Of a stretch of DNA of 64,000 nt, positions 1 through 64,000 are shown piece by piece. The stretch spans positions 124,001-188,000 of the forward strand of contig NZ_FPAT01000005.1 in assembly GCF_900116555.1 (NCBI RefSeq), written 5' to 3'. Each line of letters begins with the position of its first letter. The stretch's first letter is position 1. The translations under genes and the position numbers were made by a program. The stretch comes from Actinopolyspora lacussalsi subsp. righensis. GTDB lineage: Bacteria; Actinomycetota; Actinomycetes; Mycobacteriales; Pseudonocardiaceae. Below the pieces are notes generated by a model. The model made no database searches and had not been told where the DNA came from. It saw only the letters and a program-made list of their open reading frames with translations.

Positions 1-1
1 A

Positions 2-1294
2 GATCCGGAGGTGTGGTGGCGGGCGTGCGGCGAGGCCGTGCGACAGGCGGTCGATGCCGCCCCCGGCCCCGTCGAAGCCGTGGCCGTGGCCGGGCAGCAA
101 CACGGCATGGTCGCGCTCGACACCGCGGGAACGGTGCTGCGGGACGCGCTGCTGTGGAACGACACCCGTTCGGCACCGCAGGCACGACGGCTGACCGAGC
201 GACACGGCGCCGCCGAACTGGCCGAACGCACCGGGCTGGTTCCGGTGGCGAGCTTCACGCTCACCAAACTCGCCTGGCTCGCCGAGAACGAACCCGCCAA
301 CGCGGCGCGGTTGGACCGGGTGCTACTGCCGCACGACTGGCTGACCTGGCGGTTGTCCGGCAATCCGGACCGTGCTGTCACCGACCGGGGGGACGCCTCG
401 GGAACCGGCTACTTCTCCCCCGCTTCGGCGGAATGGCTGCCGGAACTGTGCCGGGAGGTGTTGTCCGACCGTGCCCCTCGACTGCCCGAAGTGCTCTCCC
501 CGCGCGAACCAGCCGGGGAGGTCACCGAGCTCGAGGAGCTGCGCGGAGCGGTGCTGGGTCCGGGAACCGGCGACAACATGGCCGCGGCGCTCGGGCTCGG
601 GATCGAACCGGGCGATGTGGTCGTCTCCGTCGGAACCTCGGGTACCGCCTTCGCGGTGACCGAGCAGCCGTGCGGCGACCCGACGGGAACGGTGGCCGGA
701 TTCTGCGACGCGACCGGCCGCTACCTCCCGCTGATCGCGACGCTGAACGCGGCCCGGGTGCTCGACTCGACGGCCAACGCGCTCGGGACCGACCTCGCCG
801 GGTTGGACGAACTCGCGCTACGGGCCGAACCCGGCGCGGAGGGGCTGACGCTGCTGCCCTACCTCGACGGCGAGCGCACCCCCAACCTGCCCGACGCCAC
901 GGGCACGTTGACCGGGATGCGCACCGGCAATCTGACCCCGGAGAACATGGCACGCGCGGCTGTGGAGGGAATGCTCTGCGGACTCGCGGACGGGATCGAC
1001 GCGCTGCGGAACGTGGGAGTGACCGTGCGGCGGGTGCTGCTGATCGGGGGCGCCGCGGAGTCGGCCGCGGTGCGCGCGATCGCTCCGATGCTGTTCGGAG
1101 TGGACGTGCAGGTACCGGAGGCGGCGGAGTACGTCGCCCTCGGCGCCGCCAGGCAGGCCGCGTGGGTGGCCAGCGGGACCGACCAACCCCCGAAATGGCC
1201 GCTGCGCTGCGAATCGTACGAGGCCCGGGACGTGGCTCGCGGGGAGGAGATCCGCGAGAAGTACCGCGATGCCGCACAGCGGGTGTACGGCTAG
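2..1294 (+). CDS. xylB: Xylulokinase, 3' part (5' end outside window)
   Basis: FGGY-family sugar kinase that phosphorylates D-xylulose with ATP to xylulose 5-phosphate, feeding the pentose phosphate pathway. The reading frame is open to the left edge, and residues before the first GTG (DPE, then VWWRACGEAV) already look like family sequence, so the GTG at 11 is not the true start and the N-terminal ATP-site segment is missing. Visible family blocks are GQQHGMV, the DWLTWRLSG and TDRGDASGTGYFS region of the substrate domain, and GTGDNMAAALG followed by VSVGTSGTAF in the second actin-like domain. The gene ends at TAG with no co-directional partner close by. The call rests on the GQxHG and DASGT signatures; a related FGGY kinase with another pentulose substrate cannot be excluded. 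Confidence 0.88.
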   Translation, partial: DPEVWWRACGEAVRQAVDAAPGPVEAVAVAGQQHGMVALDTAGTVLRDALLWNDTRSAPQARRLTERHGAAELAERTGLVPVASFTLTKLAWLAENEPANAARLDRVLLPHDWLTWRLSGNPDRAVTDRGDASGTGYFSPASAEWLPELCREVLSDRAPRLPEVLSPREPAGEVTELEELRGAVLGPGTGDNMAAALGLGIEPGDVVVSVGTSGTAFAVTEQPCGDPTGTVAGFCDATGRYLPLIATLNAARVLDSTANALGTDLAGLDELALRAEPGAEGLTLLPYLDGERTPNLPDATGTLTGMRTGNLTPENMARAAVEGMLCGLADGIDALRNVGVTVRRVLLIGGAAESAAVRAIAPMLFGVDVQVPEAAEYVALGAARQAAWVASGTDQPPKWPLRCESYEARDVARGEEIREKYRDAAQRVYG

Positions 1295-1515
1295 TTGTAG
1301 GTGCTTGAACCGCTCGGTGGGCACCGGTGCTCCGCCGAGCGGTCGCGGGCCGTCCGTCCGAGACGCGTTCTCGCTCAGGCGGATTCACCGAACGGTTCCG
1401 TGCTCGCTCGGGACTGATTTTCCACGCACTCGGTGACTCGACAACGGGCAGTACCGTCGTCGGTTACCGGTGTGTAGGTTGGCGCGGTAACACCGGCGTC
1501 CGCCACGGAGGAAGC

Positions 1516-2031
1516 ATGCACGCGATCGAGCTGAACGGGACGACTCCCACCGTCCGGCAGGGGGCCTGGGTCGCCCCGACCGCCACACTGGCCGGTGAGG
1601 TCACCCTCGCCGAGGAGGCGAGCGTCTGGTACGCCTCGGTGGTGCGGGCCGACTGCGACAGCATCTCGGTCGGGCACGGCAGCAATCTCCAGGACGGCTG
1701 CGTGGCACACGCCGACCCCGGGACCCCGGTGAGCATCGGTGAGCACGTCTCGGTCGGTCACCGTGCCGTGCTGCACGGCTGCACCGTCGAGGACAACGTG
1801 CTGGTGGGCATGAGCGCGACCGTGCTCAACGGGGCGCGCGTCGGTTCCGGCAGCATCATCGCGGCGGGAACGGTGATCCTGGAGGGCACCGAGATCCCGC
1901 CGAACTCGCTGGTCGCGGGCGTGCCGGGCAAGGTACGTCGCGAGACGACCGAGGAGGAACGCGAACTCATCACCGCCAACGCCCAGCACTACCTCACGCT
2001 CAAGAACCAGCACTCCGAAGCGGCGGGGTGA
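1516..2031 (+). CDS. Gamma-carbonic-anhydrase-like (left-handed beta-helix) protein
   Basis: 171-residue protein built of hexapeptide repeats, the trimeric left-handed beta-helix fold of the gamma carbonic anhydrase/PaaY/YrdA group. Repeats run from about residue 17 to 150. The motif ASVVRADCDSISVGHGSNLQD and the histidines of GCVAHAD and GHRAVLHG match the metal-binding positions of the family. The start at ATG 1516 follows GGAGGAAGC; a longer frame upstream lacks similarity and is not used. Real carbonic anhydrase activity is unproven for many members, so metal-dependent hydrolase/hydratase of unknown substrate is the safe statement. It stands alone between xylB and a thioesterase gene. Confidence 0.85.
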   Translation: MHAIELNGTTPTVRQGAWVAPTATLAGEVTLAEEASVWYASVVRADCDSISVGHGSNLQDGCVAHADPGTPVSIGEHVSVGHRAVLHGCTVEDNVLVGMSATVLNGARVGSGSIIAAGTVILEGTEIPPNSLVAGVPGKVRRETTEEERELITANAQHYLTLKNQHSEAAG

Positions 2032-2164
2032 GCTCCGAATCCGCCGCTCCCGGCCCCGGGTGGTTTCCGAAACGCGACACCGGAACCCGCGTGGATTCCC
2101 CGAGTGCTGCTTCCCACAGCCGCACGAGGGTCCACCACGGCGCGAGCGGAGGTAGCGTTCGGTC

Positions 2165-2686
2165 ATGGACAGCGCGAACACGACGAAGGTCGACTGGGGA
2201 GAACCACGCAGCAAGACCGTCACCTGGTACGACCCCACCACGGGCGCCCGGGCGGCCACCGGCATGTCCGGACTGGACTACCTGTCGGCGATGCACCGAG
2301 GCGAACTGCCGCCACCGCCGATCAGCGCGCTGTTCGGTGACATGCGGATCAGCAGCGTGGCCGAGGGCGAGGTGGAGTTCAGCTGCGTTCCCGACGAGTC
2401 GGCCTACAACCCGATCGGCTTGGTGCACGGCGGGCTGGCCTGCACCCTGCTCGACTCGGTGACCGGCTGTGCCGTGCACAGCACGCTTCCCGCCGGGACC
2501 GGCTACAGTTCCGCCGAGATCAAGGTGAACTACCTGCGCGCGATCCGGCTGGACACCGGCAAGCTGCACGCCCTGGGCCGAGTGACCAAACCGGGGCGGC
2601 GCGTGGCGTTCGCGGAGGGCGAGATCCGGGACTCGGCGGGCAAACTGCTCGCCACGGCATCGAGCACCTGCACCGTGTTCGGCTGA
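2165..2686 (+). CDS. PaaI-family hotdog thioesterase
   Basis: 173-residue hotdog-fold acyl-CoA thioesterase of the PaaI/YbgC-like group. The core signature NPIGLVHGGLACTLLDSVTGCAV (about residues 80-102) carries the HGG and the D/E helix residue typical of the family, and the following strands EIKVNYLRAI and GRVTKPGRRVAFAEGEI complete the fold. The N-terminal ~45 residues are an extension common in actinobacterial members. No Shine-Dalgarno sequence precedes the ATG; instead TAGCGT lies six bases upstream, suggesting a leaderless transcript. The substrate is unknown; aromatic or medium-chain acyl-CoA are the usual possibilities. Confidence 0.85.
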   Translation: MDSANTTKVDWGEPRSKTVTWYDPTTGARAATGMSGLDYLSAMHRGELPPPPISALFGDMRISSVAEGEVEFSCVPDESAYNPIGLVHGGLACTLLDSVTGCAVHSTLPAGTGYSSAEIKVNYLRAIRLDTGKLHALGRVTKPGRRVAFAEGEIRDSAGKLLATASSTCTVFG

Positions 2687-2756
2687 CCCCGGGCCCGGCC
2701 GGGCCCGAACATCCGGTGCGCGACAGCGACCACCACATCGGCTCGTCGGGAACCGT

Positions 2757-3557
2757 TCAGCCCGACAGCGGCCCTCCGGTGGAATCCGGTGCGGAGGTCA
2801 GCGCGCGGGAGATTCCGCGGGCTGCCATCCGCACGGCCGGAGCCAACGAGCTCGGCCGGACGCTGCCGAACCGCAGCACCACCGAAAGTGCCGCCACCAC
2901 CGCACCGGATCCGTCGAGAACGGGAGCCGCCACCGAGAGGGCGTCGGAGGTCACCTGCCGGTCGCTGACCGCGAACCCGTCCCTGCGCACGTCCGCGAGC
3001 ACCCTTCGCAGTCGCTCCGGGTCGGTCAACGTGTGTGAGGTGTACCGGTGCAGCGGTGTCGCCAACACGCGTTGGCGGACCTCGGGCGGAGCGTGCGCGA
3101 GCAACACCAGTCCCACACCGGTCGGCGGCATCGGAAACCTGCCACCGATTCTGGTCCGCACGCCCACCGAGGCGCGCCCGGCGAGCCGTTCCACGAACAC
3201 GACCTCCTCGTCGGCCCGAACACCCAGCTGCACGTTCTCCCTGGTGACCTCGTAGAGGTCCTCCATGTAGGGCAGCGCAACCTCGCGCAGGCCGGGACCA
3301 CGTGGTGCCAGGGCTGCGATCTCGAACAACGCGAGCCCGACCCGGTAACGCCGATCCGAACCGCGCTCCAGCACTCCCCGCTCGGTGAGCTCGCCGACCA
3401 GCCGGTGCACCGTGGTCATGGCCAGCCCCGATCGGTGCGCGATCTCGCTGAGCGTCAGAGCCGCTCTGGCCGAGCTGAAGGCGGACAGCAGCGTGAACAA
3501 CTTGGCGATGACGGAACGGTCCCCGGTGCCGGCGGTTCCGTCCGTGTTCGGTGGCAT
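2757..3557 (-). CDS. IclR-family transcriptional regulator
   Basis: 266-residue IclR regulator: winged helix at about residues 15-75 (LTLSEIAHRSGLAMTTVHRLVGEL recognition region) and a C-terminal effector-binding GAF-like domain (from about residue 90, including VRTRIGGRFPMPPTGVGLVLLA). The start at ATG 3557 has CGGGAG about six bases upstream; a longer frame to 3593 has no such support. The gene diverges from the MetE-like methyltransferase gene at 3828, with a perfect palindrome between them, so it probably controls that gene and itself. The ligand is unknown; a methylated or sulfur compound would fit the neighbour but is inference. Confidence 0.9.
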   Translation of the reverse strand: MPPNTDGTAGTGDRSVIAKLFTLLSAFSSARAALTLSEIAHRSGLAMTTVHRLVGELTERGVLERGSDRRYRVGLALFEIAALAPRGPGLREVALPYMEDLYEVTRENVQLGVRADEEVVFVERLAGRASVGVRTRIGGRFPMPPTGVGLVLLAHAPPEVRQRVLATPLHRYTSHTLTDPERLRRVLADVRRDGFAVSDRQVTSDALSVAAPVLDGSGAVVAALSVVLRFGSVRPSSLAPAVRMAARGISRALTSAPDSTGGPLSG

Positions 3558-3692
3558 ACACGCTCCCGGTAGGGCTTTGTCCAGTCTTGCCACGACCGCG
3601 TTTCGGCGTGGGTGTTTCGCCGGTGTCCCTCGACGTCCACGCGCCGGACAAACCCCCGAGGATGATCCGGATCACTCCACCGACGAAACCGG

Positions 3693-3713
3693 GTTTTCCG
3701 TTCAACGGAAAAC
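3693..3713. promoter_or_regulatory. Perfect palindromic operator candidate for the IclR protein
   Basis: Arms GTTTTCCGTT and AACGGAAAAC, each 10 bp, are separated by a single C, giving a perfect 21-bp inverted repeat. It sits in the 270-bp space between divergent iclR (start 3557) and the metE-like gene (start 3828), about 115 bp upstream of the latter. Position and symmetry fit a dimeric winged-helix regulator; IclR proteins usually bind such short-spaced palindromes next to their own gene. Confidence 0.6.
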
Positions 3714-3827
3714 GGAACCATCGGAAGGGCGACACCCGCAACGTCCGGGGATTCGTAACAGCAGCGCAACGGATCCCTCGTTCCGCGAACAGCTGGATTC
3801 CACTTTCGGTGCCCTACTGTCACGGTC

Positions 3828-4949
3828 ATGACGCGACGTTCTTTCCCGCCCTACCGGGCCGACCACGTGGGCAGCCTGCTGCGCCCCTCGTACCTGCACT
3901 CGGCACGCGAGAAGTTCGCGGCGGGCGAGCTGTCCGCCGAGGCGCTGCGCGAAACCGAGGATCGCGCGGTGCGCGAGGTGGTGGCCATGCAGGAGGACAT
4001 CGGGCTTTCCACCGCGACCGACGGTGAGTTCCGCCGCTCCACGTGGCACATGGACTTCATCTACAAGTTGGACGGCATCAACGCCAGCGACTCCACGATG
4101 TCCGTGCGGTTCCACAACGAAGCGGGCGACATCGAGTTCGCTCCCTCCGCCACCCGGATCGACGGGAGGATCCGGCTCGGGGAACCGATCTTCGGCGAGG
4201 ACTTCGCATACCTGGCCAGTCAGGTCAGCACCGCCACCCCCAAGCTGACGATGCCCTCGCCGAGCATGGTCCACTACCGGGGCGGCCCCGCGGCGATCAG
4301 TCCGGAGGTGTACCCGGACATCGAGCGGTTCTGGGACGATCTCTCGGCCGCCTACGCCGACCAGATCCGGGCCATGGGCGCCAGGGGCTGCAAGTACCTC
4401 CAGCTCGACGACACCAGTCTGGCCTACCTCAACGATCCGGCCCAACGCGCCCAGCTGGCCGAGCGCGGCGACGACGCCGAACACCAGCACCTGCGCAACA
4501 TCAAGCAGATGAACGCGGCTCTCGCGGCGCGTCCGTCCGACATGGCGGTGACCACGCACATGTGCCGGGGCAACTTCCGTTCCTCGTGGGTGGCCGAGGG
4601 CGGCTACGAGTTCGTCGCCGAGGCGGTGTTCAACGAGCTCGACGTGGACGGTTTCTTCCTGGAGTTCGACGACGAACGTTCGGGAGGCTTCGCCCCACTT
4701 CGCTTCGTCCCCGACGACAAGGTGGTCGTACTCGGACTGGTCACCACCAAACGCGGCGAGTTGGAGTCCAAGGACGCGCTGAAGCGGCGGATCGAGGAGG
4801 CCACTCGCTACATCGACATCGACCAGCTCTGCCTCTCGCCGCAGTGCGGATTCGCCTCGACCGAGGAGGGCAACGCGCTGGACATCGAACAGCAGGCGGC
4901 GAAGCTGCGGCTGATCGTCGAAACCGCCCGTGAGGTGTGGGGCGACTGA
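3828..4949 (+). CDS. Stand-alone MetE C-domain-like methyltransferase
   Basis: 373-residue protein of the cobalamin-independent methionine synthase II family (YxjG/YxjH-like), holding only the catalytic (beta/alpha)8 barrel that in full-length MetE is the C-terminal half. Zinc-site residues are visible: H and C in TTHMCRGN (about residue 245), the acidic FFLEFDDER strand, and the late cysteine in LCLSPQCGFAS. Such short proteins transfer a methyl group to homocysteine or a related thiol, or cleave methylthio compounds; the methyl donor is not established. No Shine-Dalgarno sequence is seen; TACTGT ends eight bases before the ATG, so translation may be leaderless. Divergent from an IclR regulator. 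It could supply methionine from methyl groups released by the C1 island 5 kb downstream, which is inference. Confidence 0.85.
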   Translation: MTRRSFPPYRADHVGSLLRPSYLHSAREKFAAGELSAEALRETEDRAVREVVAMQEDIGLSTATDGEFRRSTWHMDFIYKLDGINASDSTMSVRFHNEAGDIEFAPSATRIDGRIRLGEPIFGEDFAYLASQVSTATPKLTMPSPSMVHYRGGPAAISPEVYPDIERFWDDLSAAYADQIRAMGARGCKYLQLDDTSLAYLNDPAQRAQLAERGDDAEHQHLRNIKQMNAALAARPSDMAVTTHMCRGNFRSSWVAEGGYEFVAEAVFNELDVDGFFLEFDDERSGGFAPLRFVPDDKVVVLGLVTTKRGELESKDALKRRIEEATRYIDIDQLCLSPQCGFASTEEGNALDIEQQAAKLRLIVETAREVWGD

Positions 4950-5309
4950 ACCGGACACCGGTTGGAAACCCCTCGGAGCGGCTAACCCCGGTGCGCGCCG
5001 GTGCGCGGCGAACCCTCGTCACGAATCCATCGGCCCTCCGGGACGCTTCCCACCGGACACCGCGGGAACGATCCCGTCATCGCGGCGTGCTCCATTCGAG
5101 CGAACTCGATCAACGGCGGTACCCCGATGCCAGGTCCAACCGGTAGGCACGGGACGTGAGCGCGCGATCCGGCCACCCGGTCGGCACCGACAACCACCTT
5201 AACCGCCCGAGTAATGGACTCCACGGCGGCGTCACTACGCCGGTCACCGGCCGCACCGGAGCTCGCGCGCCCGTATCGGCGCAGTCGACCTCGTCGAGGG
5301 GGCTCGGTC
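4950..5309. other. Intergenic region, 360 bp, no gene seen
   Basis: GC-rich spacer between the metE-like gene and the unknown gene at 5310. No reading frame here has family similarity, no tRNA cloverleaf is apparent, and no strong terminator hairpin is obvious. GAGGGGGCTC near the right end is the likely ribosome site of the next gene. Confidence 0.5.
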
Positions 5310-6512
5310 ATGACCGGTGAGGAAAAGGCACTGCTCGGCGCGCTCGGTGTGGTGGCCGCGATCGTCCCGCTGGTGCTGGGGCTGACCGCGGGATGGCCGG
5401 TATGGCTGTGGCTGCCGCTGGCGTTGGCGCTTGCGGCGGCCCCACAGCCGCTGGGCAGACGGATCAGCGGGCGGCGCGAGGAACAACGCATCCGCGAGGA
5501 GATGCGGCAGCAGCGGGAACAGCGCCAGGAGCAACAACCCGAGCAGACCCCTTCCACCCATCCTTCGCACCAGGTCGAGGGCCTGTGGGTACCCACGCAG
5601 CATCCGGAGTACCGGCTGCTGTTGTCGGCCACGGTGCACTGGATTCCGGCTCCCGGAGCAGCGGGCCCCTCCCCGGAACGACAGCAGGCCATCGCGGTGG
5701 ACGCGGTCTATCGACGTGCCTGCGCGGTGACCGCGGAGACCGGCGCGCTGGATCACGGGATCACCACTCATCGGCTGCGGGACGCGCTGGGGACGATGCG
5801 ACAGGATCCGGCCGGGCACCTGCGGGCTTGGGCGCAGGACGTATCGCTGACGTTGCGGGAGATCGACGAACAGCGGCTGCGCGCACTCGGCGATGCCGCC
5901 AAGGACGAGGAAATACGGCAGCGCAGGCGCGACGGAGAACGAGGTTTCCGCGAGTACCTGACCAACGACGCGCTCAAGGACACCGCCAACGCGGTGGTGT
6001 GGTGGCTCGCGCAGGAGGATGTGTCCAGACAGCGGCTGGAGGAGGCGGTGGGGTTGGTCGACACGCTGTCCCAGCTGTCGGCACTGGCCCACAGCCCGGA
6101 GGAAGCCGCGCGGCACGGTGCGGCAGCGGCGCAGTGGGTACCCGCCACCGGTTTCTTCACCTCGGACACCGCTGTCAACGGCACCAGGTTCGCGCACCAG
6201 GCTTTCGCGTCGGACGGGGAAGCGGCACCGCCGGAGATCTCGGGAATCGACGAACGACAGGACCCCGCGAGCATTCGTGTGCTGTTCGCCAAACACATGA
6301 TCGAGGCGAGCCATCCCGAGGACGACGAACAGCGACCGCTCTTCGCACGTCGACTGGCTGATGTGCTCGACGCGCACGAGATGTCGCGGGAGGCCACCGA
6401 GATCCGAGCGGAGTACGAGGGTGGCGGTGGTGAACCGGAGAACTCCGAGCAGAACACCACGGTGATTCCCGGGGACGAACTGGATCAACACCGGTCGCGG
6501 CGGGATCAGTAG
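5310..6512 (+). CDS. Hypothetical protein with N-terminal membrane hairpin and cytoplasmic helical domain
   Basis: I do not recognise this 400-residue protein. It begins with two closely spaced hydrophobic segments (about residues 7-27 and 30-45), then a very charged Arg/Glu/Gln-rich stretch (about 48-80) likely to be coiled coil. Next comes a mixed domain that opens with EYRLLLSATVHWIP, continues through a long helical part (RRACAVTAETG to RRRDGERGFREYL, then LAQEDVSRQRLEEAV), and ends in an acidic, glycine-rich tail. The ATG at 5310 follows GAGGGGG about ten bases upstream; an in-frame earlier start at 5214 would add an arginine-rich leader without support. The order of segments suggests an inner-membrane anchor holding a cytosolic scaffold or band-7-like assembly domain, but that is only a suggestion. 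It has no operon partner. Confidence 0.65.
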   Translation: MTGEEKALLGALGVVAAIVPLVLGLTAGWPVWLWLPLALALAAAPQPLGRRISGRREEQRIREEMRQQREQRQEQQPEQTPSTHPSHQVEGLWVPTQHPEYRLLLSATVHWIPAPGAAGPSPERQQAIAVDAVYRRACAVTAETGALDHGITTHRLRDALGTMRQDPAGHLRAWAQDVSLTLREIDEQRLRALGDAAKDEEIRQRRRDGERGFREYLTNDALKDTANAVVWWLAQEDVSRQRLEEAVGLVDTLSQLSALAHSPEEAARHGAAAAQWVPATGFFTSDTAVNGTRFAHQAFASDGEAAPPEISGIDERQDPASIRVLFAKHMIEASHPEDDEQRPLFARRLADVLDAHEMSREATEIRAEYEGGGGEPENSEQNTTVIPGDELDQHRSRRDQ

Positions 6513-6645
6513 TCGGATCGCCGTCGGCGGCCGGTTCCGGTGACGTTCGGCCCTTGCCGCTCCCCACGGGGGACAACAGTCTGACCGGTAAGCATTCCTC
6601 CCCTCCCACGCGGGGAGACCGGTTCGTCACGAGCGGAGCGAGAAG

Positions 6646-7491
6646 ATGTTGTCACCGGATCAACAACACATCGTGGTAGGCGTCGACGGATCCACAACCG
6701 CGCTGCAAGCGGCGCTGTGGGCGTCCGAGGAATGCGTCCGCACCGATTCCGCGCTGTGTCTGGTGATAGTCGAGAGGGACGAGGCACTCCAGTACTACGC
6801 GGCCCGCACGGTCGAGGAAGTGGCGGCGCGCTGCCGGACACTGCGACCGGAACTGTGCGTGGTGAACAGGGTGTCGTCGGGGCATCCGGTGGAATGCCTG
6901 ATCCGGGAGTCCCGCGACGCGCGCGAGCTCGTGCTCGGCGGACTCGGTGAGAATCCGCTCGGCTCGGTAAGCGCCGCCGTGGCCGGGCGAGCGCGCTGTC
7001 CCGTGGTGCTGACCAACGGCACGAGCGGTTCGTGGAACGGTCCCGTCGTGGTCGGGGTCGACGAGGCCGCTGACAGCGCTCCCCTGCTGCAGTACGCCTT
7101 CGAGGCGGCGAGCGCACGCGACGAGCCGCGGCTCGAAATCGTGCGGTCCTGGCACGAGTCCGACAACGGGCATTCCTCGCGAACACCGCTCTCCCCGCGC
7201 TACGGGGAGAATCCGCTACGGGCACTGGAACGATCGCTGGCCGAACGCTCGGACGGCTGGGCCGAGAAGTACCCGGAAGTACGAGTCAGCCGAAGCGTGC
7301 GGATCGGTCAACCGGTTCCGGTGCTCACGAGGGCCAGCGAGAACGCCGCGCTGCTGATCGTGGGCCGCGGGGACGACGGAAACCTCGCCCGAAACGGCCC
7401 GGGATCCACGATCATCGGAGTGAGCCGCCACGCGAACCGCCCGGTGGCGGTGATGCCGCTACGATCGCCGTCCGGTACGTACACCGATTGA
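6646..7491 (+). CDS. Universal stress protein, tandem UspA domains
   Basis: 281-residue protein with two UspA domains, about residues 7-125 and 128-278. Each starts with the nucleotide-fold strand (IVVGVDGSTTA and VVVGVDEAADS). The second ends with a G-x2-G-x9-GS-like ATP loop (VGRGDDGNLARNGPGSTIIG); the first loop is shorter (LGGLGENPLGSVS). Tandem Usp proteins are abundant in actinobacteria and are linked to dormancy, redox and dehydration stress. A GGAGCGAGAAG sequence precedes the ATG. It converges with the IclR gene on its right; no operon. Confidence 0.9.
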   Translation: MLSPDQQHIVVGVDGSTTALQAALWASEECVRTDSALCLVIVERDEALQYYAARTVEEVAARCRTLRPELCVVNRVSSGHPVECLIRESRDARELVLGGLGENPLGSVSAAVAGRARCPVVLTNGTSGSWNGPVVVGVDEAADSAPLLQYAFEAASARDEPRLEIVRSWHESDNGHSSRTPLSPRYGENPLRALERSLAERSDGWAEKYPEVRVSRSVRIGQPVPVLTRASENAALLIVGRGDDGNLARNGPGSTIIGVSRHANRPVAVMPLRSPSGTYTD

Positions 7492-7609
7492 TCCCCGGGC
7501 GCGGCACCGACCGCACCACAACGACCCCGGGGGAAGCGCGGGTCCCGAGGGAAGCGCGGGGCGCCGAACGTGGTCGCCACACGGATCGAGTCGGCCCGGT
7601 GCGGAGTGA

Positions 7610-8401
7610 TCAGGTTTCGAGATACCCGAGCTGGGCCGAGAGCTCCTTGGAAGCCACCGTCATCGCGTCGACGAGCTCACGCATCCTTCTGCGGGAGAAT
7701 CGGTAGGACGGCCCGGAAGCACTCAGCGCGGCGATGACACCGCCGTTGTGGTTGTAAACGGCGACCGCCGCCGCGTTCAGCCCCAGTTCGAGTTCCTCGT
7801 AGCTTGTCGCGTAACCATCGCGTTCGATGGCCTGGAACTCCTTGCGGAGCTCCTCGGAATCGGTGATGGTTCGCGCCGTGTAGCGCTGCAGTTCCTCACC
7901 GAGCAGATCCTCCCGGTCCTCGTTCGGGGCGTGCGCGAACAGCACCTTGCCGCTCGAAGTGGCATGCAGCGGTGTCCGCTGCCCCACCCAGTTGTGCGCG
8001 GTGACGGAGGCCGTGCCGCGCGCCTGGCTGATGTTGATCGCCACGTCGTGATCCCGGATGGCGATGTTGACGGTCTCGCCCAGCTCGGCGGCGAGCGAGT
8101 CACAGTACGGTGCGCCGAGGCGTGGCAGGTCCATCCGCTCGGTGGCGGCTCCGGCGAGCCGGACCACTCCGAAGCCGATGACGTACTTTCCCCTGTCCTT
8201 GAGCTGTTCCACCAGGCCGCGTGTTTCCAACACACTGACCAGCCTCGACGCGGTGGACTTGTGCACGCCCAGTTCCCCGGCGATCTCGGTTATGCCAACC
8301 TCGCCGTTGCGTGCCACGAGCTCCAGGATCGTCACGGCACGGTCCACCGACTGGACCAACGCCCCCGATCCCCTGCCTCGTGTGTCCGCTGATTCACTCA
8401 C
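7610..8401 (-). CDS. IclR-family regulator next to the sarcosine oxidase operon
   Basis: 263-residue IclR regulator: N-terminal winged helix (VGITEIAGELGVHKSTASRLVSVL, about residues 35-58) and C-terminal ligand-binding domain containing VNIAIRDHDVAINISQARG and TPLHATSSGKVLFAH. It lies downstream of soxBDAG on the same strand, separated by 336 bp that hold its own promoter. An imperfect palindrome in that promoter (8500-8516) resembles sites in front of the flavoprotein gene at 14957, so it is the best candidate for the shared regulator of the C1 island. Activator or repressor role and ligand (dimethylglycine, sarcosine or betaine would be logical) are inference. Confidence 0.9.
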   Translation of the reverse strand: MSESADTRGRGSGALVQSVDRAVTILELVARNGEVGITEIAGELGVHKSTASRLVSVLETRGLVEQLKDRGKYVIGFGVVRLAGAATERMDLPRLGAPYCDSLAAELGETVNIAIRDHDVAINISQARGTASVTAHNWVGQRTPLHATSSGKVLFAHAPNEDREDLLGEELQRYTARTITDSEELRKEFQAIERDGYATSYEELELGLNAAAVAVYNHNGGVIAALSASGPSYRFSRRRMRELVDAMTVASKELSAQLGYLET

Positions 8402-8499
8402 GACTCAACCGTATCCGTCCGGGGACAATTGCCGGAACCAACCGTCCTCGTCGGTCCACCGCCCGACTTTCCCGGCAGTCGCCCGACAAACCGCGCGCG

Positions 8500-8516
8500 G
8501 TTCCGTTATACGCAAC
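8500..8516. promoter_or_regulatory. Candidate IclR operator in its own promoter
   Basis: GTTCCGT-TAT-ACGCAAC, a 17-bp inverted repeat with six of seven arm positions matching, lies about 100 bp upstream of the IclR start at 8401, in the 336-bp space (8402-8737) between iclR and soxG. Twelve of its 17 positions are identical to a 17-mer at 14909-14925. Apart from this and a locally AT-richer stretch around it, nothing else is seen in the gap. Confidence 0.5.
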
Positions 8517-8737
8517 ATAGCGCTCGCCCTGTGGCGAACCCGGCGGCACCGGCGAGTTCACCGGCTGCGACACCACCATGCGGCCGGGCCCGCTTCCACC
8601 TCGGAATCGGCCCTACCTCGTGTTTACAGTATCGCAGACCGTAACAGCCCGGGAAGCCCGCGAATCGCCCGGACGACTACCGAGAGCTATCGGACTCGGC
8701 GAAATCGGCGGGAAGCGAACACTCCGGGTCACTGCCG

Positions 8738-9373
8738 TCAACCGTCGAGGAACTCGGCCATGGCGTCCAACAGCAGGTCCGCGAGGTACTCGGCGAAGGA
8801 ACAGCGCACCATGACGCGGTAGCCGGGTTCGTGGTCCAGCTGCCACAGCACCACGACGACCCGTCCCAGCAGGGTCTGTGCGCAGTCACCGGGCCCGAAC
8901 GCACGTGGGTGCAGATCGACCGAGCACAACTTCTCCAGCACCTCACGGGCCATCGGCCCGGAAAGACGCAGTGTGGTGCGATTGGCCGAGACGTCCACCA
9001 CGGAGCCGGAACCACCCCGCTGTGCGTCCCGGACGGTACGCAGCAGACTTTCGGCACGCCCGTCCGGTGCCACGATCAACGACTCGTCGGGGCCCAACCA
9101 CAGCACCGCGTCGTGCTCGTCACCGGTGACCCTGTTGGCCGCGGGCAGCGGGAGCCCCAATGTCTCGGCCACCGAGGCGGCGGAGGAACCGCCCGGCGGG
9201 GTCCGGAGGTCGAGCTGCGTGAGGAACGGTTCCTCGCGCAACCGAACTCCGCGAGCACCGGACGCGCTGCGACGTTCGAACTCGGCGGCACGGTGTTCCA
9301 GCGGACTGTGCCGCGGCGCCGTGCCGACATCGGTCGCGGCGGTTTCGGATTCAACCTTGTGCGGGACCGTCAC
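8738..9373 (-). CDS. soxG: Sarcosine oxidase gamma subunit
   Basis: 211-residue gamma subunit of heterotetrameric sarcosine oxidase, last gene of soxBDAG. It is a GcvT-like small subunit that packs against SoxA/SoxB; family blocks include TQLDLRTPPG, DEHDAVLWLGPDESLIVAP, SVVDVSANRTTLRLSGPMAREVLEKLCSVDLHP and the cysteine- and tyrosine-containing C-terminal strands. The start is placed at GTG 9373, preceded by GGAAGGAG at the right distance, so it overlaps the end of soxA by 23 bp; this implies translational coupling. The frame extends further upstream to 9430 inside soxA but without similarity. Confidence 0.88.
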   Translation of the reverse strand: MTVPHKVESETAATDVGTAPRHSPLEHRAAEFERRSASGARGVRLREEPFLTQLDLRTPPGGSSAASVAETLGLPLPAANRVTGDEHDAVLWLGPDESLIVAPDGRAESLLRTVRDAQRGGSGSVVDVSANRTTLRLSGPMAREVLEKLCSVDLHPRAFGPGDCAQTLLGRVVVVLWQLDHEPGYRVMVRCSFAEYLADLLLDAMAEFLDG

Positions 9374-12257
9374 GTCGGACTCCTTCCGGGTCGTAGAACA
9401 CGGGGCTGGTGATCTCCACCTCGACGTCACGACCGTCGAGCGGAACGCACACCACGTCTCCGAGGCGTTGCTGTCCCCGGCTGATCAGACCGAGCGCGAA
9501 GGTTCGTTCCAGAGCGGCACTGTGGTAACTCGAGGTGACGTGTCCCAGCATCGGCACGGGAGGTTGCCTCGACACGTCGGGCTCGACCAGGTGGGACCCC
9601 TCCGGCAGCAGTGTCGTGGTGTCGGTGGGCAACAGCCCGACCAGCTGTTTGCGGTCCTCGCGCACCAGGTCGGGACGGCTCAGCGAACGCTTGCCGATGA
9701 AGTCCTTCTGCTTGGAGACGGCCCAGTCCATTCCCAGGTCCACCGGAGTGACCGTTCCGTCGGTGTCCTGCCCGACGATCACGAATCCCTTCTCGGCGCG
9801 CAGCACGTGCATCGTCTCGGTTCCGTAAGGGGTGATGCCCAGATCGGATCCGGCCGTCATGGTGGCTTCCCACAGCGCCTGTCCGTACCAGCGGGGGACG
9901 TTGACCTCGAAGGCGAGCTCCCCCGAGAACGAGACCCGGGAGATCCTGGCGGGAACCCCACCGGTGAGTACCGTCTCGTGGAACCGCATGAACCCGAAGG
10001 AATCGGCCGACACGTCGAGGTCCGGGGCGAGTCGTCCCACCACCGTGCGGGAGTCCGGGCCGACCACCGCGACGGCCGCCCACTGCTCGGTGACCGAGGT
10101 GCAGTAGACGTCCAGTTCGGGCCACTCGGTCTGCAACCACTCCTCGAGCCAGTCCAGCACCTTCGCCGCACCACCGGTGGTGGTGCTCATCAGGTAGCGG
10201 TCCTCGGCCAACCGCATCGAGACGCCGTCGTCGAGCACCATCCCGTCCGCACCGCACATCATCCCGTACCGGGCCTTGCCGACCGCCAGCTTCGCGAACC
10301 CGTTGGTGTAGATCCGGTCGAGGAACACCGGCGCGTCCGGCCCCACGATCTCGATGCGCCCGAGCGTGCTGACGTCCTGGACAGCCACTCCGGTCCGCGC
10401 GGCGGCGCATTCGCGCAGCACGGCCGCGTGCATGTCCTCGTCACCGCGCGGGTAGTAACGGGCACGTTTCCACTGGCCCACGTCCTCGAAGACCGCGCCC
10501 GCCTCGACGTGCTGGCGGTGCATCGGTGTGGTGCGCACCGGATCGTAGAGTTCCCCCCGGGTGCGTCCGGCGAACAGCGCGAGCGGCACCGGCGTGTAGG
10601 GCGGGCGGAAGGTGGTGGTTCCCACCTCACCGGGGGAGTTCGCCGAGAGAATCTCCGCCAGGACCCCGACCGCGTTGACACCGGAGCCCTTCCCCTGGTC
10701 CAACCCGGTCGAGATGGTGGTGTAGCGCTTGACGTGCTGCACCGAACGCATCCCGCTCTCGGTGGCGCGGTACATGTCGGCCACCGTGGCGTCGCGTTGC
10801 AGGTCCACGAAGTGCTCGGTGCAACGCTCTGGAGGGCGCGATTCGTCGGGAACCAGCCATACCGGCCGGGGCCTGCTGCCCTGGCGGTCACCGTCGACCT
10901 GCGGCACAGGAGGCGGGGCGGTGCGGAACCCGCTGAGCGTGGCGGCTTCCGCCCCGGCCGCGAATCCCTGCGCGAGACATCCAGCGAGATCGTAGGTCCC
11001 TCGTGCCGAGCCCACCACTTTCGCGGAACGCCCACCGGCCTGCCGCGGCACGAAGCCGGCCACCACGGGGTCCCAACGCACCGCTCCCCCGCTCTGGGCG
11101 AACAGCTGAACCGCCGGATTCCAGCCACCGCTGACCGCCAACAGGTCACAGGAGAACTCGCTGCTCCAGCCCGTGAGCGAACCGTCGGCATCGAGCCCAC
11201 GCACCCGCACACCGGATATCCGGTGCTGCCCGGTGGTGGCTACCACCGCCGCCGAGGTCACCACGTGGGCACCGGCGGCACGGACCTGTTCGACCAGCCG
11301 CGCGGACGGCTCGGGCCGGGTGTCCACGATGGCCGGAACACGGGCTCCCGCACCGAGCAGGTCGAGCGCGGTGCTGTACGCGCTGTCCGAAGTGGTGAAG
11401 ACGACGGCCTCACGGCCGGGCAGCACGGCGTAACGGTTGAGATAGGACCGGACCGCCGAGGCCAGCATCACGCCGGGGCGGTCGTTGTCGGCGAACACCA
11501 CGGGACGTTCGTGCGCTCCGGTGGCGAGCACCACCTGCTTCGCCCTGACGTGCCAGAGTCGCTGCCGACTCATCGAGGGGGGCGGGGCGGCCATGTGGTC
11601 CGTACGACTCTCGGCCACGAGTAGGTAGTTGTGGTCGTAGCACCCGAGTGCCGAGGAGCGGGTCAGCACCCGGACCTGTTCGTTCTCCGCGAGTTCGCGC
11701 GCGGCACGCCCGATCCACTCGGTCGCCGGATGTCCGGCGATGTCGGCCTGTCCGTCCAGCAGCATGCCGCCGAGCTCGCGGTGCTGGTCGACGAGGATCA
11801 CCCGAGCGCCACCCCGCGCGGCCGTCAGGCTCGCCGCTATCCCGGAGGGACCGGCTCCCACCACGACGACGTCGGTGTGCACGAACTTCTTGTCGTAACC
11901 GGCGGTGTCGCGCTGTTGGCTCAACCATCCGACACCGGACAGTGTCTCGGCACGCAGCCCTTCCCGGAGTTCGATCTCGGTGGCGGGCAGCATGGGTTCC
12001 GGACAGTCGCCGTCGAGCAGCTGCACCAGCGCGTTGGGTTCGGTGCAGTCGGCACTGAACACACCCCTCGGACGTCCCCGCTGGATCGAGGGGGCCACCT
12101 CGATGTCGCCGTGGGCCAGCATGGCCGAGGCCAACGTGTCGCCGGGCCTGCCGCGGATCTCACGTCCGTCCACGGTGGCGTTCAACGTGCGGGTGCGGTC
12201 GATACGCCCCGCGCGGACCGATGCGTTCACACGGTTGGGGTTCGACGAACTCGTCAT
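9351..12257 (-). CDS. soxA: Sarcosine oxidase alpha subunit
   Basis: 968-residue alpha subunit of heterotetrameric sarcosine oxidase, which oxidises sarcosine to glycine and H2O2 and passes the methyl carbon to tetrahydrofolate as 5,10-methylene-THF. Domains in order: N-terminal ferredoxin-fold-like segment (about 25-110, RTRTLNATVDGREIRGRPGDTLASAM), nucleotide-binding Rossmann modules beginning with VVVVGAGPSGIAAS (about 128-142, NAD site), and a C-terminal GcvT-like folate-binding module (from about 600, including SGELAFEVNVP and LGMDWAVSKQKDFIGKRSL). Full length for the family. Its ATG is five bases after the soxD stop. Confidence 0.95.
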   Translation of the reverse strand: MTSSSNPNRVNASVRAGRIDRTRTLNATVDGREIRGRPGDTLASAMLAHGDIEVAPSIQRGRPRGVFSADCTEPNALVQLLDGDCPEPMLPATEIELREGLRAETLSGVGWLSQQRDTAGYDKKFVHTDVVVVGAGPSGIAASLTAARGGARVILVDQHRELGGMLLDGQADIAGHPATEWIGRAARELAENEQVRVLTRSSALGCYDHNYLLVAESRTDHMAAPPPSMSRQRLWHVRAKQVVLATGAHERPVVFADNDRPGVMLASAVRSYLNRYAVLPGREAVVFTTSDSAYSTALDLLGAGARVPAIVDTRPEPSARLVEQVRAAGAHVVTSAAVVATTGQHRISGVRVRGLDADGSLTGWSSEFSCDLLAVSGGWNPAVQLFAQSGGAVRWDPVVAGFVPRQAGGRSAKVVGSARGTYDLAGCLAQGFAAGAEAATLSGFRTAPPPVPQVDGDRQGSRPRPVWLVPDESRPPERCTEHFVDLQRDATVADMYRATESGMRSVQHVKRYTTISTGLDQGKGSGVNAVGVLAEILSANSPGEVGTTTFRPPYTPVPLALFAGRTRGELYDPVRTTPMHRQHVEAGAVFEDVGQWKRARYYPRGDEDMHAAVLRECAAARTGVAVQDVSTLGRIEIVGPDAPVFLDRIYTNGFAKLAVGKARYGMMCGADGMVLDDGVSMRLAEDRYLMSTTTGGAAKVLDWLEEWLQTEWPELDVYCTSVTEQWAAVAVVGPDSRTVVGRLAPDLDVSADSFGFMRFHETVLTGGVPARISRVSFSGELAFEVNVPRWYGQALWEATMTAGSDLGITPYGTETMHVLRAEKGFVIVGQDTDGTVTPVDLGMDWAVSKQKDFIGKRSLSRPDLVREDRKQLVGLLPTDTTTLLPEGSHLVEPDVSRQPPVPMLGHVTSSYHSAALERTFALGLISRGQQRLGDVVCVPLDGRDVEVEITSPVFYDPEGVRRDGPAQG

Positions 12258-12261
12258 GGTG

Positions 12262-12531
12262 TTACCGACTTTCGCGACGTCGTGGAATGTCCGGCCTCAT
12301 CTCGTTGGTCGCGGTGTCGCGAACGACCGAGAACCAGCGGCGACAACCCGCCGTGTGCACCCAGCGCTCGTCGAACGAGCCCGATGGGTTCGCGCGAACG
12401 AACAGGTACTCGCCCCAAGTGGCGTCGTCGAGCTGGTGGGGATCGGCCGGGTAGTCGACATCGGCCTGTCCGCCGTAGCGGAACTCGGCCTCGTCGCGGT
12501 CACCACACCACGGGCATCGGACGAGGAGCAT
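12262..12531 (-). CDS. soxD: Sarcosine oxidase delta subunit
   Basis: 89-residue delta subunit with the zinc-binding signature CPWCGDRDEAEF at residues 6-17 and the distal HTAGCRRWF pair, which together supply three Cys and one His. Family blocks GEYLFVRANPSG and RWVHTAGCRRWF are intact. It lies 142 bp after soxB and just before soxA in the order B-D-A-G known from Corynebacterium and Pseudomonas. Confidence 0.94.
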   Translation of the reverse strand: MLLVRCPWCGDRDEAEFRYGGQADVDYPADPHQLDDATWGEYLFVRANPSGSFDERWVHTAGCRRWFSVVRDTATNEMRPDIPRRRESR

Positions 12532-12673
12532 CTACGGCCTCCTGTGGATGTCGTCGCGCAACGGACCGGGAATCCGCGGCGGAACTTGCTCGAGTGGCCG
12601 GAAGTCGGCACGGGAATCGGTGTCCCGCCTGGTGGGAACTGCTGGTGAACAGCGCATTCGAAGTCACCCCGCT

Positions 12674-13894
12674 TCAGTGGGCGACGGCGGCCGCGCCGTG
12701 TTCGTCTATGAGGGCTCCGCTGGTGAACCGCTCCATGCCGTAGGGCTCGTTGAGCGGATGGGGCTCCCCGGTGGCGATGGTGTGGGCGAACACCCAGCCC
12801 GCTCCCGGAGTCGCCTTGAAGCCGCCCGTCCCCCAGCCGCAGTTGACGAAGAGGTTCTCGTAGGGCGTGGGGCCGATGATCGGCGAGGCGTCCGGGGTCA
12901 CATCCACGGTGCCGGCCCAGGTACGCAGCAGATGCGCCCTGGCGAACACGGGGAACAGCTCCACTGCCGCCGCCAGCTGGTTCTCGATCACGTGCACCGA
13001 GCCTCGCTGCGCGTACCCGTTGTGGGTGTCTATGCCGGCGCCGAGCACGAGCTCGCCCTTGTGGGCCTGGCTGGTGTAGACGTGCACGTGGTTGGACATG
13101 ACCACGCAGGGATGCACGGGTTCGAGGATCTCGGTGGCCATGGCCTGCAGCGGGTGGCTCTGCAACGGAAGCCGGAGACCGAGGGTGTCGGTGAGCAGCG
13201 TCGTCCTTCCCGCCGCTGCCAGTCCCACCCGACCGGCTCCGATGTCACCGTTGTCGGTTCGTACCCCGATCACCCGGTCCCCGTCGGTGACGAAGCCGGT
13301 GACCTCGCGGTTCTGGATGAAGTCCACTCCCATCTCGTCACACTTCCGTGCCAGCCCCCACGCGACGAGGTCGTGCTTGGCTATTCCCGCTCTGCGCTGG
13401 TACGTGGCGCCGAGCACCGGATAGCGCAGATTCGACGTGTTGAGGATGGGGCAGATCTCGGAGATCTCGTCGGGGGTGAGCCACTCGGCGTCCACCCCGT
13501 TGAGCTCGTTGGCGAACGCTCTCCTGCGCGCGTCCCGGACCTCCTGCTCGGTGTGGGCGAGATTGAGCACGCCGCGCTGGCTGAAGTGGAACTCGTAGTC
13601 GAGTTCCTCGTGGAGTTCCTCCCAGAGCCGCAACGCGTGGTCGTAGAGCGCTGCGCTGGCGTCGAGCAGGTAGTTCGAACGGATGATCGTGGTGTTTCGG
13701 GCCATGTTGCCGCCCGCGAGCCACCCGCGCTCGACAACGGCGATGTCGGTGATGCCGTGGTTGCGCGCCAGGTAGTAAGCGGTGGCCAGTCCGTGCCCGC
13801 CGGCCCCGACGATCACCACGTCGTAGTTGCGTTTCGGCTCCGGGTTGCGCCACAGCCGCTCCGGGGGAGCTGGGGTGTTGCCGTCAGCGACCAA
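12674..13894 (-). CDS. soxB: Sarcosine oxidase beta subunit
   Basis: 406-residue FAD/FMN beta subunit, the catalytic flavoprotein of heterotetrameric sarcosine oxidase. The dinucleotide motif [18 protein letters not shown] starts near residue 26. His174 in [14 protein letters not shown] matches the histidine that carries covalent FMN in corynebacterial SoxB. The C-terminal block [29 protein letters not shown] is typical. The start is a TTG with AAGGAG seven bases upstream. First gene of the sox operon and divergent from a GntR gene; the 185-bp gap holds a palindrome. Confidence 0.95.
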
Positions 13895-14009
13895 CGGTGG
13901 CTCCTTGCTGGCAGTTTGCTGGTGACCGGCGATGTCGGTGGATCGGATCGGTCCGGCTGTCGGAGGGGTCCCGCGGCGCGGCCGAACCGCACGAAGAGCA
14001 CTGGGCGAC

Positions 14010-14024
14010 CGATGACGATCATCG
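14010..14024. promoter_or_regulatory. Palindrome between soxB and gntR, GntR operator candidate
   Basis: CGATGA-CGA-TCATCG, perfect 6-bp arms around three bases, sits in the divergent soxB-gntR space (13895-14079), about 55 bp before the GTG of gntR. FCD-type GntR proteins usually bind such short palindromes beside their own gene. A second weak element, CTGA-AATG-TCAG, lies at 14046-14057. Confidence 0.45.
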
Positions 14025-14079
14025 TTACATATGAGTGAACAACAACTGAAATGTCAGTCTGTGAGGTAGGCTACGAGTC

Positions 14080-14763
14080 GTGTCGGAAGCGGTCAATTCC
14101 CCATCGGGTGACAGTTCGCCGCAGCGGTTCCCCCAGGAGCGCCCCTCACAGGCCGAGCGCGCCTACCTGACCCTGCGGGAGGAGATCCTGTCGCTGCGGC
14201 TGGCCCCCGGGTCCCCCGTGCGGGAAGAAGCACTGACCAGCGAACTGGGCCTCGGACGCACCCCCTTCCGGGAGGCCGTGAAACGCCTCGCCGCCGAGTC
14301 CCTGGTGGCGATCTACCCCCGCAGGGGCACCTTCGTCACCGAGGTCAACATCACCGATCACGCCCTGATCGCCGACGTGCGGCGGAGACTGGAGGGGCAC
14401 GCGGCCAGGAGGGCGGCCGAACGGTCCACCGAGGCGGAGCGGGGCGAGCTCGCGGAACTGGTGGAACTGGTGGAGCGCGTCCCCGAAGAGCCGGAGTCGG
14501 TCATGGGCGTGGACGCCCGGGTGCACCGCACGCTGTACCGCTGCACCCACAACGGCTACCTGGAAAGCACTCTTGGGCAGTACTACAACCTCGCACTGCG
14601 CATCTGGGGACTTTTCTTCGATCGATTGAGTGACGTCACGAGCCATGTCACCGAACACACCGAGTTACTGAAAGCCGTCATCGACGCCGATGCGGACCGG
14701 GCCGACCGCGTCGCGGTCGACCACGTCGATCACTTCGAGAACTCGATTCGCCAAGTGCTGTAA
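14080..14763 (+). CDS. GntR/FCD-family regulator between sox operon and C1 genes
   Basis: 227-residue GntR regulator of the FadR/VanR type. The winged helix covers about residues 25-90 (ALTSELGLGRTPFREAVKRLAAESLV), followed by an all-helical FCD effector domain. In that domain D-x3-H in VDARVHRTLYR and the later ITEHTELLKAVID-like segment (TEHTELLKAVIDAD) suggest a metal-dependent carboxylate site. It starts with GTG eight bases after TAGGCT, with no ribosome site, so it is probably leaderless. Divergent from soxB and 193 bp upstream of the flavoprotein gene. A role in sensing an amino acid such as glycine or sarcosine is inference. Confidence 0.9.
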   Translation: MSEAVNSPSGDSSPQRFPQERPSQAERAYLTLREEILSLRLAPGSPVREEALTSELGLGRTPFREAVKRLAAESLVAIYPRRGTFVTEVNITDHALIADVRRRLEGHAARRAAERSTEAERGELAELVELVERVPEEPESVMGVDARVHRTLYRCTHNGYLESTLGQYYNLALRIWGLFFDRLSDVTSHVTEHTELLKAVIDADADRADRVAVDHVDHFENSIRQVL

Positions 14764-14854
14764 CGACATCTTCGCCCCACGCTGGCGAACTCACCGATTC
14801 CCCAGCACACCCCCGCGATCTTGAGCCGGCAAGTCATTCTCTTGTCGCCCGAAT

Positions 14855-14925
14855 GTGTGTCTTGACGCACACAGAGCATCGGGCGCACTGTTGCGAGTGA
14901 CGCAGATAGTTGTTCTAGACGCAAC
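14855..14925. promoter_or_regulatory. Repeated ACGCA half-sites upstream of the C1 operon
   Basis: Three ACGCA elements occur at 14865, 14900 and 14919, all on the + strand. The 17-mers at 14890-14906 (GTTGCGAGTGACGCAGA) and 14909-14925 (GTTGTTCTAGACGCAAC) lie 19 bp apart. The second shares 12 of 17 positions with the element in the IclR promoter at 8500-8516. The flavoprotein ATG is 31 bp downstream. Tandem sites two helical turns apart are usual for IclR-type control. Confidence 0.45.
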
Positions 14926-14956
14926 ACCGGTTCCCGATATTCGGCAGGGGGCGGCA

Positions 14957-17449
14957 ATGGCTTCGGTGCTCGATTCGAGTGCACGCATCGTGATAATCGG
15001 CGCTGGAATCGTCGGTTGCAGTACCGCCTACCACCTCGCCCAACGCGGGGTGACGGACGTACTCGTGGTCGAGCAGGGGCCACTCTTCGCCACCGGTGGC
15101 TCGTCCTCGCACGCGCCGGGGCTCGTCTTCCAGACCAGCGGCTCGCAGACGATGACCCAGCTGGCGCGCTACACGGTGGAGCGGTTCACTGCCGCGAGCG
15201 TGGACGGCCGCCCCTGCTTCCACCAGGTAGGGGGAATCGAGGTCGCCACCTCACGGGAGCGGTGGGACGAGCTCCACCGCAAACACGGACTCGCCACCGC
15301 CTGGGGCGTGGACGGCACGCTGCTCACACCGGAAGAGGTCCACGAGCGGATCCCGCAGGTGGATCCGAGCCGGATTTACGGCGGGTTCCACGTGCCCACC
15401 GACGGAGTCGCCAAGCCGGTACGCGCCGCCGAGGCCATGGCTCGGGAGGCACAGCGTCTCGGCGTCCGGTTCGCCGACCACACCGCTGTCACCGGCTTCG
15501 ACACGGCCGACGGCCGGGTGAACGCGGTGCACACGGACCGGGGAACGGTCACGGCAGAGCGGGTGCTGTGCTGCGCGGGCATCTGGGGGCCGCGAATCGG
15601 CGAGATGGCGGGCGTGTCCATCCCGGTGCAGCCGGTCGCCCACCAGTACGCGGTCACCGAGCCGGTCGAAGGACTGGTCGCCGGTGACGAGGAGGTCGAA
15701 CAACCGATTCTGCGCCAGCAGGACAGCTCGCTGTACTTCCGGCAGATCCACGACCGCTACGGAATCGGCTCCTACCAGCACCGGGTGATCCCCGTGTCCT
15801 GCGACGAGCTGGCCCCGACCAAGGCCGCGGGAGACGGCGTCGAGGCACCGCCGGAGGGCGGCGGCTGGAAGGGCATGTCCTCGGTTCACCCGTTCACACC
15901 CGAGGACTTCGCCAAGCCGTTCGCGGAGGCGCGCGAGCTGATCCCCGCGTTGCGGCGCACCGAGGTGGCCGAGGGTATGAACGGGATCTTCCTGTTCACC
16001 GCCGACGGCGCTCCGGTGCTGGGGCCGACCCGCGAGGTGGACAACTTCTGGGTCGCCGAGGCGGTGTGGATCACGCACTCCGCGGGCGTGGGGTTGGCGG
16101 TGGCCGAGTGGATGACCGAGGGTGAGCCCAGCATCGATCTGCGCTCGGCGGACGTGCGGCGGTTCGAGAACTTCGCGCACAGCGACAGCTACGTGTCCGA
16201 GCGCAGCGCGCAGACCTTCCGCGAGGTCTACGACATCATCCACCCCCAGCAGCCCCCCGAACACCCCAGGCCACTGCGCACCAGCCCGTTCTACCCGCGC
16301 CAGCAGGAACTCGGGGCGGTGTTCCTGGAGGCCAGCGGATGGGAACGGCCGCACTGGTTCGAGGCCAACGCATCCCTCGTGGACGGCCGGGAGACAGCCG
16401 CCCCCGGCCGGTGGGCCGGCCGTTACTGGTCCCCGATCATCGCGGCCGAGCACCAGGTCACCCGTGAACGGGTCGCCATGTACGACATGACCTCGCTGTG
16501 TCGAGCGGAGGTCAGCGGTCCCGGCGCGCTGGAGCTGCTACAGCGGTTGACGACCAATCAACTGGACCGTGCTCCCGGGTACGTGACCTACACGCTGATG
16601 CTCGATCACAGGGGTGGTATCCGCTCGGACATCACCGTGGCGCGGCTTTCGGAGAACACCTTCCAGGTCGGCTGCAACGGACAGCGGGACATCGCGTGGA
16701 TGAGCGACCACGCGGACGAGTCGACCACGGTACGTGACATCACCGGCGGTACGTGCTGCATCGGCCTGTGGGGACCGTACGCGCGTGCGGTGCTGCAGTC
16801 ACTGACCGAGACCGACGTCTCGCACGAGCAGTTCCGGTTCTTCCGGGCCAAGAGGTTGTTCGTTCGGGAGGTTCCGGTCACGGCGCTGCGACTGTCCTAC
16901 GTCGGTGAGCTCGGGTGGGAGCTCTACACCACGGCCGACTTCGGACTACGGCTCTGGGACCTGCTGGCGGGTGCGGGCGCCGAGTACGGCGTCATCGCCG
17001 GCGGCAGGGGCGCTTTCAGCAACATGAGGCTGGAAAAGGGATATCGGGCCTGGGGCGGTGACATGTGGAGCGTGCACACTCCCGACGAGGCGGGGCTGGC
17101 CTTCGCGGTGAAGCCGGACAAGGGCCAGTTCATCGGTCGTGACGCGCTGCTTCGCCGCCGTGAGTCCCCGATACGACGAAAGTTGTGCTGCCTGTCGATC
17201 GACGACGGCACGGTAGTGATGGGTTCCGAGCCGGTCTTCGCCGATTCCCAGGACCGGCGAGCCAGCGGTTTCACCACGAGTACGGGGTACGGCCACAGCC
17301 TCGGCCTCAGCCTCGCCTACGCGTGGTTGCCCTCGGAACTGTCCGAAGCGGGTACCTCCGTCGAGGTGGCCTACTTCGGAGAACGGCATCCCGCCACGGT
17401 GATGTCCGATCCGGTGTTCGATCCCGAGATGAAACGAATGCGCTGCTGA
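14957..17449 (+). CDS. Dimethylglycine/sarcosine dehydrogenase-like flavoprotein with GcvT domain
   Basis: 830-residue two-part enzyme of the DMGDH/SARDH/PDPR family. The N-terminal DAO-type FAD module opens with IVIIGAGIVGCSTAYHLA (residues 11-28). His52 in SSSHAPGLVFQ aligns with the histidine that binds FAD covalently in dimethylglycine dehydrogenase. The C-terminal half (from about residue 430) is a GcvT-like folate module with TNQLDRAPGYVTYTLMLDHRGG, SYVGELGWELY and RLEKGYRAWGGDMW. Expected reaction: oxidative N-demethylation of dimethylglycine or sarcosine with transfer of the carbon to tetrahydrofolate. The ATG at 14957 follows AGGGGGCGG; the upstream in-frame extension is regulatory DNA. 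Because soxBDAG already covers sarcosine, dimethylglycine is the likelier substrate. Confidence 0.85.
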   Translation: MASVLDSSARIVIIGAGIVGCSTAYHLAQRGVTDVLVVEQGPLFATGGSSSHAPGLVFQTSGSQTMTQLARYTVERFTAASVDGRPCFHQVGGIEVATSRERWDELHRKHGLATAWGVDGTLLTPEEVHERIPQVDPSRIYGGFHVPTDGVAKPVRAAEAMAREAQRLGVRFADHTAVTGFDTADGRVNAVHTDRGTVTAERVLCCAGIWGPRIGEMAGVSIPVQPVAHQYAVTEPVEGLVAGDEEVEQPILRQQDSSLYFRQIHDRYGIGSYQHRVIPVSCDELAPTKAAGDGVEAPPEGGGWKGMSSVHPFTPEDFAKPFAEARELIPALRRTEVAEGMNGIFLFTADGAPVLGPTREVDNFWVAEAVWITHSAGVGLAVAEWMTEGEPSIDLRSADVRRFENFAHSDSYVSERSAQTFREVYDIIHPQQPPEHPRPLRTSPFYPRQQELGAVFLEASGWERPHWFEANASLVDGRETAAPGRWAGRYWSPIIAAEHQVTRERVAMYDMTSLCRAEVSGPGALELLQRLTTNQLDRAPGYVTYTLMLDHRGGIRSDITVARLSENTFQVGCNGQRDIAWMSDHADESTTVRDITGGTCCIGLWGPYARAVLQSLTETDVSHEQFRFFRAKRLFVREVPVTALRLSYVGELGWELYTTADFGLRLWDLLAGAGAEYGVIAGGRGAFSNMRLEKGYRAWGGDMWSVHTPDEAGLAFAVKPDKGQFIGRDALLRRRESPIRRKLCCLSIDDGTVVMGSEPVFADSQDRRASGFTTSTGYGHSLGLSLAYAWLPSELSEAGTSVEVAYFGERHPATVMSDPVFDPEMKRMRC

Positions 17450-17548
17450 GAGCGCATCGAGCTCCATCCCCCCGACAACCGGGCCGTTGACCGCAGCGCG
17501 GTGGACGGTCCGGCGGAATCGCCCCATCAACCCCGTGAGGAGTCCCCC

Positions 17549-18760
17549 ATGAGCATCAACCCGACCCCCGCGATCCTGCAGTACCCCCGTCTCCGCAAGT
17601 CCCCCTTCTTCTACGCTTCGCGCAGGCACGGGGTGGGGATGTACAGCGTGTACAACCACACCTATCACGCCAGGCACTACGGTGACCCGGTAGCCGAGTA
17701 CTGGCACCTGCTCAACGGTGTGACGCTGTGGGACGTCGGTGTCGAGCGTCAGGTGGAGATCACCGGCCCGGACGCCTTCGAGTTCACCAACATGCTGGTC
17801 CCCCGTGATCTGAACAAGTGCCGGGTCGGGCAGTGCAAGTACGTGTTCATCACCGCGGAGGACGGCGGCATCATCAACGATCCCGTGCTGCTGCGCCTCG
17901 GGGAGAACCACTTCTGGCTGTCGCTGGCCGACAGCGACGTGCTGCTGTGGGCCAAGGGGCTCGCCTACAGCCTGGGGATGAACGTCCAGATCCGTGAACC
18001 CGACGTGGGTCCGGTCCAGGTACAGGGGCCGAAGTCCCGTGACGTCATGGTGGACCTGTTCGGGGAGTCCATCCAGGAGATTCCGTACTACTACGCCGTT
18101 GACCGGCAGCTGGACGGTATGGACGTGATCGTCTCACGTACCGGCTACACCGCCGAGCTCGGCTACGAGATCTACCTGCACAACGCCAGCCAGGACGGTG
18201 TGCGGCTCTGGGAGAAGATCTGGGAGGCCGGTCGGCCCTACGACATGCGGGTGATCGGTCCCTGCCACATCCGGCGGATCGAGGCGGGCATCCTGTCCTG
18301 GGGCTGCGACATCACCTACGACACGAATCCGTTCGAGGTCGGTTACGGGTTCGAGGCGACCTGGATGGTCGATCTCAACCAGGAGGCGGACTTCATCGGG
18401 AAATCCGCGCTGACCCGGATCTACGACGAGGGGATCACCCGCAAGCTGGTGGGTGTGGCCATGGGCGGCCCCGAAGTGGGCAGCTTCAACGACGGCTCGA
18501 TGATCGACACCTTCCCGGTTCGGGATCCCAACGGACTGCGTATCGGAGACGTCACCTCCGCCTGCCACTCGCCGAGGCTGGACCGCAACATCGGTTACGC
18601 GATGGTGCCGATCAGCTACCACGAGGTGGGGACACCACTCGTGGTGGAGACCCAGCACGGCCCGCAGGAGGCCGAGGTGGTGGAAAAGCCGTTCCTCGAC
18701 CCGAAGAAGCAGATCCCCAAGCAGTTCGAACGGCAGGAAGAAGCGGCGGTGTCGAAATGA
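17549..18760 (+). CDS. DmdA-like / GcvT-family folate-dependent demethylase
   Basis: 403-residue single-module aminomethyltransferase-fold protein. Its central sequence (GVGMYSVYNHTY, YWHLLNGVTLWDVGVERQVEITGPDA, PRDLNKCRVGQCKY, GGIINDPVLLRL, FWLSLADSDVLLWAKGLAY, EPDVGPVQVQGPKS) follows the dimethylsulfoniopropionate demethylase (DmdA) branch rather than glycine-cleavage GcvT. DmdA moves a methyl group to tetrahydrofolate, giving 5-methyl-THF. The protein is a little longer than classical DmdA (about 370) at both ends. GAGGAG precedes the ATG at 17549, and the last codons overlap the MetF-like gene by 4 bp. The true methyl donor (DMSP, betaine, another onium or an O-methyl compound) cannot be told from sequence. 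Confidence 0.78.
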   Translation: MSINPTPAILQYPRLRKSPFFYASRRHGVGMYSVYNHTYHARHYGDPVAEYWHLLNGVTLWDVGVERQVEITGPDAFEFTNMLVPRDLNKCRVGQCKYVFITAEDGGIINDPVLLRLGENHFWLSLADSDVLLWAKGLAYSLGMNVQIREPDVGPVQVQGPKSRDVMVDLFGESIQEIPYYYAVDRQLDGMDVIVSRTGYTAELGYEIYLHNASQDGVRLWEKIWEAGRPYDMRVIGPCHIRRIEAGILSWGCDITYDTNPFEVGYGFEATWMVDLNQEADFIGKSALTRIYDEGITRKLVGVAMGGPEVGSFNDGSMIDTFPVRDPNGLRIGDVTSACHSPRLDRNIGYAMVPISYHEVGTPLVVETQHGPQEAEVVEKPFLDPKKQIPKQFERQEEAAVSK

Positions 18761-19602
18761 CCACGAACGCGCAACAACAGCTACAGCGTTACCTCCGCAA
18801 CGCCCGTTACGAGGTTCTGCCGCTGCGGGGGGTCGTCGAGCAGGTGCGGGAACTGCCCGCCGGGACGACGGTGACCGTGACGTCCTCGCCCGCCAAGGGG
18901 ACCGAAGCCACTCTGGACACCGCGGCACGGCTGCGTGACGAGGGCATGCACGTGGTCCCCCATCTGGCGGCACGACTGGTCCGGGACTCGGCTCATCTGA
19001 GCGATCTGCTCGCTCGGGTGAGCGACCTCGGTCTCACGGAGGTGTTCGTGATCGCCGGGGACGCCGAACGTCCGGCGGGCAGGTTCACCGACGCCCTCTC
19101 GTTACTGCGGGGCATGGAGGAGATCGGGACCAGGCCGTACCGACTCGGGATCACCGGGTATCCGGAGCAGCACGCCTTCATCCCGGATCGCATGACCATC
19201 CAGGCCACCGACGAGAAGGCACGTTACGCCGACTACATCGTCTCGCAGATCTGCTACGACCCGAACACGATCGCCTCGTGGGTCAAGAGCATGCGAGCCA
19301 GGGGCGTCGAACTGCCGGTCTACATCGGTGCGCCGGGATCGATCGACCCGAGCAAGCTGCTGCGGATCTCGATGAAGATCGGGCTGGGCCAGTCCATGCG
19401 TTTCCTGCGGAAACAGCACGGCGTGGTGACCAAGCTGTTGACCCGCTACACCCCGGAGAACGTGTTCGACGAGTTGTCGCCCTGTCTCGTGGATCCGGAC
19501 TACAACATCGCGGGTTGGCACCTGTTCACCTTCAACGAGATCAGCAAGACCCGGCAATGGGCCATCGAGATGGCCGACCGGCTGCAGGAGGTGCCCGCAT
19601 GA
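18757..19602 (+). CDS. Methylenetetrahydrofolate reductase-family (MetF-like) protein
   Basis: 281-residue FAD/TIM-barrel protein of the MTHFR family, translationally coupled (ATGA) to both neighbours. Recognisable blocks are VFVIAGDAERPAG (the conserved aspartate strand), the YPEQH segment, ARYADYIVSQICYD and LPVYIGAPGSIDPSKLLRISMKIGLG. The N-terminal strand reads TVTVTSSPAKGTEA, where E. coli MetF has FEFFPP with catalytic Glu28, so that glutamate seems to be absent. Beside a DmdA-like enzyme the logical role is oxidation of 5-methyl-THF to 5,10-methylene-THF; direction and cofactor are inference. Confidence 0.78.
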   Translation: MTTNAQQQLQRYLRNARYEVLPLRGVVEQVRELPAGTTVTVTSSPAKGTEATLDTAARLRDEGMHVVPHLAARLVRDSAHLSDLLARVSDLGLTEVFVIAGDAERPAGRFTDALSLLRGMEEIGTRPYRLGITGYPEQHAFIPDRMTIQATDEKARYADYIVSQICYDPNTIASWVKSMRARGVELPVYIGAPGSIDPSKLLRISMKIGLGQSMRFLRKQHGVVTKLLTRYTPENVFDELSPCLVDPDYNIAGWHLFTFNEISKTRQWAIEMADRLQEVPA

Positions 19603-21296
19603 ACATGCCGTCCGATCTGGACATCTCGCGGTCCTCACCACGCAAACCGCTGGAGGAGGTCGCCGCGGATCTTGGGCTGGCTCCCCACCTGCTGGAGCCC
19701 TACGGCAGGGACGTCGCCAAGGTCTCCCTGAGTGCCCTCGACGAGCTCGGTGAGCAGAACCGGGCCAAGTACATCCTGGTCTCGGCCATCACACCGACTC
19801 CGCTCGGCGAGGGTAAAACCACCACCACGGTCGGACTCGGCCAGGCACTGCATCACCTGGGAAAGCGATCGGCGATCGCGATCCGACAGCCGTCCATGGG
19901 TCCGACGTTTGGTATCAAGGGCGGCGCGGCGGGAGGTGGCTACAGCCAGGTGGTGCCCATGGAGGCACTGAACCTGCACCTGACCGGCGATATGCACGCC
20001 GTCACGGCCGCCAACAACATGCTGGCGGCGATGGTGGACAACCACATCCACAAGGGCAACGAACTCGGGCTGGATCCCCACCGGGTGACCTGGCGGCGGG
20101 TGGTCGACATCAACGACCGGGAGTTGCGCAACGTGGTGACCGGCCTGGGCGGCAGTGCCGACGGCACTCCGCACCAGACGGGTTTCGACATCACCGCGGC
20201 CAGCGAGGTGATGGCGGTGCTGGCACTGTCCAACTCGCTGCACGACATGCGTGAACGGCTGGGACGCATCGTCGTGGGCTACACCCACCAGGGGCAGCCG
20301 GTCACGGCGGAGCAGCTGGGTGCCGCCGGTGCGATGACGGTGATCATGCGGGAGGCGATCAAGCCCAACCTGATGCAGACCGTCGAGAACACACCGGTGC
20401 TGGTGCACGCGGGTCCGTTCGGCAACATCGCGCACGGCAACTCCTCCGTCGTGGCCGACCGCATCGCCAGCAGGTGTGCCGACTACGTGGTCACCGAGGC
20501 CGGTTTCGGTGCCGACATGGGGGCCGAACGGTTCTTCAACATCAAGTGCCGGACCTCCGGGTTGCGCCCGGACGCGGCGGTGCTGGTCGCCACCGTTCGG
20601 GCGTTGAAGGCGCACTCCGGGCGATTCCGCGTGGTGGCGGGCAAGGATCTTCCGGCGGAGATGCTCGACGAGAATCCGGAGGACGTGCTCACGGGGGCCG
20701 ACAACCTCCGCAAGCAGATCGAGAACCTGCGCATGCACGGTGTCTCACCCGTGGTGGCGGTGAACGCGTTCCCCACCGACCACCCCAGTGAGCACCAGGC
20801 GATCCGCGAGGTGGCCGAGAACGCGGGTGCCCGCGTGGCCATCAGCACCCATTTCACCGACGGTGGCAAGGGGGCGGTGGAACTGGCCGAAGCGGTCAGC
20901 GAGGCCGCCGAGGAACCCAGTCGATTCGAACTGCTCTACCCCGACTCCGCGGATCTGCGCACCAAGATCGAGACGGTCGCCACCAGGGTCTACGGCGCCG
21001 ACGGAGTTTCGTACACCCCCGCGGCGGAACGCGCGTTGCGCAGTTACACGGCCAACGGGTTCGATTCGCTGCCGGTGTGCATCGCCAAGACGCACCTGTC
21101 GCTGAGTTCCGATCCGAGCCTGTTGGGGGCTCCTACGGGATGGACGCTGCCGGTGCGTGAGATCCGGGCTTCGGTCGGTGCCGGATTCGTCTACCCCATC
21201 TGCGGCGACATGCGCACCATGCCGGGACTGAGTTCCCGGCCCGCCGCGGAGCGGATCGACATCGACGACCGCGGCGAGGTCGTCGGGCTGAGTTGA
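19599..21296 (+). CDS. fhs: Formate-tetrahydrofolate ligase
   Basis: 565-residue 10-formyl-THF synthetase, which interconverts formate + ATP + THF and 10-formyl-THF. Signatures: P-loop TPTPLGEGKTTTTVGLGQAL (about residues 65-84), PSMGPTFGIKGGAAGGGYSQVVPMEALNLHLTGD, FNIKCRTSGLRPDAAVLVATVRALK, and the C-terminal GFVYPICGDMRTMPGL. Full length for the family. It starts four bases before the end of the MetF-like gene. As last gene of the operon it could run in reverse, releasing formate and making ATP from methyl groups captured upstream. The FolD step that should link it to methylene-THF is not in this window. Confidence 0.95.
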   Translation: MNMPSDLDISRSSPRKPLEEVAADLGLAPHLLEPYGRDVAKVSLSALDELGEQNRAKYILVSAITPTPLGEGKTTTTVGLGQALHHLGKRSAIAIRQPSMGPTFGIKGGAAGGGYSQVVPMEALNLHLTGDMHAVTAANNMLAAMVDNHIHKGNELGLDPHRVTWRRVVDINDRELRNVVTGLGGSADGTPHQTGFDITAASEVMAVLALSNSLHDMRERLGRIVVGYTHQGQPVTAEQLGAAGAMTVIMREAIKPNLMQTVENTPVLVHAGPFGNIAHGNSSVVADRIASRCADYVVTEAGFGADMGAERFFNIKCRTSGLRPDAAVLVATVRALKAHSGRFRVVAGKDLPAEMLDENPEDVLTGADNLRKQIENLRMHGVSPVVAVNAFPTDHPSEHQAIREVAENAGARVAISTHFTDGGKGAVELAEAVSEAAEEPSRFELLYPDSADLRTKIETVATRVYGADGVSYTPAAERALRSYTANGFDSLPVCIAKTHLSLSSDPSLLGAPTGWTLPVREIRASVGAGFVYPICGDMRTMPGLSSRPAAERIDIDDRGEVVGLS

Positions 21297-21317
21297 ACGG
21301 TATCCGCCGGTCCGCTG

Positions 21318-21348
21318 TCGAGTCGTCGCCGTTTCGGCGGCGACTCGA
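21318..21348 (+). terminator. Terminator hairpin of the C1 operon
   Basis: A 14-bp stem (TCGAGTCGTCGCCG with CGGCGGCGACTCGA, one G-T pair) closes on a three-base TTT loop, 22 bp after the fhs stop. No long T run follows, as is usual in high-GC actinobacteria. It also faces the end of the convergent arsR gene. Confidence 0.7.
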
Positions 21349-21375
21349 CTCTTGCCGCTCCGGCCTTGGAGCAAC

Positions 21376-21723
21376 CTAGCGTTCCAGCGATGCGGGGTGC
21401 AGGTGTTCGACCCGATTGACCGCCTCGTCGAAGAACTGCGCGACGTGCGAGTCGTAGAGCGAGTACACCACCGCCCTGCCCGCACGGTCACCCTTGACCA
21501 ACCAGAGGGATCGCAGCACGCGCAGCTGGTGCGACACCGCGGACTGCCCCATTCCCACCGCTTCCGCCAGTTGATTCACCGACCGCGCTCCCTGCCGCAG
21601 CTCACTCAGAATCAGCAGGCGTGACGGTGTGGCCAGCGCCTGCAGCGTCTCGGCGACAGTGGCGGCCGAGCTCTGATCCAGTCTTGCGGTCGGAGTGGGA
21701 ACGTCGCGGAGTCCGTGACCCAT
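21376..21723 (-). CDS. ArsR/SmtB-family regulator
   Basis: 115-residue winged-helix regulator. The core ALATPSRLLILSELRQGARSVNQLAEAVGMGQSAVSHQLRVLRSLWLVKGDRAGRAVVYSL is classic ArsR/SmtB. In the last helix (DSHVAQFFDEAVNRVEHLHP) the alpha-5 metal-site pattern D-x-H...H...H is only partly kept: D, H and the final H align but the third ligand position is Arg. No cysteine metal-binding motif is present. It may sense a different metal, or none. No transporter or resistance gene adjoins it; the nearest gene is ohr, same strand, 219 bp away. Confidence 0.85.
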   Translation of the reverse strand: MGHGLRDVPTPTARLDQSSAATVAETLQALATPSRLLILSELRQGARSVNQLAEAVGMGQSAVSHQLRVLRSLWLVKGDRAGRAVVYSLYDSHVAQFFDEAVNRVEHLHPASLER

Positions 21724-21942
21724 GCGGGCAGTCTATCGGGGGCTCGGGGGCACGATCGGCCAACGTGGTGGAAGTCGCGAGCGCCCCAGTCAGCCGTCCG
21801 ACACCACGGAACTCCCGGTCACGGCGAGGACACTTCGTCCGGGCCGTACTGATACATCACCGACTCGGGAAGTCGGGGCGAGCGAGCGGAGCCAAAACAG
21901 CGATCTCACTCACACCGGATCCGGTCTCGCGTACCGACGTGG

Positions 21943-22362
21943 TCACTCGACCGCGAGCTCGATGTCGACGTTGCCGCGCACCGCGTTGGAGTAGGGGCAG
22001 ACCCCGTCGGCCGCTTCGGCGAGTTCGAGTGCCCGCTGCCGGTCGAGACCGGGAAGCCCGACACGCAGCGAGAGGCTCAGCCCGTATCCACCGTTGCCGT
22101 TCGGTCCCATCCCGACTCGCGCGGTGACGGTGGAGTCGTCCACACTCACCCCGGCACGGCGGGCGACCACCCGCAGCGCACTGTGGAAGCAAGCCGCGTA
22201 TCCGGCAGCGAAGAGCTGCTCCGGATTGGTCGCCTCTCCTCCCGGACCACCGAGTTCCTTAGGCACGGACAACCCGAGGTCGAGCACACCGTCCGAGGAA
22301 CGGGTACGACCGTCCCGTCCTTCGCCGCTGGCGGTGGCCTCTGCCGTGTACAACGCTGTCAT
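21943..22362 (-). CDS. ohr: Organic hydroperoxide reductase Ohr
   Basis: 139-residue OsmC/Ohr-family thiol peroxidase that reduces organic hydroperoxides with lipoamide-type thiols. The two catalytic cysteines are visible in YAACFHSALR and DGVCPYSNAVRGN, and the Ohr signature NPEQLFAAGYAACF is intact. The start is at ATG 22362 after GGGAGAG; the longer frame to 22488 is a leader of mixed composition. No OhrR gene is adjacent, so regulation is unclear; the upstream 170 bp include an AT-rich stretch (AAATTGCGCACAACCTAATT). Confidence 0.93.
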   Translation of the reverse strand: MTALYTAEATASGEGRDGRTRSSDGVLDLGLSVPKELGGPGGEATNPEQLFAAGYAACFHSALRVVARRAGVSVDDSTVTARVGMGPNGNGGYGLSLSLRVGLPGLDRQRALELAEAADGVCPYSNAVRGNVDIELAVE

Positions 22363-22532
22363 CGTCACTCTCCCAGTCACCGATCGATTGGCGCGGGCAA
22401 GGCCGCGTGCCGCGACCACCCACCAAAAAGATAGCGGAAAACTAAATTGCGCACAACCTAATTGGGTGAAATACCCGTACCGCACCACGATGCGGAAGAG
22501 ATGAACCGGGGCACACTCACCCCGGAACTCGA

Positions 22533-25064
22533 TCAGTACTGGTCGAACCGGCCCACGTCGGTGACCCGGACCACCGCGACGCCCGCCTCGTCCGAAGCGG
22601 GCAGGTCGATCTCGGCGCTGATCCCCCAGTCGTTGTTGCCCTCCGGATCACTGAAGACCTGGCGCACCAACCACCGCTCGGACTCCTCGGTGACCATGAA
22701 CAGGCTCGGACCACGAGCGTCGGCATCGGTACCGAGCTCCTCGTGTTCGGCGAAGTACTCGTCGAGCGCGGCCTGCCAGTCCTCGGCCTTCCAGCCTTCC
22801 TCCCCGTCGAGTTCGCCGAGCTCGTCGAACCGCTCCCGCGCGGCCAGCTCCACGCGCCGGAACATGGCGTTGCGGACCTGCACCCGGAAGGCCCGCTTGT
22901 TGTCGGTGAGCTTGGCGGGCCCCTCGTCGACGGACTCGGCACCGGAGTCGTCCTCGCCCGGATTGCGCAGCCGTTCCCACTCGTCGAGCAGGCTGGAGTC
23001 CACCTGACGCACCAGCTCGCCGAGCCACTCGATGATGTCGCCGAGCTCCTCGCTCTTGGCGTCGTCGGGCACGGTGTGCCGCAGGGCCTTGTAGACGTCC
23101 GCGAGGTACCGCAGTACCAGCCCTTCCGAACGTGCCAGCCCGTAGTGGTTGACGAACTCCACGAAGTTCATCGCCCGCTCGTACATGTCCCTGGCCACGG
23201 ACTTGGGAGAGAGCTCGTGCTCGGAGACCCAGGGATGCCCCTGCCGATAGGTCCCGTAAGCGGCCTCGAGCATCTCGGCCAGCGGCTGCGGATGGGTGAT
23301 GTCCTCGATCATCTCCATGCGCTGCTCGTACTCGACGCCCTCGGCCTTCATCCGCGCGATGGCCTCACCGCGTTCCTTGGCCTGCTGCGCGCCCAGCACC
23401 TGACGCGGATCGTCCAGAGTGGCCTCGATGATCGACAGCACGTCCACCGCGTAGCTGGGCGAGGCCGGATCGAGCAGTTCGATCGCGGCCAACGCGAACG
23501 GCGACAGCGGCTGATTCAGCGCGAAGTCGAACTGCAGATCCATGGTGACCCGGACCAGTCTGCCCTGCTCGTCCGGCTCGTCCAACTGCTCGACCACCCC
23601 GGCGGCCACGAGCGCACGGTAGATGGAGATGGCCCGCAACATGTGCTTGCGCTGGGCCGGACGGTCCTCGTGGTTGTCGGTGAGCAGCTCGCGCATCGCA
23701 GCGTAGGTGTCGCCGGGTCGGCTGATCACGTTGAGCAGCATGGCGTGGGTGACGTTGAAGCTCGACGTCAACGGTTCCGGCTCGGCCTCGACCAGTTTGT
23801 CGAAGGTCTTCTGTCCCCAGGAGACGAAGCCCTCGGGCGCCTTCTTCTTGACGACCTTGCGGCGTTTCTTGGGATCGTCGCCGGCCTTGGCAAGGGCGCG
23901 TTCGTTCTCGATGACGTGCTCGGGAGCCTGTACCACCACATAACCGTCGGTGTCGTACCCCGCGCGGCCCGCCCGACCCGCGACCTGGTGGAACTCCCTG
24001 GCCTTGAGGTGGCGGGTGCGACTGCCGTCGAACTTGGTCAACCCGGTCAGCAGCACGGTGCGGATGGGGACGTTGATCCCCACCCCGAGCGTGTCGGTAC
24101 CGCAGATGACCTTGAGCAGTCCCGCCTGTGCGAGCTGCTCGACCAGCCGGCGGTAACGCGGCAGCATACCCGCGTGGTGCACGCCGATACCGTGCCGGAT
24201 CAACCTGGACAGTGTCTTGCCGAACCCCGCCGTGAACCGGAAGTCGCCGAGCTTTTCGGCTATGGCGTCGCGCTCGGCACGGCTGGCCACGTTCATGCTG
24301 ACCAACGCCTGCGCCTGCTCCACCGCGGAGGCCTGGTTGAAGTAGACCACGTAGATCGGGGCCTGCCTGCCGTTGAGGAGCTCCTCGATCGTCTCGTGCA
24401 GCGGGGTCATCGCGTACCGGAAGGTCAGTGGCACCGGACGTTCGGCGGAACTGACCACGGCGGTCTCACGACCGGTACGACGCGTGAGGTCCTTCTTGAA
24501 ACCGGTGACGTCACCGAGGGTCGCCGACATCAGCACGAACTGGGCCTGCGGCAGCTCCAGCATCGGCACCTGCCACGCCCAGCCACGCTGGGGCTCGGCG
24601 TAGAAGTGGAACTCGTCCATGACCACCTGGCCGACCTCGGCGCGTTCGCCGTCGCGCAGCGCGATGTTGGCCAGGATCTCGGCGGTGCAGCAGATGATCG
24701 GCGCGTCCGGGTTGACGCTGCTGTCGCCGGTCAGCATCCCGACGTTGTCGGCACCGAACTGGTCCACCAGCGAGAAGAACTTCTCCGAGACCAGCGCCTT
24801 GATCGGCGCGGTGTAGAAACTGCGCTGCTTGTTCGCCAGGGCGGTGAAGTGCGCACCGACCGCGATCAGGCTCTTCCCCGAACCCGTCGGGGTGCTGACG
24901 ATCACGTTGGAGCCGGACACGACCTCCATCAGCGCCTCTTCCTGCGCGGGATAGAGCTCGAACCCCTGTTCGGCGGTCCAGCTGGTGAACCCGTCGAGCA
25001 GGGCGTCCGGATCGGTGTCGGGTGTCGGGGGAAGCTGGTCGGTAAGCGTCATCTCGGATTCCAT
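22533..25064 (-). CDS. DEAD/DEAH-box helicase with DUF3516 domain
   Basis: 843-residue superfamily 2 helicase of the Ski2-like type. Walker A is STPTGSGKS (about residues 57-65), motif II reads DEFH (MDEFHFYAEP), motif III is SATLG, and motif VI is in HQVAGRAGRAGYDT. The C-terminal ~350 residues form DUF3516, rich in acidic and aromatic residues, found mainly in actinobacteria. It probably acts in RNA or DNA unwinding/repair; no precise substrate is known to me. Two ATGs (25064 and 25052) are possible; neither has an ideal ribosome site. It stands alone. Confidence 0.9.
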   Translation of the reverse strand: MESEMTLTDQLPPTPDTDPDALLDGFTSWTAEQGFELYPAQEEALMEVVSGSNVIVSTPTGSGKSLIAVGAHFTALANKQRSFYTAPIKALVSEKFFSLVDQFGADNVGMLTGDSSVNPDAPIICCTAEILANIALRDGERAEVGQVVMDEFHFYAEPQRGWAWQVPMLELPQAQFVLMSATLGDVTGFKKDLTRRTGRETAVVSSAERPVPLTFRYAMTPLHETIEELLNGRQAPIYVVYFNQASAVEQAQALVSMNVASRAERDAIAEKLGDFRFTAGFGKTLSRLIRHGIGVHHAGMLPRYRRLVEQLAQAGLLKVICGTDTLGVGINVPIRTVLLTGLTKFDGSRTRHLKAREFHQVAGRAGRAGYDTDGYVVVQAPEHVIENERALAKAGDDPKKRRKVVKKKAPEGFVSWGQKTFDKLVEAEPEPLTSSFNVTHAMLLNVISRPGDTYAAMRELLTDNHEDRPAQRKHMLRAISIYRALVAAGVVEQLDEPDEQGRLVRVTMDLQFDFALNQPLSPFALAAIELLDPASPSYAVDVLSIIEATLDDPRQVLGAQQAKERGEAIARMKAEGVEYEQRMEMIEDITHPQPLAEMLEAAYGTYRQGHPWVSEHELSPKSVARDMYERAMNFVEFVNHYGLARSEGLVLRYLADVYKALRHTVPDDAKSEELGDIIEWLGELVRQVDSSLLDEWERLRNPGEDDSGAESVDEGPAKLTDNKRAFRVQVRNAMFRRVELAARERFDELGELDGEEGWKAEDWQAALDEYFAEHEELGTDADARGPSLFMVTEESERWLVRQVFSDPEGNNDWGISAEIDLPASDEAGVAVVRVTDVGRFDQY

Positions 25065-25726
25065 CTTCCCTGTTCAGCTCGTGTCGGCACATGTGGGGTC
25101 GCACACCGTACCCGGAGTTCGTTCAGCCCCTCTCTTCGCGTTACGACTCCGCCCTGGAAACGGTTCAGGAAAAACTGAACTACCGCTTTGAAGCCGGCAC
25201 GTGAGAGCAGGGAAGAGACGCGAGCCTACTGCCCACCGCCTCCTTGGGCTGGTTCTCGGCCGATCCGGCGGCGGCACCGGTCATCGCGGTCATGGCGGCC
25301 AAGGAAGGGGCGCGAGGCATGGCGCGGTGACGGGTACCGCGCCCAGGGCGGACTCGCCACCACCTTCCCCTCGACCCCCACCCCGGACTGCCGCGGCCCG
25401 GGACGCGACCGCTCCGACGAGCAGCGAAATCCCGTCGATCCGGCTTCCGCGGCGACTCGTCCGGCGGAACCTCCCGACACGGGTCTCGAACCGCGGGAAC
25501 CGATCGACCACTGCCCACTACGGGCGATTCCTCGGATTCCCACCGGCCGAGCGTGGCACAGCGCTTTTCGGGAGCGCTCCCGATTCAAGACTTCACTTTC
25601 GCCGCTCCTGAACAGTGACTCCAGCGAGCCACGGCGAACCACCCCGGAAGCGAATGTGACCTTGACAACACAACAATAACGGGCAGAATCAGTCAGCAAC
25701 AAAAATCAGAACGGAGGAAAACGGGC
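25065..25726. other. Intergenic region with fru promoter, 660 bp
   Basis: Divergent space between the helicase and fructose genes. No supported reading frame is present. The right end holds TTGACA (25662-25667), a 16-bp spacer and CAGAAT (25684-25689), a good vegetative promoter for fruR, about 40 bp before its ATG, with GGAGG as ribosome site. The palindrome at 25569-25582 is listed separately. Confidence 0.6.
25569..25582. promoter_or_regulatory. LacI-type palindrome upstream of fru operon
   Basis: CGGGAGCGCTCCCG is a perfect 14-bp palindrome that differs only in its outermost bases from the TGGGAGCGCTCCCA box in front of the LPMO gene (30493-30506). It lies about 95 bp upstream of the fruR promoter, in a position suited to a LacI-family regulator acting in addition to FruR. 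Confidence 0.45.
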
Positions 25727-26488
25727 ATGTACGGGGCGGAGCGTCGGCAGGTGCTGGTGCAGCGGGCACGCCGCGACGGTCGTATCGACGTCGCGGAGGC
25801 GTCCACGGAGCTCGAGGTAGCGCCGGAGACCATTCGACGCGACCTCGGCACGTTGGAACGCCAAGGGCTACTGCGCCGCGTATACGGCGGGGCCATCCCG
25901 CAGGAACGGCTCGACTTCGAACCGGGTGTCTCACAGCGGGACCAGACAGCCGCGGCGGAAAAGGACCGAGTGGCACGTGCCGCGCTGGACCTGGTACCCG
26001 AAAGGGGGACGCTGCTGTTGGACGCGGGAACCACCACGAGCCGGGTGGCGGGCCTGCTGCCCACCGACCGCGAGCTGACAGTGGTCACCAACTCGCTTCC
26101 GGTGGCCAACCAGTTGGCCAACCGTGGCAACCTCGACCTGCATCTGCTCGGCGGTCGGGTGCGAGGCACCACGCTGGCGGCTGTCGAGTCCTGGGCACTG
26201 AGCGTGCTGGACGGTCTGACCGTCGACGTCGGTCTGCTCGGCACGAACGGTTTCTCCGCCGAGCGGGGCTGCACCACCCCGGACAGCGCGGAAAGCGCGG
26301 TGAAATCGGCGATGGTGCGGTCCTGCCGCGAACGAGTCCTGCTGGCCGACAACACCAAGCACGGACGCGACCACTTCAGCCGTTTCGCCGAGATATCCGA
26401 TCTCGATGTGCTTATCACCAACAGTGGTTTGCACGAGACGGCGGTGTCCGAGCTGCGCGAGTGCGGAACGGACGTGGTACTGACATGA
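25727..26488 (+). CDS. fruR: DeoR-family regulator of the fructose operon
   Basis: 253-residue DeoR/GlpR-type repressor: N-terminal winged helix (DVAEASTELEVAPETIRRDLGTLERQGLLRRVYGGA, about residues 20-55) and a C-terminal sugar-phosphate sensor domain with the family motif DAGTTTSRVAGLL. It is the first gene of the operon and overlaps fruK by 4 bp (ATGA). By position the likely inducer is fructose 1-phosphate or fructose 1,6-bisphosphate. GGAGG precedes the ATG. Confidence 0.9.
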   Translation: MYGAERRQVLVQRARRDGRIDVAEASTELEVAPETIRRDLGTLERQGLLRRVYGGAIPQERLDFEPGVSQRDQTAAAEKDRVARAALDLVPERGTLLLDAGTTTSRVAGLLPTDRELTVVTNSLPVANQLANRGNLDLHLLGGRVRGTTLAAVESWALSVLDGLTVDVGLLGTNGFSAERGCTTPDSAESAVKSAMVRSCRERVLLADNTKHGRDHFSRFAEISDLDVLITNSGLHETAVSELRECGTDVVLT

Positions 26489-27429
26489 TCGTCACCGTCA
26501 CCCCCAACCCCAGTCTGGATCGCAGCGTACTGCTCGATCGTCTCGATCGGGGGGAGGTTCACCGCGCCGGTGGAGTACACGTGGACCCCGGCGGCAAAGG
26601 GGTCAACGTCGCCCGCGTGTTGACCGCGGCCGATCACAGCGCCGTGGCGGTACTACCGACCGGAGGGGTCGAGGGCAACAGCCTCGCCGAGCTGCTCGCG
26701 CCGGAGGCCGTCTCCGTCGTCGAGGTGCCCGTGGAGGCCGCCACCCGCAGCAACCTCACCCTGGTCGAGGCCGACGGGACCACCACCAAGATCAACGAGC
26801 CCGGGAACGCGTTGACCACCGGCGAGCTGGAAGCGTTGCGCACCCGGTTGGGTGAGGTGGCCACGCGAGCGCGATGGGTGGTGGCGAGTGGGAGCCTGCC
26901 GCACGGTTGCCCCGACGACTACTACGCCGGTCTGGTGCGAACCGCTCGCGGGGCCGGCGCGAAGGTCGCGGTGGACTCCTCGGGGGCCGCGTTGGCCGAG
27001 GCGTGCGCGGCGGGGCCCGACCTGCTCGCCCCCAACCTGGCGGAACTGACCGAACTCGCGGGACACCGGCCCGCTGACCTCGCAGAAGTGGCCGCCACCG
27101 CACGAGCGGTTCGCTCCGAGGGCACCGGTTCCGTGCTGGTCACCCTCGGCGAGCACGGCGCACTGCTCGTCGGGGACGAGTCTGCCTGGTTCGGCACGAG
27201 CAACGCTCGAAGGGTGCGCAGCACGGTCGGTGCGGGCGATGCCGCGCTGGCCGGGTACCTGCTCGCGGGCGGAGACGGACCGGAAGCCTTGCGCTCCGCC
27301 GTGGCCTACGGCTCGGCAGCCGTGGAACTGCCGGGCAGCCGGATGCCCACCCCGAAAGAGCTGCGGATCGAACAGGTGCGGATCACCGAAGTCGACGAAT
27401 CAGGTCGGCTCTACCCCATGTCGCCGTAA
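26485..27429 (+). CDS. fruK: 1-Phosphofructokinase
   Basis: 314-residue PfkB-family kinase that turns fructose 1-phosphate (the PTS product) into fructose 1,6-bisphosphate. It begins MIVTVTPNPSLDR as in FruK. It carries the glycine-rich HVDPGGKGVNVARVL motif and the C-terminal catalytic signature STVGAGDAALAGYL with the base Asp. The ATG at 26485 overlaps the fruR stop; the extra eight residues of the longer frame belong to fruR. Confidence 0.93.
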   Translation: MIVTVTPNPSLDRSVLLDRLDRGEVHRAGGVHVDPGGKGVNVARVLTAADHSAVAVLPTGGVEGNSLAELLAPEAVSVVEVPVEAATRSNLTLVEADGTTTKINEPGNALTTGELEALRTRLGEVATRARWVVASGSLPHGCPDDYYAGLVRTARGAGAKVAVDSSGAALAEACAAGPDLLAPNLAELTELAGHRPADLAEVAATARAVRSEGTGSVLVTLGEHGALLVGDESAWFGTSNARRVRSTVGAGDAALAGYLLAGGDGPEALRSAVAYGSAAVELPGSRMPTPKELRIEQVRITEVDESGRLYPMSP

Positions 27430-27441
27430 CGGAGTCGAAGA

Positions 27442-27894
27442 ATGAGCAGTGAACTGATCACCACCGAACTGGTCGATTTGGACCTGCCGGACACGGATCG
27501 CCGTGCCGCGATCCGCTCATTGGCCGATCGACTGGTCAACGCCGAGCGCGTCACCGACATCGAACGTTTCCTCGACGATGTCGAGACCCGCGAACAACAG
27601 ATGGCCACCGGCATGCGGGGTGGTATCGGCATCCCGCACTGCCGCTCGGCTGCCGTGACCGCTCCGAGCCTGGCGTTCGGGCGCAGCTCCACGGGGATCG
27701 ACTTCGGCGCCGAGGACGGTCCGGCGAATCTGATCTTTCTGATAGCCGCCCCGGAAGGCGGGGATTCGGACCACATGGCGGTGCTGGCCTCGCTGGCACG
27801 TCGACTGATGCGGGGAGAGTTCAAACGAACCCTGCTCGACGCGGACGACCCGACCGTGGTCGCTTCCTACGTGCGTGAGGAGGTAAAACCTTGA
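27442..27894 (+). CDS. Fructose PTS enzyme IIA
   Basis: 150-residue PTS EIIA of the fructose/mannitol class. The phosphoryl-accepting histidine lies in GIGIPHCRSAAV (about residue 66). It takes phosphate from HPr and passes it to the IIB domain encoded by the next gene, whose TTG start overlaps this stop by 4 bp. In many actinobacteria IIA is fused to IIBC; here it is separate. Confidence 0.92.
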   Translation: MSSELITTELVDLDLPDTDRRAAIRSLADRLVNAERVTDIERFLDDVETREQQMATGMRGGIGIPHCRSAAVTAPSLAFGRSSTGIDFGAEDGPANLIFLIAAPEGGDSDHMAVLASLARRLMRGEFKRTLLDADDPTVVASYVREEVKP

Positions 27895-29354
27895 AGTTCG
27901 TTGCCGTGACCGCGTGTCCCACCGGAATAGCGCACACCTACATGGCTGCCGAGGCGCTGGAACAGGCCGCTCGTGACCGGGGTGACGAGCTCAGCGTCGA
28001 GACGCAGGGGGCGGCCGGTTCCGATCCGTTGTCCGAACAGGACATAGCTGCCGCCGACGCCGTGATTCTGGCCGCCGACGTCGGGGTCGGCGAACGCGAC
28101 AGGTTCGCCGGCAAGCCCGTCGTCGAGGCGAGTGTGAAACAGGCAGTCGACAGTGCCGCTTCTCTGCTCGAACGCGCCGCGACGGCCGAGCCGGCCCGCA
28201 CCGGGGCCGACGCGGACCGCTCGAGCCCCGAGCCGGCCACCAAGGTCTCCGCCAACGCCTCGGCGGGCGCGAGGCTGCGGCAGTGGCTGATGACGGGCGT
28301 CAGCTACGTGATCCCGTTCGTCGCGGCCGGTGGGCTGTTGATCGCGCTGAGCTTCGCGTTGGGCGGTTACCAGATCACCGAAGCGCCGGACGTCACCGAA
28401 CGGTTCGATCCGGCGAGTCTGACCAGCTGGGCCGCGCTGGCGAACCAGATCGGCACTGCCGCTTTCGAGTTCCTCGTCCCGGTGCTCGCCGGTTTCATCG
28501 CGTTCGCGATGGCCGAGCGCCCCGCCCTGGTTCCCGGTTTCGTGGGTGGTGCCGCCGCCGTCGCGGTGGGGGCGGGTTTCCTCGGCGGCCTGATCGCGGG
28601 ACTGCTGGCAGGCGGTGTCGTCACCGGTCTGCGCCGGATCAAAGTACCCTCGGCCGTCGCGGGCATCATGCCGGTGGTCGTGATACCCCTGTTCGGCTCG
28701 ATGGTGGTCGGCACCCTGATGTTCGTGGTGCTCGGCAAACCCATCGCCGCCGCGATGACCGCTCTCACGGACTGGCTCAACGGGCTCAGCGGTGCGAACG
28801 CGATGCTGCTGGGCGCGGTGCTCGGTGGAATGATCGCTTTCGACCTCGGCGGTCCCGTCAACAAGGTCGCCTACACCTTCGCGGTCGGCGGGCTGACCAC
28901 CGGTAGCGAGACGGCGTTGGAGATCATGGCCGCCGTGATGGCGGCGGGGATGGTGCCACCGTTGGCTATGGCGCTGGCCGCGACCGTGCGCGCCGGGGCG
29001 TTCTCCGCCGCCGAGCGGGAGAGCTCACGTCCCGCCTGGCTGCTGGGAGTCTCGTTCATCACCGAGGGGGCGATCCCGTTCGCCGCTTCGGACCCCCTGC
29101 GGGTCATCCCCTCCATGATCGCCGGCTCGGCGAGCGCGGGCGCGCTGTCCATGTTCTTCGGCGCGACGCTGCGCGCGCCGCACGGTGGGCTGTTCGTGCT
29201 GCCGCTGGTCGGCGGTCCACTGCTGTACGCGGTGGCGATCGTCGCGGGTGTGCTGGTGGCCGCGGCCGTGGTGATCGCTGCCAAGACGTTCGTGGGACGC
29301 GGGGCGACGTCGAAGGAACGGACCCCGGAGACCGAAGGGGCCGTTGCCGCCTGA
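27891..29354 (+). CDS. fruA: Fructose PTS enzyme IIBC (permease)
   Basis: 487-residue membrane permease. The N-terminal IIB domain (1-100) has the phosphocysteine in TACPTGIAHTYMAAEAL (Cys9), and a ~35-residue linker leads to the IIC domain, with about nine to ten hydrophobic segments from residue 138 to 475 (GVSYVIPFVAAGGLLIALSF onwards). ITEGAIPFAASDP near the C-terminus is the conserved IIC sugar-site loop. The start is TTG with GAGGAGG upstream, coupled to the IIA gene. It imports fructose as fructose 1-phosphate. Confidence 0.92.
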   Translation: MKFVAVTACPTGIAHTYMAAEALEQAARDRGDELSVETQGAAGSDPLSEQDIAAADAVILAADVGVGERDRFAGKPVVEASVKQAVDSAASLLERAATAEPARTGADADRSSPEPATKVSANASAGARLRQWLMTGVSYVIPFVAAGGLLIALSFALGGYQITEAPDVTERFDPASLTSWAALANQIGTAAFEFLVPVLAGFIAFAMAERPALVPGFVGGAAAVAVGAGFLGGLIAGLLAGGVVTGLRRIKVPSAVAGIMPVVVIPLFGSMVVGTLMFVVLGKPIAAAMTALTDWLNGLSGANAMLLGAVLGGMIAFDLGGPVNKVAYTFAVGGLTTGSETALEIMAAVMAAGMVPPLAMALAATVRAGAFSAAERESSRPAWLLGVSFITEGAIPFAASDPLRVIPSMIAGSASAGALSMFFGATLRAPHGGLFVLPLVGGPLLYAVAIVAGVLVAAAVVIAAKTFVGRGATSKERTPETEGAVAA

Positions 29355-29448
29355 AGCCGATAGTGAAACCGATCGAGCGGGAACGTCGGTTCACCCGCTC
29401 GTCAGCGGCGACCGGACGACCGGGCGCCACCGGGAGAGGAGTAACGGA

Positions 29449-29739
29449 ATGCACCAGCGTCGCGTGACGATCGCGTCGAAGGTCGGACTGCACGCCCGCC
29501 CCGCGGGACTGTTGGCGACGAACGCGGCCGCACAACCGCTGCCGGTGACCATCGCCAAGGTCACCGACGGCACGCCGGGCGGATCGGTGGATGCCGCGAG
29601 TGTGCTGGGACTCATGACGCTCGGGGCCGAGCACGGCGACGAGGTCGAACTGGCCGCCGAGGGAGAAGGTGCCGAAGCGGTGCTGGACGAGCTGGTGGAA
29701 CTGCTGGCCCGCGACCTCGACGGGGAGCCCACCTCCTGA
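29449..29739 (+). CDS. ptsH: Phosphocarrier protein HPr
   Basis: 96-residue HPr with the active histidine in SKVGLHARPAG (His16) and the conserved DAASVLGLMTLGA segment, where the serine matches the regulatory serine region. GGAGAGGAG lies upstream of the ATG. It closes the fructose operon 94 bp after the permease. Enzyme I (ptsI), needed to phosphorylate it, is not in the window. Confidence 0.93.
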   Translation: MHQRRVTIASKVGLHARPAGLLATNAAAQPLPVTIAKVTDGTPGGSVDAASVLGLMTLGAEHGDEVELAAEGEGAEAVLDELVELLARDLDGEPTS

Positions 29740-30311
29740 CGCGAGTGCGTGGCCCGAGCCGTCGTGACGGCGCGGGCGGCCGAGCCCCTCGCCGCACGCG
29801 GGCCCGTCGGGGCGGCGGCGGTGGGCCGCGACCGGCCGGACCTCCCACGGGGCGCGCTCGCTCCCCGGCAGGTCCGGCCCGTCGGAAGCCGGTGGTCCGG
29901 TGCGGAACCACGCACGTACCGGTTCACGTGAGGGCGGTGAGCGATCCCGTTCCCATGGCCGTTCCGGCCGATTCGGACCTGCTCGTCAGCATCCACCTGG
30001 CCGAGCAGCGCGGGCCCGCCACCGCGCACGCCCTGGCCCGGCAGACCTCCTACGTCTCGGGACACGGTGACCACGGGCGCCAACCACCGCTGGCCCGACT
30101 TCCTGGCCGACCGCCTGCGACACCAGCACCCCTGGAGACGCCTGGGCGTGCTCAACGCGGGAATCAGCGGTAACCGGATCCTGCTCGACAGGCGGTCAAC
30201 GAGTGGATCCGCACCGGCGGCGCGTTCGACGCGGTGGTCGACTTCGACGCGGCGATGCGCGAGCCCTTCGACCGAAACCTCGACGAGACCGGTGTTCCGA
30301 CCACTTCCTGA
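29740..30311 (+). pseudogene. Decayed SGNH/GDSL esterase remnant
   Basis: Fragments of a secreted SGNH-hydrolase appear in three frames in the correct order. They are MAVPADSDLLVSIHLAEQRG to LARQTSYVSGHGD (about 29955-30065), TTGANHRWPDFLADRLR to LGVLNAGISGNRILLD (30070-30189), and RQAVNEWIRTGGAFDAVVDFDAA to a TGA stop (30186-30311). The start, the GDS nucleophile block and the stretch between GNRILLD and RQAVNEW are missing, and a frameshift separates each part. It lies between HPr and the LPMO gene, with an operator-like sequence just after it, so it was probably once part of a secreted polysaccharide-degradation locus. Confidence 0.8.
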
Positions 30312-30323
30312 TCCCATGTAGAT

Positions 30324-30337
30324 CGGGAACGCTCCCA
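30324..30337. promoter_or_regulatory. Imperfect CebR-like box after the esterase remnant
   Basis: CGGGAACGCTCCCA differs at two positions from the perfect 14-bp palindrome at 30493-30506. It sits 12 bp beyond the pseudogene stop and 200 bp upstream of the LPMO gene. It may be an auxiliary operator or a decayed one. Confidence 0.35.
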
Positions 30338-30492
30338 AGGAAGATGGCCATATCTCCCATGCGCACCGCCTGCATCCCCTGTGGAGTCGAATCAACTTCG
30401 CGCAACTTTGAGTCCATTTAGGTCAAAATCGGAACACGAATCGTACTGTGAGAGGGTTCACAACTCTCGGTGGTCTCGTTACAGTTCTACTT

Positions 30493-30506
30493 TGGGAGCG
30501 CTCCCA
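30493..30506. promoter_or_regulatory. CebR-like operator upstream of the LPMO gene
   Basis: TGGGAGCGCTCCCA, a perfect palindrome identical to the published CebR (LacI-family cellobiose sensor) box of Streptomyces, lies 32 bp before the LPMO ATG. In Streptomyces, CebR represses cellulolytic genes and is released by cello-oligosaccharides. No lacI-family gene is in the window, so the regulator must be encoded elsewhere. Confidence 0.7.
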
Positions 30507-30537
30507 TACACCGTGTTCCTCTCCCCTAGGAGACGAA

Positions 30538-31218
30538 ATGTCCAAGCGTTCCGTTCGTCGACGCGCAGGCGTCCTGACCCGGGTGGTGGCCCTTTCGGCC
30601 GCCGTCACCGCGATGTTCGCCGGGATGCAGATGGGCCAGCCGGAAGAGGCCAGCGCCCACGGGTCCGCGACGAATCCGCCCACCCGCAACTACGGTTGCT
30701 GGGACCGGTGGGCCGACAACTTCCAGTCGCCCGCGATGGAAGAAGAGGACCCGATGTGCTGGCAGGCGTGGCAGGCCAACCCGAACGCGATGTGGAACTG
30801 GAACGGTCTGTACGTCAACGGCGTCAACGGCAACCACGAGACCGCCATCCCGGACGGCCAGCTGTGCAGCGCCGGTAGGGACCGCTACGCCGCTCTCGAC
30901 GAGCCGGGCCAGTGGAAGACCGTCACCAAGGACAACCAGTTCTCGGTGACCGTCACCGATCAGGCCCAGCACGGTGCGGACTACTACAAGGTCTACATCA
31001 CCAAGCAGGGCTTCGACCCCACGACCCAGCGGCTCGGGTGGGACAACCTCGAACTGGTCACCGAGACCGGCTCACGTCCGCCCGCCACGACCACGACGAT
31101 CGACAACATCGACGCGGGTGATCGCACCGGTCGCCACATCGTCTACACGGTCTGGCAGGCCTCGCACATGGACCAGTCCTACTACTTCTGCAGCGACGTG
31201 AAGTTCAACGGAAGCTGA
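30538..31218 (+). CDS. Secreted AA10 lytic polysaccharide monooxygenase
   Basis: 226-residue copper enzyme that cleaves chitin or cellulose oxidatively. A 40-residue signal peptide (twin-Arg-like MSKRSVRRR, hydrophobic core, cleavage after EASA) leaves His41 as the mature N-terminus, as the histidine brace requires. The second brace histidine is His145 in DQAQHGADYYKVYITKQGFDP. Four paired cysteines and the C-terminal HIVYTVWQASHMDQSYYFCSDVKF are typical. The sequence (RNYGCWDRWADNFQSPAMEEEDPMCWQAW is the diagnostic region, residues 50-78) resembles single-domain, chitin-active actinobacterial AA10 enzymes, and no binding module is attached. GGAGACGAA is the ribosome site. The CebR-like operator upstream hints at cellulose-linked expression. 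Confidence 0.92.
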   Translation: MSKRSVRRRAGVLTRVVALSAAVTAMFAGMQMGQPEEASAHGSATNPPTRNYGCWDRWADNFQSPAMEEEDPMCWQAWQANPNAMWNWNGLYVNGVNGNHETAIPDGQLCSAGRDRYAALDEPGQWKTVTKDNQFSVTVTDQAQHGADYYKVYITKQGFDPTTQRLGWDNLELVTETGSRPPATTTTIDNIDAGDRTGRHIVYTVWQASHMDQSYYFCSDVKFNGS

Positions 31219-31253
31219 CGAGACGGATATCGGAGGGCACTGGTTCACAGACC

Positions 31254-31291
31254 ACGTCGATGCCCGGGGCACTGTCCCCGGGCATCGACGT
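31254..31291 (+). terminator. Strong terminator hairpin after LPMO
   Basis: ACGTCGATGCCCGGGG pairs perfectly over 16 bp with CCCCGGGCATCGACGT around a six-base loop, 36 bp after the LPMO stop. It separates the LPMO from the GT1 gene. Confidence 0.85.
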
Positions 31292-31410
31292 GTCACCTCC
31301 GATCGGAAGCAGGCCCCGGCAGCGAGGCAGTGACCGTGGCGGCGCGGGTTCGACGGCGGGGGCCGTAACGTGGGCCCCGAGAACTCCCCGCCCGCACATC
31401 AGGAGGCACG

Positions 31411-32616
31411 GTGCGCGTCGCTTTCAGCAGTCAGCCGATCTACTCCCACCTCGTGCCCGCTCTGCTGCCGCTCGCCAAACTCACGGCCGAAGCTGGTCAC
31501 GAGGTGGGGGTGCTGACCTCGCCCGCCCTCGCCGATGAGGTACGCGCCTTCGGCCTGACCCCGCTGGTGCTGCCGAACGCGATGGGCCCACGGGACTTCT
31601 TCGGGCGACCGGAGGTCCTCGAACGCCTCGGCATCGACCCCTCCGTGATGGACGGCCTGGGCAGCCGCACGGTACGCCCCGAGCCCGACTACTTCGCCCG
31701 CGTCTTCGCCGGACCGGTGGCGGGTGACACCGCCGAGGAGTCGATCGAGGTGCTGCGCTCGTTCGAGGCGGACCTGCTGGTGCGCGAGGTGGCCGACTAC
31801 CCCGGTTACTACGCCGCCGAGCACCTCGACATCCCGCACACGATGCTGGACACGGGGCCGCTGGCACCGCACGACCACCCGGACGTGCTGGCTGTGATCA
31901 ACCAGCAACGTGAGCGGCTGAACCTGCCGGACGTCTCCGATCCGCTGCATCCGGGGCGGCGCGGCAGAATCGCTGTGGTGCCTGAGAGCTTCTACCCGGA
32001 GCACCTCAGGACGGAATCGACGGTGCACTACCGGGCACCACGAGCGCGCGAGCAGCGGCTCGATCCCGCAATCGCCGACCTGCCTGGTGACCGCCCGCTG
32101 GTGCTGGCCACGCTGGGGTCCAACGCGGCGGCGCTGCACGATGACGGACCTCGCACTCTGCTGGACACCATCGTCGAGGTGCTCGGGGACCTGCGCGTCA
32201 CCGGAGTGGTGGCGCTGGGCAGCGGAATCGACCCCGGACAGTGGCGGGGTGCGCGGCCGGACAACGTGTACCTGACCTCCTTCGTCCAGCAGCAGCTGCT
32301 GCTGCCCGCCTGCGACGCGTTCATCACCCACGGCGGGTTCAGCGGTGTCCGGGAAGCACTCAGCAGCGGAGTGCCGATGGTCGTGCTGCCGATGCTCGCC
32401 GAACAACCGGCCAACGCCGAGCGTGTCGAGCGGCTCGGCGCCGGGAAGCGGCTCGACCTCGAAGACGTCTCGCACGACTCGCTTCGCACGACGGTGGGAA
32501 CCGTGCTCGCCGACTCCGCCCACCGGCACCGTGCCAGGGCGATCGAGCGCGAGTTCCTCGCGCTGCCACCGTTCACCGACGTGGTCGCCGGGCTGGAGGA
32601 GCTCGGCGGGAAGTGA
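31411..32616 (+). CDS. GT1-family (MGT/UGT-like) glycosyltransferase
   Basis: 401-residue GT-B glycosyltransferase of the type that decorates natural products and small acceptors. The N-terminal domain begins VAFSSQPIYSHLVPALLPLAKL. The donor-binding C-terminal motif is ITHGGFSGVREALSSGVPMVVLPMLAEQPANAERV (residues ~308-342), with the HGG and the E/Q-N nucleotide-sugar contacts. It starts with GTG after AGGAGG. There is no polyketide or other natural-product gene nearby, so it may be a detoxification or resistance glycosyltransferase (macrolide-type) rather than part of a cluster. Acceptor unknown. Confidence 0.85.
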   Translation: MRVAFSSQPIYSHLVPALLPLAKLTAEAGHEVGVLTSPALADEVRAFGLTPLVLPNAMGPRDFFGRPEVLERLGIDPSVMDGLGSRTVRPEPDYFARVFAGPVAGDTAEESIEVLRSFEADLLVREVADYPGYYAAEHLDIPHTMLDTGPLAPHDHPDVLAVINQQRERLNLPDVSDPLHPGRRGRIAVVPESFYPEHLRTESTVHYRAPRAREQRLDPAIADLPGDRPLVLATLGSNAAALHDDGPRTLLDTIVEVLGDLRVTGVVALGSGIDPGQWRGARPDNVYLTSFVQQQLLLPACDAFITHGGFSGVREALSSGVPMVVLPMLAEQPANAERVERLGAGKRLDLEDVSHDSLRTTVGTVLADSAHRHRARAIEREFLALPPFTDVVAGLEELGGK

Positions 32617-32712
32617 CCACTCTCCCGGTTAACGACTCCTAACAATATTGGGACGCGCGTCACACCCCGTGCAGGTCTCGATCAGCGGACCACCGGAATA
32701 CCATCGGCTCCC

Positions 32713-34631
32713 ATGACGGCGTCGGAACGCTCAACGTCGAGCGAGCACGGGGACCTGTCGGACCTGATGGCGGGTTTCGAGCTGCCCACCCACCGGCAGT
32801 GGCAGGAACAGGTCGAGCAGGTGCTGCGCGAGTCAGGGCTGCTGAAGCGGGACGCACCCGCGCCGGAAGCCCCCGAGGAGCTGCTGACCACCGAACTGCA
32901 CGACGGTTTCGACGTGCACCCGCTCTACACCTCCCGGGCGGGCCACACCGCGACCGGAACACCCGGCGCCGCACCGTTCACCAGGAACAGCACGGTCCAG
33001 GGTGCGGCGGACGACGGTTGGGACGTCCGGCAGTACCACGAGGACCCCGACGTGACCACCACCAACCGCGAGATCCTCGCCGACCTGGGTGGCGGGGCGC
33101 GGTCGGTGTGGCTGCGGCTCGGACCGGGCGGCATCGCGGTGGACGAACTCGGCGACGCGCTGCACGGGGTGCGGCTGGACATGGCCGGTGTGGTGCTGCG
33201 AGCGGGCGAGCAGTACGAGGCGGCGGCGGGCGAGCTGCTGCGGGCGGCCGAGCAATGGAACGTGCCGTACGAATCGCTGCGCGGCAACCTCGGCGCCGAT
33301 CCCCTGGGACTGCGGGCACGAACCGGTCGGCCGCACGAGACGGCTCCGGCGATCGAGCTGGCACGGCGCTGGGCGCACACCTGCCCCGGTATGCGGGCGA
33401 TCAGCGTGGACGGACTCCCCTATCACGACGCGGGTGGTTCGGACGCCGAGGAGCTGGGCTGCGCCGTGGCCGCGGGGGTCGAGTACCTGCGCTCACTGTC
33501 CGAGACCGACCTGGATCTGGACACCGCGGCCGGGCTGCTGGAGTTCCGGTTCGCCGCCACGGTGGACCAGTTCAGCACCACGGCCAAGCTCCGCGCGGCA
33601 CGACGGATGTGGGAACGGGTACTGCGGGCCTGTGGAGCCACCCCTCGAGCCCGGGGCCAGCACCAGCACGCCGTGACTTCCTCGGCCATGCTCACCCGGC
33701 GCGACCCCTGGGTGAACATGCTGCGTTCGACCATCGCCGCGTTCGCCGCGGCGGCGGGCGGCGCCACGGCGATCACGGTCCAGCCGTTCGACGCCGCGCT
33801 CGGACTGCCGGATGCGTTCTCCCGCCGGATGGCCCGCAACGTGCAAGCGCTGCTCTCGCACGAGGCGCACCTGGGACAAGTGATCGACCCGGCTGGTGGC
33901 TCGTACTACGTGGAGTCGCTGACCGACGAACTCGCCGGGGCGGGCTGGAACTGGTTCCGGCGTATCGAGGCCGAGGGCGGTTTGACCGCCGCACTGGAGT
34001 CCGGTCTGGTCGCCGATCGACTGGCCGAGACGTGGCGGGAACGTGAACGGGCGATCGCCTGCCGGACCGACCCGATAACCGGAGTCAGCGAGTTCCCCGA
34101 TCCCGGTGAACAGCCAATCGTGCGCCCTCCCCGTCCGGCGGAACCGGAGAGCGGCGGATTGCCCCGACATCGTTACGCCGAGGAGTACGAACGGCTGCGT
34201 GACGATGCCGACCGAGCGGCCGAACAACCACGGGGACGACCGCGGGTGTTCCTGGCGACGCTGGGGCCGTTGGCTTCCTACACCGCACGTGCCTCCTTCG
34301 TGCGGAATCTGCTCGCGGCGGGCGGTGTGGAAACGACCGAGGCGGGCGAGACCGAGGACTCGGCGGCGGTGGTAACCGAGTTCGAGCGGGCCGGAACTCC
34401 GTTGGTGTGCCTGTGCTCGACGGACCGGCTCTACGACGAGCGCGCCGAGGAGACCGCGCTGGCACTCCGAGCGGCGGGCGCGGAGCTGGTACTGCTCGCG
34501 GGGAAGTCCCGCGGTTCGATCGCGGCGAGCGTGGACGGATTCGTGCACGCGGGTGGCGACGCACCGGCAGTACTGAACGACATCCACCAGCGCTGGGGCG
34601 TGTCGACCCCGGCCGTAGCGAAGGCGACACC

Positions 34632-34635
<4 letters not shown>
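32713..34635 (+). CDS. mutA: Methylmalonyl-CoA mutase small subunit
   Basis: 640-residue beta (non-catalytic) subunit of adenosylcobalamin-dependent methylmalonyl-CoA mutase. The barrel is related to MutB but lacks the conserved cobalamin-binding DxHxxG in its C-terminal flavodoxin-like domain ([30 protein letters not shown]). Typical segments are [16 protein letters not shown] and [23 protein letters not shown] lies eight bases before the ATG and no ribosome site is seen, so initiation may be leaderless. It overlaps mutB by 4 bp. Confidence 0.94.
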
Positions 34636-36863
<2,228 letters not shown>

Positions 36864-36871
36864 AGCGGACC

Positions 36872-37858
36872 ATGCCGCGAACCATCGATGTGGACAAGCT
36901 CGCCGAGGGCGTGCTGGCCGGCTCCCGCACCACGCTGGCGCGGGCGATCACGCTGGTCGAGTCGACACGTTCGGATCATCGGGAAAAGGCCCAACGACTG
37001 CTGACCGAGTTGCTGCCCCACTCGGGAGGCGCGCGTCGTATCGGCGTCACCGGGGTGCCGGGCGTCGGAAAGTCCACCTTCATCGAGTCGTTGGGCACCA
37101 AACTCACCGGCGAGGGACACCGGGTCGCGGTACTGGCCGTGGACCCCTCCTCCAACCGCAGCGGCGGAAGCATCCTGGGTGACAAGACCAGGATGGGTGC
37201 GCTGGCCTCCGACCCCGCCGCCTTCGTGCGTCCCTCCCCCAGCGCCGGAACGCTCGGCGGGGTCGCCAGGGCCACCAGGGAGACCATCGTGCTCATGGAG
37301 GCCGCGGGCTTCGACGTGGTCCTGGTGGAGACCGTCGGGGTCGGACAGTCCGAGGTGACCGTGGCGGGGATGGTGGACTGCTTTCTGCTGCTGACCATCG
37401 CGCGAACCGGTGACCAACTGCAGGGGATCAAGCGTGGCGTGCTGGAGTTGGCCGACATCGTGGCCGTGAACAAGGCCGATGGCCCGCACGAGGACGAAGC
37501 TCGGCAGTCCGCCCGCGAGCTGCGCGGCGCGCTGCGGCTGCTGACCCCGCCGAACGCGTCGTGGAATCCACGGATCACCACCTGCAGCGGACTCAACGGG
37601 ACGGGGCTGGACAAGCTCTGGCAGCAGGTGTTGGAGCATCACACCGCGCTGTCCGAAGCCGGTGAGCTGGCGGAGAAACGCAGTGAGCAGCGGCTGGAAT
37701 GGACCTGGGAACTGGTGCGGGACCAGCTGATGAGCGAGCTCCTCGCCGACTCCGGGGTGAAGCGGACCCGTGAGGAGATCGAACACCGGGTACGCGACGG
37801 CGAGATGACCGCGGGGATGGCGGCCGAACGGATCCTGCGGGCCTTCCGGGAAGGATGA
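36872..37858 (+). CDS. meaB: Methylmalonyl-CoA mutase-associated GTPase MeaB
   Basis: 328-residue G3E-family GTPase chaperone that loads and protects cobalamin in the mutase. The P-loop is [15 protein letters not shown] (about residues 55-69), switch motifs include [18 protein letters not shown] and [10 protein letters not shown], and the guanine motif NKAD is present. It begins eight bases after mutB, so it is in the same operon. Confidence 0.95.
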
Positions 37859-37924
37859 GCGGCAGCCCGCGGGACGGCGCGGGAACGACTCCGGTTCCTT
37901 CCCGGTAGGCGTACCGCCGTGCCA

Positions 37925-37938
37925 ATTTCTCACGAAAT
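37925..37938. repeat. Palindromic repeat copy 1
   Basis: ATTTCTCACGAAAT, with arms ATTTC/GAAAT around TCAC. It is the first of two near-identical copies 98 bp apart in the 202-bp convergent gap (37859-38060) between meaB and the broken GT39 gene. The sequence is AT-rich for this genome. Confidence 0.6.
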
Positions 37939-38022
37939 CGCCGCCGCGACGCGGTTCGGGCGGTATCGATGATCGGTGCGGAGGCTCCCGCGGGAAGACC
38001 GGTGGCGGCCGCCCGGGCGTCA

Positions 38023-38036
38023 ATTTCTCGCGAAAT
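38023..38036. repeat. Palindromic repeat copy 2
   Basis: ATTTCTCGCGAAAT, differing from copy 1 only in one of its four central bases, and also preceded by A. Both lie where two genes converge, so they are unlikely to be promoter operators of those genes. Confidence 0.6.
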
Positions 38037-38060
38037 GTACATCGGGGAGGGAGGTCACGT

Positions 38061-39608
38061 TCACAGCGACAGGGTCATGTCCCTGAACTCGGGCCACACG
38101 CGCTGCCAGTCGACACCGGTGACGTCGGCGAGGTGGATCGGTTGTCCCCGCACCACGTTGTCCACCCCCGGACCGTTGTTCACGGTACCGACCCGACGAA
38201 CCCCGTCGAAGTGCTCACGCACCCCGGGCGCGATCTCACCGATGTGGATCACGGTGGTGATTCCGGCGGGGGGATGCCCGAAGAACCAGAATCCCCGCGA
38301 GCCGCTGTAGGCATCGGGAAGGTCGGCTCGCCTCCCGTGGAACTCCACCGCCGAGGCGGTCCAGTAGTGCGAACCGAGCACCACGGTGTGTTCCCGCTGC
38401 CGCGGTGGAAGATCTCGGTAGATATCGCCCACATCGGTGGCCAGCTCGGGCCATCCGATCTCGCTGCCGCGGAAGTCGACCGGGCTGGTGTCACGTTCGG
38501 CGAAGGACTCCACCGAGGCGATGGGCAGCGACTGCACCGTCACCACCACCGACACGGCCAGTGCGGGCCAGGCCAGTCATCCCCGACCACGCCGGTTCTT
38601 CCCCACGAGGGCCTCGCGGCGACGCTGGAATCCCAGCGCGCCCGCCGCCCACAGCGCGGGGAACACCCCCGCCACGTAGTACGGTTTGCCGCCCACCGCC
38701 AGGAACACCACGAGCACCCCGACCGCGCTCCACCCCAGGAACCGGTAGGGGCGCGTCTCCTCGGCGCGCAGCAGTCGCCACAGGCCGTACCCGCCGAGCA
38801 CCAGACCGAACACCAGCCCCAACAGGGCGAGCATGCCGACGAAACTGAACAACCGCCCTCCTACCGAAGTCATCTCGGTCGAGGAGGAACTTGCCACGGC
38901 CAGCTGTGGCCAGCCGTGCGTGAACTGCCACACCACGGTCGGAACGGTCACCACTACCGCGATCAGCGCACCCACCCACAACAGTGGCCGCCGAAAGATC
39001 GCACGGGGACCGAGGACTGCCAGCGTCAGCAGGACAACCACCACGAACACGGCGATGTGGATCTTGACCTGCACGCTCAGGGCCACCACCACACCGGACA
39101 ACAGCAGCAACCGATCGTCGGACTCACCCGCGCAGTGGGTACGTACCCATCGCAGGAGCAGCAACGTCAGCAGTGTCCAGCCCAGGATGTCGAGACCTAT
39201 GGTGTTGAGATTGCGGTACATCGACGCGAAGGCGAGCACGAAGGCCGTCGCGGTGAAAGCCTGCGCACGACGGTCACCTCCCACTTCGCGGGCGACGAGC
39301 GCGGCCACCACCGCTCCCAGTCCGAAGGCGAGGATCGAGGGGGCGCGCAACGCGATCAGCGAACCGGGGAACAACCACTCCATGGCCGCGGCGAGCAACG
39401 GAACGACCGGCTGCTGGTCGGCGTATCCCCAGGCCGGGTTCGTACCGGCGATCACGAAGTACAGTTCGTCCCCGAAGTAGCCGTACCGCCCGGCGAAGGC
39501 GAACATCACCGCTACGGCCACCACGACGACGGCCGAGACCGGAACGAGCGCGAACGAACGACGAGCGGGGAACGGACCGCTCCCCGCCTCCCGCACGGTG
39601 CTCTCCAC
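38061..39608 (-). pseudogene. GT39/PMT-like membrane glycosyltransferase interrupted by in-frame TGA
   Basis: A 516-codon frame is split by one TGA at 38577-38579. The upstream 343 residues hold an ArnT/PMT-type membrane domain: the luminal acidic motif YGYFGDELYFV near residue 45 and about nine membrane spans. The remaining 172 codons continue in the same frame as LAWPALAVSVVVTVQSLP (another span) and a ~135-residue extracytoplasmic domain with WPELATDVGDIYRDLP and GSRGFWFFGHPPAG. Nothing else in the reading frame is lost, so a Trp TGG to TGA change is a simple explanation. It starts at GTG 39608 after GGAGGGAG. It could be a recent null mutation, a read-through product or a sequencing error. 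Confidence 0.82.
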
Positions 39609-39693
39609 GACGTTCTCCCTCCGTACCGAGAATCGTGTACCGACCGGAGCGAGGAAACCCGACGTCCGGTCCCACCCCGGACGGAAGCCTCGG

Positions 39694-41880
39694 CTACGAG
39701 GCGTCCGACGCGGGTGCGTTCTCCCGCAGCAATTCCGTCATCTCCGACGCCGACAGCACCTCGGAGCAGAACGGGCCGGATCCGATGTCACAACCCTGCT
39801 CCCGCCACAACCGGGCCTGTCCCCCGGTACGCACTTCCGGCACTGCCAACGGAATGCCGCAGGAACGCACCAGTGGGACCATACCGCCGAGCGCCCTGAG
39901 CTCCGGGGACTCGAAGGTCTCGTCCTCCTCGGCGAGTCGGACGAGATCGGGCGCCAGCAGCACCGCACGGGTGGGGAACTTCCGCAGGAAGCGCAGTTCG
40001 GCTGGAGCGGCGCGGAACTCGTGGGCCGCCGTACGCACCCCCATGTCCGCCAGGGTCGCGACGTTGTCAACGGCTTCCCCGCCGGTTCCCATCAATGCCG
40101 TCATCGACATGCACAGCAGCAGCCGGCTCGGGTCCGGCGATTCCTCCTCGACGACGCGTCGAACGCGGGACACCAGATCCGGGTCGCGGGACTGGTTGGG
40201 ACTGAGCCCCACCACGAGCTGGTGGTCGAATCCGGCCGCGTGCCACTCGGACAGCTGTCGCCAGGCGGTGCGCAGCGTCCAGTCGCGCAACGCGAGGGTG
40301 ATACCGGAACGTTCGGCCAGGCGGAGACACGCATCGTGCTCCAGCCGTTCGTGGCCCTCCGGCTGCCACGCCAGCCGTGCCTCGACTGCCACGATCTCTC
40401 CGTCGGCCAGCGAAACCAGTGGCCGGTAACCGACCTCGAACTCCCCGAGTTCCAGAGCGCCGGGCATGATGGCGGCCAGTTTGGCCTCGGTCAGTTCGAC
40501 GGGAGCCCGGTGCGGGTCGAACACGGCCCACTGTCGTTTCCCGGCCTTCTCCGCACTGCGCAGCGCCACTCCCGCGGCCCACAACATGTCGGTGGGCTCC
40601 GCATCGCCGACCGAACGCTGTACGACACCGATGCTGGCCGTGGGCGCCAAGCCGTTGCCGTTGATGTAGATCGGCTCGTCGAGTTCGGTGTTGATCAGCT
40701 CGGCGAACTCCGCGATTCCCGGAGTACCGGGGCACTGCCGGAGCAGCACGGCGAACTCGGTTCCACCGATCCGGGCGACCAGCCCGTCCTCGTCCCGGAC
40801 GAGTCCGGAGAGCCGGTTGGCGACCGACTGCACGATGCTGTCACCGATCTCGTAACCGAGCCCGTGGTTGATGAGCCCGAAACCGTCGAGCCGCAGCTGG
40901 TAGAGCGTGAGCCGCTCATCGGGCGCGAAGGAGGCGAGTGCCCCTTCCAACCTCGTACGGAAGTGCTGGCGGTTCGCCAGACCGGTGATCGGATCGTGCA
41001 GTGTCTGGAAGTAGAGCTGTTCCTGCAGGTCGTTGAGTTCGCGCAGATCCTCGACCATCAGCACGAGCCGGTAAGCCTCGCCGTCCGTGTCGCGCAGCAC
41101 CGAGACGGCGATGTAGGTCCACGCCCTCGTGCCGTCGGCCCGCACCAGATTGCGGCGTTCACGCAGCCCGCTGCGCAGGCCCTGCAGCAGCTCGACGTAG
41201 TTGGTCGAGACGATCTCCGCTTCACCGGGGTCGAACAGTTCGGTGACGGCGGTGGAGACCAGTTCCGTCGCGCTGTAACCGAGAGTCCGCTCCAGCGCCG
41301 GATTGACCTCCCGAAACGTACCGTCGAGGTCACACAGTCCGATACCGATCGGGGTGGTGTTGAATACCTCCCGGAAGCGGTCCTCGCTGACGCGCAGCTT
41401 GCGCTCGGCATCCAGTTTGGACCACAGCAGTGCGCGCTTGAGGGTTTCCTGCTGTTCGAGAGCACTACCCCGATCGGCCTCGGCGTATCCGGAGGCGACG
41501 GAGGCCAGCAGGGTCAGCACCCGCCGCGCGGATTCGTTCGAGGGGCCGGGCAACAGGGTGCGGCACAGCAGTTCCAGACTGCGGGTGAGGCTGTCCTCCC
41601 CGGTGGCGTGCAGGCTCACCAACCGGGTTCCCACCGAGTGACCGGTCGTCTCGATCCGCTCCGGCCGCCGAAGTCCTTCGAGAATCAACTCGATCAGTTC
41701 ACGGAGCTCGGATTCCAGTGAACCGAGAGCCATCGGTATGTAGGCGGTGTGGCTCAACCATCGGGCCCACTGGGTGGCCAGATCGGCACACCATCGTCCG
41801 CTCTCCCATGTGGCCACCCTCTCGTCCTGGCCTGCCCCATCGTCGATCGGGAGATCCCGGTCCGAACTCGCGTGGCTCAT
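39694..41880 (-). CDS. PAS-GGDEF-EAL protein with degenerate catalytic motifs
   Basis: 728-residue cyclic-di-GMP-type signalling protein. Order: N-terminal helical region (1-165), PAS/PAC (about 170-290, FNTTPIGIGLCDLDGTFREVNPALERTLGY), GGDEF domain (about 300-460) and EAL domain (about 470-720). The GGDEF signature reads IGGTEFAVLL, with Thr for the catalytic-site Asp, and no RxxD inhibitory site is obvious. The EAL signature reads VEARLAW instead of EALLRW, and the DDFGTG loop position reads LADMGVRTAA. Both enzymatic activities therefore look lost. The domain plan resembles Streptomyces RmdA/CdgA-type proteins; a c-di-GMP sensor or scaffold role is possible. It lies between the broken GT39 gene and a DUF574 gene on the same strand. 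Confidence 0.88.
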   Translation of the reverse strand: MSHASSDRDLPIDDGAGQDERVATWESGRWCADLATQWARWLSHTAYIPMALGSLESELRELIELILEGLRRPERIETTGHSVGTRLVSLHATGEDSLTRSLELLCRTLLPGPSNESARRVLTLLASVASGYAEADRGSALEQQETLKRALLWSKLDAERKLRVSEDRFREVFNTTPIGIGLCDLDGTFREVNPALERTLGYSATELVSTAVTELFDPGEAEIVSTNYVELLQGLRSGLRERRNLVRADGTRAWTYIAVSVLRDTDGEAYRLVLMVEDLRELNDLQEQLYFQTLHDPITGLANRQHFRTRLEGALASFAPDERLTLYQLRLDGFGLINHGLGYEIGDSIVQSVANRLSGLVRDEDGLVARIGGTEFAVLLRQCPGTPGIAEFAELINTELDEPIYINGNGLAPTASIGVVQRSVGDAEPTDMLWAAGVALRSAEKAGKRQWAVFDPHRAPVELTEAKLAAIMPGALELGEFEVGYRPLVSLADGEIVAVEARLAWQPEGHERLEHDACLRLAERSGITLALRDWTLRTAWRQLSEWHAAGFDHQLVVGLSPNQSRDPDLVSRVRRVVEEESPDPSRLLLCMSMTALMGTGGEAVDNVATLADMGVRTAAHEFRAAPAELRFLRKFPTRAVLLAPDLVRLAEEDETFESPELRALGGMVPLVRSCGIPLAVPEVRTGGQARLWREQGCDIGSGPFCSEVLSASEMTELLRENAPASDAS

Positions 41881-42015
41881 CTCATCAATCCCACGTTCAG
41901 GGTATTTACTTCCGAGGGAAAGCAGATTATCGCAACGGTATGTATTTCGGCAGTCCGGCTGGGCAACATGCCTAACTCCTCGGAAAGAAAAATTACGCTG
42001 CGAAAACAGCAGAAA

Positions 42016-42825
42016 TCACGCTTTGTAGCCAACTCCGGCGTAGATCTGCGCCGATCCGGGGGTCTCGGCATGCAGGCCGTCGTCGTCCGGACGCCACAGC
42101 GCCGTTCCAACCACTCCGGGGTCGAGCAGTTCGAAACCGTCGAACAGTTCGGTGATCTCGGCGTGGGAACGCGGATGGATCGGGTCGGCGCTCTGCCGCA
42201 TCACCTCGGCGACCCCGAGCATGTCCTCGGGCCTGATATCGGCGGTGAAATGCGAGAGCGCCAGGTAGCTGCCGGGGGGCAGTGCTTCGCGGTAACGGCG
42301 CATGACGTCGACCGGATCGTTCTCGGGAGCGGCGAAGTGCAGCACACCGACCATCAGCAACCCGATGGGCCGGGACAGATCCAGCAGGTTCGTGGTTCGC
42401 GGGTGCCCGAATACGCCTTCCGGATCGAGGAGGTCCGCCTGCAGCATCGTCGCGTTCGGATCGTCGCGCAGCAACAACTCGCTGTGGGCGACCGCGACGG
42501 GCTCGTTGTCGGCGTAGACGACCCTGGAGTTCTCGTCGACGTCCCGCGCGATCTCGTGAACATTGCCGACGGTGGGAATGCCCGATCCGATATCGATGAA
42601 CTGCCTGATACCCGCGTCTTCGAGAGTCAGCACCGCACGTCGCAGGAAAGCACGGTTGAGACGGGCGACGTGCCGGGCACTCGGTAACGCGGCCAGGAAC
42701 TTCTCGCCCAGTCTGCGGTCGGCGGCGAAATTGTGGGCACCACCCAGCAAATAGTCGTATATCCGCGCCGCGCTGGGAACCTCCTCGTCCACATCACGCG
42801 GCAGCCAATCCGTCTGTTCCGTCAC
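42016..42825 (-). CDS. DUF574-family SAM-dependent methyltransferase
   Basis: 269-residue protein of the actinobacterial SAM-methyltransferase family PF04672 (DUF574). It starts DVDEEVPSAARIYDYLLGGAHNFAADR, the family signature, and has a Rossmann SAM motif FIDIGSGIPTVGNVHEIA and the acidic strand RVVYADNEPVAVAH. Two adjacent GTGs after AAGGGGG compete as start; the second (42825) has better spacing. A longer frame upstream is cysteine-rich and unsupported. Substrate unknown; paralogues are numerous in streptomycetes and relatives. Confidence 0.9.
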   Translation of the reverse strand: MTEQTDWLPRDVDEEVPSAARIYDYLLGGAHNFAADRRLGEKFLAALPSARHVARLNRAFLRRAVLTLEDAGIRQFIDIGSGIPTVGNVHEIARDVDENSRVVYADNEPVAVAHSELLLRDDPNATMLQADLLDPEGVFGHPRTTNLLDLSRPIGLLMVGVLHFAAPENDPVDVMRRYREALPPGSYLALSHFTADIRPEDMLGVAEVMRQSADPIHPRSHAEITELFDGFELLDPGVVGTALWRPDDDGLHAETPGSAQIYAGVGYKA

Positions 42826-43048
42826 CACGCCCCCTTGCCGGTTCGTTCGCGTACACACGAGATTACTGGGCGCTCCGGACACCGCGAATGTCGCACCGAC
42901 ACGTCGGGACAACCGAATGTTGCCACCCTCGTCCGACCAACTCAGCCGGGTCGCGGATCGGGGACGGTCCTCGCAGCACGAGCAGAACACCGCCACGATG
43001 ACGATACTCGCCCGATCGAGCCCCGGTTGACCACCGGAAGCGGGAAGA

Positions 43049-43753
43049 TCACCAGAACGGAATCAGATCCGCCAACAGCCAGTTCGCTCCCAGCACCAGC
43101 GCTCCGAGAGCGATCAACAACCACAGCGACAGCCAGAGCATCGCAGGCGCCGCCGTCAGGCGCGCCAGCTGATCCGCATCGGAGTTGCTCGCCCCTCCCC
43201 TGCGACGCTTGCCGGACAACTCGAAAAGCGGACGGATGCCTCCCAACAGCAGGAACCACCCCAACAACTGCGCGAACAGCAGTTGAACACCGGGAGTGGC
43301 CCACCAGGAGACCGCGAACAACGCGGTGCCGGTCAGCAATACCGAGAGCACCCCGTAGAGATTGCGCAACGCGACGAGCAGCAACGCCAGCGCCACCACT
43401 GCGGCGCGAAGCAGCAGCGACACCCGATCCGCCGAAACCAACCACGCCGCCACCAGCCCCAGCAGCGAGACCGCCGGGTAACCAGCGAAGAGCGTGAGGA
43501 CCATCCCCGGACCGTGAGCCGGCCCGGTGGAGACGGTCAGGCCCGAGGTGTCCGAGTGCAGCCTGATGCCGTTGAGCCTGCGCCCGCTGAGCAGCGCCAC
43601 GACCGCATGACCACCTTCGTGTGCGATGGTGACCACGTTGCGCAGTACTGTCCAGCTCGCCCGGTAGATGACCAGCACCAGGGCGAGCAGGGCGACCACC
43701 GAAGCGGGCAGCGTTCCGGAGAACTCGGGCAGCAACCGGACGACGTCTTCCAC
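43049..43753 (-). CDS. M50-family membrane metalloprotease-like protein
   Basis: 234-residue polytopic protein with about six hydrophobic segments. The zinc motif HEGGH (VVTIAHEGGHAVVALLSGRRL, about residue 45) is in the first part, typical of M50B (SpoIVFB-related) proteins of actinobacteria. A clear distal NPxxDG motif is not seen; GIRPLFELSGKRRRGG is the nearest candidate, so protease activity is uncertain. It starts at GTG after AGAGGA. It lies 45 bp downstream of the EI24 gene on the same strand, so they may be co-transcribed. Confidence 0.8.
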   Translation of the reverse strand: MEDVVRLLPEFSGTLPASVVALLALVLVIYRASWTVLRNVVTIAHEGGHAVVALLSGRRLNGIRLHSDTSGLTVSTGPAHGPGMVLTLFAGYPAVSLLGLVAAWLVSADRVSLLLRAAVVALALLLVALRNLYGVLSVLLTGTALFAVSWWATPGVQLLFAQLLGWFLLLGGIRPLFELSGKRRRGGASNSDADQLARLTAAPAMLWLSLWLLIALGALVLGANWLLADLIPFW

Positions 43754-43798
43754 AGTGGATCCTCTTGAGACGGGGGCTCATCGACGGTGCCGACGTCG

Positions 43799-44590
43799 TC
43801 AGACCGTCCCAGCACCGTTGGTTCGGTTTCCGTCCGCCGTTGACTCGTCCGGCCACCGGGTACCCAGCACCCGATGCGCCAGCAGGGTTCCTCCGACCAC
43901 CGCGGCGGGAATCACCACGAGCTGAGCCACCGGTACCAGGCAGAGCAGGTACGCCGGTACCGCGAATCCGAGCACCGTACGTCGATGACGCCACAGTATC
44001 CGATGCCGGGTGCCGACCGTCATGCCGAGCCGCTGGAACACCGGCCCGGTCAGTTCGAGCGCGACCAGCCAGCCGCCGAAGAGCACACCGACCACCGGCA
44101 CCACTGTCTGGCCCAGCACCGGCACGAAGCCGAGCGGGAACAGGACCAAGGTGCCGATCACACCGATGAGCAACAGTCGCGACGCGTCGGCCAGTCCCCG
44201 CGACAGCAGTCGTAGCCAGCCCACGCCCTCATCACCGTCGAGGCCGCGCTCCCGTTCGGTGCGCTCGGCGATGTGATCGTAGAACGGCCCCCCGATCAAC
44301 AGGGTCAGTGCTATGAACGACACCGAGCCGAGCAGCACCGCTCCGGCGATCAACGCGAGTGCCAGCAGCCCCCGGAACGAGCGACGCCACCATTCCGACC
44401 AGCCGTCGGCGAAGGGGGTCAACCAGCCCGCGAGATCACCGCTGAAGAAGGCCAGCACGACGATTCCGGCCAGCAGCAGCAGACTGCTCAGCAGCGCGGG
44501 AACTCCGCCCAACAACAACATCCGCGGCGAACGCACGATGCTGGTGAAGCCGGTACCGAGATCACGGACACCGGCGGAGATGTGGTTCAT
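43799..44590 (-). CDS. EI24/CysZ-like membrane protein
   Basis: 263-residue protein with about five to six membrane segments and the EI24/CysZ domain: GFTSIVRSPRMLLLGGVPALLSSLLLL at the N-terminus, IALTLLIGGPFYDHIAERTER with the conserved GPFYD, and FVPVLGQTVVPVVGVLFGGWLVALE. E. coli CysZ is a sulfate channel; the function of actinobacterial members is not established. The C-terminal 20 residues are polar and acidic. Confidence 0.82.
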   Translation of the reverse strand: MNHISAGVRDLGTGFTSIVRSPRMLLLGGVPALLSSLLLLAGIVVLAFFSGDLAGWLTPFADGWSEWWRRSFRGLLALALIAGAVLLGSVSFIALTLLIGGPFYDHIAERTERERGLDGDEGVGWLRLLSRGLADASRLLLIGVIGTLVLFPLGFVPVLGQTVVPVVGVLFGGWLVALELTGPVFQRLGMTVGTRHRILWRHRRTVLGFAVPAYLLCLVPVAQLVVIPAAVVGGTLLAHRVLGTRWPDESTADGNRTNGAGTV

Positions 44591-44706
44591 CAGAGGTAGA
44601 GCCTCGCTGTGGGCGGCATTGTCCCCACGATCCTATGAGAGGCCACCCGTTCGGCGGTGTCGGCGGTTACTCGGCGCGGCCAACCTTCGACAATACCCGT
44701 GAGCGG

Positions 44707-44742
44707 GTTGTCCGCCGGTCGTGACGGCGGCCGGCGGACAAC
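44707..44742 (-). terminator. Terminator of the 2-oxoacid dehydrogenase operon
   Basis: A perfect 12-bp stem, GTTGTCCGCCGG with CCGGCGGACAAC, around a 12-base loop, nine bases beyond the E2 stop codon on the minus strand. Confidence 0.75.
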
Positions 44743-44750
44743 CTCGGTCT

Positions 44751-46052
44751 CTAGGCGATGATCCGGATGGGGTCCTGCAGCAGCGAGGTGAGCTGCTGCA
44801 TGAACACGGCCCCCACGGCACCGTCGACCGCACGGTGATCGGCGGACAGGGTCATGCGCATCATCTTGCGCACCACGAACTCCCCGTCGTGGACCTGCAC
44901 CTCCTCGCGGGTCGCGCCCACGGCGAGGATGGCCGCCTCGGGCGGGTTGATGACCGCCGAGAACTCCTCGATACCGAACATGCCCAGGTTGGACACGCTG
45001 AAGGTACTTCCGGACATCTCGTCGGGCTTGAGCTTGCCGTCCCTGGCGCGTTCGGCCTTCTCCTTGCCCTCCGCCGCGATCTCGGAGACGCTCTTGCGGT
45101 CGGCGTCGGGGATGACCGGTACGACCAGACCCGAGTCCAGCGCCACGGCGACCCCGAGATGAACCCGGTTGTGCTGGAACAGCTTCTCGTCCCGGAACGA
45201 GACGTTGACCGAGGGATTCGCGCGCAGCGCGGTGGCACAGGCCTTGACCACCAGGTCGTTCACGCTGACCTTCGGGCCGCCGGAGGCCTGCAGCCGTTCG
45301 TTGAGGTCGGAGCGGAACGAGACCAGGTCGGTGACGTCCACGGCACTGGTCAGGTAGAAGTGCGGCGCCTGCTGTTTGCTCTCGGTCAGCCGCCGAGCCG
45401 TGACCTTGCGGATGTTGCTCAACGGGATCTCTTCGAGATCCTGGCTCTGCTGGTGGGACTCCGAGCGCTCGGCCCGCTGTGGCTCCTGGGCCGGCTGCTG
45501 GGAGGACTCGGTGTCGGTCGTCGCCTCGGCCGCGGCCTCGATGTCGACCCTGATGATGCGTCCGCCGGGGCCCGTACCGGTCACGGTGGACAGGTCGACG
45601 CCCTTCTCCCTGGCGACGGCCCGGGCGAGCGGTGAGGCCTTCGGACGTTCGCGAGGACCGGCATCGGACTCCGTCGACGCGGCGGGCCGTGGCGCGGCGG
45701 TATTGGGAGAAGCGGTCTCGGTTGAACCGGACTCCGAGCTCGCCGCCGTGGTCGCGGAACCGCCGGTGGACCCGTCCGAGTCACCTCCGGAGGTGCCGGC
45801 GGCAGCGGCGGCACCCGATCCGTCACCCATGATCCCGATGGGGACACCGATGGGCACGGTCTCGCCCTCGGCGATGAGGATCTTCTCCAGCACCCCGTCG
45901 TCGTAGGCCTCCATCTCCATGACGGCCTTGTCGGTCTCGATATCGGCCACGACGTCGCCGCGGTTGATCTGGTCGCCCACCTGTTTGCGCCAGGCGGAGA
46001 TAACGCCTTCCTCCATCGTGTCGGACAGGCGCGGCATGTGAATCTCGGTCAT
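44751..46052 (-). CDS. pdhC: Dihydrolipoamide acyltransferase (E2) of a 2-oxoacid dehydrogenase complex
   Basis: 433-residue E2 core enzyme. One lipoyl domain (1-75) has the lipoylated lysine in ETDKAVMEMEAYDDG. A long Ala/Ser/Thr/Gly linker (80-130) precedes the peripheral-subunit-binding domain (ASPLARAVAREKGVDLSTVTGTGPGGRI), and a second charged linker the catalytic domain (from ~210), which ends with the active site SADHRAVDGA. The ATG at 46052 begins MTEIHMPRLSDTMEEG; the longer frame is shadow sequence. Last of four genes. Acyl specificity (pyruvate, acetoin or branched-chain) cannot be set firmly; pyruvate is the default from the E1 sequences. Confidence 0.9.
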   Translation of the reverse strand: MTEIHMPRLSDTMEEGVISAWRKQVGDQINRGDVVADIETDKAVMEMEAYDDGVLEKILIAEGETVPIGVPIGIMGDGSGAAAAAGTSGGDSDGSTGGSATTAASSESGSTETASPNTAAPRPAASTESDAGPRERPKASPLARAVAREKGVDLSTVTGTGPGGRIIRVDIEAAAEATTDTESSQQPAQEPQRAERSESHQQSQDLEEIPLSNIRKVTARRLTESKQQAPHFYLTSAVDVTDLVSFRSDLNERLQASGGPKVSVNDLVVKACATALRANPSVNVSFRDEKLFQHNRVHLGVAVALDSGLVVPVIPDADRKSVSEIAAEGKEKAERARDGKLKPDEMSGSTFSVSNLGMFGIEEFSAVINPPEAAILAVGATREEVQVHDGEFVVRKMMRMTLSADHRAVDGAVGAVFMQQLTSLLQDPIRIIA

Positions 46053-46176
46053 GGTCTTCCTCGGATCCTGGTGGTCCGGCTCACCCCGTGGCTCGGTCCG
46101 AACCGAACGCGGTCGCCGCCCGACGACCTCGTCCACCGGGCCGACGCGGTGAGCCTGCGCCTTGCTGCGGAATGTG

Positions 46177-47169
46177 TCAGCGACGATGTCCGACGGCGTC
46201 GAGTGTCTGCCGTACCGCCGCGTTGAGCGACTCGGCCGACGGCAGCGCCGCCCGCTCCAGAGGCTTGGCGTAGGGCAGCGGAACCTCGGCCGCGGCGACA
46301 CGACGTACCGGGGCGTCGAGGTAGTCGAAGGCACCGTCGGAGATGGAGGCCGCGATCTCGGCACCGATGCCGTAGGTCAACCAGTCGTCCTCCGCGATCA
46401 CGGCGCAACCGGTCTTGCGGACGGACTCCACCAGAGTCTCCCGGTCCAGCGGACGCAGGCTGCGCAGGTCGATCACCTCGGCGGAGATCCCCTCCTCACC
46501 CAGCTGGTCGGCGACCTGGGTAGCCACGGTGGCCATGCGCGAGTAGCCGATGATGGTGATGTCGCTGCCGGTGCGGGTGACACCGGCTCTGCCGATCTCC
46601 GCGGGCGGCATGTCGTCGGGAACCTCGCCCTTGGTGTTGTAGAGCGCGAGGTTCTCCAGGAACAACACCGGATCGTTGTCGGCCAGCGAAGCCTTCAGCA
46701 GTGCCCTGGCGTCTGCCGGGGTGCTCGGTGCGACGACCTTCAGCCCGGGCACGAACGCGTAGTACAGCTCGATGTTCTGCGAATGCGTCGCACCCAGCTG
46801 CTGCCCACCACCGCCGGGGGTGCGCAGCACCATCGGGGCGTTGGACTGGCCGCCGAACATGCCGTAGATCTTCGCGGCGTGGTTGACGATCTGGTCGAGC
46901 GCCAGCAACGAGAAGTTGATCGTCATCAGCTCCACGACCGGACGCAGCCCCAGCATCGCGGCTCCCACCGCGGCTCCGACGAAACCCTCCTCGGCGATCG
47001 GGGTGTCGCGTACCCGCTTCTCGCCGAACTCCTCGAGCAGTCCCGCGGTGATCTTGTAGGAGCCCTCGAAGACTCCGATCTCTTCTCCGATCAGAAACAC
47101 GTTCTCATCGGAGAGCATTTCCTCGCGCAGCGTGTCGTGCAGCGCTTGCCGGTAAGTGATGACGGCCAA
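46177..47169 (-). CDS. pdhB: 2-Oxoacid dehydrogenase E1 beta subunit
   Basis: 330-residue E1-beta of the heterotetrameric thiamine-diphosphate E1. Family blocks: QALHDTLREEMLSDENVFLIGEEIG, RVRDTPIAEEGFVGAAVGAAMLGLRPVVELM, PVVLRTPGGGGQQLGATHSQ and EVIDLRSLRPLDRETLVESV. The invariant glutamate that activates ThDP is in EEIGVFEGSYKIT or the following acidic positions. It starts at TTG with AGGAG upstream, 140 bp after E1-alpha. Confidence 0.93.
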   Translation of the reverse strand: MAVITYRQALHDTLREEMLSDENVFLIGEEIGVFEGSYKITAGLLEEFGEKRVRDTPIAEEGFVGAAVGAAMLGLRPVVELMTINFSLLALDQIVNHAAKIYGMFGGQSNAPMVLRTPGGGGQQLGATHSQNIELYYAFVPGLKVVAPSTPADARALLKASLADNDPVLFLENLALYNTKGEVPDDMPPAEIGRAGVTRTGSDITIIGYSRMATVATQVADQLGEEGISAEVIDLRSLRPLDRETLVESVRKTGCAVIAEDDWLTYGIGAEIAASISDGAFDYLDAPVRRVAAAEVPLPYAKPLERAALPSAESLNAAVRQTLDAVGHRR

Positions 47170-47309
47170 CGGTGTATCTCCTGGACATGGTCGCGCCGTG
47201 GGGCCGCACGCACGGCCCCGGCGCCTCGTGGCGGGGTGTGATTCGACGGATCGCTCCCGCGACGCTCGTCAGAGCCGAGGCCGATCGCGGGGAGCGGGAA
47301 CGGTTTCCC

Positions 47310-48431
47310 TCAGAAGACGGGATCGGCCGGCAACCTGCGGGAGTCGTTGGCGACCGGGGTGGCGTAGGTGTAGTCGAACAGCGTTGCCGGGTCCGGGTGC
47401 GGGCTGTCGTCGGCGAAGGCGACGGCCGCGTCGACATCGGCCTGCACCGCACGCTCGATCTCGGCGGCACCGTCCTCGTCGAGCACATTCGCCGAGACGA
47501 GCTGCTCGCGGAACGCGGCGACCGGATCGGCCTCACGCGCCGCCTCGGCGTCCTCTGAGTTGCGGTACTTCGCGGGGTCGACCACCGAGTGGCCCTTCAT
47601 CCGGTGGCTGACCGCCTCCAGCATCGCGGGTTCCCCGGTCTTTCTGGCGTGCTCGACCAGTCGTCCCGCGGCTTCCCGCACGGCCACCACGTCGTTGCCG
47701 TCGACCCGCTCACCGTGCATCCGGTAGGCCACCGCCCGTTTGTACAGCTCGGACTCCGCGGAGGACATCTCCACCGTGGTACCCATGCCGAGATAGTTGT
47801 TGATCACTACGAACACCACGGGCAGGTTCCACAGCGCGGCGATGTTCATCGACTCGTGGAAGGCGCCGATGTTGGTCGTGCCATCACCCATCTGGCACAT
47901 CACGACCTCGTCACCGCCCCGGTAGTCGATGGCGAGCGCGGCACCGGTGGCCAGCGGAACCTGGCCGCCGACGATGCCGTAACCGCCGAGCAGCCCGACC
48001 TCGGTGTCGAACATGTGCATGGAACCACCCAGTCCCTTGGAGGTTCCGGTGGTGCGCCCGTAGAGCTCTGCCATCACCTTGCCGGGCTCGATCCCCTTGG
48101 CGATGGCGTAGCCGTGCTCCCGGTAGTTGGTGAACAGGTAGTCGGAGCGGCGCAACGCGCTCATGAGCCCGACCACCGTGGCCTCCTCGCCCAGGTTGAG
48201 ATGGCAGTAGCCACCGACTTTGGCCTGGGTGTAGCCCTGTGCCGCGCGTTCCTCGAAGCGCCGGATGAGGCTCATCTGCCGGAAGTAGTCGCGCAGGGTT
48301 TCGGGGGACTCGGCCTGCGGCGCGGTCTTCCCCTGGCTCTGCTGGCCCCTGCTGCCGCCCGAACGGGTGCCGCCGCGGCGGCCCTTCGATCCGGAGCCTG
48401 CCGGCTTGCTGCGGGTAGCGGTCTCCGCCAT
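47310..48431 (-). CDS. pdhA: 2-Oxoacid dehydrogenase E1 alpha subunit
   Basis: 373-residue E1-alpha with the ThDP motif GDGTTNIGAFHESMNIAALWNLPVVFVVINN (GDG to NN). The conserved HCHLNLGEEA-type block reads GYCHLNLGEEATVVG, the FTNYREHGYAIAKG segment follows, and the phosphorylation-loop equivalent is SHRMKGHSVVDPAKYR. A basic, disordered Gly/Arg/Ser-rich extension (residues 3-40) precedes the fold. The closest types are PdhA of acetyl-transferring pyruvate dehydrogenase and AcoA of acetoin dehydrogenase. Confidence 0.92.
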   Translation of the reverse strand: MAETATRSKPAGSGSKGRRGGTRSGGSRGQQSQGKTAPQAESPETLRDYFRQMSLIRRFEERAAQGYTQAKVGGYCHLNLGEEATVVGLMSALRRSDYLFTNYREHGYAIAKGIEPGKVMAELYGRTTGTSKGLGGSMHMFDTEVGLLGGYGIVGGQVPLATGAALAIDYRGGDEVVMCQMGDGTTNIGAFHESMNIAALWNLPVVFVVINNYLGMGTTVEMSSAESELYKRAVAYRMHGERVDGNDVVAVREAAGRLVEHARKTGEPAMLEAVSHRMKGHSVVDPAKYRNSEDAEAAREADPVAAFREQLVSANVLDEDGAAEIERAVQADVDAAVAFADDSPHPDPATLFDYTYATPVANDSRRLPADPVF

Positions 48432-48528
48432 GAGAGATCCCCTTTTTCGAGTGGGTGGTTGCGGCGTCGCTTCGCCCGGACAACGCGGTTGGTGGCGATG
48501 ACGGTCGGACGCCGATGTCCTGATCGAA

Positions 48529-48558
48529 GGTCCCGTCCCGGCCGTCCGGGACGGGACC
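48529..48558 (-). terminator. Hairpin between lpd and E1-alpha
   Basis: A 13-bp perfect stem (GGTCCCGTCCCGG with CCGGGACGGGACC) with a four-base loop lies between the lpd stop (48579) and the E1-alpha start (48431). It could terminate or attenuate read-through from lpd, or protect the 3' end of a processed transcript. It would let Lpd, shared by several complexes, be made in different amounts. Confidence 0.6.
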
Positions 48559-48578
48559 GTTTTCGAGAACGCCGCGGT

Positions 48579-50039
48579 TCAGCGCCGCCGCGGCGGCGCG
48601 GTGTGCAGTGGCAACCCCAGTGCCGACATGGCGGACTCCATTCCGATCTCGCCCAGCGTCGGGTGAGCGTGGATCGTGTCGGCGAGCTCATCGAGGGTGG
48701 CTTCGAGACTGATGGCCAGCGTTCCCTCGGTGATCAGATCACTCGCTGAGGGGCCTATGACGTGCACACCGAGGATCTCGCCGTGCTTGCCGCCCGCCAC
48801 GATCTTCATGAACCCTTCCTCGTCCCCGGTGGTCTTGGACCTGCCCAGGGCCGCGAACGGGAAACGACTCGTTACCACGTCGTGGCCGCGCTCCTTGGCG
48901 TCGGCTTCGGTGAGACCGACGCTGGCGATCTCCGGATGAGTGAACGTGGCGGCCGGAACGACGCCGTAGTCGATGTGGGCCTCGTGCCCCGCGATGGTGT
49001 CGACGGCGACCACGCCCTGGTGGGAGGCGACGTGCGCCAGCAGTGCCTTGCCGGTGACGTCCCCGATCGCGTAGACGTGCTCGACGTTGGTGCGCAGTTT
49101 GTCGTCGACCGCCACGAATCCGCGTTCGTCGGTGGCGACGCCGGTGGCGTCGAGGCCCAGTGCGGCGGTGTTGGGTTTGCGCCCCACTCCCATGAGGACC
49201 ACGTCGACGTCGAGCTGTTGCGCGTCGGAACCGTCCACGTGCACCCGCAGCTGCCCGTCGGCCTGTTCGATGGAAGAGACCGTGGATTCGGTGAGAACTC
49301 GTACACCGCTCTTCTTCATGGAACGGCCGAGCGCCTTGCCGATCTCGGCGTCCTCGATCGGAACCAGGCTGGGGGCCATCTCCACCACGGTGACCTCGCT
49401 GCCGAAGGTGGCGAACATGCTCGCCCACTCGGCGCCCACGGCACTGCCACCGACCACGGCGATGCGCTCGGGGACCTCCTGGAGCCCGAAGGCCCCGTCG
49501 GAGGTGATCACCCCTGGAAGGTCGGCTCCCGGAACGGGCAACCGCGCGGGCACCGAGCCGGTCGCGATGAGTACGTCGCGACCGGTTACGCGTTCCACGG
49601 CCTGACCACCCGCGGGTTCGGCCGCGTAACGCGGGCCTCCTTCGCCGAGCGGAGACTCCCCGTTGGGATGGACATCCACGGTGTTGGAGCCGGTGAAGCG
49701 CGCGTGTCCGTCGATGACGGTCACGCCGTTGGCCTTGAGCAGCCCGGCAACCCCGTCGGTGAGGTTCTTGACGACACCGTCCTTACGACGTGCCACCGCC
49801 GAGAAGTCCAGCGCCACGTTCTCGGCGTGCACTCCGAAATCGGCGGAATGCAGCACCGTCTCGTAGACCTCGGCGGAGCGCAGCATCGCCTTCGTCGGGA
49901 TGCAGCCCCAGTTCAGGCACACACCGCCCGCCTTCTCCTTCTCCACGAGGCCGACCGACAGACCGCGCTGCGCCGCACGGATCGCCGCGACGTAGCCACC
50001 GGGGCCGCCGCCCACCACCAGGAGGTCGAATTCCTGCAC
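48579..50039 (-). CDS. lpd: Dihydrolipoyl dehydrogenase (E3)
   Basis: 486-residue FAD/NAD disulfide oxidoreductase that reoxidises lipoamide in 2-oxoacid dehydrogenase complexes. The FAD motif is LLVVGGGPGGYVAAIRAAQ (residues ~6-24), the redox disulfide GGVCLNWGCIPTK, the NAD motif IAVVGGSAVGAEWASMFATFGSEVTVVE, and the C-terminal HAHPTLGE holds the catalytic His-Glu pair. The start at GTG 50039 follows AAAGGAG; the frame extends to 50135 without similarity. First gene of the complex operon. Confidence 0.95.
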   Translation of the reverse strand: MQEFDLLVVGGGPGGYVAAIRAAQRGLSVGLVEKEKAGGVCLNWGCIPTKAMLRSAEVYETVLHSADFGVHAENVALDFSAVARRKDGVVKNLTDGVAGLLKANGVTVIDGHARFTGSNTVDVHPNGESPLGEGGPRYAAEPAGGQAVERVTGRDVLIATGSVPARLPVPGADLPGVITSDGAFGLQEVPERIAVVGGSAVGAEWASMFATFGSEVTVVEMAPSLVPIEDAEIGKALGRSMKKSGVRVLTESTVSSIEQADGQLRVHVDGSDAQQLDVDVVLMGVGRKPNTAALGLDATGVATDERGFVAVDDKLRTNVEHVYAIGDVTGKALLAHVASHQGVVAVDTIAGHEAHIDYGVVPAATFTHPEIASVGLTEADAKERGHDVVTSRFPFAALGRSKTTGDEEGFMKIVAGGKHGEILGVHVIGPSASDLITEGTLAISLEATLDELADTIHAHPTLGEIGMESAMSALGLPLHTAPPRRR

Positions 50040-50343
50040 TTCGCTGTGCTCCTTTGCTCGTGCACCCACCGAGAAGCCTCGAACTGTCGTATTTCGAGTG
50101 TCGTGACCGGGACCACGGCGGCGCCATACCGCCACGCCCAGAGTTGACCCTCAGTCACTGTGCATCTCGCACATCAGCCCCACTATTCAGTGACATTCGG
50201 AACACAATTGAACACGTACAGTGAAAATCTGGCCGTTATGCGAGCGAGATCACGAACAGAAAACGAACGATGCCGAACGAGACGTAAAAAACGCGGCAAT
50301 TTGTTCGCGACATCGGTTGACGACGACCGGATCGACTGTTCCG
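50040..50343. promoter_or_regulatory. Promoter region of the lpd-pdh operon
   Basis: A 304-bp, locally AT-richer gap between lpd and the pucR-type gene, both on the minus strand. It holds two direct GAACAC repeats exactly 10 bp apart (50200-50205 and 50210-50215) and, next to them, the short palindrome CACT-ATTC-AGTG (50181-50192). One helical-turn spacing suggests a regulator site. No reading frame is supported here. Confidence 0.4.
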
Positions 50344-51588
50344 TCAGCGGTCGTTGCCACGCATCCGCAGCGCGGACAGCGCCAGTGAGAGGGCCACATA
50401 CGAGTCACGACCGTGCAGCGGTCTGCCGATGAGCGTCGTGATTCGATGCAACCGGTTCAACACCGTGTTGCGGTGACAGTGCAGCCGAACGGCGGCATTG
50501 GCCGTGGAGCAGTTCTCCTCCAGCCAGGCGGCCAGAGTCTCCAGCAGCATGTCCCGTTCCTTGGGCTGCAACGCGAGAATCTCCCCGAACTGGTCGTCGA
50601 GCAGCCGCCGTGCGAGATCGGGTGACTGGACGAGCAGGGCTTCCGGATAGCGTTGCTGCAGCGAGACGAGTTCGACGGCCCCGCGCTGTGACGTTCCCAG
50701 CGCCGTGAGGGCGAGCTCGTGCGCCATGCCCGTTTCCGCGAGGCCACTGACCAGCGGAGAAGCCGCGGCCCGTCCCCTGACGAGTTGTCGCAGGGCCGTC
50801 AGCGCACTCGACTCGTCGTGCTGCTCCAGCGCGATCAGCCCCACCAGAGTGTCCGCCCGGACCTGCCAGACGGAACGGATGTGCAACGCGGCGAGCGCGG
50901 CCTGCTGACCACGGAGCGCGAAACTTCCGTCGGAGATCATCTCGGCCACCACCACGACGTAGGGGCCGGAGGTCGGCAGGTCGAGTTCCTTGGCGGTTCG
51001 CTGCGCGAAGGCGGTGTCGCGTGCCCGCCCGCTGAGCAGGTCCTCCACCAGGGCGTGCCTTCGCTGATCGTCGTTGCGCAGCTGCTCCAGTTCGGTGTTG
51101 CGATAGGAGGTGGACAGCGCCGACGACAACGCGTCGATCACGGTCCACATCGTGGTCGCCGCGCCGAGAACGGCGTCCGGATCGACCTTGTCGGTGTGGG
51201 CCTGTTCGACCAGTGCTTCCCAGAGGATCCGACCGCCGATCCGGAAGGTCCGCAGCATCACCTCGAGCGGGACCCCCTGTTCGGCGCGTCGCCTGCCGAT
51301 GGCCGAGGCCACCGAGTCGTCCTCGCTGCGGGGTACACGCCCGCTCAGCACGTGCAGCGCTCGGGCCAGGTAGTTGGCGCACCCCTCCCACAGGTCCTCA
51401 CGGGGAACCGGACGGTAATCGGTCCATTCCGGGTTGTCCGTGAATATCGCGTCCATGAGCCGTTGCGCGAGCCCGGGCACGTCGTCGAGACGTTTCTCGG
51501 CCAGCGAACGCGTAATCTGCTCGGCGCGCCCTTCGGGGAGGTTGTGGATCAGTTCCCCGTGGACGCCACCTGTGAAGGGATCAGCCAC
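50344..51588 (-). CDS. PucR/CdaR-family regulator
   Basis: 414-residue regulator with an N-terminal helical domain (RsbRD-N/PucR-like, about 20-160, RAEQITRSLAEKRLDDVPGLAQRLMDAIF), a GGDEF-like middle domain and the C-terminal PucR helix-turn-helix (LEENCSTANAAVRLHCHRNTVLNRLHRITTLIG). Two adjacent GTGs after GGAAG are possible starts; 51588 is chosen. It lies upstream of lpd on the same strand and is divergent from a GntR gene. PucR-type proteins are usually activators of catabolic genes; the target here is unknown. Confidence 0.88.
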   Translation of the reverse strand: MADPFTGGVHGELIHNLPEGRAEQITRSLAEKRLDDVPGLAQRLMDAIFTDNPEWTDYRPVPREDLWEGCANYLARALHVLSGRVPRSEDDSVASAIGRRRAEQGVPLEVMLRTFRIGGRILWEALVEQAHTDKVDPDAVLGAATTMWTVIDALSSALSTSYRNTELEQLRNDDQRRHALVEDLLSGRARDTAFAQRTAKELDLPTSGPYVVVVAEMISDGSFALRGQQAALAALHIRSVWQVRADTLVGLIALEQHDESSALTALRQLVRGRAAASPLVSGLAETGMAHELALTALGTSQRGAVELVSLQQRYPEALLVQSPDLARRLLDDQFGEILALQPKERDMLLETLAAWLEENCSTANAAVRLHCHRNTVLNRLHRITTLIGRPLHGRDSYVALSLALSALRMRGNDR

Positions 51589-51650
51589 CACGCTTCCAGA
51601 CGATACGCCGTGGTGGCGGCCACGAGCTGTCCCCACAAGGGAAGCGAAAG

Positions 51651-51667
51651 GATTTCGGCCGGAAATC
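51651..51667. promoter_or_regulatory. Palindrome between pucR-type and gntR genes
   Basis: GATTTC-GGCCG-GAAATC, with perfect 6-bp arms, lies in the 277-bp divergent space (51589-51865). It is a candidate operator for either regulator. Confidence 0.35.
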
Positions 51668-51865
51668 GGCAGCGCACAGTTTCGTTGCCCGCTGGAGCGG
51701 CACCTGGCAGCCCGAACACCGGCGGCACGGTGCGGTTCACGACCGTCACACGATGCGCGCAACGCCACATTCGTCGACAATTCGGTCCGCCCCCTGTTCG
51801 GGCCGAGTCCCGGTGGCACGGGCGATCGCACTCGATGCCACACCCGCGCGACGATCGGGAGTTCG

Positions 51866-52558
51866 ATGGCCGCATCCGGATCACCATCCCGCGGACGCAG
51901 ACCCCAACTGCCTGAGGAGGTCGCGGTACACATCCGTGAGCAGATCATCACCGGTCAGGTGCAGGAGGGGGAATACCTGCGGCTGGACCAGCTCGCCGAG
52001 GACCTGGGGATAAGCGTGACCCCGGTCCGGGAGGCGTTGATAGCCCTCTCCGCGGAAGGATTCGTGGAACTGGAACCGCGCCAGGGGTTCGCGGTGGCAC
52101 CACCGAGCAGGCAGGATCTCGACGACATCTTCGAGTTGCGCGCTCTGCTCGCGGGGGGACTCGCCGGACGCTGTGCCGGCCGGATCACCGGTGAACGAGC
52201 GCGGGAGCTGCGAGCACTGCAGCACGAGCTGTCCCGAGTCCACGAGCTCGGTGACGGCACCACGGCCACCGAGTTGCTCAACCGGTTCCACCGCGAGCTC
52301 GGCGAGGCTTCCGGGGCACGCAAGCTCGCGTGGTTCTTCGAACTCGCGAGTCGCTACGCTCCGCGGGAACAGTCCCTGGCGGCCGCCGGATGGCCACAGG
52401 CGTGTGTCCGGGACCACGGTGCGGTGTTGCGGGCGCTGGAGGACGGGGACCCGACCGCCGCCGAGGAAACGATGCGGGAGCACCTGCGCACACTCGGACG
52501 CCTGCTGATAGAACACCTCGACTCCCGGAACGCCTGGCCGGAACGGCGGGATGACTGA
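51866..52558 (+). CDS. GntR/FCD-family regulator
   Basis: 230-residue GntR regulator: winged helix (LDQLAEDLGISVTPVREALIALSAEGFVELEPRQGFAV, about 40-77) and FCD domain with the histidine pattern FHRELGEASG and CVRDHGAVLRALEDGD and the final EHLRTLG, consistent with a metal-carboxylate ligand site. The start at ATG 51866 begins a short Ser/Arg-rich leader; a longer frame to 51434 is shadow. Divergent from the PucR-type gene. Target genes are not evident. Confidence 0.88.
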   Translation: MAASGSPSRGRRPQLPEEVAVHIREQIITGQVQEGEYLRLDQLAEDLGISVTPVREALIALSAEGFVELEPRQGFAVAPPSRQDLDDIFELRALLAGGLAGRCAGRITGERARELRALQHELSRVHELGDGTTATELLNRFHRELGEASGARKLAWFFELASRYAPREQSLAAAGWPQACVRDHGAVLRALEDGDPTAAEETMREHLRTLGRLLIEHLDSRNAWPERRDD

Positions 52559-52926
52559 GCGTTCGTGACCGCACCGGCAACGGATCGCCGTCGAGCCCGG
52601 AGTTTCACGGGTAACGGGGTGTGCGCCCCGCACGGGGTCGCGATCACGCCGGAGCGGCGCCGCGCACCGACTCGTTCTCGTCACGGCGAGGAGCAAGGGG
52701 AACAAGCCACGGAGCGTAGGTCAATTCACCCGCACTTCACCACCGTCAGAGTGACAATGCAGGCATGATGGTGGCGAATACCCGCCAGTGCACGGTTTCC
52801 ACGAACACAGGGGTGATATCACGCACCCCGGTGAATTCCACGATCGTGTGAGTAGGGGAAACTTAACAAACGTCCGTGCGCGAGTCCGCTCGCGCGGAAA
52901 CCGACCGTCGAAGGTGTAGCAGGCCG
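52559..52926. other. Intergenic region, 368 bp
   Basis: No supported gene. The right half is AT-richer and contains a perfect 10-bp palindrome GTGATATCAC at 52813-52822, about 105 bp upstream of the DsbA-like gene, which may be an operator. The ribosome site of that gene is weak (AGGCCG). Confidence 0.5.
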
Positions 52927-53664
52927 ATGCCCAAGACAACCAATCCGATGGCGAAGCGCAGCGGGGCTTCGACCAATATCATCCTGACCGCGATCGTGCT
53001 GGTCGTCGCGGTGGCAGTCATCGGTGGAGTGATGATCTTCGGAGGAGGCAATCAGACCGACGAGGCATCCTCGAACAAGGTCGCCGCCTCCGTGCTGCAC
53101 CCCCAGGGCAGCCACCAGGTCGTCGAAGCGGGACAGGGCGCTCCCACGCTGGTCGAGTTCGTGGACTACCAGTGCCCCGCCTGCCACAACTTCTACCAGA
53201 ACGTCACCAGTGAGCTGGAGAAGGAGTACGAGGGCAAGATCAATTTCGTGGTTCGGAACAACCCGCTGGACATGCACCCACTGGCGGTGCCGGCCGCGAA
53301 GGCGGCTGAAGCGGCCGCCATGCAGGACGAGTTCCAGCCGATGTATCACAAGTTGTTCGACAACTACTCCTCCTGGGCAACTCCCGCGAACAGCAGCAGC
53401 GGTGTCAGCAACGACGAGCAGCGCGCACAGCGGCAGTTCACGAAGTTCGCCGAGCAGATCGGTCTGAACACCGAGCAGTTCCGCGAGGACATGAACTCCG
53501 ACAAGGTCCAGCAGCGTGTCGACCAGGGCCTCTCCGACGGCCAGAAAGCCGGGGTGACCAGCACTCCGACATTCTTCCTCGACGGCGAGAAGGTCCAGTT
53601 CTCCCAGGGAGGCGCACCGCTGCAGCAACTGCGTGACAAGATCGACGGAGCGCTGGCCAAGTGA
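52927..53664 (+). CDS. Membrane-anchored DsbA-like thiol-disulfide oxidoreductase
   Basis: 245-residue extracytoplasmic oxidoreductase. One membrane anchor (about residues 17-38, IILTAIVLVVAVAVIGGVMIF) is followed by a DsbA-fold thioredoxin domain with the active site YQCPACHNFY (about residue 78) and the cis-proline loop TSTPTFFLDG. It introduces or rearranges disulfides in secreted proteins. GTGA overlap with the VKOR-type gene that follows pairs it with its likely re-oxidising partner. Confidence 0.92.
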   Translation: MPKTTNPMAKRSGASTNIILTAIVLVVAVAVIGGVMIFGGGNQTDEASSNKVAASVLHPQGSHQVVEAGQGAPTLVEFVDYQCPACHNFYQNVTSELEKEYEGKINFVVRNNPLDMHPLAVPAAKAAEAAAMQDEFQPMYHKLFDNYSSWATPANSSSGVSNDEQRAQRQFTKFAEQIGLNTEQFREDMNSDKVQQRVDQGLSDGQKAGVTSTPTFFLDGEKVQFSQGGAPLQQLRDKIDGALAK

Positions 53665-54308
53665 CCGCGACCGCCGAACCGAACACACGTGGCGACTCCC
53701 CCGCCCCTCCCCACTCCGACCGGGCACCGTTCGGTAGCGGCCTGGGCTGGCTCTACCTGATCGCAGGCGGCATCGGGTTCCTCGCCGCCTTCGCGCTCAG
53801 CGTCGAGGAGTATCTCAGTCTGATCAATCCGAACTACGTGACCAGCTGCAGTATCAATCCGGTTGTTTCCTGCGGCTCGGTCATGGAAAGCGATCAGGCC
53901 AAGGCGTTCGGCTTCCCCAATCCGCTGATCGGGGTAGCCGCGTTCGCGATCGTGACCACAACCGGTGTCGCCATGCTGTCCGGCTTCCGCCCACCGCGCT
54001 GGTACCGGATCGGAATGCAGCTCGGCACGATCTTCGGCGTGGTCTTCGTACACTGGCTGATCTGGCAGAGTCTGTACGAGATCCAGGCGCTGTGCCCGTA
54101 CTGCATGGTCGTCTGGGTGGTGACCATAGCCCTCTTCTGGTACACCACGCTGCACAACCTGGGAAGCGGCCACATCCCCGCGGGACCGGTGAAACCAGTG
54201 GTCACAGCGGTCAGCAAGGTGCACAGCGTAGTACTGGTGCTGTGGTACCTGGTGATCGTCGGAATGATCATGCAAGCTTTCTGGAGCTACTGGAGCACGC
54301 TGGTGTAG
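53661..54308 (+). CDS. Vitamin K epoxide reductase (VKOR)-family protein
   Basis: 215-residue membrane protein with about five hydrophobic segments and both VKOR cysteine pairs: CSINPVVSC in the first extracytoplasmic loop and the quinone-side CPYC in LYEIQALCPYCMVVW. In actinobacteria such proteins replace DsbB, passing electrons from DsbA to menaquinone. The start is GTG 53661, overlapping the dsbA-like stop. A 15-bp terminator stem lies 54 bp downstream. Confidence 0.93.
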   Translation: MTATAEPNTRGDSPAPPHSDRAPFGSGLGWLYLIAGGIGFLAAFALSVEEYLSLINPNYVTSCSINPVVSCGSVMESDQAKAFGFPNPLIGVAAFAIVTTTGVAMLSGFRPPRWYRIGMQLGTIFGVVFVHWLIWQSLYEIQALCPYCMVVWVVTIALFWYTTLHNLGSGHIPAGPVKPVVTAVSKVHSVVLVLWYLVIVGMIMQAFWSYWSTLV

Positions 54309-54361
54309 CCGGAGCACAACCGCTCCGAAGGCATGCCCCAGGATCGCCCGAGGACTCGGAT

Positions 54362-54419
54362 GACGAGGGAACCGTCACGTGGGTGATCACCCGATCGACC
54401 CGCCGACGGTTCCCTCGTC
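54362..54419 (+). terminator. Terminator/cruciform after the disulfide-forming pair
   Basis: GACGAGGGAACCGTC pairs over 15 bp with GACGGTTCCCTCGTC. The 28-base loop itself holds GGGTGATCACCC, a further hairpin. Confidence 0.8.
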
Positions 54420-54548
54420 CGTTCTCGGAACGGACCTAGCCCGCCCGCTGGCCGGTGGCCCTCCAGTCGCCCCGTGGCTCTCCCCCGGATCCATGGCAGC
54501 CACACACTTCGCGGCCGAACGCACTCGTCCCCGACAAGTGGGACATCC

Positions 54549-54574
54549 GTTTGTCCCGTTCCGTTACCGGGTAT
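54549..54574 (+). promoter_or_regulatory. SigB/SigF-type promoter of the anti-sigma/sigma operon
   Basis: GTTT at 54549 and GGGTAT at 54569 with 16 bp between them match the GTTT-N14-17-GGGTAT consensus of SigB/SigF regulons. It lies about 165 bp upstream of the anti-sigma gene and points toward it, implying that the sigma factor transcribes its own operon. The rest of the 430-bp gap (54309-54738) has only the terminator described. Confidence 0.65.
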
Positions 54575-54738
54575 GAGGCGGCTATGAGTGTTCAGGTCCG
54601 TTCGACATCACCGCGCACCGGGAGTGCGCGGCAACCGGCTGTCCCACCGGGGCGAGCCACCCCCCGAAGCGACGGACGGTTCCGCCCCTTTGATTCGATG
54701 TGCGGTGGTCTCGCATGAGGTTGGAACGAGGAGTCCGC

Positions 54739-55215
54739 GTGTCAGCATCCCATCCGGACCGGAATCGGGCATCACCGGAAGAAGCCGCGCAGCACGTCGA
54801 AACCGCGGAGGCGGGTGACGAATCCCGTGTGGTCGAAGTCCGGGTAGCCGCCACCGCTGCGCAGTTGCCCGTCATGCGCGCCGTGGCGGGTGATCTCGCC
54901 ATGCGTGCCGATTTCGACGTCGACACCATCGCGGATCTGCGGCTGGCCGTGGACGAGGCATGCTCCTCGCTGGTTCGCATCGCCGCAGAGCGGAGTCAGC
55001 TGTTGGGCAGGTTCCGAACCGAGGACGACAGGCTGGAGTTCACCGCGGAGGTGACCAGCACCGATCCATCCGGACCTCGTAAGAACACCTTCAGTTGGCG
55101 CGTACTCGGCGCGCTTACCGACACCGTGGCATCCTCGGTTCAGGAATCCGACAGCCGCGACGACGGACACGTCGTGCGGATCGAGCTGAGTAAGGGACGG
55201 ATGGTCCACGAGTGA
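54739..55215 (+). CDS. Anti-sigma factor, RsbW/UsfX-like
   Basis: 158-residue GHKL-fold protein expected to bind and inhibit the sigma factor encoded next (GTGA overlap). The N-box region reads ADLRLAVDEACSSLVRIA; the Asn that holds Mg-ATP in B. subtilis RsbW/SpoIIAB (EACTN) is replaced by Ser, and no clear DxGxG box follows. It may therefore bind its sigma factor with weak or no kinase activity, as suggested for some actinobacterial UsfX-type proteins. The start at GTG 54739 follows GAGGAG. No anti-anti-sigma gene is adjacent. Confidence 0.85.
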   Translation: MSASHPDRNRASPEEAAQHVETAEAGDESRVVEVRVAATAAQLPVMRAVAGDLAMRADFDVDTIADLRLAVDEACSSLVRIAAERSQLLGRFRTEDDRLEFTAEVTSTDPSGPRKNTFSWRVLGALTDTVASSVQESDSRDDGHVVRIELSKGRMVHE

Positions 55216-56024
55216 CGCAGGCGGACTCCGAACACGTCTATCGAGGTCAGGACTACGAGGAGCTGGCCCCGCTATTCGTCGAGTTCGCGGACCTGGACAA
55301 CGACGACCGGCGCCGTGCGGAACTGCGGGACAAGCTGGTAACGGCGCATCTGCCCATCGCGCAGCACATCGCGCGGAGATTCAGCAACCGGGGTGAGTCC
55401 CAGGAGGACCTCATCCAGGTCGCCACACTCGGTCTGATCAACGCGGTGGACAGGTTCGACCCACAGCGGGGTGTCGATTTCCTGTCCTACGCGGTGCCGA
55501 CCATCATGGGAGAAGTGCGGCGACACTTCCGCGACACCGGCTGGACGGTACGGGTACCCCGACGACTGCAGGAACGCCACCTGTCCATCTCATCGGCCAT
55601 ATCGACGCTGTCCCAGGAGTTGGGCAGGGCCCCCGCTCCCAGTGAGATCGCGGAACATCTCGGCATCAGTCGGGACGAGGTGCACCAGGGGCTGGAAGCG
55701 GGAAACGCCTATCGAAGCAGTTCGCTCGACGAACTGCTCAGCGACACCGACGAGATACCGCTGGGAGACGCGATCGGCTCCCCGGACGCCGAACTCGACG
55801 AGGTGGAGAACAGGGAAGCGATTCGTCCGTTGCTGCGTGAACTGGGCGAACGGGAACGGCGCATCGTGGTACTGCGCTTCTTCAAGTCCATGACACAGAC
55901 CCAGATCGCCGAACAGATCGGCATCTCGCAGATGCACGTCTCCCGACTGCTGGCCCGTACGCTGAGCTGGCTGCGGGAACGGCTCGAGGTCGAGGTTCCC
56001 CCCGAACCGGTAACCGATACCTGA
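55212..56024 (+). CDS. sigF: RNA polymerase sigma factor, SigB/SigF/SigG family
   Basis: 270-residue group 3 sigma factor. Region 2 (YEELAPLFVEF to GVDFLSYAVPTIMGEVRRHFRDTGW, about 15-110) contains the DLIQVATLGLINAVDRFD core-binding segment. Region 3 includes LSQELGRAPAPSEIAEHLGIS, and region 4 is LGERERRIVVLRFFKSMTQTQIAEQIGISQMHVSRLLARTL. It probably controls general stress or development genes. Translation is coupled to the anti-sigma gene. Confidence 0.92.
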   Translation: MTQADSEHVYRGQDYEELAPLFVEFADLDNDDRRRAELRDKLVTAHLPIAQHIARRFSNRGESQEDLIQVATLGLINAVDRFDPQRGVDFLSYAVPTIMGEVRRHFRDTGWTVRVPRRLQERHLSISSAISTLSQELGRAPAPSEIAEHLGISRDEVHQGLEAGNAYRSSSLDELLSDTDEIPLGDAIGSPDAELDEVENREAIRPLLRELGERERRIVVLRFFKSMTQTQIAEQIGISQMHVSRLLARTLSWLRERLEVEVPPEPVTDT

Positions 56025-56131
56025 ACAGCGGCACCGCCGTGAAACGAGCCGGTGTCCCCGGCATTCGGAATCACCCGGCAACACGAGGAGGCGTTCCGGG
56101 ACCGGAGAGCCGGCTCCCGTCACACGCGAAA

Positions 56132-56185
56132 GCCCCCGGGACGTCCGCACCGGTGGGTTCACCGGGTGGAGACGCCTCCGGGGGC
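56132..56185 (+). terminator. Hairpin after sigma factor gene
   Basis: GCCCCCGG pairs with CCGGGGGC over 8 bp around a 38-base GC-rich interior, about 110 bp after the sigma stop. Confidence 0.45.
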
Positions 56186-56205
56186 GTGAAAACCGCTGTT
56201 GGAGA

Positions 56206-56250
56206 GTTGCCGGGGATCCGGTGTCGGGGGTAACTCGGATCCCCGGCAAC
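56206..56250. terminator. Bidirectional terminator between sigma and M23 genes
   Basis: GTTGCCGGGGATCCG and CGGATCCCCGGCAAC form a perfect 15-bp stem around a 15-base loop, between the converging sigma factor and peptidase genes. Confidence 0.75.
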
Positions 56251-56287
56251 GACCTGGGGGTAGCGGCCCGCGATCAGTGTCCCGGGG

Positions 56288-57229
56288 TCAGCCGAGGGCG
56301 TAGCCCAGCTGCTTCAACCACGGAATCGGGTTGATCTCCCCCGCACCGGGGCCGGTGCGAACCTCGAAGTGCAGGTGCGGGCCGGTGGACTGCCCACGGT
56401 TGCCCACTGTCGCGATCTGCTGACCGGCCTCCACACGCTCGCCGACGCTGACCTGCGAGCTGTGGATGTGCCCGTAAACGGTGACCTTGCCGTCATCGTG
56501 CTGGACCCGGACCCACAGTCCGAAGCCGCTGGCGGGGCCGGAGCTGATGACGGTGCCCGCCTGCGGCGAGTAGATGGGTGTACCGGTGTCAGCACCGATG
56601 TCGATACCGGCGTGAGTACCGCCGCGGCTGTGATAGCCGGAGGTCAGAAAGCCGCTCTGTACCAGCTTCTCGGGGGTGGCGGACTTCGCGGGCTTCTTGG
56701 GGGCCGCGGCCTTGTCCTTCGACTGCTGGTCGTTGTTGTCGGACTTGTTCCGTTCGGCGGCCTCGCGCTCGAACTCCTTCTTCTGCTCGGCCTGCTCCTG
56801 AGCGGCCTTGCGCTGTTCGGCCTCGCGTTCCGCCTCGGCCTTCTCGGCCTTGGCCTTCTCGCGCTGCTGCTGAACCTTCTCGCTCTTGTTCAGGTTCTGG
56901 CGCTCCGAACCGTCGTTCTTGGAGTCGCCACTACGCAGCTGGACCGAGCCGGGGGACTCGGGGGTGCCGTTGACCGCGGCGCTCAGCGGGCTCTGTTCGG
57001 CCACCGGGGCGACATCACGATTCTGCGGTTCCGAACCGTCTCCGTTCGTCGCAGCGACGAAGGGGGATCCCACAGCGACGAACGCACCGGCGGCGACCAC
57101 ACCCGCCAACACCTTGTTTCGAACCGGGGTCCGCGAGTCACGGGAAAAAGAATTACGCAGTGATTGAGGCAGATAGGACTTGAGGGTGGAGGTCTTGCGA
57201 CGGCCACTCTCGTCGTTCTTGTCGGCCAT
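56288..57229 (-). CDS. M23-family cell-wall peptidase
   Basis: 313-residue LytM-type metallopeptidase. A basic cytoplasmic start is followed by a hydrophobic export segment (about residues 38-60). A polar region then leads into a long Lys/Glu/Ala/Gln-rich coiled coil (about 115-175) and the peptidase domain (200-313). Zinc residues are visible in GTHAGIDIGAD and HLHFEVR, with YGHIHS between. It probably cleaves peptidoglycan cross-links or stems, or tethers to the wall without activity. The start at ATG 57229 (MADKNDE) has GGAAAGG upstream. Confidence 0.9.
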   Translation of the reverse strand: MADKNDESGRRKTSTLKSYLPQSLRNSFSRDSRTPVRNKVLAGVVAAGAFVAVGSPFVAATNGDGSEPQNRDVAPVAEQSPLSAAVNGTPESPGSVQLRSGDSKNDGSERQNLNKSEKVQQQREKAKAEKAEAEREAEQRKAAQEQAEQKKEFEREAAERNKSDNNDQQSKDKAAAPKKPAKSATPEKLVQSGFLTSGYHSRGGTHAGIDIGADTGTPIYSPQAGTVISSGPASGFGLWVRVQHDDGKVTVYGHIHSSQVSVGERVEAGQQIATVGNRGQSTGPHLHFEVRTGPGAGEINPIPWLKQLGYALG

Positions 57230-57935
57230 GCTCGCCTTTCCGTCTCGGGGAGGTCCGGCCACTGCCCGTCGGGGGTCGGGCTTACTCGTCGGGGGATCGA
57301 GTGCGTCGTGACCGAACCGTGACGTACCTGGTGCAACGTAGCTTTATGTATCCGTGACATCAAGCGTTCACCCTTTAGTTGCAGGGAAAAGGCACGCAAT
57401 CAACGCGATTGAACACTCTGAGTGCCCAATGGCTGATTACCCTTCGATAACGGATCAACCAAACGACCACTTGGCACCACAGGCCGAGGACAACCGCCCC
57501 TTCCTCTCGCCGACGGAACGAGGCAGGGAGACATCATTTCCATCGAATCCGCTGGTAAAAACACCAACAAAGAAGGTAAAAAGATCCGCCCGGAGATCGC
57601 CGATCAACGAGAAAACGATCTGAAAAAGATCTTGAAATCCCGAAACGTAGCCCGCCCGAACAATGATCGAATTCCTCGGAAGAATATCATCTTCCCGGAT
57701 TCGCGCACCTGCGGTGACGTCCGACACGCCGATGCGACTCTCATTCGCGAATAGCTATCCGTGACGACGGAGCACGCCAACCCGAACACGCTGCGAGGTA
57801 ATTCCCTCCACGCGGGTTAAGTGCTCGGCGAAGCCGTGAACCACTCTTCGGAGTGAGGTAAAGACTCCTGCGTTGCGCTCCGGAGAGCTGTGCTCAAGCC
57901 TGGTCGGGTGGTAACCGTTTCGGCGGGAGGCTGCC
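57230..57935. other. AT-rich intergenic region, about 700 bp
   Basis: Markedly richer in A+T than its surroundings, mainly 57330-57780. Overlapping short frames on both strands (57354-57623 plus, 57455-57727 minus) lack ribosome sites and similarity and are not called. I looked for a c-di-AMP (ydaO) leader upstream of the peptidase gene and could not recognise one. It probably holds promoters for the peptidase and for the gene at 57936. Confidence 0.5.
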
Positions 57936-58406
57936 GTGTCCGACGATTACACCCGCCCATCCGGCGGTCGAGGCGACAACGGCCGTACTTCGGTCAACGC
58001 CAGGCAACTGTGGACCGGCGGAGCCGCCACCGCGCTGGTAGCCGCACTCATAGGACTCGTGGCGGTGGTGGTCCTGCGGGGTGTACTGGGAATCCCCGTA
58101 CTCGGCCCTTCGCGCTACGGAACGCTGGGCGACGTCAGCACGGCCCGGCTGTGCCTGTTCGCCGCACTCGCGGCGCTGTTGGCGACGGCCCTGATACACC
58201 TGCTGCTGGTGACCACACCGCGTCCGAACCTCTTCTTCGGCTGGATAGTCGCGCTGATCACCGTGGCCGTGGCGGTACGCCCATTCACCACGGACGCCGC
58301 ACTGCAGACACAGATCGCCAGCTGCGCCCTGAACGTGGTAATCGGTCTGGCGATCGGAACACTTGTGACAGGAGTGGCCGCCGGGGCCAGCAGGCCCCGG
58401 CGTTGA
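57936..58406 (+). CDS. DUF6069-like small membrane protein
   Basis: 156-residue protein with a polar N-terminal 25 residues and four membrane segments (about 28-52, 70-95, 99-115, 128-150). The pattern, with VLGPSRYGTLGDVSTARLCLFA after the first span, resembles the actinobacterial DUF6069 family, for which no function is known to me. It starts at GTG after GGGAGG. Confidence 0.7.
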   Translation: MSDDYTRPSGGRGDNGRTSVNARQLWTGGAATALVAALIGLVAVVVLRGVLGIPVLGPSRYGTLGDVSTARLCLFAALAALLATALIHLLLVTTPRPNLFFGWIVALITVAVAVRPFTTDAALQTQIASCALNVVIGLAIGTLVTGVAAGASRPRR

Positions 58407-58603
58407 GCGACCGACGGCTGAACCGGAACACGAAGGCATGCCCGGACGATTCGTGTCGAAACCGCCCGGTCCGCCCACCCCGCGGGGGATCCGGTTCAGC
58501 CGCCGAAGCCAATCACCGGGCACGAACCCGCTCGTTCGAGCGGAGAGCGCAACCGGCAGCGGGGACGGCCGGCGACCGCTGTCGAGCCGTCCACCGCGGT
58601 GAA

Positions 58604-59773
58604 TCAGTCTTCGGAGCGCATCGGGCTGGAGGCCGTCCGCCACTCGACGGTGGGGCGCATCGCGGCCAGGTCCACCCGGTCCTTGAACTGCTCGGCGACG
58701 CCGAACAGCGAGTTGATCAGGGTGTTGGACAACAGGTGCGGGTCCAACCCGAGCTCGACCAGGCCCGTGTGCACCACGTTGTAGTAGTGCTGGTCCTGCT
58801 CCACACGGGGGTTGTCGAGGTACTCCACCTCAACGGTGCCGTGGTAGTTGTTGGCGACCGTCTTGGCGATCTCCTCGACCGAGAAGCTCTCGGTCATCTG
58901 GTTGAAGACCCGGAACTCACCCTTGTCGGCGGGGCTCTCGGCGGCGAGGCGGATGCACTCCACGGTGTCCCTGATGTCGATGACACCGCGTGTCTGGCTG
59001 CCGGTTCCGTAAACAGTGAGGGGATGCCCGAGCACTGCCTGGATCACGAAGCGGTTGAGCACCGTACCGAAGATGGCGTCGTAGTCGAACCGGGTCGCCA
59101 ACCGCGGGTCACGCACGGTCTGCGGCGTCTCCTGCCCGTATACGACACCCTGGTTGAGGTCGGTGGCACGCAGCCCCCAGATACGGCAGGCGAACTCGAT
59201 GTTGTGACTGTCGTGCACCTTGCTGAGGTGGTAGAAGGAGCCGGGCTTCTTCGGGTACAGCATGCGGTCGGTGCGACCCTTGTGGGTGACTTCCAGCCAG
59301 CCCTCTTCGATATCGATGTTGGGCGTGCCGTACTCACCCATGGTGCCGAGCTTGACCAGGTGAATCTCCGGATCGACTTCCTGGATCGCGAACAGCACGT
59401 TGAGGTTGCCGACAACGTTGTTCTGCTGTGTGTAGACCGCGTGTTTGCGGTCGATCATCGAGTAGGGGGCGGCTCGCTGTTCGGCGAAGTGCACGATGGT
59501 GTCAGGACGGAAGTCCCGGATCATCTCGACGGTGAACTCGGCGTCGACGAGATCACCGTAGTACATCTTGATGTCCTGTCCGGAAACCTCCCGCCAGGCA
59601 TCGACACGCACCTGCAGCGGCTCCGCCGGAACCAGACTGCGTACGCCCATTTCGTGGTCGTAGGCCCTACGGGCGAAGTTGTCTGCCACGGCCACGTCGT
59701 GGCCGCAGTCGGACAGATGCAGAGCGGTCGGCCAACCAAGATAGCCGTCCCCACCGAGGACGAGGATTCGCAC
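58604..59773 (-). CDS. sqdB: UDP-sulfoquinovose synthase
   Basis: 389-residue short-chain dehydrogenase-fold enzyme that makes UDP-6-sulfoquinovose from UDP-glucose and sulfite. It follows plant SQD1 and bacterial SqdB closely: ILVLGGDGYLGWPTALHL at the NAD site, VHFAEQRAAPYSMIDR, VKLGTMGEYGTPNIDIEEG (active Thr), SSFYHLSKVHDSHN-type block here as GSFYHLSKVHDSHNIEF (Tyr-x3-Lys), ATDLNQGVVYG and DIRDTVECI. The start at GTG 59773 follows GAGGAG. It heads a glycan locus with GtrA, GT2, GT-C-like and epimerase genes. The product sugar may go into sulfolipid (SQDG) or a surface glycan; no sqdX/sqdD-type sulfolipid synthase is in the window. Confidence 0.92.
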   Translation of the reverse strand: MRILVLGGDGYLGWPTALHLSDCGHDVAVADNFARRAYDHEMGVRSLVPAEPLQVRVDAWREVSGQDIKMYYGDLVDAEFTVEMIRDFRPDTIVHFAEQRAAPYSMIDRKHAVYTQQNNVVGNLNVLFAIQEVDPEIHLVKLGTMGEYGTPNIDIEEGWLEVTHKGRTDRMLYPKKPGSFYHLSKVHDSHNIEFACRIWGLRATDLNQGVVYGQETPQTVRDPRLATRFDYDAIFGTVLNRFVIQAVLGHPLTVYGTGSQTRGVIDIRDTVECIRLAAESPADKGEFRVFNQMTESFSVEEIAKTVANNYHGTVEVEYLDNPRVEQDQHYYNVVHTGLVELGLDPHLLSNTLINSLFGVAEQFKDRVDLAAMRPTVEWRTASSPMRSED

Positions 59774-59898
59774 GCCTTCTTCTCCTCTACAAAATGTCGG
59801 CATCCATCGGTGCCCGTGTGTAACGAGACCGTGGCTGCCACCTATCAGGGTCCGTTCCGCGACACCCGTACCTTGTGGGTATCCACAGAATGTAATTC

Positions 59899-59949
59899 AT
59901 CGAACACGCTGTGCGCGACTCAAGCCCTCCCCACACTATCGTGTTCGAT
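59899..59949. promoter_or_regulatory. Inverted repeat between sqdB and gtrA
   Basis: ATCGAACACG and CGTGTTCGAT form perfect 10-bp arms 31 bp apart in the divergent 323-bp gap (59774-60096). The rest of the gap is moderately AT-rich and should hold both promoters. Confidence 0.4.
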
Positions 59950-60096
59950 GTGAAAGGCTAACTGCTGCGGCGCAACAGCCAACCCCACCTCCACGAACGG
60001 CATGTTCTCATCCGTCGACCGGATGGCGAAGCCACTTCCGTACAGTTCGTGGAGCTCGTTTCAGACAACCACTCTTCCGCCCGGAGGGAAGTAAAC

Positions 60097-60573
60097 GTGG
60101 CCGCTACCCCGGAGCCGCCTTCGAAGCCCGGCGGCACAGGCCGGTACTGGAGACTGCTACGTGGTTTCGCCGCGGTCTCCGCGTTGGCGACCATCAGCAG
60201 TCAGCTCGTATTCGTCGTGTCCTACTGGATCGGTTCGGCATCGACCCTGTCCACCGTGCTGGGGTGGCTCGCCGGAGCGATCCCGAACTTCTTCCTCAAT
60301 CGCCGGAACTGGGGAAGCGCCGGCAGCCATCGGCTGGGCGGTGAACTGACACGGTTCGCGCTGGTCTCGGTGGCCACCTTCCTGATAGCGGCGGTCGCCA
60401 CCAACTACACGGAAGAACTCGCCCACAATCTCTTCGCCGATTCCGAGGTTCGCAGAGTCGCCCTCGTGTGGGGAGCTTACCTCGGTACCTACCTCCTGAT
60501 GTTCGTGGTCAAGTTCTTCCTGCTCGACCGCGTGGTCTTCGCTACTCCCCGGCGGCACGAGCAGGTTCGTTGA
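60097..60573 (+). CDS. GtrA-family membrane protein
   Basis: 158-residue GtrA/DPMS3-like protein with four membrane spans (roughly 20-42, 50-68, 85-105 and 120-145). The family signature LGWLAGAIPNFFLNRRNWGS follows the second span. Family members are proposed to flip polyprenyl-phosphate sugars or help the partner GT2. The GTG at 60097 follows GGAGGG; an upstream GTG at 60049 adds a polar leader. It converges with the GT2 gene, overlapping it by 32 bp. Confidence 0.87.
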   Translation: MAATPEPPSKPGGTGRYWRLLRGFAAVSALATISSQLVFVVSYWIGSASTLSTVLGWLAGAIPNFFLNRRNWGSAGSHRLGGELTRFALVSVATFLIAAVATNYTEELAHNLFADSEVRRVALVWGAYLGTYLLMFVVKFFLLDRVVFATPRRHEQVR

Positions 60574-61387
60574 CCTGCTCGTCCGCCGAGGAGGCCCCGG
60601 CCGCACCGGAGAGCCGCCTGGCACGGCGCTCCCGGAGCCAGGTACCCAGCACCACTCTGCTGTAGCGATAGCCGTAGAGCACGTTGTTGCCCTTCTTGCT
60701 GACACCGGCCACCCGCTGCCGCATGGTCATGGCCTGCTCACGGACCCGGTACCCCCGCGCCAGCACACCCACCAGAAGCTCGGACGACTGGTACTGCTGT
60801 TGTTCCAGTCGAACCGAGTTGGCCACCTCGACCCGCATCGCGCGGAATCCGAAGGACGTGTCGGTGATGCGCTGTCCGGTCATCACACTGACCAACCAGG
60901 CGAACACGTAGGTACCCAGGCGGCGCAGCAGCTGCGGATTCTCACTGCTCCCCAACCTGCGCGAGCCGGTGACGAAGTCCGCCTCGTCGTCGAGGATCGG
61001 GCGCAATAACCGGGGAAGCTCGTCGATCTCGTACTGCCCGTCGGCATCCGTGGTGACCACGTAACTCGCACCGCGTTCGGCGGCGAGCCGGTAACCGAGC
61101 CGCAGCGCGGCCCCCTGGCCACGGTTGGTGCCGGCCACACAGGTGTAGGCGCCGTGCCTGACGGCAACGTCGGCGGTGTCATCGGAGGCCCCGTCGACGA
61201 CCACCAGGGTGTCCACGTCGAGATCGCAGCTGGAACCGGGAATCCCCTCCAGCACGGCTGGTATGGCGTCCCGTTCGTTGTAGGCGGCGATCAGCACCAC
61301 CACCGGCGCGAACCGGTGATCACCGTATCGCGCCGCGTAATCGGTCAGTGCTTCCTCATCGACCTCGTCAGGAAAGGTCGTCGGCAT
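60542..61387 (-). CDS. GT2 glycosyltransferase, GtrB/DPM1-like
   Basis: 281-residue family 2 glycosyltransferase with the DPM1-type fold: VVVLIAAYNERDAIPAVL, VVDGASDDTADVA, the metal-binding TTDADGQYE and SFGFRAMR. No C-terminal membrane spans are present; a basic tail (WLRERRARRLSG) may contact the membrane. It probably moves a sugar from a nucleotide donor to polyprenyl phosphate. ATG 61387 follows GAAGGAG. Part of a three-gene minus-strand set with the GT-C-like protein and epimerase. Confidence 0.88.
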   Translation of the reverse strand: MPTTFPDEVDEEALTDYAARYGDHRFAPVVVLIAAYNERDAIPAVLEGIPGSSCDLDVDTLVVVDGASDDTADVAVRHGAYTCVAGTNRGQGAALRLGYRLAAERGASYVVTTDADGQYEIDELPRLLRPILDDEADFVTGSRRLGSSENPQLLRRLGTYVFAWLVSVMTGQRITDTSFGFRAMRVEVANSVRLEQQQYQSSELLVGVLARGYRVREQAMTMRQRVAGVSKKGNNVLYGYRYSRVVLGTWLRERRARRLSGAAGASSADEQVNEPARAAGE

Positions 61388-61415
61388 CTCGTGCTCCTTC
61401 GTGCCGTGATCTCGG

Positions 61416-62849
61416 CTACCGGTTCGTCGCGGAACCCTTCGTATCAATTCGGCGGCCGGTAATGGCCGTGATCCCCAACGCACCCGCCAGTGGCAGCAGA
61501 ACGAGTGCGGGTAGCTGATAGCGCCAGGAGAACTCCATCGCCGCCGCCGTGAACAACACCGCGGTGCCCAAACCGCCGGAAAGCAGGCAGACGGCCCGGA
61601 GTCCACTCCGGCGGGCTCGCCCCACTCCCAGCATCGCCGCTACGGTGAGGGCCAGAGCCAGCCCCAGAACGGTGCCAGGAGTGTAACCTCCCCCCAGCTG
61701 GTATGCGCGCAGGAAACCCGCCGCACGCTCGTTGACGGAGTAACTCCCCTGATCGTAGTACTCCAGCCAATCCCGCGTTACCCACTCATTGGTGTAAAGC
61801 GGGTACTCGGTCTGGAACTGCCAGCGGGCCAGCGGAACATCACCGGGGGAACGTGTCCGCATCGGCGCGAAGCCCTTGGCGAAGTCCTCGGCTACACCTC
61901 CGAACACTTCGAAGGGCTGGCTGCGCAGCACCTTGAACGCCAGGGAGTGCTGTGCCTCGGAGTAACTGACCTCCTCGGGCAGTTCAGCGGCGTCGACCTC
62001 GTTGTGGAAGAAGTGTATGTAGTAGTCGATACCCGTGCGCTTGCGCTCGGCCACCGGAGCCTCCGGGCACACGGCTCGCTGAGCGGGCGTCAGTTCGAGT
62101 CGCTCGCAGTCGGCGACCATCGCGGTGCGCCCGAAGACGACGCTACCGGTGGAGCCGCCGAGAGCGGGGTAACCGGTCCAGTACATGTGGTACCCCGCGT
62201 AGGTGGAGAGCATGAGCACGAAGCCTGCCACCAGCGCCAGGGCCGAACCCAGTCGCCGCCTCCAGCCGTCCCTGGGACGCAGCCCGGCCGCCAGCAGCAC
62301 GAAGACCGCAGCCGGCACCACCAGGGTGAGACCGACCAGGCGCACCAACACTGAGCCGCCGAGCAACAGCCCCCCCAGCAGAGCCAGCCGGGGACCGGGA
62401 GTGCCCCACCAGGTCAGCAGGAGGACCACGAGCAGCAGCAGTACCTGGAACAGCAGGTCGGACATGATCAGGTGCTCGATCTGGAGCTGGTAGGCGTCCA
62501 GCAGCACCGGAGCCACCGCGAGCGCGGCCAACCACCGCCTGCATCCGAAACGCATCAGCAACGCGTAACTGGAGAGTGCCAGCCCCAGTCCCAGCAGGTG
62601 CTGCACTATCGCCACGAGCCCCAGATCACCGACCAACAGGACCGGACCGAGCAGCAACACCTCGTAGCCGATGGGGTTGATGTTGCCCGGGAAGAAGACG
62701 CCGAGGTCCTTCAGGTACCGGAACGAGTCGATGTAGAGCAGCGCCGGCTGGTACGCGATCTCCACCACGATCCGCAGCAGCACGCCGGCGAACAGGAACA
62801 GCACCAGCAGCCAGTGCCGGCGGACTGCGCGCAACAGTCGAGTGGTCAT
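61416..62849 (-). CDS. Polytopic membrane glycosyltransferase-like protein (GT-C type)
   Basis: 477-residue protein with about ten to eleven membrane segments and one large extracytoplasmic region (about residues 235-385). It has no strong named-family motif that I can read, but the first luminal loop holds an acidic motif (LYIDSFRYLKDLG) where GT-C enzymes place their catalytic Asp. The plan resembles lipid-carrier-dependent glycosyltransferases. It overlaps the epimerase gene by 4 bp, so it is co-translated with it. Likely role: transfer of a polyprenyl-linked sugar outside the membrane. Confidence 0.75.
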   Translation of the reverse strand: MTTRLLRAVRRHWLLVLFLFAGVLLRIVVEIAYQPALLYIDSFRYLKDLGVFFPGNINPIGYEVLLLGPVLLVGDLGLVAIVQHLLGLGLALSSYALLMRFGCRRWLAALAVAPVLLDAYQLQIEHLIMSDLLFQVLLLLVVLLLTWWGTPGPRLALLGGLLLGGSVLVRLVGLTLVVPAAVFVLLAAGLRPRDGWRRRLGSALALVAGFVLMLSTYAGYHMYWTGYPALGGSTGSVVFGRTAMVADCERLELTPAQRAVCPEAPVAERKRTGIDYYIHFFHNEVDAAELPEEVSYSEAQHSLAFKVLRSQPFEVFGGVAEDFAKGFAPMRTRSPGDVPLARWQFQTEYPLYTNEWVTRDWLEYYDQGSYSVNERAAGFLRAYQLGGGYTPGTVLGLALALTVAAMLGVGRARRSGLRAVCLLSGGLGTAVLFTAAAMEFSWRYQLPALVLLPLAGALGITAITGRRIDTKGSATNR

Positions 62850-63859
62850 GTCGCTACGGACACCCTGCCGTCAGCGTCGCGGAAGTCGTCCCACACCGTG
62901 CGCAACCCGTCGGTCAGCCGCACGTTGGGCGTGTATCCCAGTTCTCGCCTGGCCTTCTCGATCTCGACGATCACGGCGGGCATCTCGCCGTTCTTGGCGG
63001 GTACGTGCGTGACGGGCAGTTCCTTGCCCGTGGCGGTGCGTACCGATTCGATGAGTTCCATGACCGAGATGGAGCTTCCGGAGCCGATCACCGCGGTTCC
63101 GTTGTACTGCTTGTCCCAGGAGGCCGTGATGGCCTGGACCACGTCGTCGATGTGCACGAAGTCGCGGCTCTGCGAACCGTCGCCGTAGACCTCCACACCC
63201 TCGCCCGCCAGTGCCGCACGCATCAACCTGGGGACGAAGCTGTCCTTGTGGCTCATGCCGGGGCCGTAGATGTTCGTGAACCGCAATGCGGTTGTCGCGA
63301 TGCCGTAGGCACCGCTGTAGCCGGACAGCAGCATCTCGCAGGCGGCCTTGGTCGAGCCGTAGGGGGTCAGCGGTCGCAGCGGGAGCCGCTCGGAGATGGT
63401 CCCGTAGCCGATGTCGCCGACCACCGCGTTGGTCGAGGCCAGCACGAAACGTCCGACACCACGCTGCCGCGCCAGTTCGAGCAATCCCTGGGTGACCTCG
63501 ACGTTCTCGGCGAATGTCTCCGCGGGTTTGTCCACGGAACGCAACACCGAGGTGATGGCGGCCAGATGAATGATTCCGGCGCTGTTCTCCGGAACAGCCG
63601 CCTCACGCACCTGCGGATCTGTCAGCTCGCCGGACACGTGTGTGACCAGGTGACGATACTGCTCGGGTATCTCGGGAGTCACTCGATCGACGATCGTCAC
63701 CGGGTTGCCACGTTGCACGAACGCCCTGACCACGGCTCTTCCGACGAAACCCGATCCGCCGGTGACGACGACGCGCTCGGCTCCGATTTCGGGGTCTGTT
63801 GAATCTGCTGCGGACTGCACGAAGCTGCTTGGCACGCGTACGACTCTAACCGTTGGCAT
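62846..63859 (-). CDS. NAD-dependent epimerase/dehydratase
   Basis: 337-residue extended SDR. The NAD motif VVVTGGSGFVGRAVVRAF begins near residue 30, STNAVVGDIGYG holds the catalytic Ser/Thr region, YGSTK is the Tyr-x3-Lys, and the substrate part includes RFTNIYGPG and GDGSQSRDFVHIDDVV. It resembles UDP-glucose 4-epimerase-like enzymes, but the substrate is not certain. The N-terminal ~28 residues before the fold are unusual; a start further in is possible, since no good ribosome site precedes ATG 63859. First gene of the set with the GT-C-like and GT2 genes. Confidence 0.87.
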   Translation of the reverse strand: MPTVRVVRVPSSFVQSAADSTDPEIGAERVVVTGGSGFVGRAVVRAFVQRGNPVTIVDRVTPEIPEQYRHLVTHVSGELTDPQVREAAVPENSAGIIHLAAITSVLRSVDKPAETFAENVEVTQGLLELARQRGVGRFVLASTNAVVGDIGYGTISERLPLRPLTPYGSTKAACEMLLSGYSGAYGIATTALRFTNIYGPGMSHKDSFVPRLMRAALAGEGVEVYGDGSQSRDFVHIDDVVQAITASWDKQYNGTAVIGSGSSISVMELIESVRTATGKELPVTHVPAKNGEMPAVIVEIEKARRELGYTPNVRLTDGLRTVWDDFRDADGRVSVAT

Positions 63860-64000
63860 ATTCGACGCGCGCCAGCCCGCCCATTACATGCCCCCTCGCC
63901 ATTTTCGCTGCGCAACAAAATACGTCCGGAGCGGCGAGCGAACTCATCCACCGAACGGAGTCGCGGCAGCGGACGCGCGAGGCACGAGAAACCGAACAGG
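63860..64000. other. Right edge, no gene seen
   Basis: The 141 bases beyond the epimerase start carry no supported frame and probably include the promoter of the minus-strand glycan operon. Confidence 0.4.

Follow-up and report, generated by a model that had tools for sequence, protein, structure and literature searches.

A putative betaine:tetrahydrofolate methyltransferase of the DmdA/GcvT family encoded beside dimethylglycine and sarcosine oxidases in Actinopolyspora

Introduction

Glycine betaine is a common osmolyte, and the part of a 2025 PNAS paper cited here discusses GbcAB, Bhmt and MtgBCD as routes to dimethylglycine (PMC12478193). Tetrahydrofolate (THF)-dependent enzymes are described as acting on aromatic O-methyl and methylenedioxy groups (PMC5547118), and excerpts of a 2026 review describe an MTHFR subfamily with a preference for oxidising CH3-THF, which has co-evolved with a THF-dependent demethylase (PMC13001107). 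No GcvT- or DmdA-type betaine demethylase was present among the literature matches listed, which covered few subscription journals and are weak evidence of novelty.

Here we describe a locus at positions 7610–21296 of a 64,000-nucleotide stretch of DNA (the window) from Actinopolyspora, a salt-loving actinomycete. We consider it quite probable that the locus serves to break down glycine betaine to glycine and that a DmdA-like protein, whose substrate is assigned from context, is the first demethylase. It also seems likely, on balance, that this protein represents a single-protein, cobalamin- and oxygen-independent betaine:THF methyltransferase from the DmdA/GcvT family, interchangeable with a Rieske monooxygenase beside dimethylglycine oxidase (DMGO). 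It would add a fourth way of starting betaine breakdown, occurring in Actinomycetota, Halomonadaceae, Rubrobacteraceae and a Thermomicrobium MAG.

Gene content of the locus

The left end is occupied by iclR (7610–8401, minus strand; Pfam IclR_C 144.9 bits), encoding an IclR-family regulator left unnamed in an earlier sequence-only reading of this DNA. The same strand encodes a heterotetrameric sarcosine oxidase, of which soxA (alpha, 9351–12257; TIGR01372 1199.5 bits, cut-off 1164) and soxB (beta, 12674–13894; TIGR01373 589.6 bits, cut-off 529.45) exceed their curated cut-offs. The 89-residue soxD product (delta, 12262–12531) is identified by the place of its gene between soxA and soxB and by a CPWCG motif, and soxG (gamma, 8738–9430, start uncertain) scores 64.8 bits with Pfam SoxG, above that cut-off, and 132.8 bits with TIGR01375, under its cut-off of 143.95.

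On the plus strand, gntR (14080–14763; Pfam GntR 58.1 and FCD 80.4 bits), encoding a GntR/FCD regulator, is separated by exactly 193 bp (14764–14956) from the DMGO gene (14957–17449). The DMGO protein has the architecture DAO, FAO_M, GCV_T, GCV_T_C, and in phmmer scores 892 bits against Arthrobacter DMGO (1pj5) versus 402 against rat DMGDH. This corrects a detail of the sequence-only reading, which had a DMGDH-like flavoprotein: its nearest relative is an oxidase. Downstream are the gene for the DmdA-like THF methyltransferase, our proposed betaine:THF methyltransferase (17549–18760, with a possible alternative GTG start at 17501; Pfam GCV_T 149.3 bits), a metF-like reductase gene whose product we propose to be a CH3-THF oxidase (18757–19602; Pfam MTHFR 41.2 bits, cut-off 24), and fhs, for formate-THF ligase (19599–21296; NF010030 826.4 bits, cut-off 652), which is the sole FTHFS match in the host genome. 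The two 4-bp overlaps (18757–18760 and 19599–19602) are exact, and the gene set, order and spacing reported earlier are confirmed on the coordinates.

Conservation of gene order

Forty places with a MetF match, drawn from the top group as well as lower ones, were viewed wide; nine of these (L061–L064, L067–L071) hold other MetF paralogues and stand outside the synteny counts. All 23 relatives with a MetF at least 57% identical (L032–L054) keep the order DmdA-like/MetF/Fhs. DMGO lies immediately upstream in 21 of them, SoxB can be seen in 20 and GntR in 14. Relatives of iclR are in view in eight of these 23 loci, where the stretches often stop before iclR. This conservation exceeds chance. The locus passes the synteny check proposed with the sequence-only reading, and its description as a THF-linked methyl dissimilation locus of conserved order is supported.

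The partnership of the DmdA-like gene with DMGDH or DMGO recurs in varied orders in Saccharopolyspora, in Nocardiopsis (DmdA-DMGO-SoxBDAG, with MetF absent from view), in Prauserella (with DMGDH-ETF), in Halomonas (with a divergent DMGDH) and in a Rubrobacteraceae MAG (plus a BCCT gene). DMGO is retained with no MetF in view at L109, L128 and L165, and the link of the DmdA-like gene to DMGO outlasts its link to MetF. DMGO/DMGDH was not seen in view of the DmdA-like gene at two Arthrobacter loci (L166, L167), and no dimethylglycine gene was in view in 14 relatives from a neighbouring group (Gemmatimonadota, Deltaproteobacteria, ANGP1 and archaeal MAGs). Ten neighbouring proteins scanned from loci of the 55–59% relatives (L166–L194) indicated no clear substrate.

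Genomic distribution and the Rieske alternative

We then surveyed 150 genomes of the host family, Pseudonocardiaceae, counting DmdA-like orthologues at 63% or more. The DmdA-like gene occurs in 52, DMGO/DMGDH in 113 and a Rieske gene, labelled GbcA-type by its neighbours alone, in 85. DMGO/DMGDH is present in every carrier of either gene (52/52 and 85/85), and the 113 genomes that have it divide into 23 with the DmdA-like gene only, 56 with the Rieske gene only, 29 with both (29 of the 52 DmdA-like carriers) and five with neither. Other members of the family carry the Rieske gene beside DMGO instead of the DmdA-like gene; of the 40 DMGO neighbourhoods viewed, 32 came from genomes without a DmdA-like orthologue and eight (L103–L110) from genomes with one.

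The association is also one of position. Among the matches listed, with six DMGO candidates scored per genome, DMGO/DMGDH lies within 5 kb of the DmdA-like gene in 47 of the 52 carriers; for G024 and G090 no DMGO position is listed, and G005 and G069 have the two genes unlinked. Of the 86 listed DMGO/DMGDH copies in the 52 carriers, the DmdA-like gene is within 10 kb of 47 and the Rieske gene within 20 kb of 33; no copy is close to both, and six are close to neither. In a class-level sample of 296 genomes, with three candidates scored per genome, DMGO/DMGDH is found in 13 of 14 DmdA-like carriers against 102 of 296 overall (Fisher 5.6e-6, a p-value that overstates independence because the genomes are related). 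G257 (80% complete) showed no match for DMGO, and G396 is another genome in which the genes are unlinked.

The host genome (99.94% complete) gave no match to the Rieske oxygenase alpha domain PF00848 or to the MTTB/MtgB family (PF06253). It also lacks a stand-alone BHMT, its sole S-methyl_trans match being part of a 1208-aa frame interpreted as MetH. Five BCCT matches, one partial, were found.

The DmdA-like protein

The DmdA-like protein belongs to the THF methyltransferases of the GcvT/DmdA fold, by its GCV_T domain and by its predicted structure. The AF2 model (pLDDT 87.1) has as its closest solved structure DmdA from P. ubique (3tfh; Z 43.9, 1.8 Å, 362 aligned residues, 36% identity), a match that makes direct methyl transfer to THF plausible.

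In a quick-search tree with no bootstrap, the protein falls in a clade of 77 rows (SH-aLRT 99) that excludes DmdA from DMSP loci, the latter represented by four rows only (L199, L200, L201, L203). Two haloarchaeal rows sit on a long branch and are unsurely placed; without them the clade has 75 rows, 62 of them with DMGO/DMGDH, where a neighbour was called present above fixed bit scores and broken or cut-off genes (e.g., at L123) were scored absent. H40, T59, F100, H240 and W272 are shared by all 62 clade rows counted and differ in all four DMSP-locus proteins, in a count from which L117, L118, L194 and L177 had been removed from the dimethylglycine set beforehand.

Regulators and promoter elements

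A conserved promoter-like element lies upstream of DMGO (14862–14925, plus strand), with TTGACG at 14862–14867 and dyads at 14890–14904 and 14909–14925. Of 38 loci, 28 have a single copy of the second dyad; it was not found at up to two substitutions in the other ten (L047–L049, L054, L109, L110, L128–L130, L165). Within the window alone, the dyad patterns are close to chance (one found against 0.47 expected, and nine against 7.4). The leader resembles a promoter carrying two dyads; a riboswitch was rejected, since Rfam searches were empty both for 14700–15100 (E up to 5) and, at gathering scores, for the whole window.

A palindrome, ACTGAAATGTCAGT(CTG), precedes gntR (14045–14061, plus strand); it is present in all eight soxB–gntR stretches compared and has one match in the window. 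An operator-like dyad, GTTGCGTATAACGGAAC, lies 115 nt ahead of the iclR start (8500–8516, minus strand). As a programmed pattern with up to two substitutions it is found only in the window and at L119, and visual inspection of 18 stretches upstream of iclR, among which some genomes are represented twice, showed a looser GTTGC-n-GGAAC form in 12. GntR was rejected as the controller of the operon dyads: loci with no GntR match (L044, L046, L051–L053) keep the dyad. IclR fits better, with the reservations that the programmed pattern ahead of iclR is confined to the window and L119 and that such patterns are near chance in the window. The IclR-family regulator is the probable operon controller, and its gene, taken with the conserved promoter element, suggests that the genes are regulated jointly.

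The proposed pathway

Co-occurrence and neighbours indicate that the DmdA-like enzyme most likely converts glycine betaine to dimethylglycine, in a linear route from betaine through dimethylglycine and sarcosine to glycine. It would transfer a single N-methyl group from betaine straight to THF, with dimethylglycine and 5-methyl-THF as products, and its gene fills the place held next to DMGO by the GbcA-type Rieske betaine monooxygenase in other family members. By the chemistry of their families, DMGO would then yield sarcosine and 5,10-methylene-THF, and SoxBDAG glycine and 5,10-methylene-THF. If the DmdA-like protein is the betaine demethylase, then three demethylases work in series on one compound. 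The sequence-only reading had proposed methyl groups from at least three compounds and no first betaine demethylase at the locus; the same evidence argues for one linear pathway, with the DmdA-like gene as most likely that demethylase.

To clear the methyl groups, the MetF-like protein is proposed to run as a CH3-THF oxidase, giving methylene-THF, from which a FolD presumed to be encoded elsewhere would make 10-formyl-THF. Fhs would then run in reverse to give formate and ATP, a direction already suggested earlier and supported here as probable. The nearest solved relative of the MetF-like protein is a 5,10-MTHFR (7xg9, 122.6 bits), which is presumably the SYK-6 enzyme; the MetF-like protein itself reaches just 50 of 293.7 bits with TIGR00676.

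If correct, this pathway would explain betaine use in bacteria without GbcAB, Bhmt or MtgBCD, and would set a cobalamin- and oxygen-independent route alongside these. The first methyl group would stay on folate, with no release of formaldehyde and no B12, and the labels "dmdA-like" and "aminomethyltransferase" should not then count as DMSP genes.

Alternative explanations

The structural likeness to P. ubique DmdA could mean that the protein is a DMSP demethylase and that the locus takes DMSP, dimethylglycine and sarcosine through a common folate route, and on Roseobacter plasmids homologues of about 51% do adjoin enoyl-CoA hydratase and AMP ligase genes, a DMSP-like setting. We regard this as improbable. 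The protein scores 347.3 bits against the NCBIfam DmdA equivalog NF009133, short of the cut-off of 410; the best match in the host genome to P. inhibens DmdD is 31%; and the DMSP-locus proteins are set apart by the tree and by the five residues above. Neighbouring genes are a weaker test: none of dmdB, dmdC and dmdD was found among the neighbouring ORFs scanned, but two of the four DMSP-type loci also lack the full set, since AMP ligase, acyl-CoA dehydrogenase and dmdD adjoin dmdA only at L199 and L201, L200 having the ligase only and L203 none of the three.

GcvT-type enzymes are versatile, and a DmdA-like/MetF pair has no known substrate in SAR11 (PMC3160333, in the part cited). The donor might then be proline betaine, carnitine, choline, TMAO or an unknown compound, with DMGO and Sox adjoining because all feed THF. 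This we consider unlikely, because C1-sharing alone predicts neither the retention of DMGO where MetF is out of view nor the exclusivity by which 80 of the 86 listed DMGO copies are near the DmdA-like or the Rieske gene and none near both. The membership of the MetF-like protein in the MTHFR family is also compatible with a forward reaction, in which the gene set would feed 5-methyl-THF to methionine and the methyl groups would not be burned; fhs can also run forward. Such a direction is doubtful, given that the operon already has a methyltransferase that would make 5-methyl-THF, and that the ligM-metF-ligH operon shares the logic of methyl-THF clearing (PMC6888825, in the part cited). Degradation of betaine with oxidation of the methyl groups remains our preferred reading.

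Comparison with known systems

DmdA (3tfh) shares with the DmdA-like protein the GcvT fold, THF as acceptor and a presumed redox-neutral methyl transfer; the window protein differs in scoring under the DmdA model cut-off, in its separate place in the tree and in being encoded beside dimethylglycine and sarcosine oxidases. The SAR11_1265/SAR11_1264 pair resembles it by description, as a DmdA-like gene adjoining metF with no assigned function, but there the betaine step is assigned to Bhmt (PMC3160333). In Sphingobium SYK-6, ligM-metF-ligH likewise combines a THF methyltransferase, MetF and formyl-THF synthetase in one operon (excerpts of PMC6888825 and PMC13001107); LigM, however, works on methoxy groups of aromatics, and its similarity within the GcvT family is more distant (Z about 29). 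The Rieske gene labelled GbcA by context occurs in the same bacterial family with a DMGO partner, and GbcAB carries out the step proposed here, betaine to dimethylglycine, but is an unrelated Rieske oxygenase that yields formaldehyde (PMC12478193). With MtgBCD, too, the betaine methyl group ends on THF, and mtgD has a metF paralogue, metF2, downstream; it differs in needing several proteins and cobalamin (PMC12478193, in the part cited), and its MtgB family is the one with no match in the Actinopolyspora host.

Organization and conservation of the locus

The locus has soxBDAG on the minus strand, with iclR past soxG; the plus strand carries gntR and, after a gap of 193 bp, genes for dimethylglycine oxidase (DMGO), a protein resembling the DMSP demethylase DmdA (17549-18760), a MetF-like protein and Fhs, the last three linked through two exact 4-bp overlaps. 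The gene content, order, gap and overlaps described in the sequence-only reading were borne out on checking the window genes. The DmdA-like protein matches its counterpart in Actinopolyspora alba with 100% identity (403 residues; 390 alignment columns), which places the host in Actinopolyspora, a halophilic genus. About 10 kb from the operon, at 3828-4949 (+), is a stand-alone cobalamin-independent methionine-synthase catalytic domain of 373 aa (PF01717, 60.1 bits), a 'core MetE'-like protein.

Synteny holds in relatives: the DmdA-like/MetF/Fhs order is present in all 23 loci from the same family, Pseudonocardiaceae, with MetF at least 57% identical (L032-L054). DMGO is immediately upstream of the DmdA-like gene in 21 of these; 20 also show SoxB within view and 14 show GntR. 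A second group of eight loci (L055-L060, L065, L066) consistently has DmdA-MetF-Fhs followed by a different enzyme, a dimethylglycine dehydrogenase (DMGDH), with an ETF gene clustered beside it in six. Between the two groups, the DmdA-like protein is clearly more conserved (64-66%) than DMGO (39-42%) or MetF (43-46%).

Structural predictions

The AlphaFold model of the DmdA-like protein has a pLDDT of 87.1, and its best structural match is P. ubique DmdA (Z 43.9, 1.8 Å, 362 residues, 36% identity), followed by DMGDH and T-protein structures. The best solved relative of the MetF-like protein is 7xg9; its residues E19, D102 and Q164 are invariant in 10/10 aligned rows, and sit in motifs that are catalytic in MTHFR. 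The available text of PMC13001107 describes an MTHFR subfamily preferring CH3-THF oxidation that occurs beside a THF-dependent demethylase, and that of PMC6888825 describes ligM-metF-ligH as a single operon.

Occurrence in bacterial genomes

We surveyed 150 genomes of the family for the DmdA-like orthologue (at least 63% identity), DMGO/DMGDH (E up to 1e-100) and a DMGO-adjacent Rieske gene (at least 62%), finding them in 52, 113 and 85 genomes respectively. All carriers of the DmdA-like or Rieske gene fall within the 113 DMGO/DMGDH genomes, which comprise 23 with DmdA-like only, 56 with Rieske only, 29 with both and five with neither (G031, G066, G104, G122, G148). In 47 of the 52 carriers a DMGO/DMGDH lies no more than 5 kb from the DmdA-like gene. 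Of the other five, G005 and G069 have it unlinked, G037 has the DmdA-like gene close to the end of a contig, together with a partial DMGO match, and for G024 and G090 DMGO positions are not among the matches listed. Of the 86 DMGO/DMGDH copies listed for these carriers, 47 have a DmdA-like gene no more than 10 kb away and 33 a Rieske gene no more than 20 kb away; six are near neither and none is near both.

A sample of 40 DMGO neighbourhoods (L073-L112), 32 of them from genomes without the DmdA-like gene, contained Rieske-alpha-domain (19), ferredoxin-reductase (21), GMC oxidoreductase (11) and BCCT transporter (5) families, a set that is as expected for choline and betaine. The DmdA-like and GbcA-type (betaine monooxygenase) genes therefore appear to be interchangeable at the same position, the name GbcA being based on context. 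Counting against the betaine reading, the Rieske gene is present in 29/52 DmdA-like carriers, so the two routes can coexist.

In the wider class Actinomycetes, 14 of 296 genomes have the DmdA-like gene (E <= 1e-110). DMGO/DMGDH is found in 13 of these 14, compared to 102/296 overall (Fisher 5.6e-6, which overstates independence as the genomes are related); the exception, G257, is 80% complete. From coordinates, the distance is approximately 3 kb or less in 11/14, about 13.5 kb in G287, and G396 is unlinked.

Partner gene order was compared in 80 named loci. It is DMGO-DmdA-MetF-Fhs in Saccharopolyspora and Actinopolyspora; DmdA-MetF-Fhs-DMGDH-ETF in Prauserella, Saccharomonospora and Phytoactinopolyspora; DmdA-DMGO-SoxBDAG, with MetF not in view, in Nocardiopsis (L128) and Allosalinactinospora (L165), and with a PurU-like gene interposed on the opposite strand in L129; and BCCT-DMGO-DmdA-MetF in Rubrobacteraceae (L152). 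Halomonas has a divergent DMGDH. In a quick IQ-TREE analysis of 108 related rows (SH-aLRT support only), 77 rows including the window protein form one clade with support 99, and DMGO/DMGDH is in view in 64 of these. The DMGO link persists where MetF is missing, including L109, from a genome (G071) that gave no MetF match. This persistence points to a product-substrate relation beyond a shared folate pool. Counting against the betaine reading are the carriers without linked DMGO (G005, G069, G257, G396; L166, L167) and the neighbouring group of 14 rows (Gemmatimonadota, Deltaproteobacteria, ANGP1, archaeal MAGs), which has no dimethylglycine gene in view.

Several further loci were observed. 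Two haloarchaeal plasmids (L117 9182-20519; L118 1-12294) encode a DmdA-like protein (39-40%), MetF and two DMGDH-like flavoproteins of about 850 aa, L118 additionally holding Fhs and FolD; this is perhaps the same pathway in Archaea. A Lichenihabitans plasmid (L115 9079-15170) has DmdA-like (48%), MetF, FAD oxidoreductase, PurU and FolD genes, a stand-alone demethylation module, adjoined by ABC transporters. An MTTB-family gene adjoins the DmdA-like gene (55%) in a gammaproteobacterial MAG (L194 8397-11149), with DMGDH/ETF nearby. A Chloroflexi MAG (L177 4960-15811) has a DmdA-like/DMGDH pair, after which come genes for an aminotransferase and a GntR regulator, then another DMGDH and the beginning of another DmdA-like gene. 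In Halomonas (L142 81-18033), glutamine-synthetase-like genes and DAO-family flavoproteins surround the DmdA-like/MetF/DMGDH genes, which hints at an additional amine pathway.

Substrate of the DmdA-like enzyme

Relatives of about 51% identity on Roseobacter plasmids appear to be DMSP-linked, which would favour DMSP as the substrate. This assignment is disfavoured by the score of the window protein against the DmdA equivalog model (347.3, below the cut-off of 410), by the tree, in which the four DmdA rows of DMSP-type plasmid loci (L199, L200, L201, L203) are outside its clade, and by the weak match to P. inhibens DmdD, at best 31% in the host genome. Residues H40, T59, F100, H240 and W272 are among the positions fixed in 62/62 clade rows and different in 4/4 DMSP-type rows. 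None of the neighbouring window ORFs scanned matched an AMP ligase, an acyl-CoA dehydrogenase or a hydratase, a soft test as DMSP-type loci vary too: L199 and L201 have all three, L200 the ligase only, and L203 none. The case for betaine over DMSP is carried by the score against the DmdA model, together with the tree and the co-occurrence data.

The host genome (99.94% complete) contains DMGO, Sox and five BCCT matches, one partial. Searches of it gave no Rieske alpha subunit, no MttB/MtgB and no stand-alone BHMT, the sole S-methyl_trans match being part of a 1208-aa frame interpreted as MetH. These absences from a genome with DMGO and Sox favour betaine, as do the family-wide co-occurrence, the physical linkage to DMGO/DMGDH and the content of the DMGO neighbourhoods.

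On the Phaeobacter and Loktanella plasmids (L113 11968-16046; L114 11971-16118), the neighbours of the DmdA-like gene (about 51% identical to the window's) are an Lrp regulator, OsmC, enoyl-CoA hydratase and AMP ligase. These genes perhaps serve a different sulfonium or betaine pathway, one separate from that of the L199 dmdA.

Regulation

Upstream of DMGO are TTGACG (14862-14867), a first dyad GTTGCGAGTGACGCA (14890-14904) and a second dyad GTTGTTCTAGACGCAAC (14909-14925). In the window alone the dyad patterns are not rarer than chance, and the evidence is their conservation across loci: among 38 scanned loci (with some genomes represented twice), 28 have a single copy of the second dyad, among them L038, L039 and L121, where DMGO is absent and the dyad precedes the DmdA-like gene. 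The window and L119 share a related dyad 115 nt ahead of the iclR start, and looser forms are visible by eye in other relatives. The operon regulator is likely to be IclR; GntR has its own palindrome (14045-14061), seen in 8/8 soxB-gntR stretches compared. A second IclR-like stretch at 2799-3452 (-) is 33% identical to iclR at 7610. Five loci (L121, L038, L044, L046, L123) have a ferredoxin-reductase-like gene near iclR and, upstream of iclR, a reversed TTGACG + GTTGC pattern which by eye resembles the operon promoter. The two betaine routes may share a single regulon.

Proposed pathway

For DMGO, Sox and Fhs, the reactions are those known for their families; we infer betaine as the DmdA-like substrate, and the directions of MetF and Fhs. 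The methyl group would come from the quaternary nitrogen of betaine, which would be converted via dimethylglycine and sarcosine to glycine, yielding one CH3-THF and two CH2-THF, and then formate and ATP through reverse Fhs. The sequence-only reading proposed demethylation of at least three compounds, with the first betaine demethylase encoded outside the locus. The locus stands as observed, and its interpretation is corrected: it is most likely one betaine-to-glycine pathway in which a DmdA-type enzyme takes the first step. The betaine routes discussed in the available text of PMC12478193 are GbcAB, Bhmt and MtgBCD; compared to these, the window locus would have a known kind of enzyme, of DmdA type, in a new role.

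Follow-up and report, generated by a model that had tools for sequence, protein, structure and literature searches.

A sister lineage of the DMSP demethylase DmdA in Actinopolyspora, predicted to demethylate glycine betaine with tetrahydrofolate

Background

Three routes are known for the demethylation of glycine betaine (GB). The glycine betaine monooxygenase GbcAB is a Rieske enzyme that uses O2, releases formaldehyde and yields dimethylglycine (DMG), BHMT uses homocysteine, and the MtgB-MtgC-MtgD/A systems use cobalamin and several proteins and end in methyl-tetrahydrofolate (methyl-THF) (PMC12478193). A 2025 study of GB demethylation named GbcAB, BHMT and corrinoid systems and did not mention DmdA (PMC12478193). 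Arthrobacter sp. Rue61a grows on GB and has a DMG oxidase, and its predicted pathway has been recorded as incomplete (PMC3534580). We found no description of a THF-dependent GB demethylase in the literature searched, a search that left out most subscription journals.

Methyl transfer to THF is well described for other substrates. The DMSP demethylase DmdA (Pelagibacter ubique SAR11_0246, PDB 3tfh; R. pomeroyi) forms 5-methyl-THF by redox-neutral methyl transfer (PMC5395565). LigM, the GcvT-fold vanillate O-demethylase of Sphingobium SYK-6, also makes 5-methyl-THF, and its partner S6MTHFR has been shown to oxidise this product, which establishes the pairing of a demethylase with a reverse-running MTHFR (PMC12585457). 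In SAR11, the DmdA-like SAR11_1265 is a neighbour of metF, and SAR11_1303 of a sarcosine oxidase and of genes for GB transport; both are described as aminomethyltransferases of unknown substrate, the former proposed to act on the second DMSP methyl group and the latter to have an unspecified role in GB metabolism (PMC3160333).

Here we analysed a DmdA-like protein, DmdL, encoded in a 64,000-nucleotide stretch of DNA (hereafter, the window) of Actinopolyspora lacussalsi subsp. righensis. We consider it likely that DmdL is a THF-dependent GB demethylase whose product, 5-methyl-THF, would then be oxidised by MTHFR. The substrate is inferred from gene partners and from the absence of alternatives, without an assay.

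Results and discussion

Family placement of DmdL

The dmdL reading frame is free of stops and its translation contains verbatim all four motif blocks (including SVYNHTY and FWLSLADSD) on which the first-pass annotation had grouped the protein with DMSP demethylase rather than with glycine cleavage. A ribosome-binding-like GAGGAG lies just 5' of the ATG at 17549, where relatives also begin; an alternative GTG start lies upstream at 17501. Both GcvT domains were detected by Pfam (GCV_T, 1.4e-43; GCV_T_C, 5.9e-15), the top NCBIfam model was DmdA (PRK12486, 8e-104, 347.5 bits, compared with 178 for GcvT), and the best PDB sequence match was 3tfh (3e-70), with GcvT and LigM far behind. Foldseek likewise ranked 3tfh first for the AlphaFold model (mean pLDDT 88; TM 0.87, E 5e-44), followed by GcvT, DMGDH and LigM, with YgfZ much further away (TM 0.59, E 1e-17). 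The match to the DmdA family is not due to chance.

DmdL and DmdA are both single-domain proteins of one 100/100 superclade, which a 71-row tree separated from GcvT, DMGDH, SoxA and Tdm domains, the last of these falling on the GcvT side. The two are nevertheless only 34-40% identical, and neither DmdL nor a Halomonas copy (330 bits) reached the PRK12486 equivalog cut-off of 410 bits. Six DmdA proteins, among them 3tfh and two proteins from dmd operons, formed their own clade (100/99) without DmdL, and forcing DmdL into this clade was rejected (p-AU 6.8e-27). The clade of the window's DmdL comprises Actinobacteria, Rubrobacter and Halomonas with moderate support (81/94 and 89/80 in two trees), while a third set (roseobacters, SUP05 and SAR11) is sister to DmdA (93/96). 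DmdL is a lineage sister to DmdA, not a true DmdA.

Membership in other GcvT-fold families failed. DmdL scored 155 bits against the GcvT equivalog cut-off of 235.85 (TIGR00528), no gcvH or gcvP match was found among its annotated neighbours, and a separate GcvT is encoded elsewhere in the genome. YgfZ/Iba57 membership failed on the Foldseek comparison above, the LigM and DesA O-demethylase equivalogs reached 42 of 580 and 54 of 800 bits, and the two-domain TMAO demethylase Tdm reached 220 of 1100 bits, through its C-domain only. LigM, to which DmdL may be likened, acts on aryl methyl ethers and differs from it in structure (TM ~0.66) and sequence (20% identity). The first-pass annotation, which tree placement inside GcvT or YgfZ would have refuted, therefore held in setting DmdL on the DmdA side rather than with GcvT, YgfZ or LigM, as judged by tree, HMM and fold; its wording "with DMSP demethylase" held only in part, since DmdL is a sister lineage.

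The folate-site residues E207 and Y209 are invariant in the clade and correspond to E204 and Y206 of 3tfh, and the GcvT-type glutamate is retained (E203). The DmdA motif S-G-[WY]-S-K-Q-G-G reads T-G-Y-T-A-E-L-G in DmdL, so that KQGG becomes AELG with E in place of the DmdA-specific Q. DmdL also has Y200 where DmdA has a Trp near the folate Glu/Tyr, described as "W171" (PMC7487153). As a marker for DMSP this position was rejected as non-diagnostic, one annotated DmdA (L026) also having Tyr. By fold, folate-site residues and its MTHFR partner, DmdL fits the broad kind of methyl-THF-producing GcvT-fold demethylases, with the 5-methyl-THF product inferred. Methyl transfer dependent on THF is expected of it by analogy with DmdA, and we regard it as a further type among these demethylases, not a DmdA, although its activity is likewise inferred and has not been assayed.

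An apparent operon for N-methyl compounds

The dmdL gene lies in an apparent plus-strand operon (GntR regulator, DMGO, DmdL, MTHFR, formate-THF ligase), with soxBDAG and an IclR regulator divergent from it (Table 1). The stop of dmdL and the start of the MTHFR gene overlap by ATGA, as do the MTHFR stop and the Fhs start. The best PDB match of this MTHFR is 7xg9, which we take to be S6MTHFR; the genome encodes another MTHFR, a canonical one, away from this locus. The first-pass claim that the partners of DmdL handle N-methyl compounds thus held, with DMG oxidase upstream and soxBDAG divergent. A promoter scan gave no signal above chance.

Table 1. Features of the dmdL locus and of other parts of the window
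Feature	Coordinates	Strand	Basis or remark
Core-MetE-like methyltransferase	3828..4949	+	PRK06520
Highly charged protein, 432 aa, hydrophobic N-terminal stretch	5214-6512		No Pfam or NCBIfam match
IclR-family regulator	7610..8401	-	Adjoins same cluster in many relatives
Sarcosine oxidase gamma subunit SoxG	8738..9430	-	132.8 bits, just under cut-off
Sarcosine oxidase alpha subunit SoxA	9351..12257	-	1199 bits, over cut-off
Small ORF at soxD position	12262..12531	-	Position; kept between soxB and soxA in relatives
Sarcosine oxidase beta subunit SoxB	12674..13894	-	589 bits, over cut-off
GntR/FCD-family regulator	14080..14763	+	Directly upstream of DMGO gene
Dimethylglycine oxidase (DMGO), FAD and GcvT domain, 864 aa	14855..17449	+	Full-length, 892 bits to Arthrobacter globiformis DMGO 1pj5
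DmdL, GcvT-fold DmdA-like THF methyltransferase, 403 aa, predicted GB demethylase	17549..18760	+	Pfam, NCBIfam, PDB, tree, fold
Divergent MTHFR, MetF-like, 281 aa	18757..19602	+	PDB match (see text)
Formate--tetrahydrofolate ligase (Fhs)	19599..21296	+	Family search of neighbours
Sugar PTS operon (DeoR regulator, PfkB kinase, PTS EIIA, EIIB, HPr)	25727-29739
Single-domain LPMO_10 (lytic polysaccharide monooxygenase)	30448-31218
Two-subunit methylmalonyl-CoA mutase and MeaB	32713-37858

The core-MetE-like gene could possibly have a related C1 function; it is missing from the DmdL neighbourhoods of relatives. An OsmC gene (21943-22488), considered because roseobacter relatives carry one, was rejected as a cluster member: its product is a peroxiredoxin of the Ohr type and shares only 23% identity with roseobacter OsmC.

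Gene partners of DmdL across genomes

We further compared 58 DmdL loci of the clade (Actinobacteria, Rubrobacter and Halomonas), a sample in which some species are near-duplicates and a few contigs are short. MTHFR was present in 50 of the 58 loci, DMGO/DMGDH in 48, either DMGO/DMGDH or a sarcosine oxidase/dehydrogenase in 54, formate-THF ligase in 42 and ETF in 19. The Halomonas islands are compact, consisting of formate-THF ligase, a GbdR-like regulator (434 bits, under the cut-off of 480), DMGDH, DmdL and MTHFR, and a Rubrobacteraceae locus has the order BCCT-DMGO-DmdL-MTHFR-cyclohydrolase-GcvT-like-monomeric sarcosine oxidase type-IclR, its glycine betaine BCCT transporter scoring 622 bits (under the cut-off of 650). 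Many of the named carriers are, to judge by those names, halophiles or isolates from saline habitats (Halosaccharopolyspora, Halomonas, Allosalinactinospora), and the label "terrestrial-type" given to the host in the first-pass annotation is loose. Its suggestion of an N-methyl or other onium donor was strengthened, and the gene partners narrow it to GB, with the activity itself remaining an inference.

An alternative explanation is that DmdL is a divergent DMSP demethylase of the DmdA type and that the adjoining N-methyl genes serve a separate pathway. In its favour, DmdA is the closest characterised relative by sequence and fold, and a full-length DmdC-type acyl-CoA dehydrogenase (37% identical) is encoded elsewhere in the window's genome, which leaves MMPA breakdown possible. 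DMSP is also among the compounds that BCCT transporters can carry. Against it, DmdA-clade placement was rejected and the DmdA-specific Q is replaced. True DmdA loci carry dmdB/C/D, whereas dmdB was absent from all 58 loci, of which 6 had a DmdC-type acyl-CoA dehydrogenase and 1 had a hydratase, and none of dmdB, dmdC and dmdD was found in the window cluster. The partners of DmdL, by contrast, make or use DMG and sarcosine. Moreover, likeness to DmdA does not prove its activity: in a dmdA mutant, MeSH production was not restored by a DmdA-like protein from SAR92 strain H455 (PMC10746254). We consider this explanation unlikely.

Relatives outside the clade have other surroundings. The set sister to DmdA (roseobacters, SUP05, SAR11 and Marinobacterium; L019-L022, L121-L159) recurs with Lrp, OsmC and enoyl-CoA hydratase genes, and an acyl-CoA synthetase in roseobacter-set loci is 49% identical to DmdB, a DMSP-like context; the substrate here might be DMSP or an acyl-chain betaine. 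Some roseobacter-type copies sit on conjugative plasmids of Phaeobacter. Marinobacterium ramblicola (L121) carries two near-identical DmdL-type genes (7404-8552 and 9962-11110 of its own locus) with PurU between them, followed by MTHFR, FolD, Lrp and a betaine-type BCCT transporter. Relatives on haloarchaeal megaplasmids (L025, L027; ~40% identical) adjoin MTHFR, FolD-type genes, a BCCT transporter and DMGO-like oxidases, and may supply the missing betaine step in haloarchaea. A 55-60% identical group from Gemmatimonadota, Chloroflexi and other MAGs (L107, L110, L112-L118) almost entirely lacks nearby MTHFR, DMGO and dmd genes.

DmdL and Rieske oxygenases beside DMGO/DMGDH

In 60 genomes of the window's taxonomic family, we compared the places of DmdL, Rieske alpha subunits and DMGO/DMGDH within 10 kb. 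Among 64 DMGO/DMGDH places, 21 were near DmdL, 29 near a Rieske gene, none near both and 14 near neither (Fisher p 6.5e-8, a test that ignores shared descent), and 21 of the 23 DmdL genes adjoined DMGO/DMGDH. At least two DMGO/DMGDH types accompany DmdL in the family (71-100% and 41-44% identical to that of the window). Since such divergent types stand beside DmdL, the pairing has probably arisen more than once, which argues for recurrent association and against pure shared ancestry.

The best family for these Rieske alpha subunits is the glycine betaine monooxygenase GbcA. They score 226 bits against the GbcA cut-off of 670, so that their own substrate is an inference too. The Rieske oxygenases (L166-L195) are ~70% identical to one another, form an uncharacterised GbcA-like actinobacterial group and adjoin a second DMGO type. 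Two unrelated enzymes thus occupy one place beside DMGO/DMGDH, and the simple reading, again inferred, is that both supply DMG from GB, GbcAB and DmdL being predicted to share this step. Only at the level of single loci do the two exclude each other. A genome-level exclusion was rejected, with Rieske genes in 13 of 23 DmdL-bearing and 17 of 37 other genomes, and all DmdL-bearing Halomonas tested also hold a bona fide GbcA.

This co-occurrence weighs against the GB reading, as it demands either parallel routes or differing substrates. DmdL might instead act on a different quaternary betaine (e.g., proline betaine, carnitine, beta-alanine betaine or an aromatic N-methyl betaine) or be promiscuous, with DMGO/SOX-type enzymes continuing on the demethylated product. 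The presence of GbcA and DmdL in one genome is easier to explain with differing substrates, and the DMGO/DMGDH types beside DmdL vary among lineages (41-100% identity). However, the DMGO match in the window is strong and SoxA and SoxB score over their cut-offs, both enzymes having N-methylglycines as substrates; the loci of the clade show no recurrent ring-opening, CoA-ligase or carnitine genes; and the regulator and transporter matches are of betaine/choline types. On balance we find another betaine improbable as the main substrate, while noting that the GbdR and BCCT matches fall somewhat under their curated cut-offs.

Absence of known routes and the proposed pathway

In the window's genome we found no Rieske alpha subunit and thus no GbcAB, no MTTB/MtgB, and PF02574 (BHMT type) only inside MetH, without a stand-alone BHMT. 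With these known routes absent, DmdL is the remaining candidate if the genome catabolises GB. A whole-genome search with DmdL returned only four GCV_T-type proteins (DmdL, GcvT, DMGO and SoxA), and the genome encodes four full BCCT transporters, nearest the betaine type.

Under the GB reading, DmdL would convert GB and THF to DMG and 5-methyl-THF by direct, redox-neutral methyl transfer to N5. The neighbouring MTHFR, which would have a role only with 5-methyl-THF as the product, is inferred to run in the oxidising direction, yielding 5,10-methylene-THF. From their families, DMGO would convert DMG to sarcosine and the heterotetrameric sarcosine oxidase sarcosine to glycine, each methyl group leaving as methylene-THF, and Fhs, in an inferred reverse direction, would release formate from 10-formyl-THF with recovery of ATP. 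A quaternary ammonium gives up a methyl group less readily than a sulfonium does, a general chemical point that counts against this reaction.

A further alternative is that DmdL is an aminomethyltransferase or a formaldehyde-THF condensing enzyme that aids DMGO/SOX, with 5,10-methylene-THF as product. The GcvT fold, the retained E203 and the release of formaldehyde equivalents by DMGO and SoxA are in line with this. Yet DMGO and SoxA have GcvT domains of their own, methylene-THF as product would leave a dedicated MTHFR without purpose, a separate GcvT is encoded in the genome, and the tree splits DmdL from GcvT. This alternative seems to us very unlikely, and a THF-dependent GB demethylase remains the preferred reading.

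Implications

A bolder reading, for which we see as much reason to doubt as to believe, is that DmdL represents a fourth, so far undescribed class of enzymes that begin GB degradation and that DMSP demethylase is a specialised offshoot of an older family of onium demethylases. The enzyme in that equally balanced proposal would be a single GcvT-fold protein, free of cobalamin, oxygen and homocysteine, in Actinobacteria, Rubrobacter and Halomonas. If true, the one-enzyme route, independent of O2, B12 and homocysteine, would stand as a fourth beside GbcAB, BHMT and corrinoid MtgBCD. Such a DmdA-type route would hold the methyl group on folate, with no formaldehyde set free, and would be a caution that counts of "dmdA" or "gcvT" in metagenomes lump different substrates together. 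It would also close pathway gaps where a genome has none of the three known routes.
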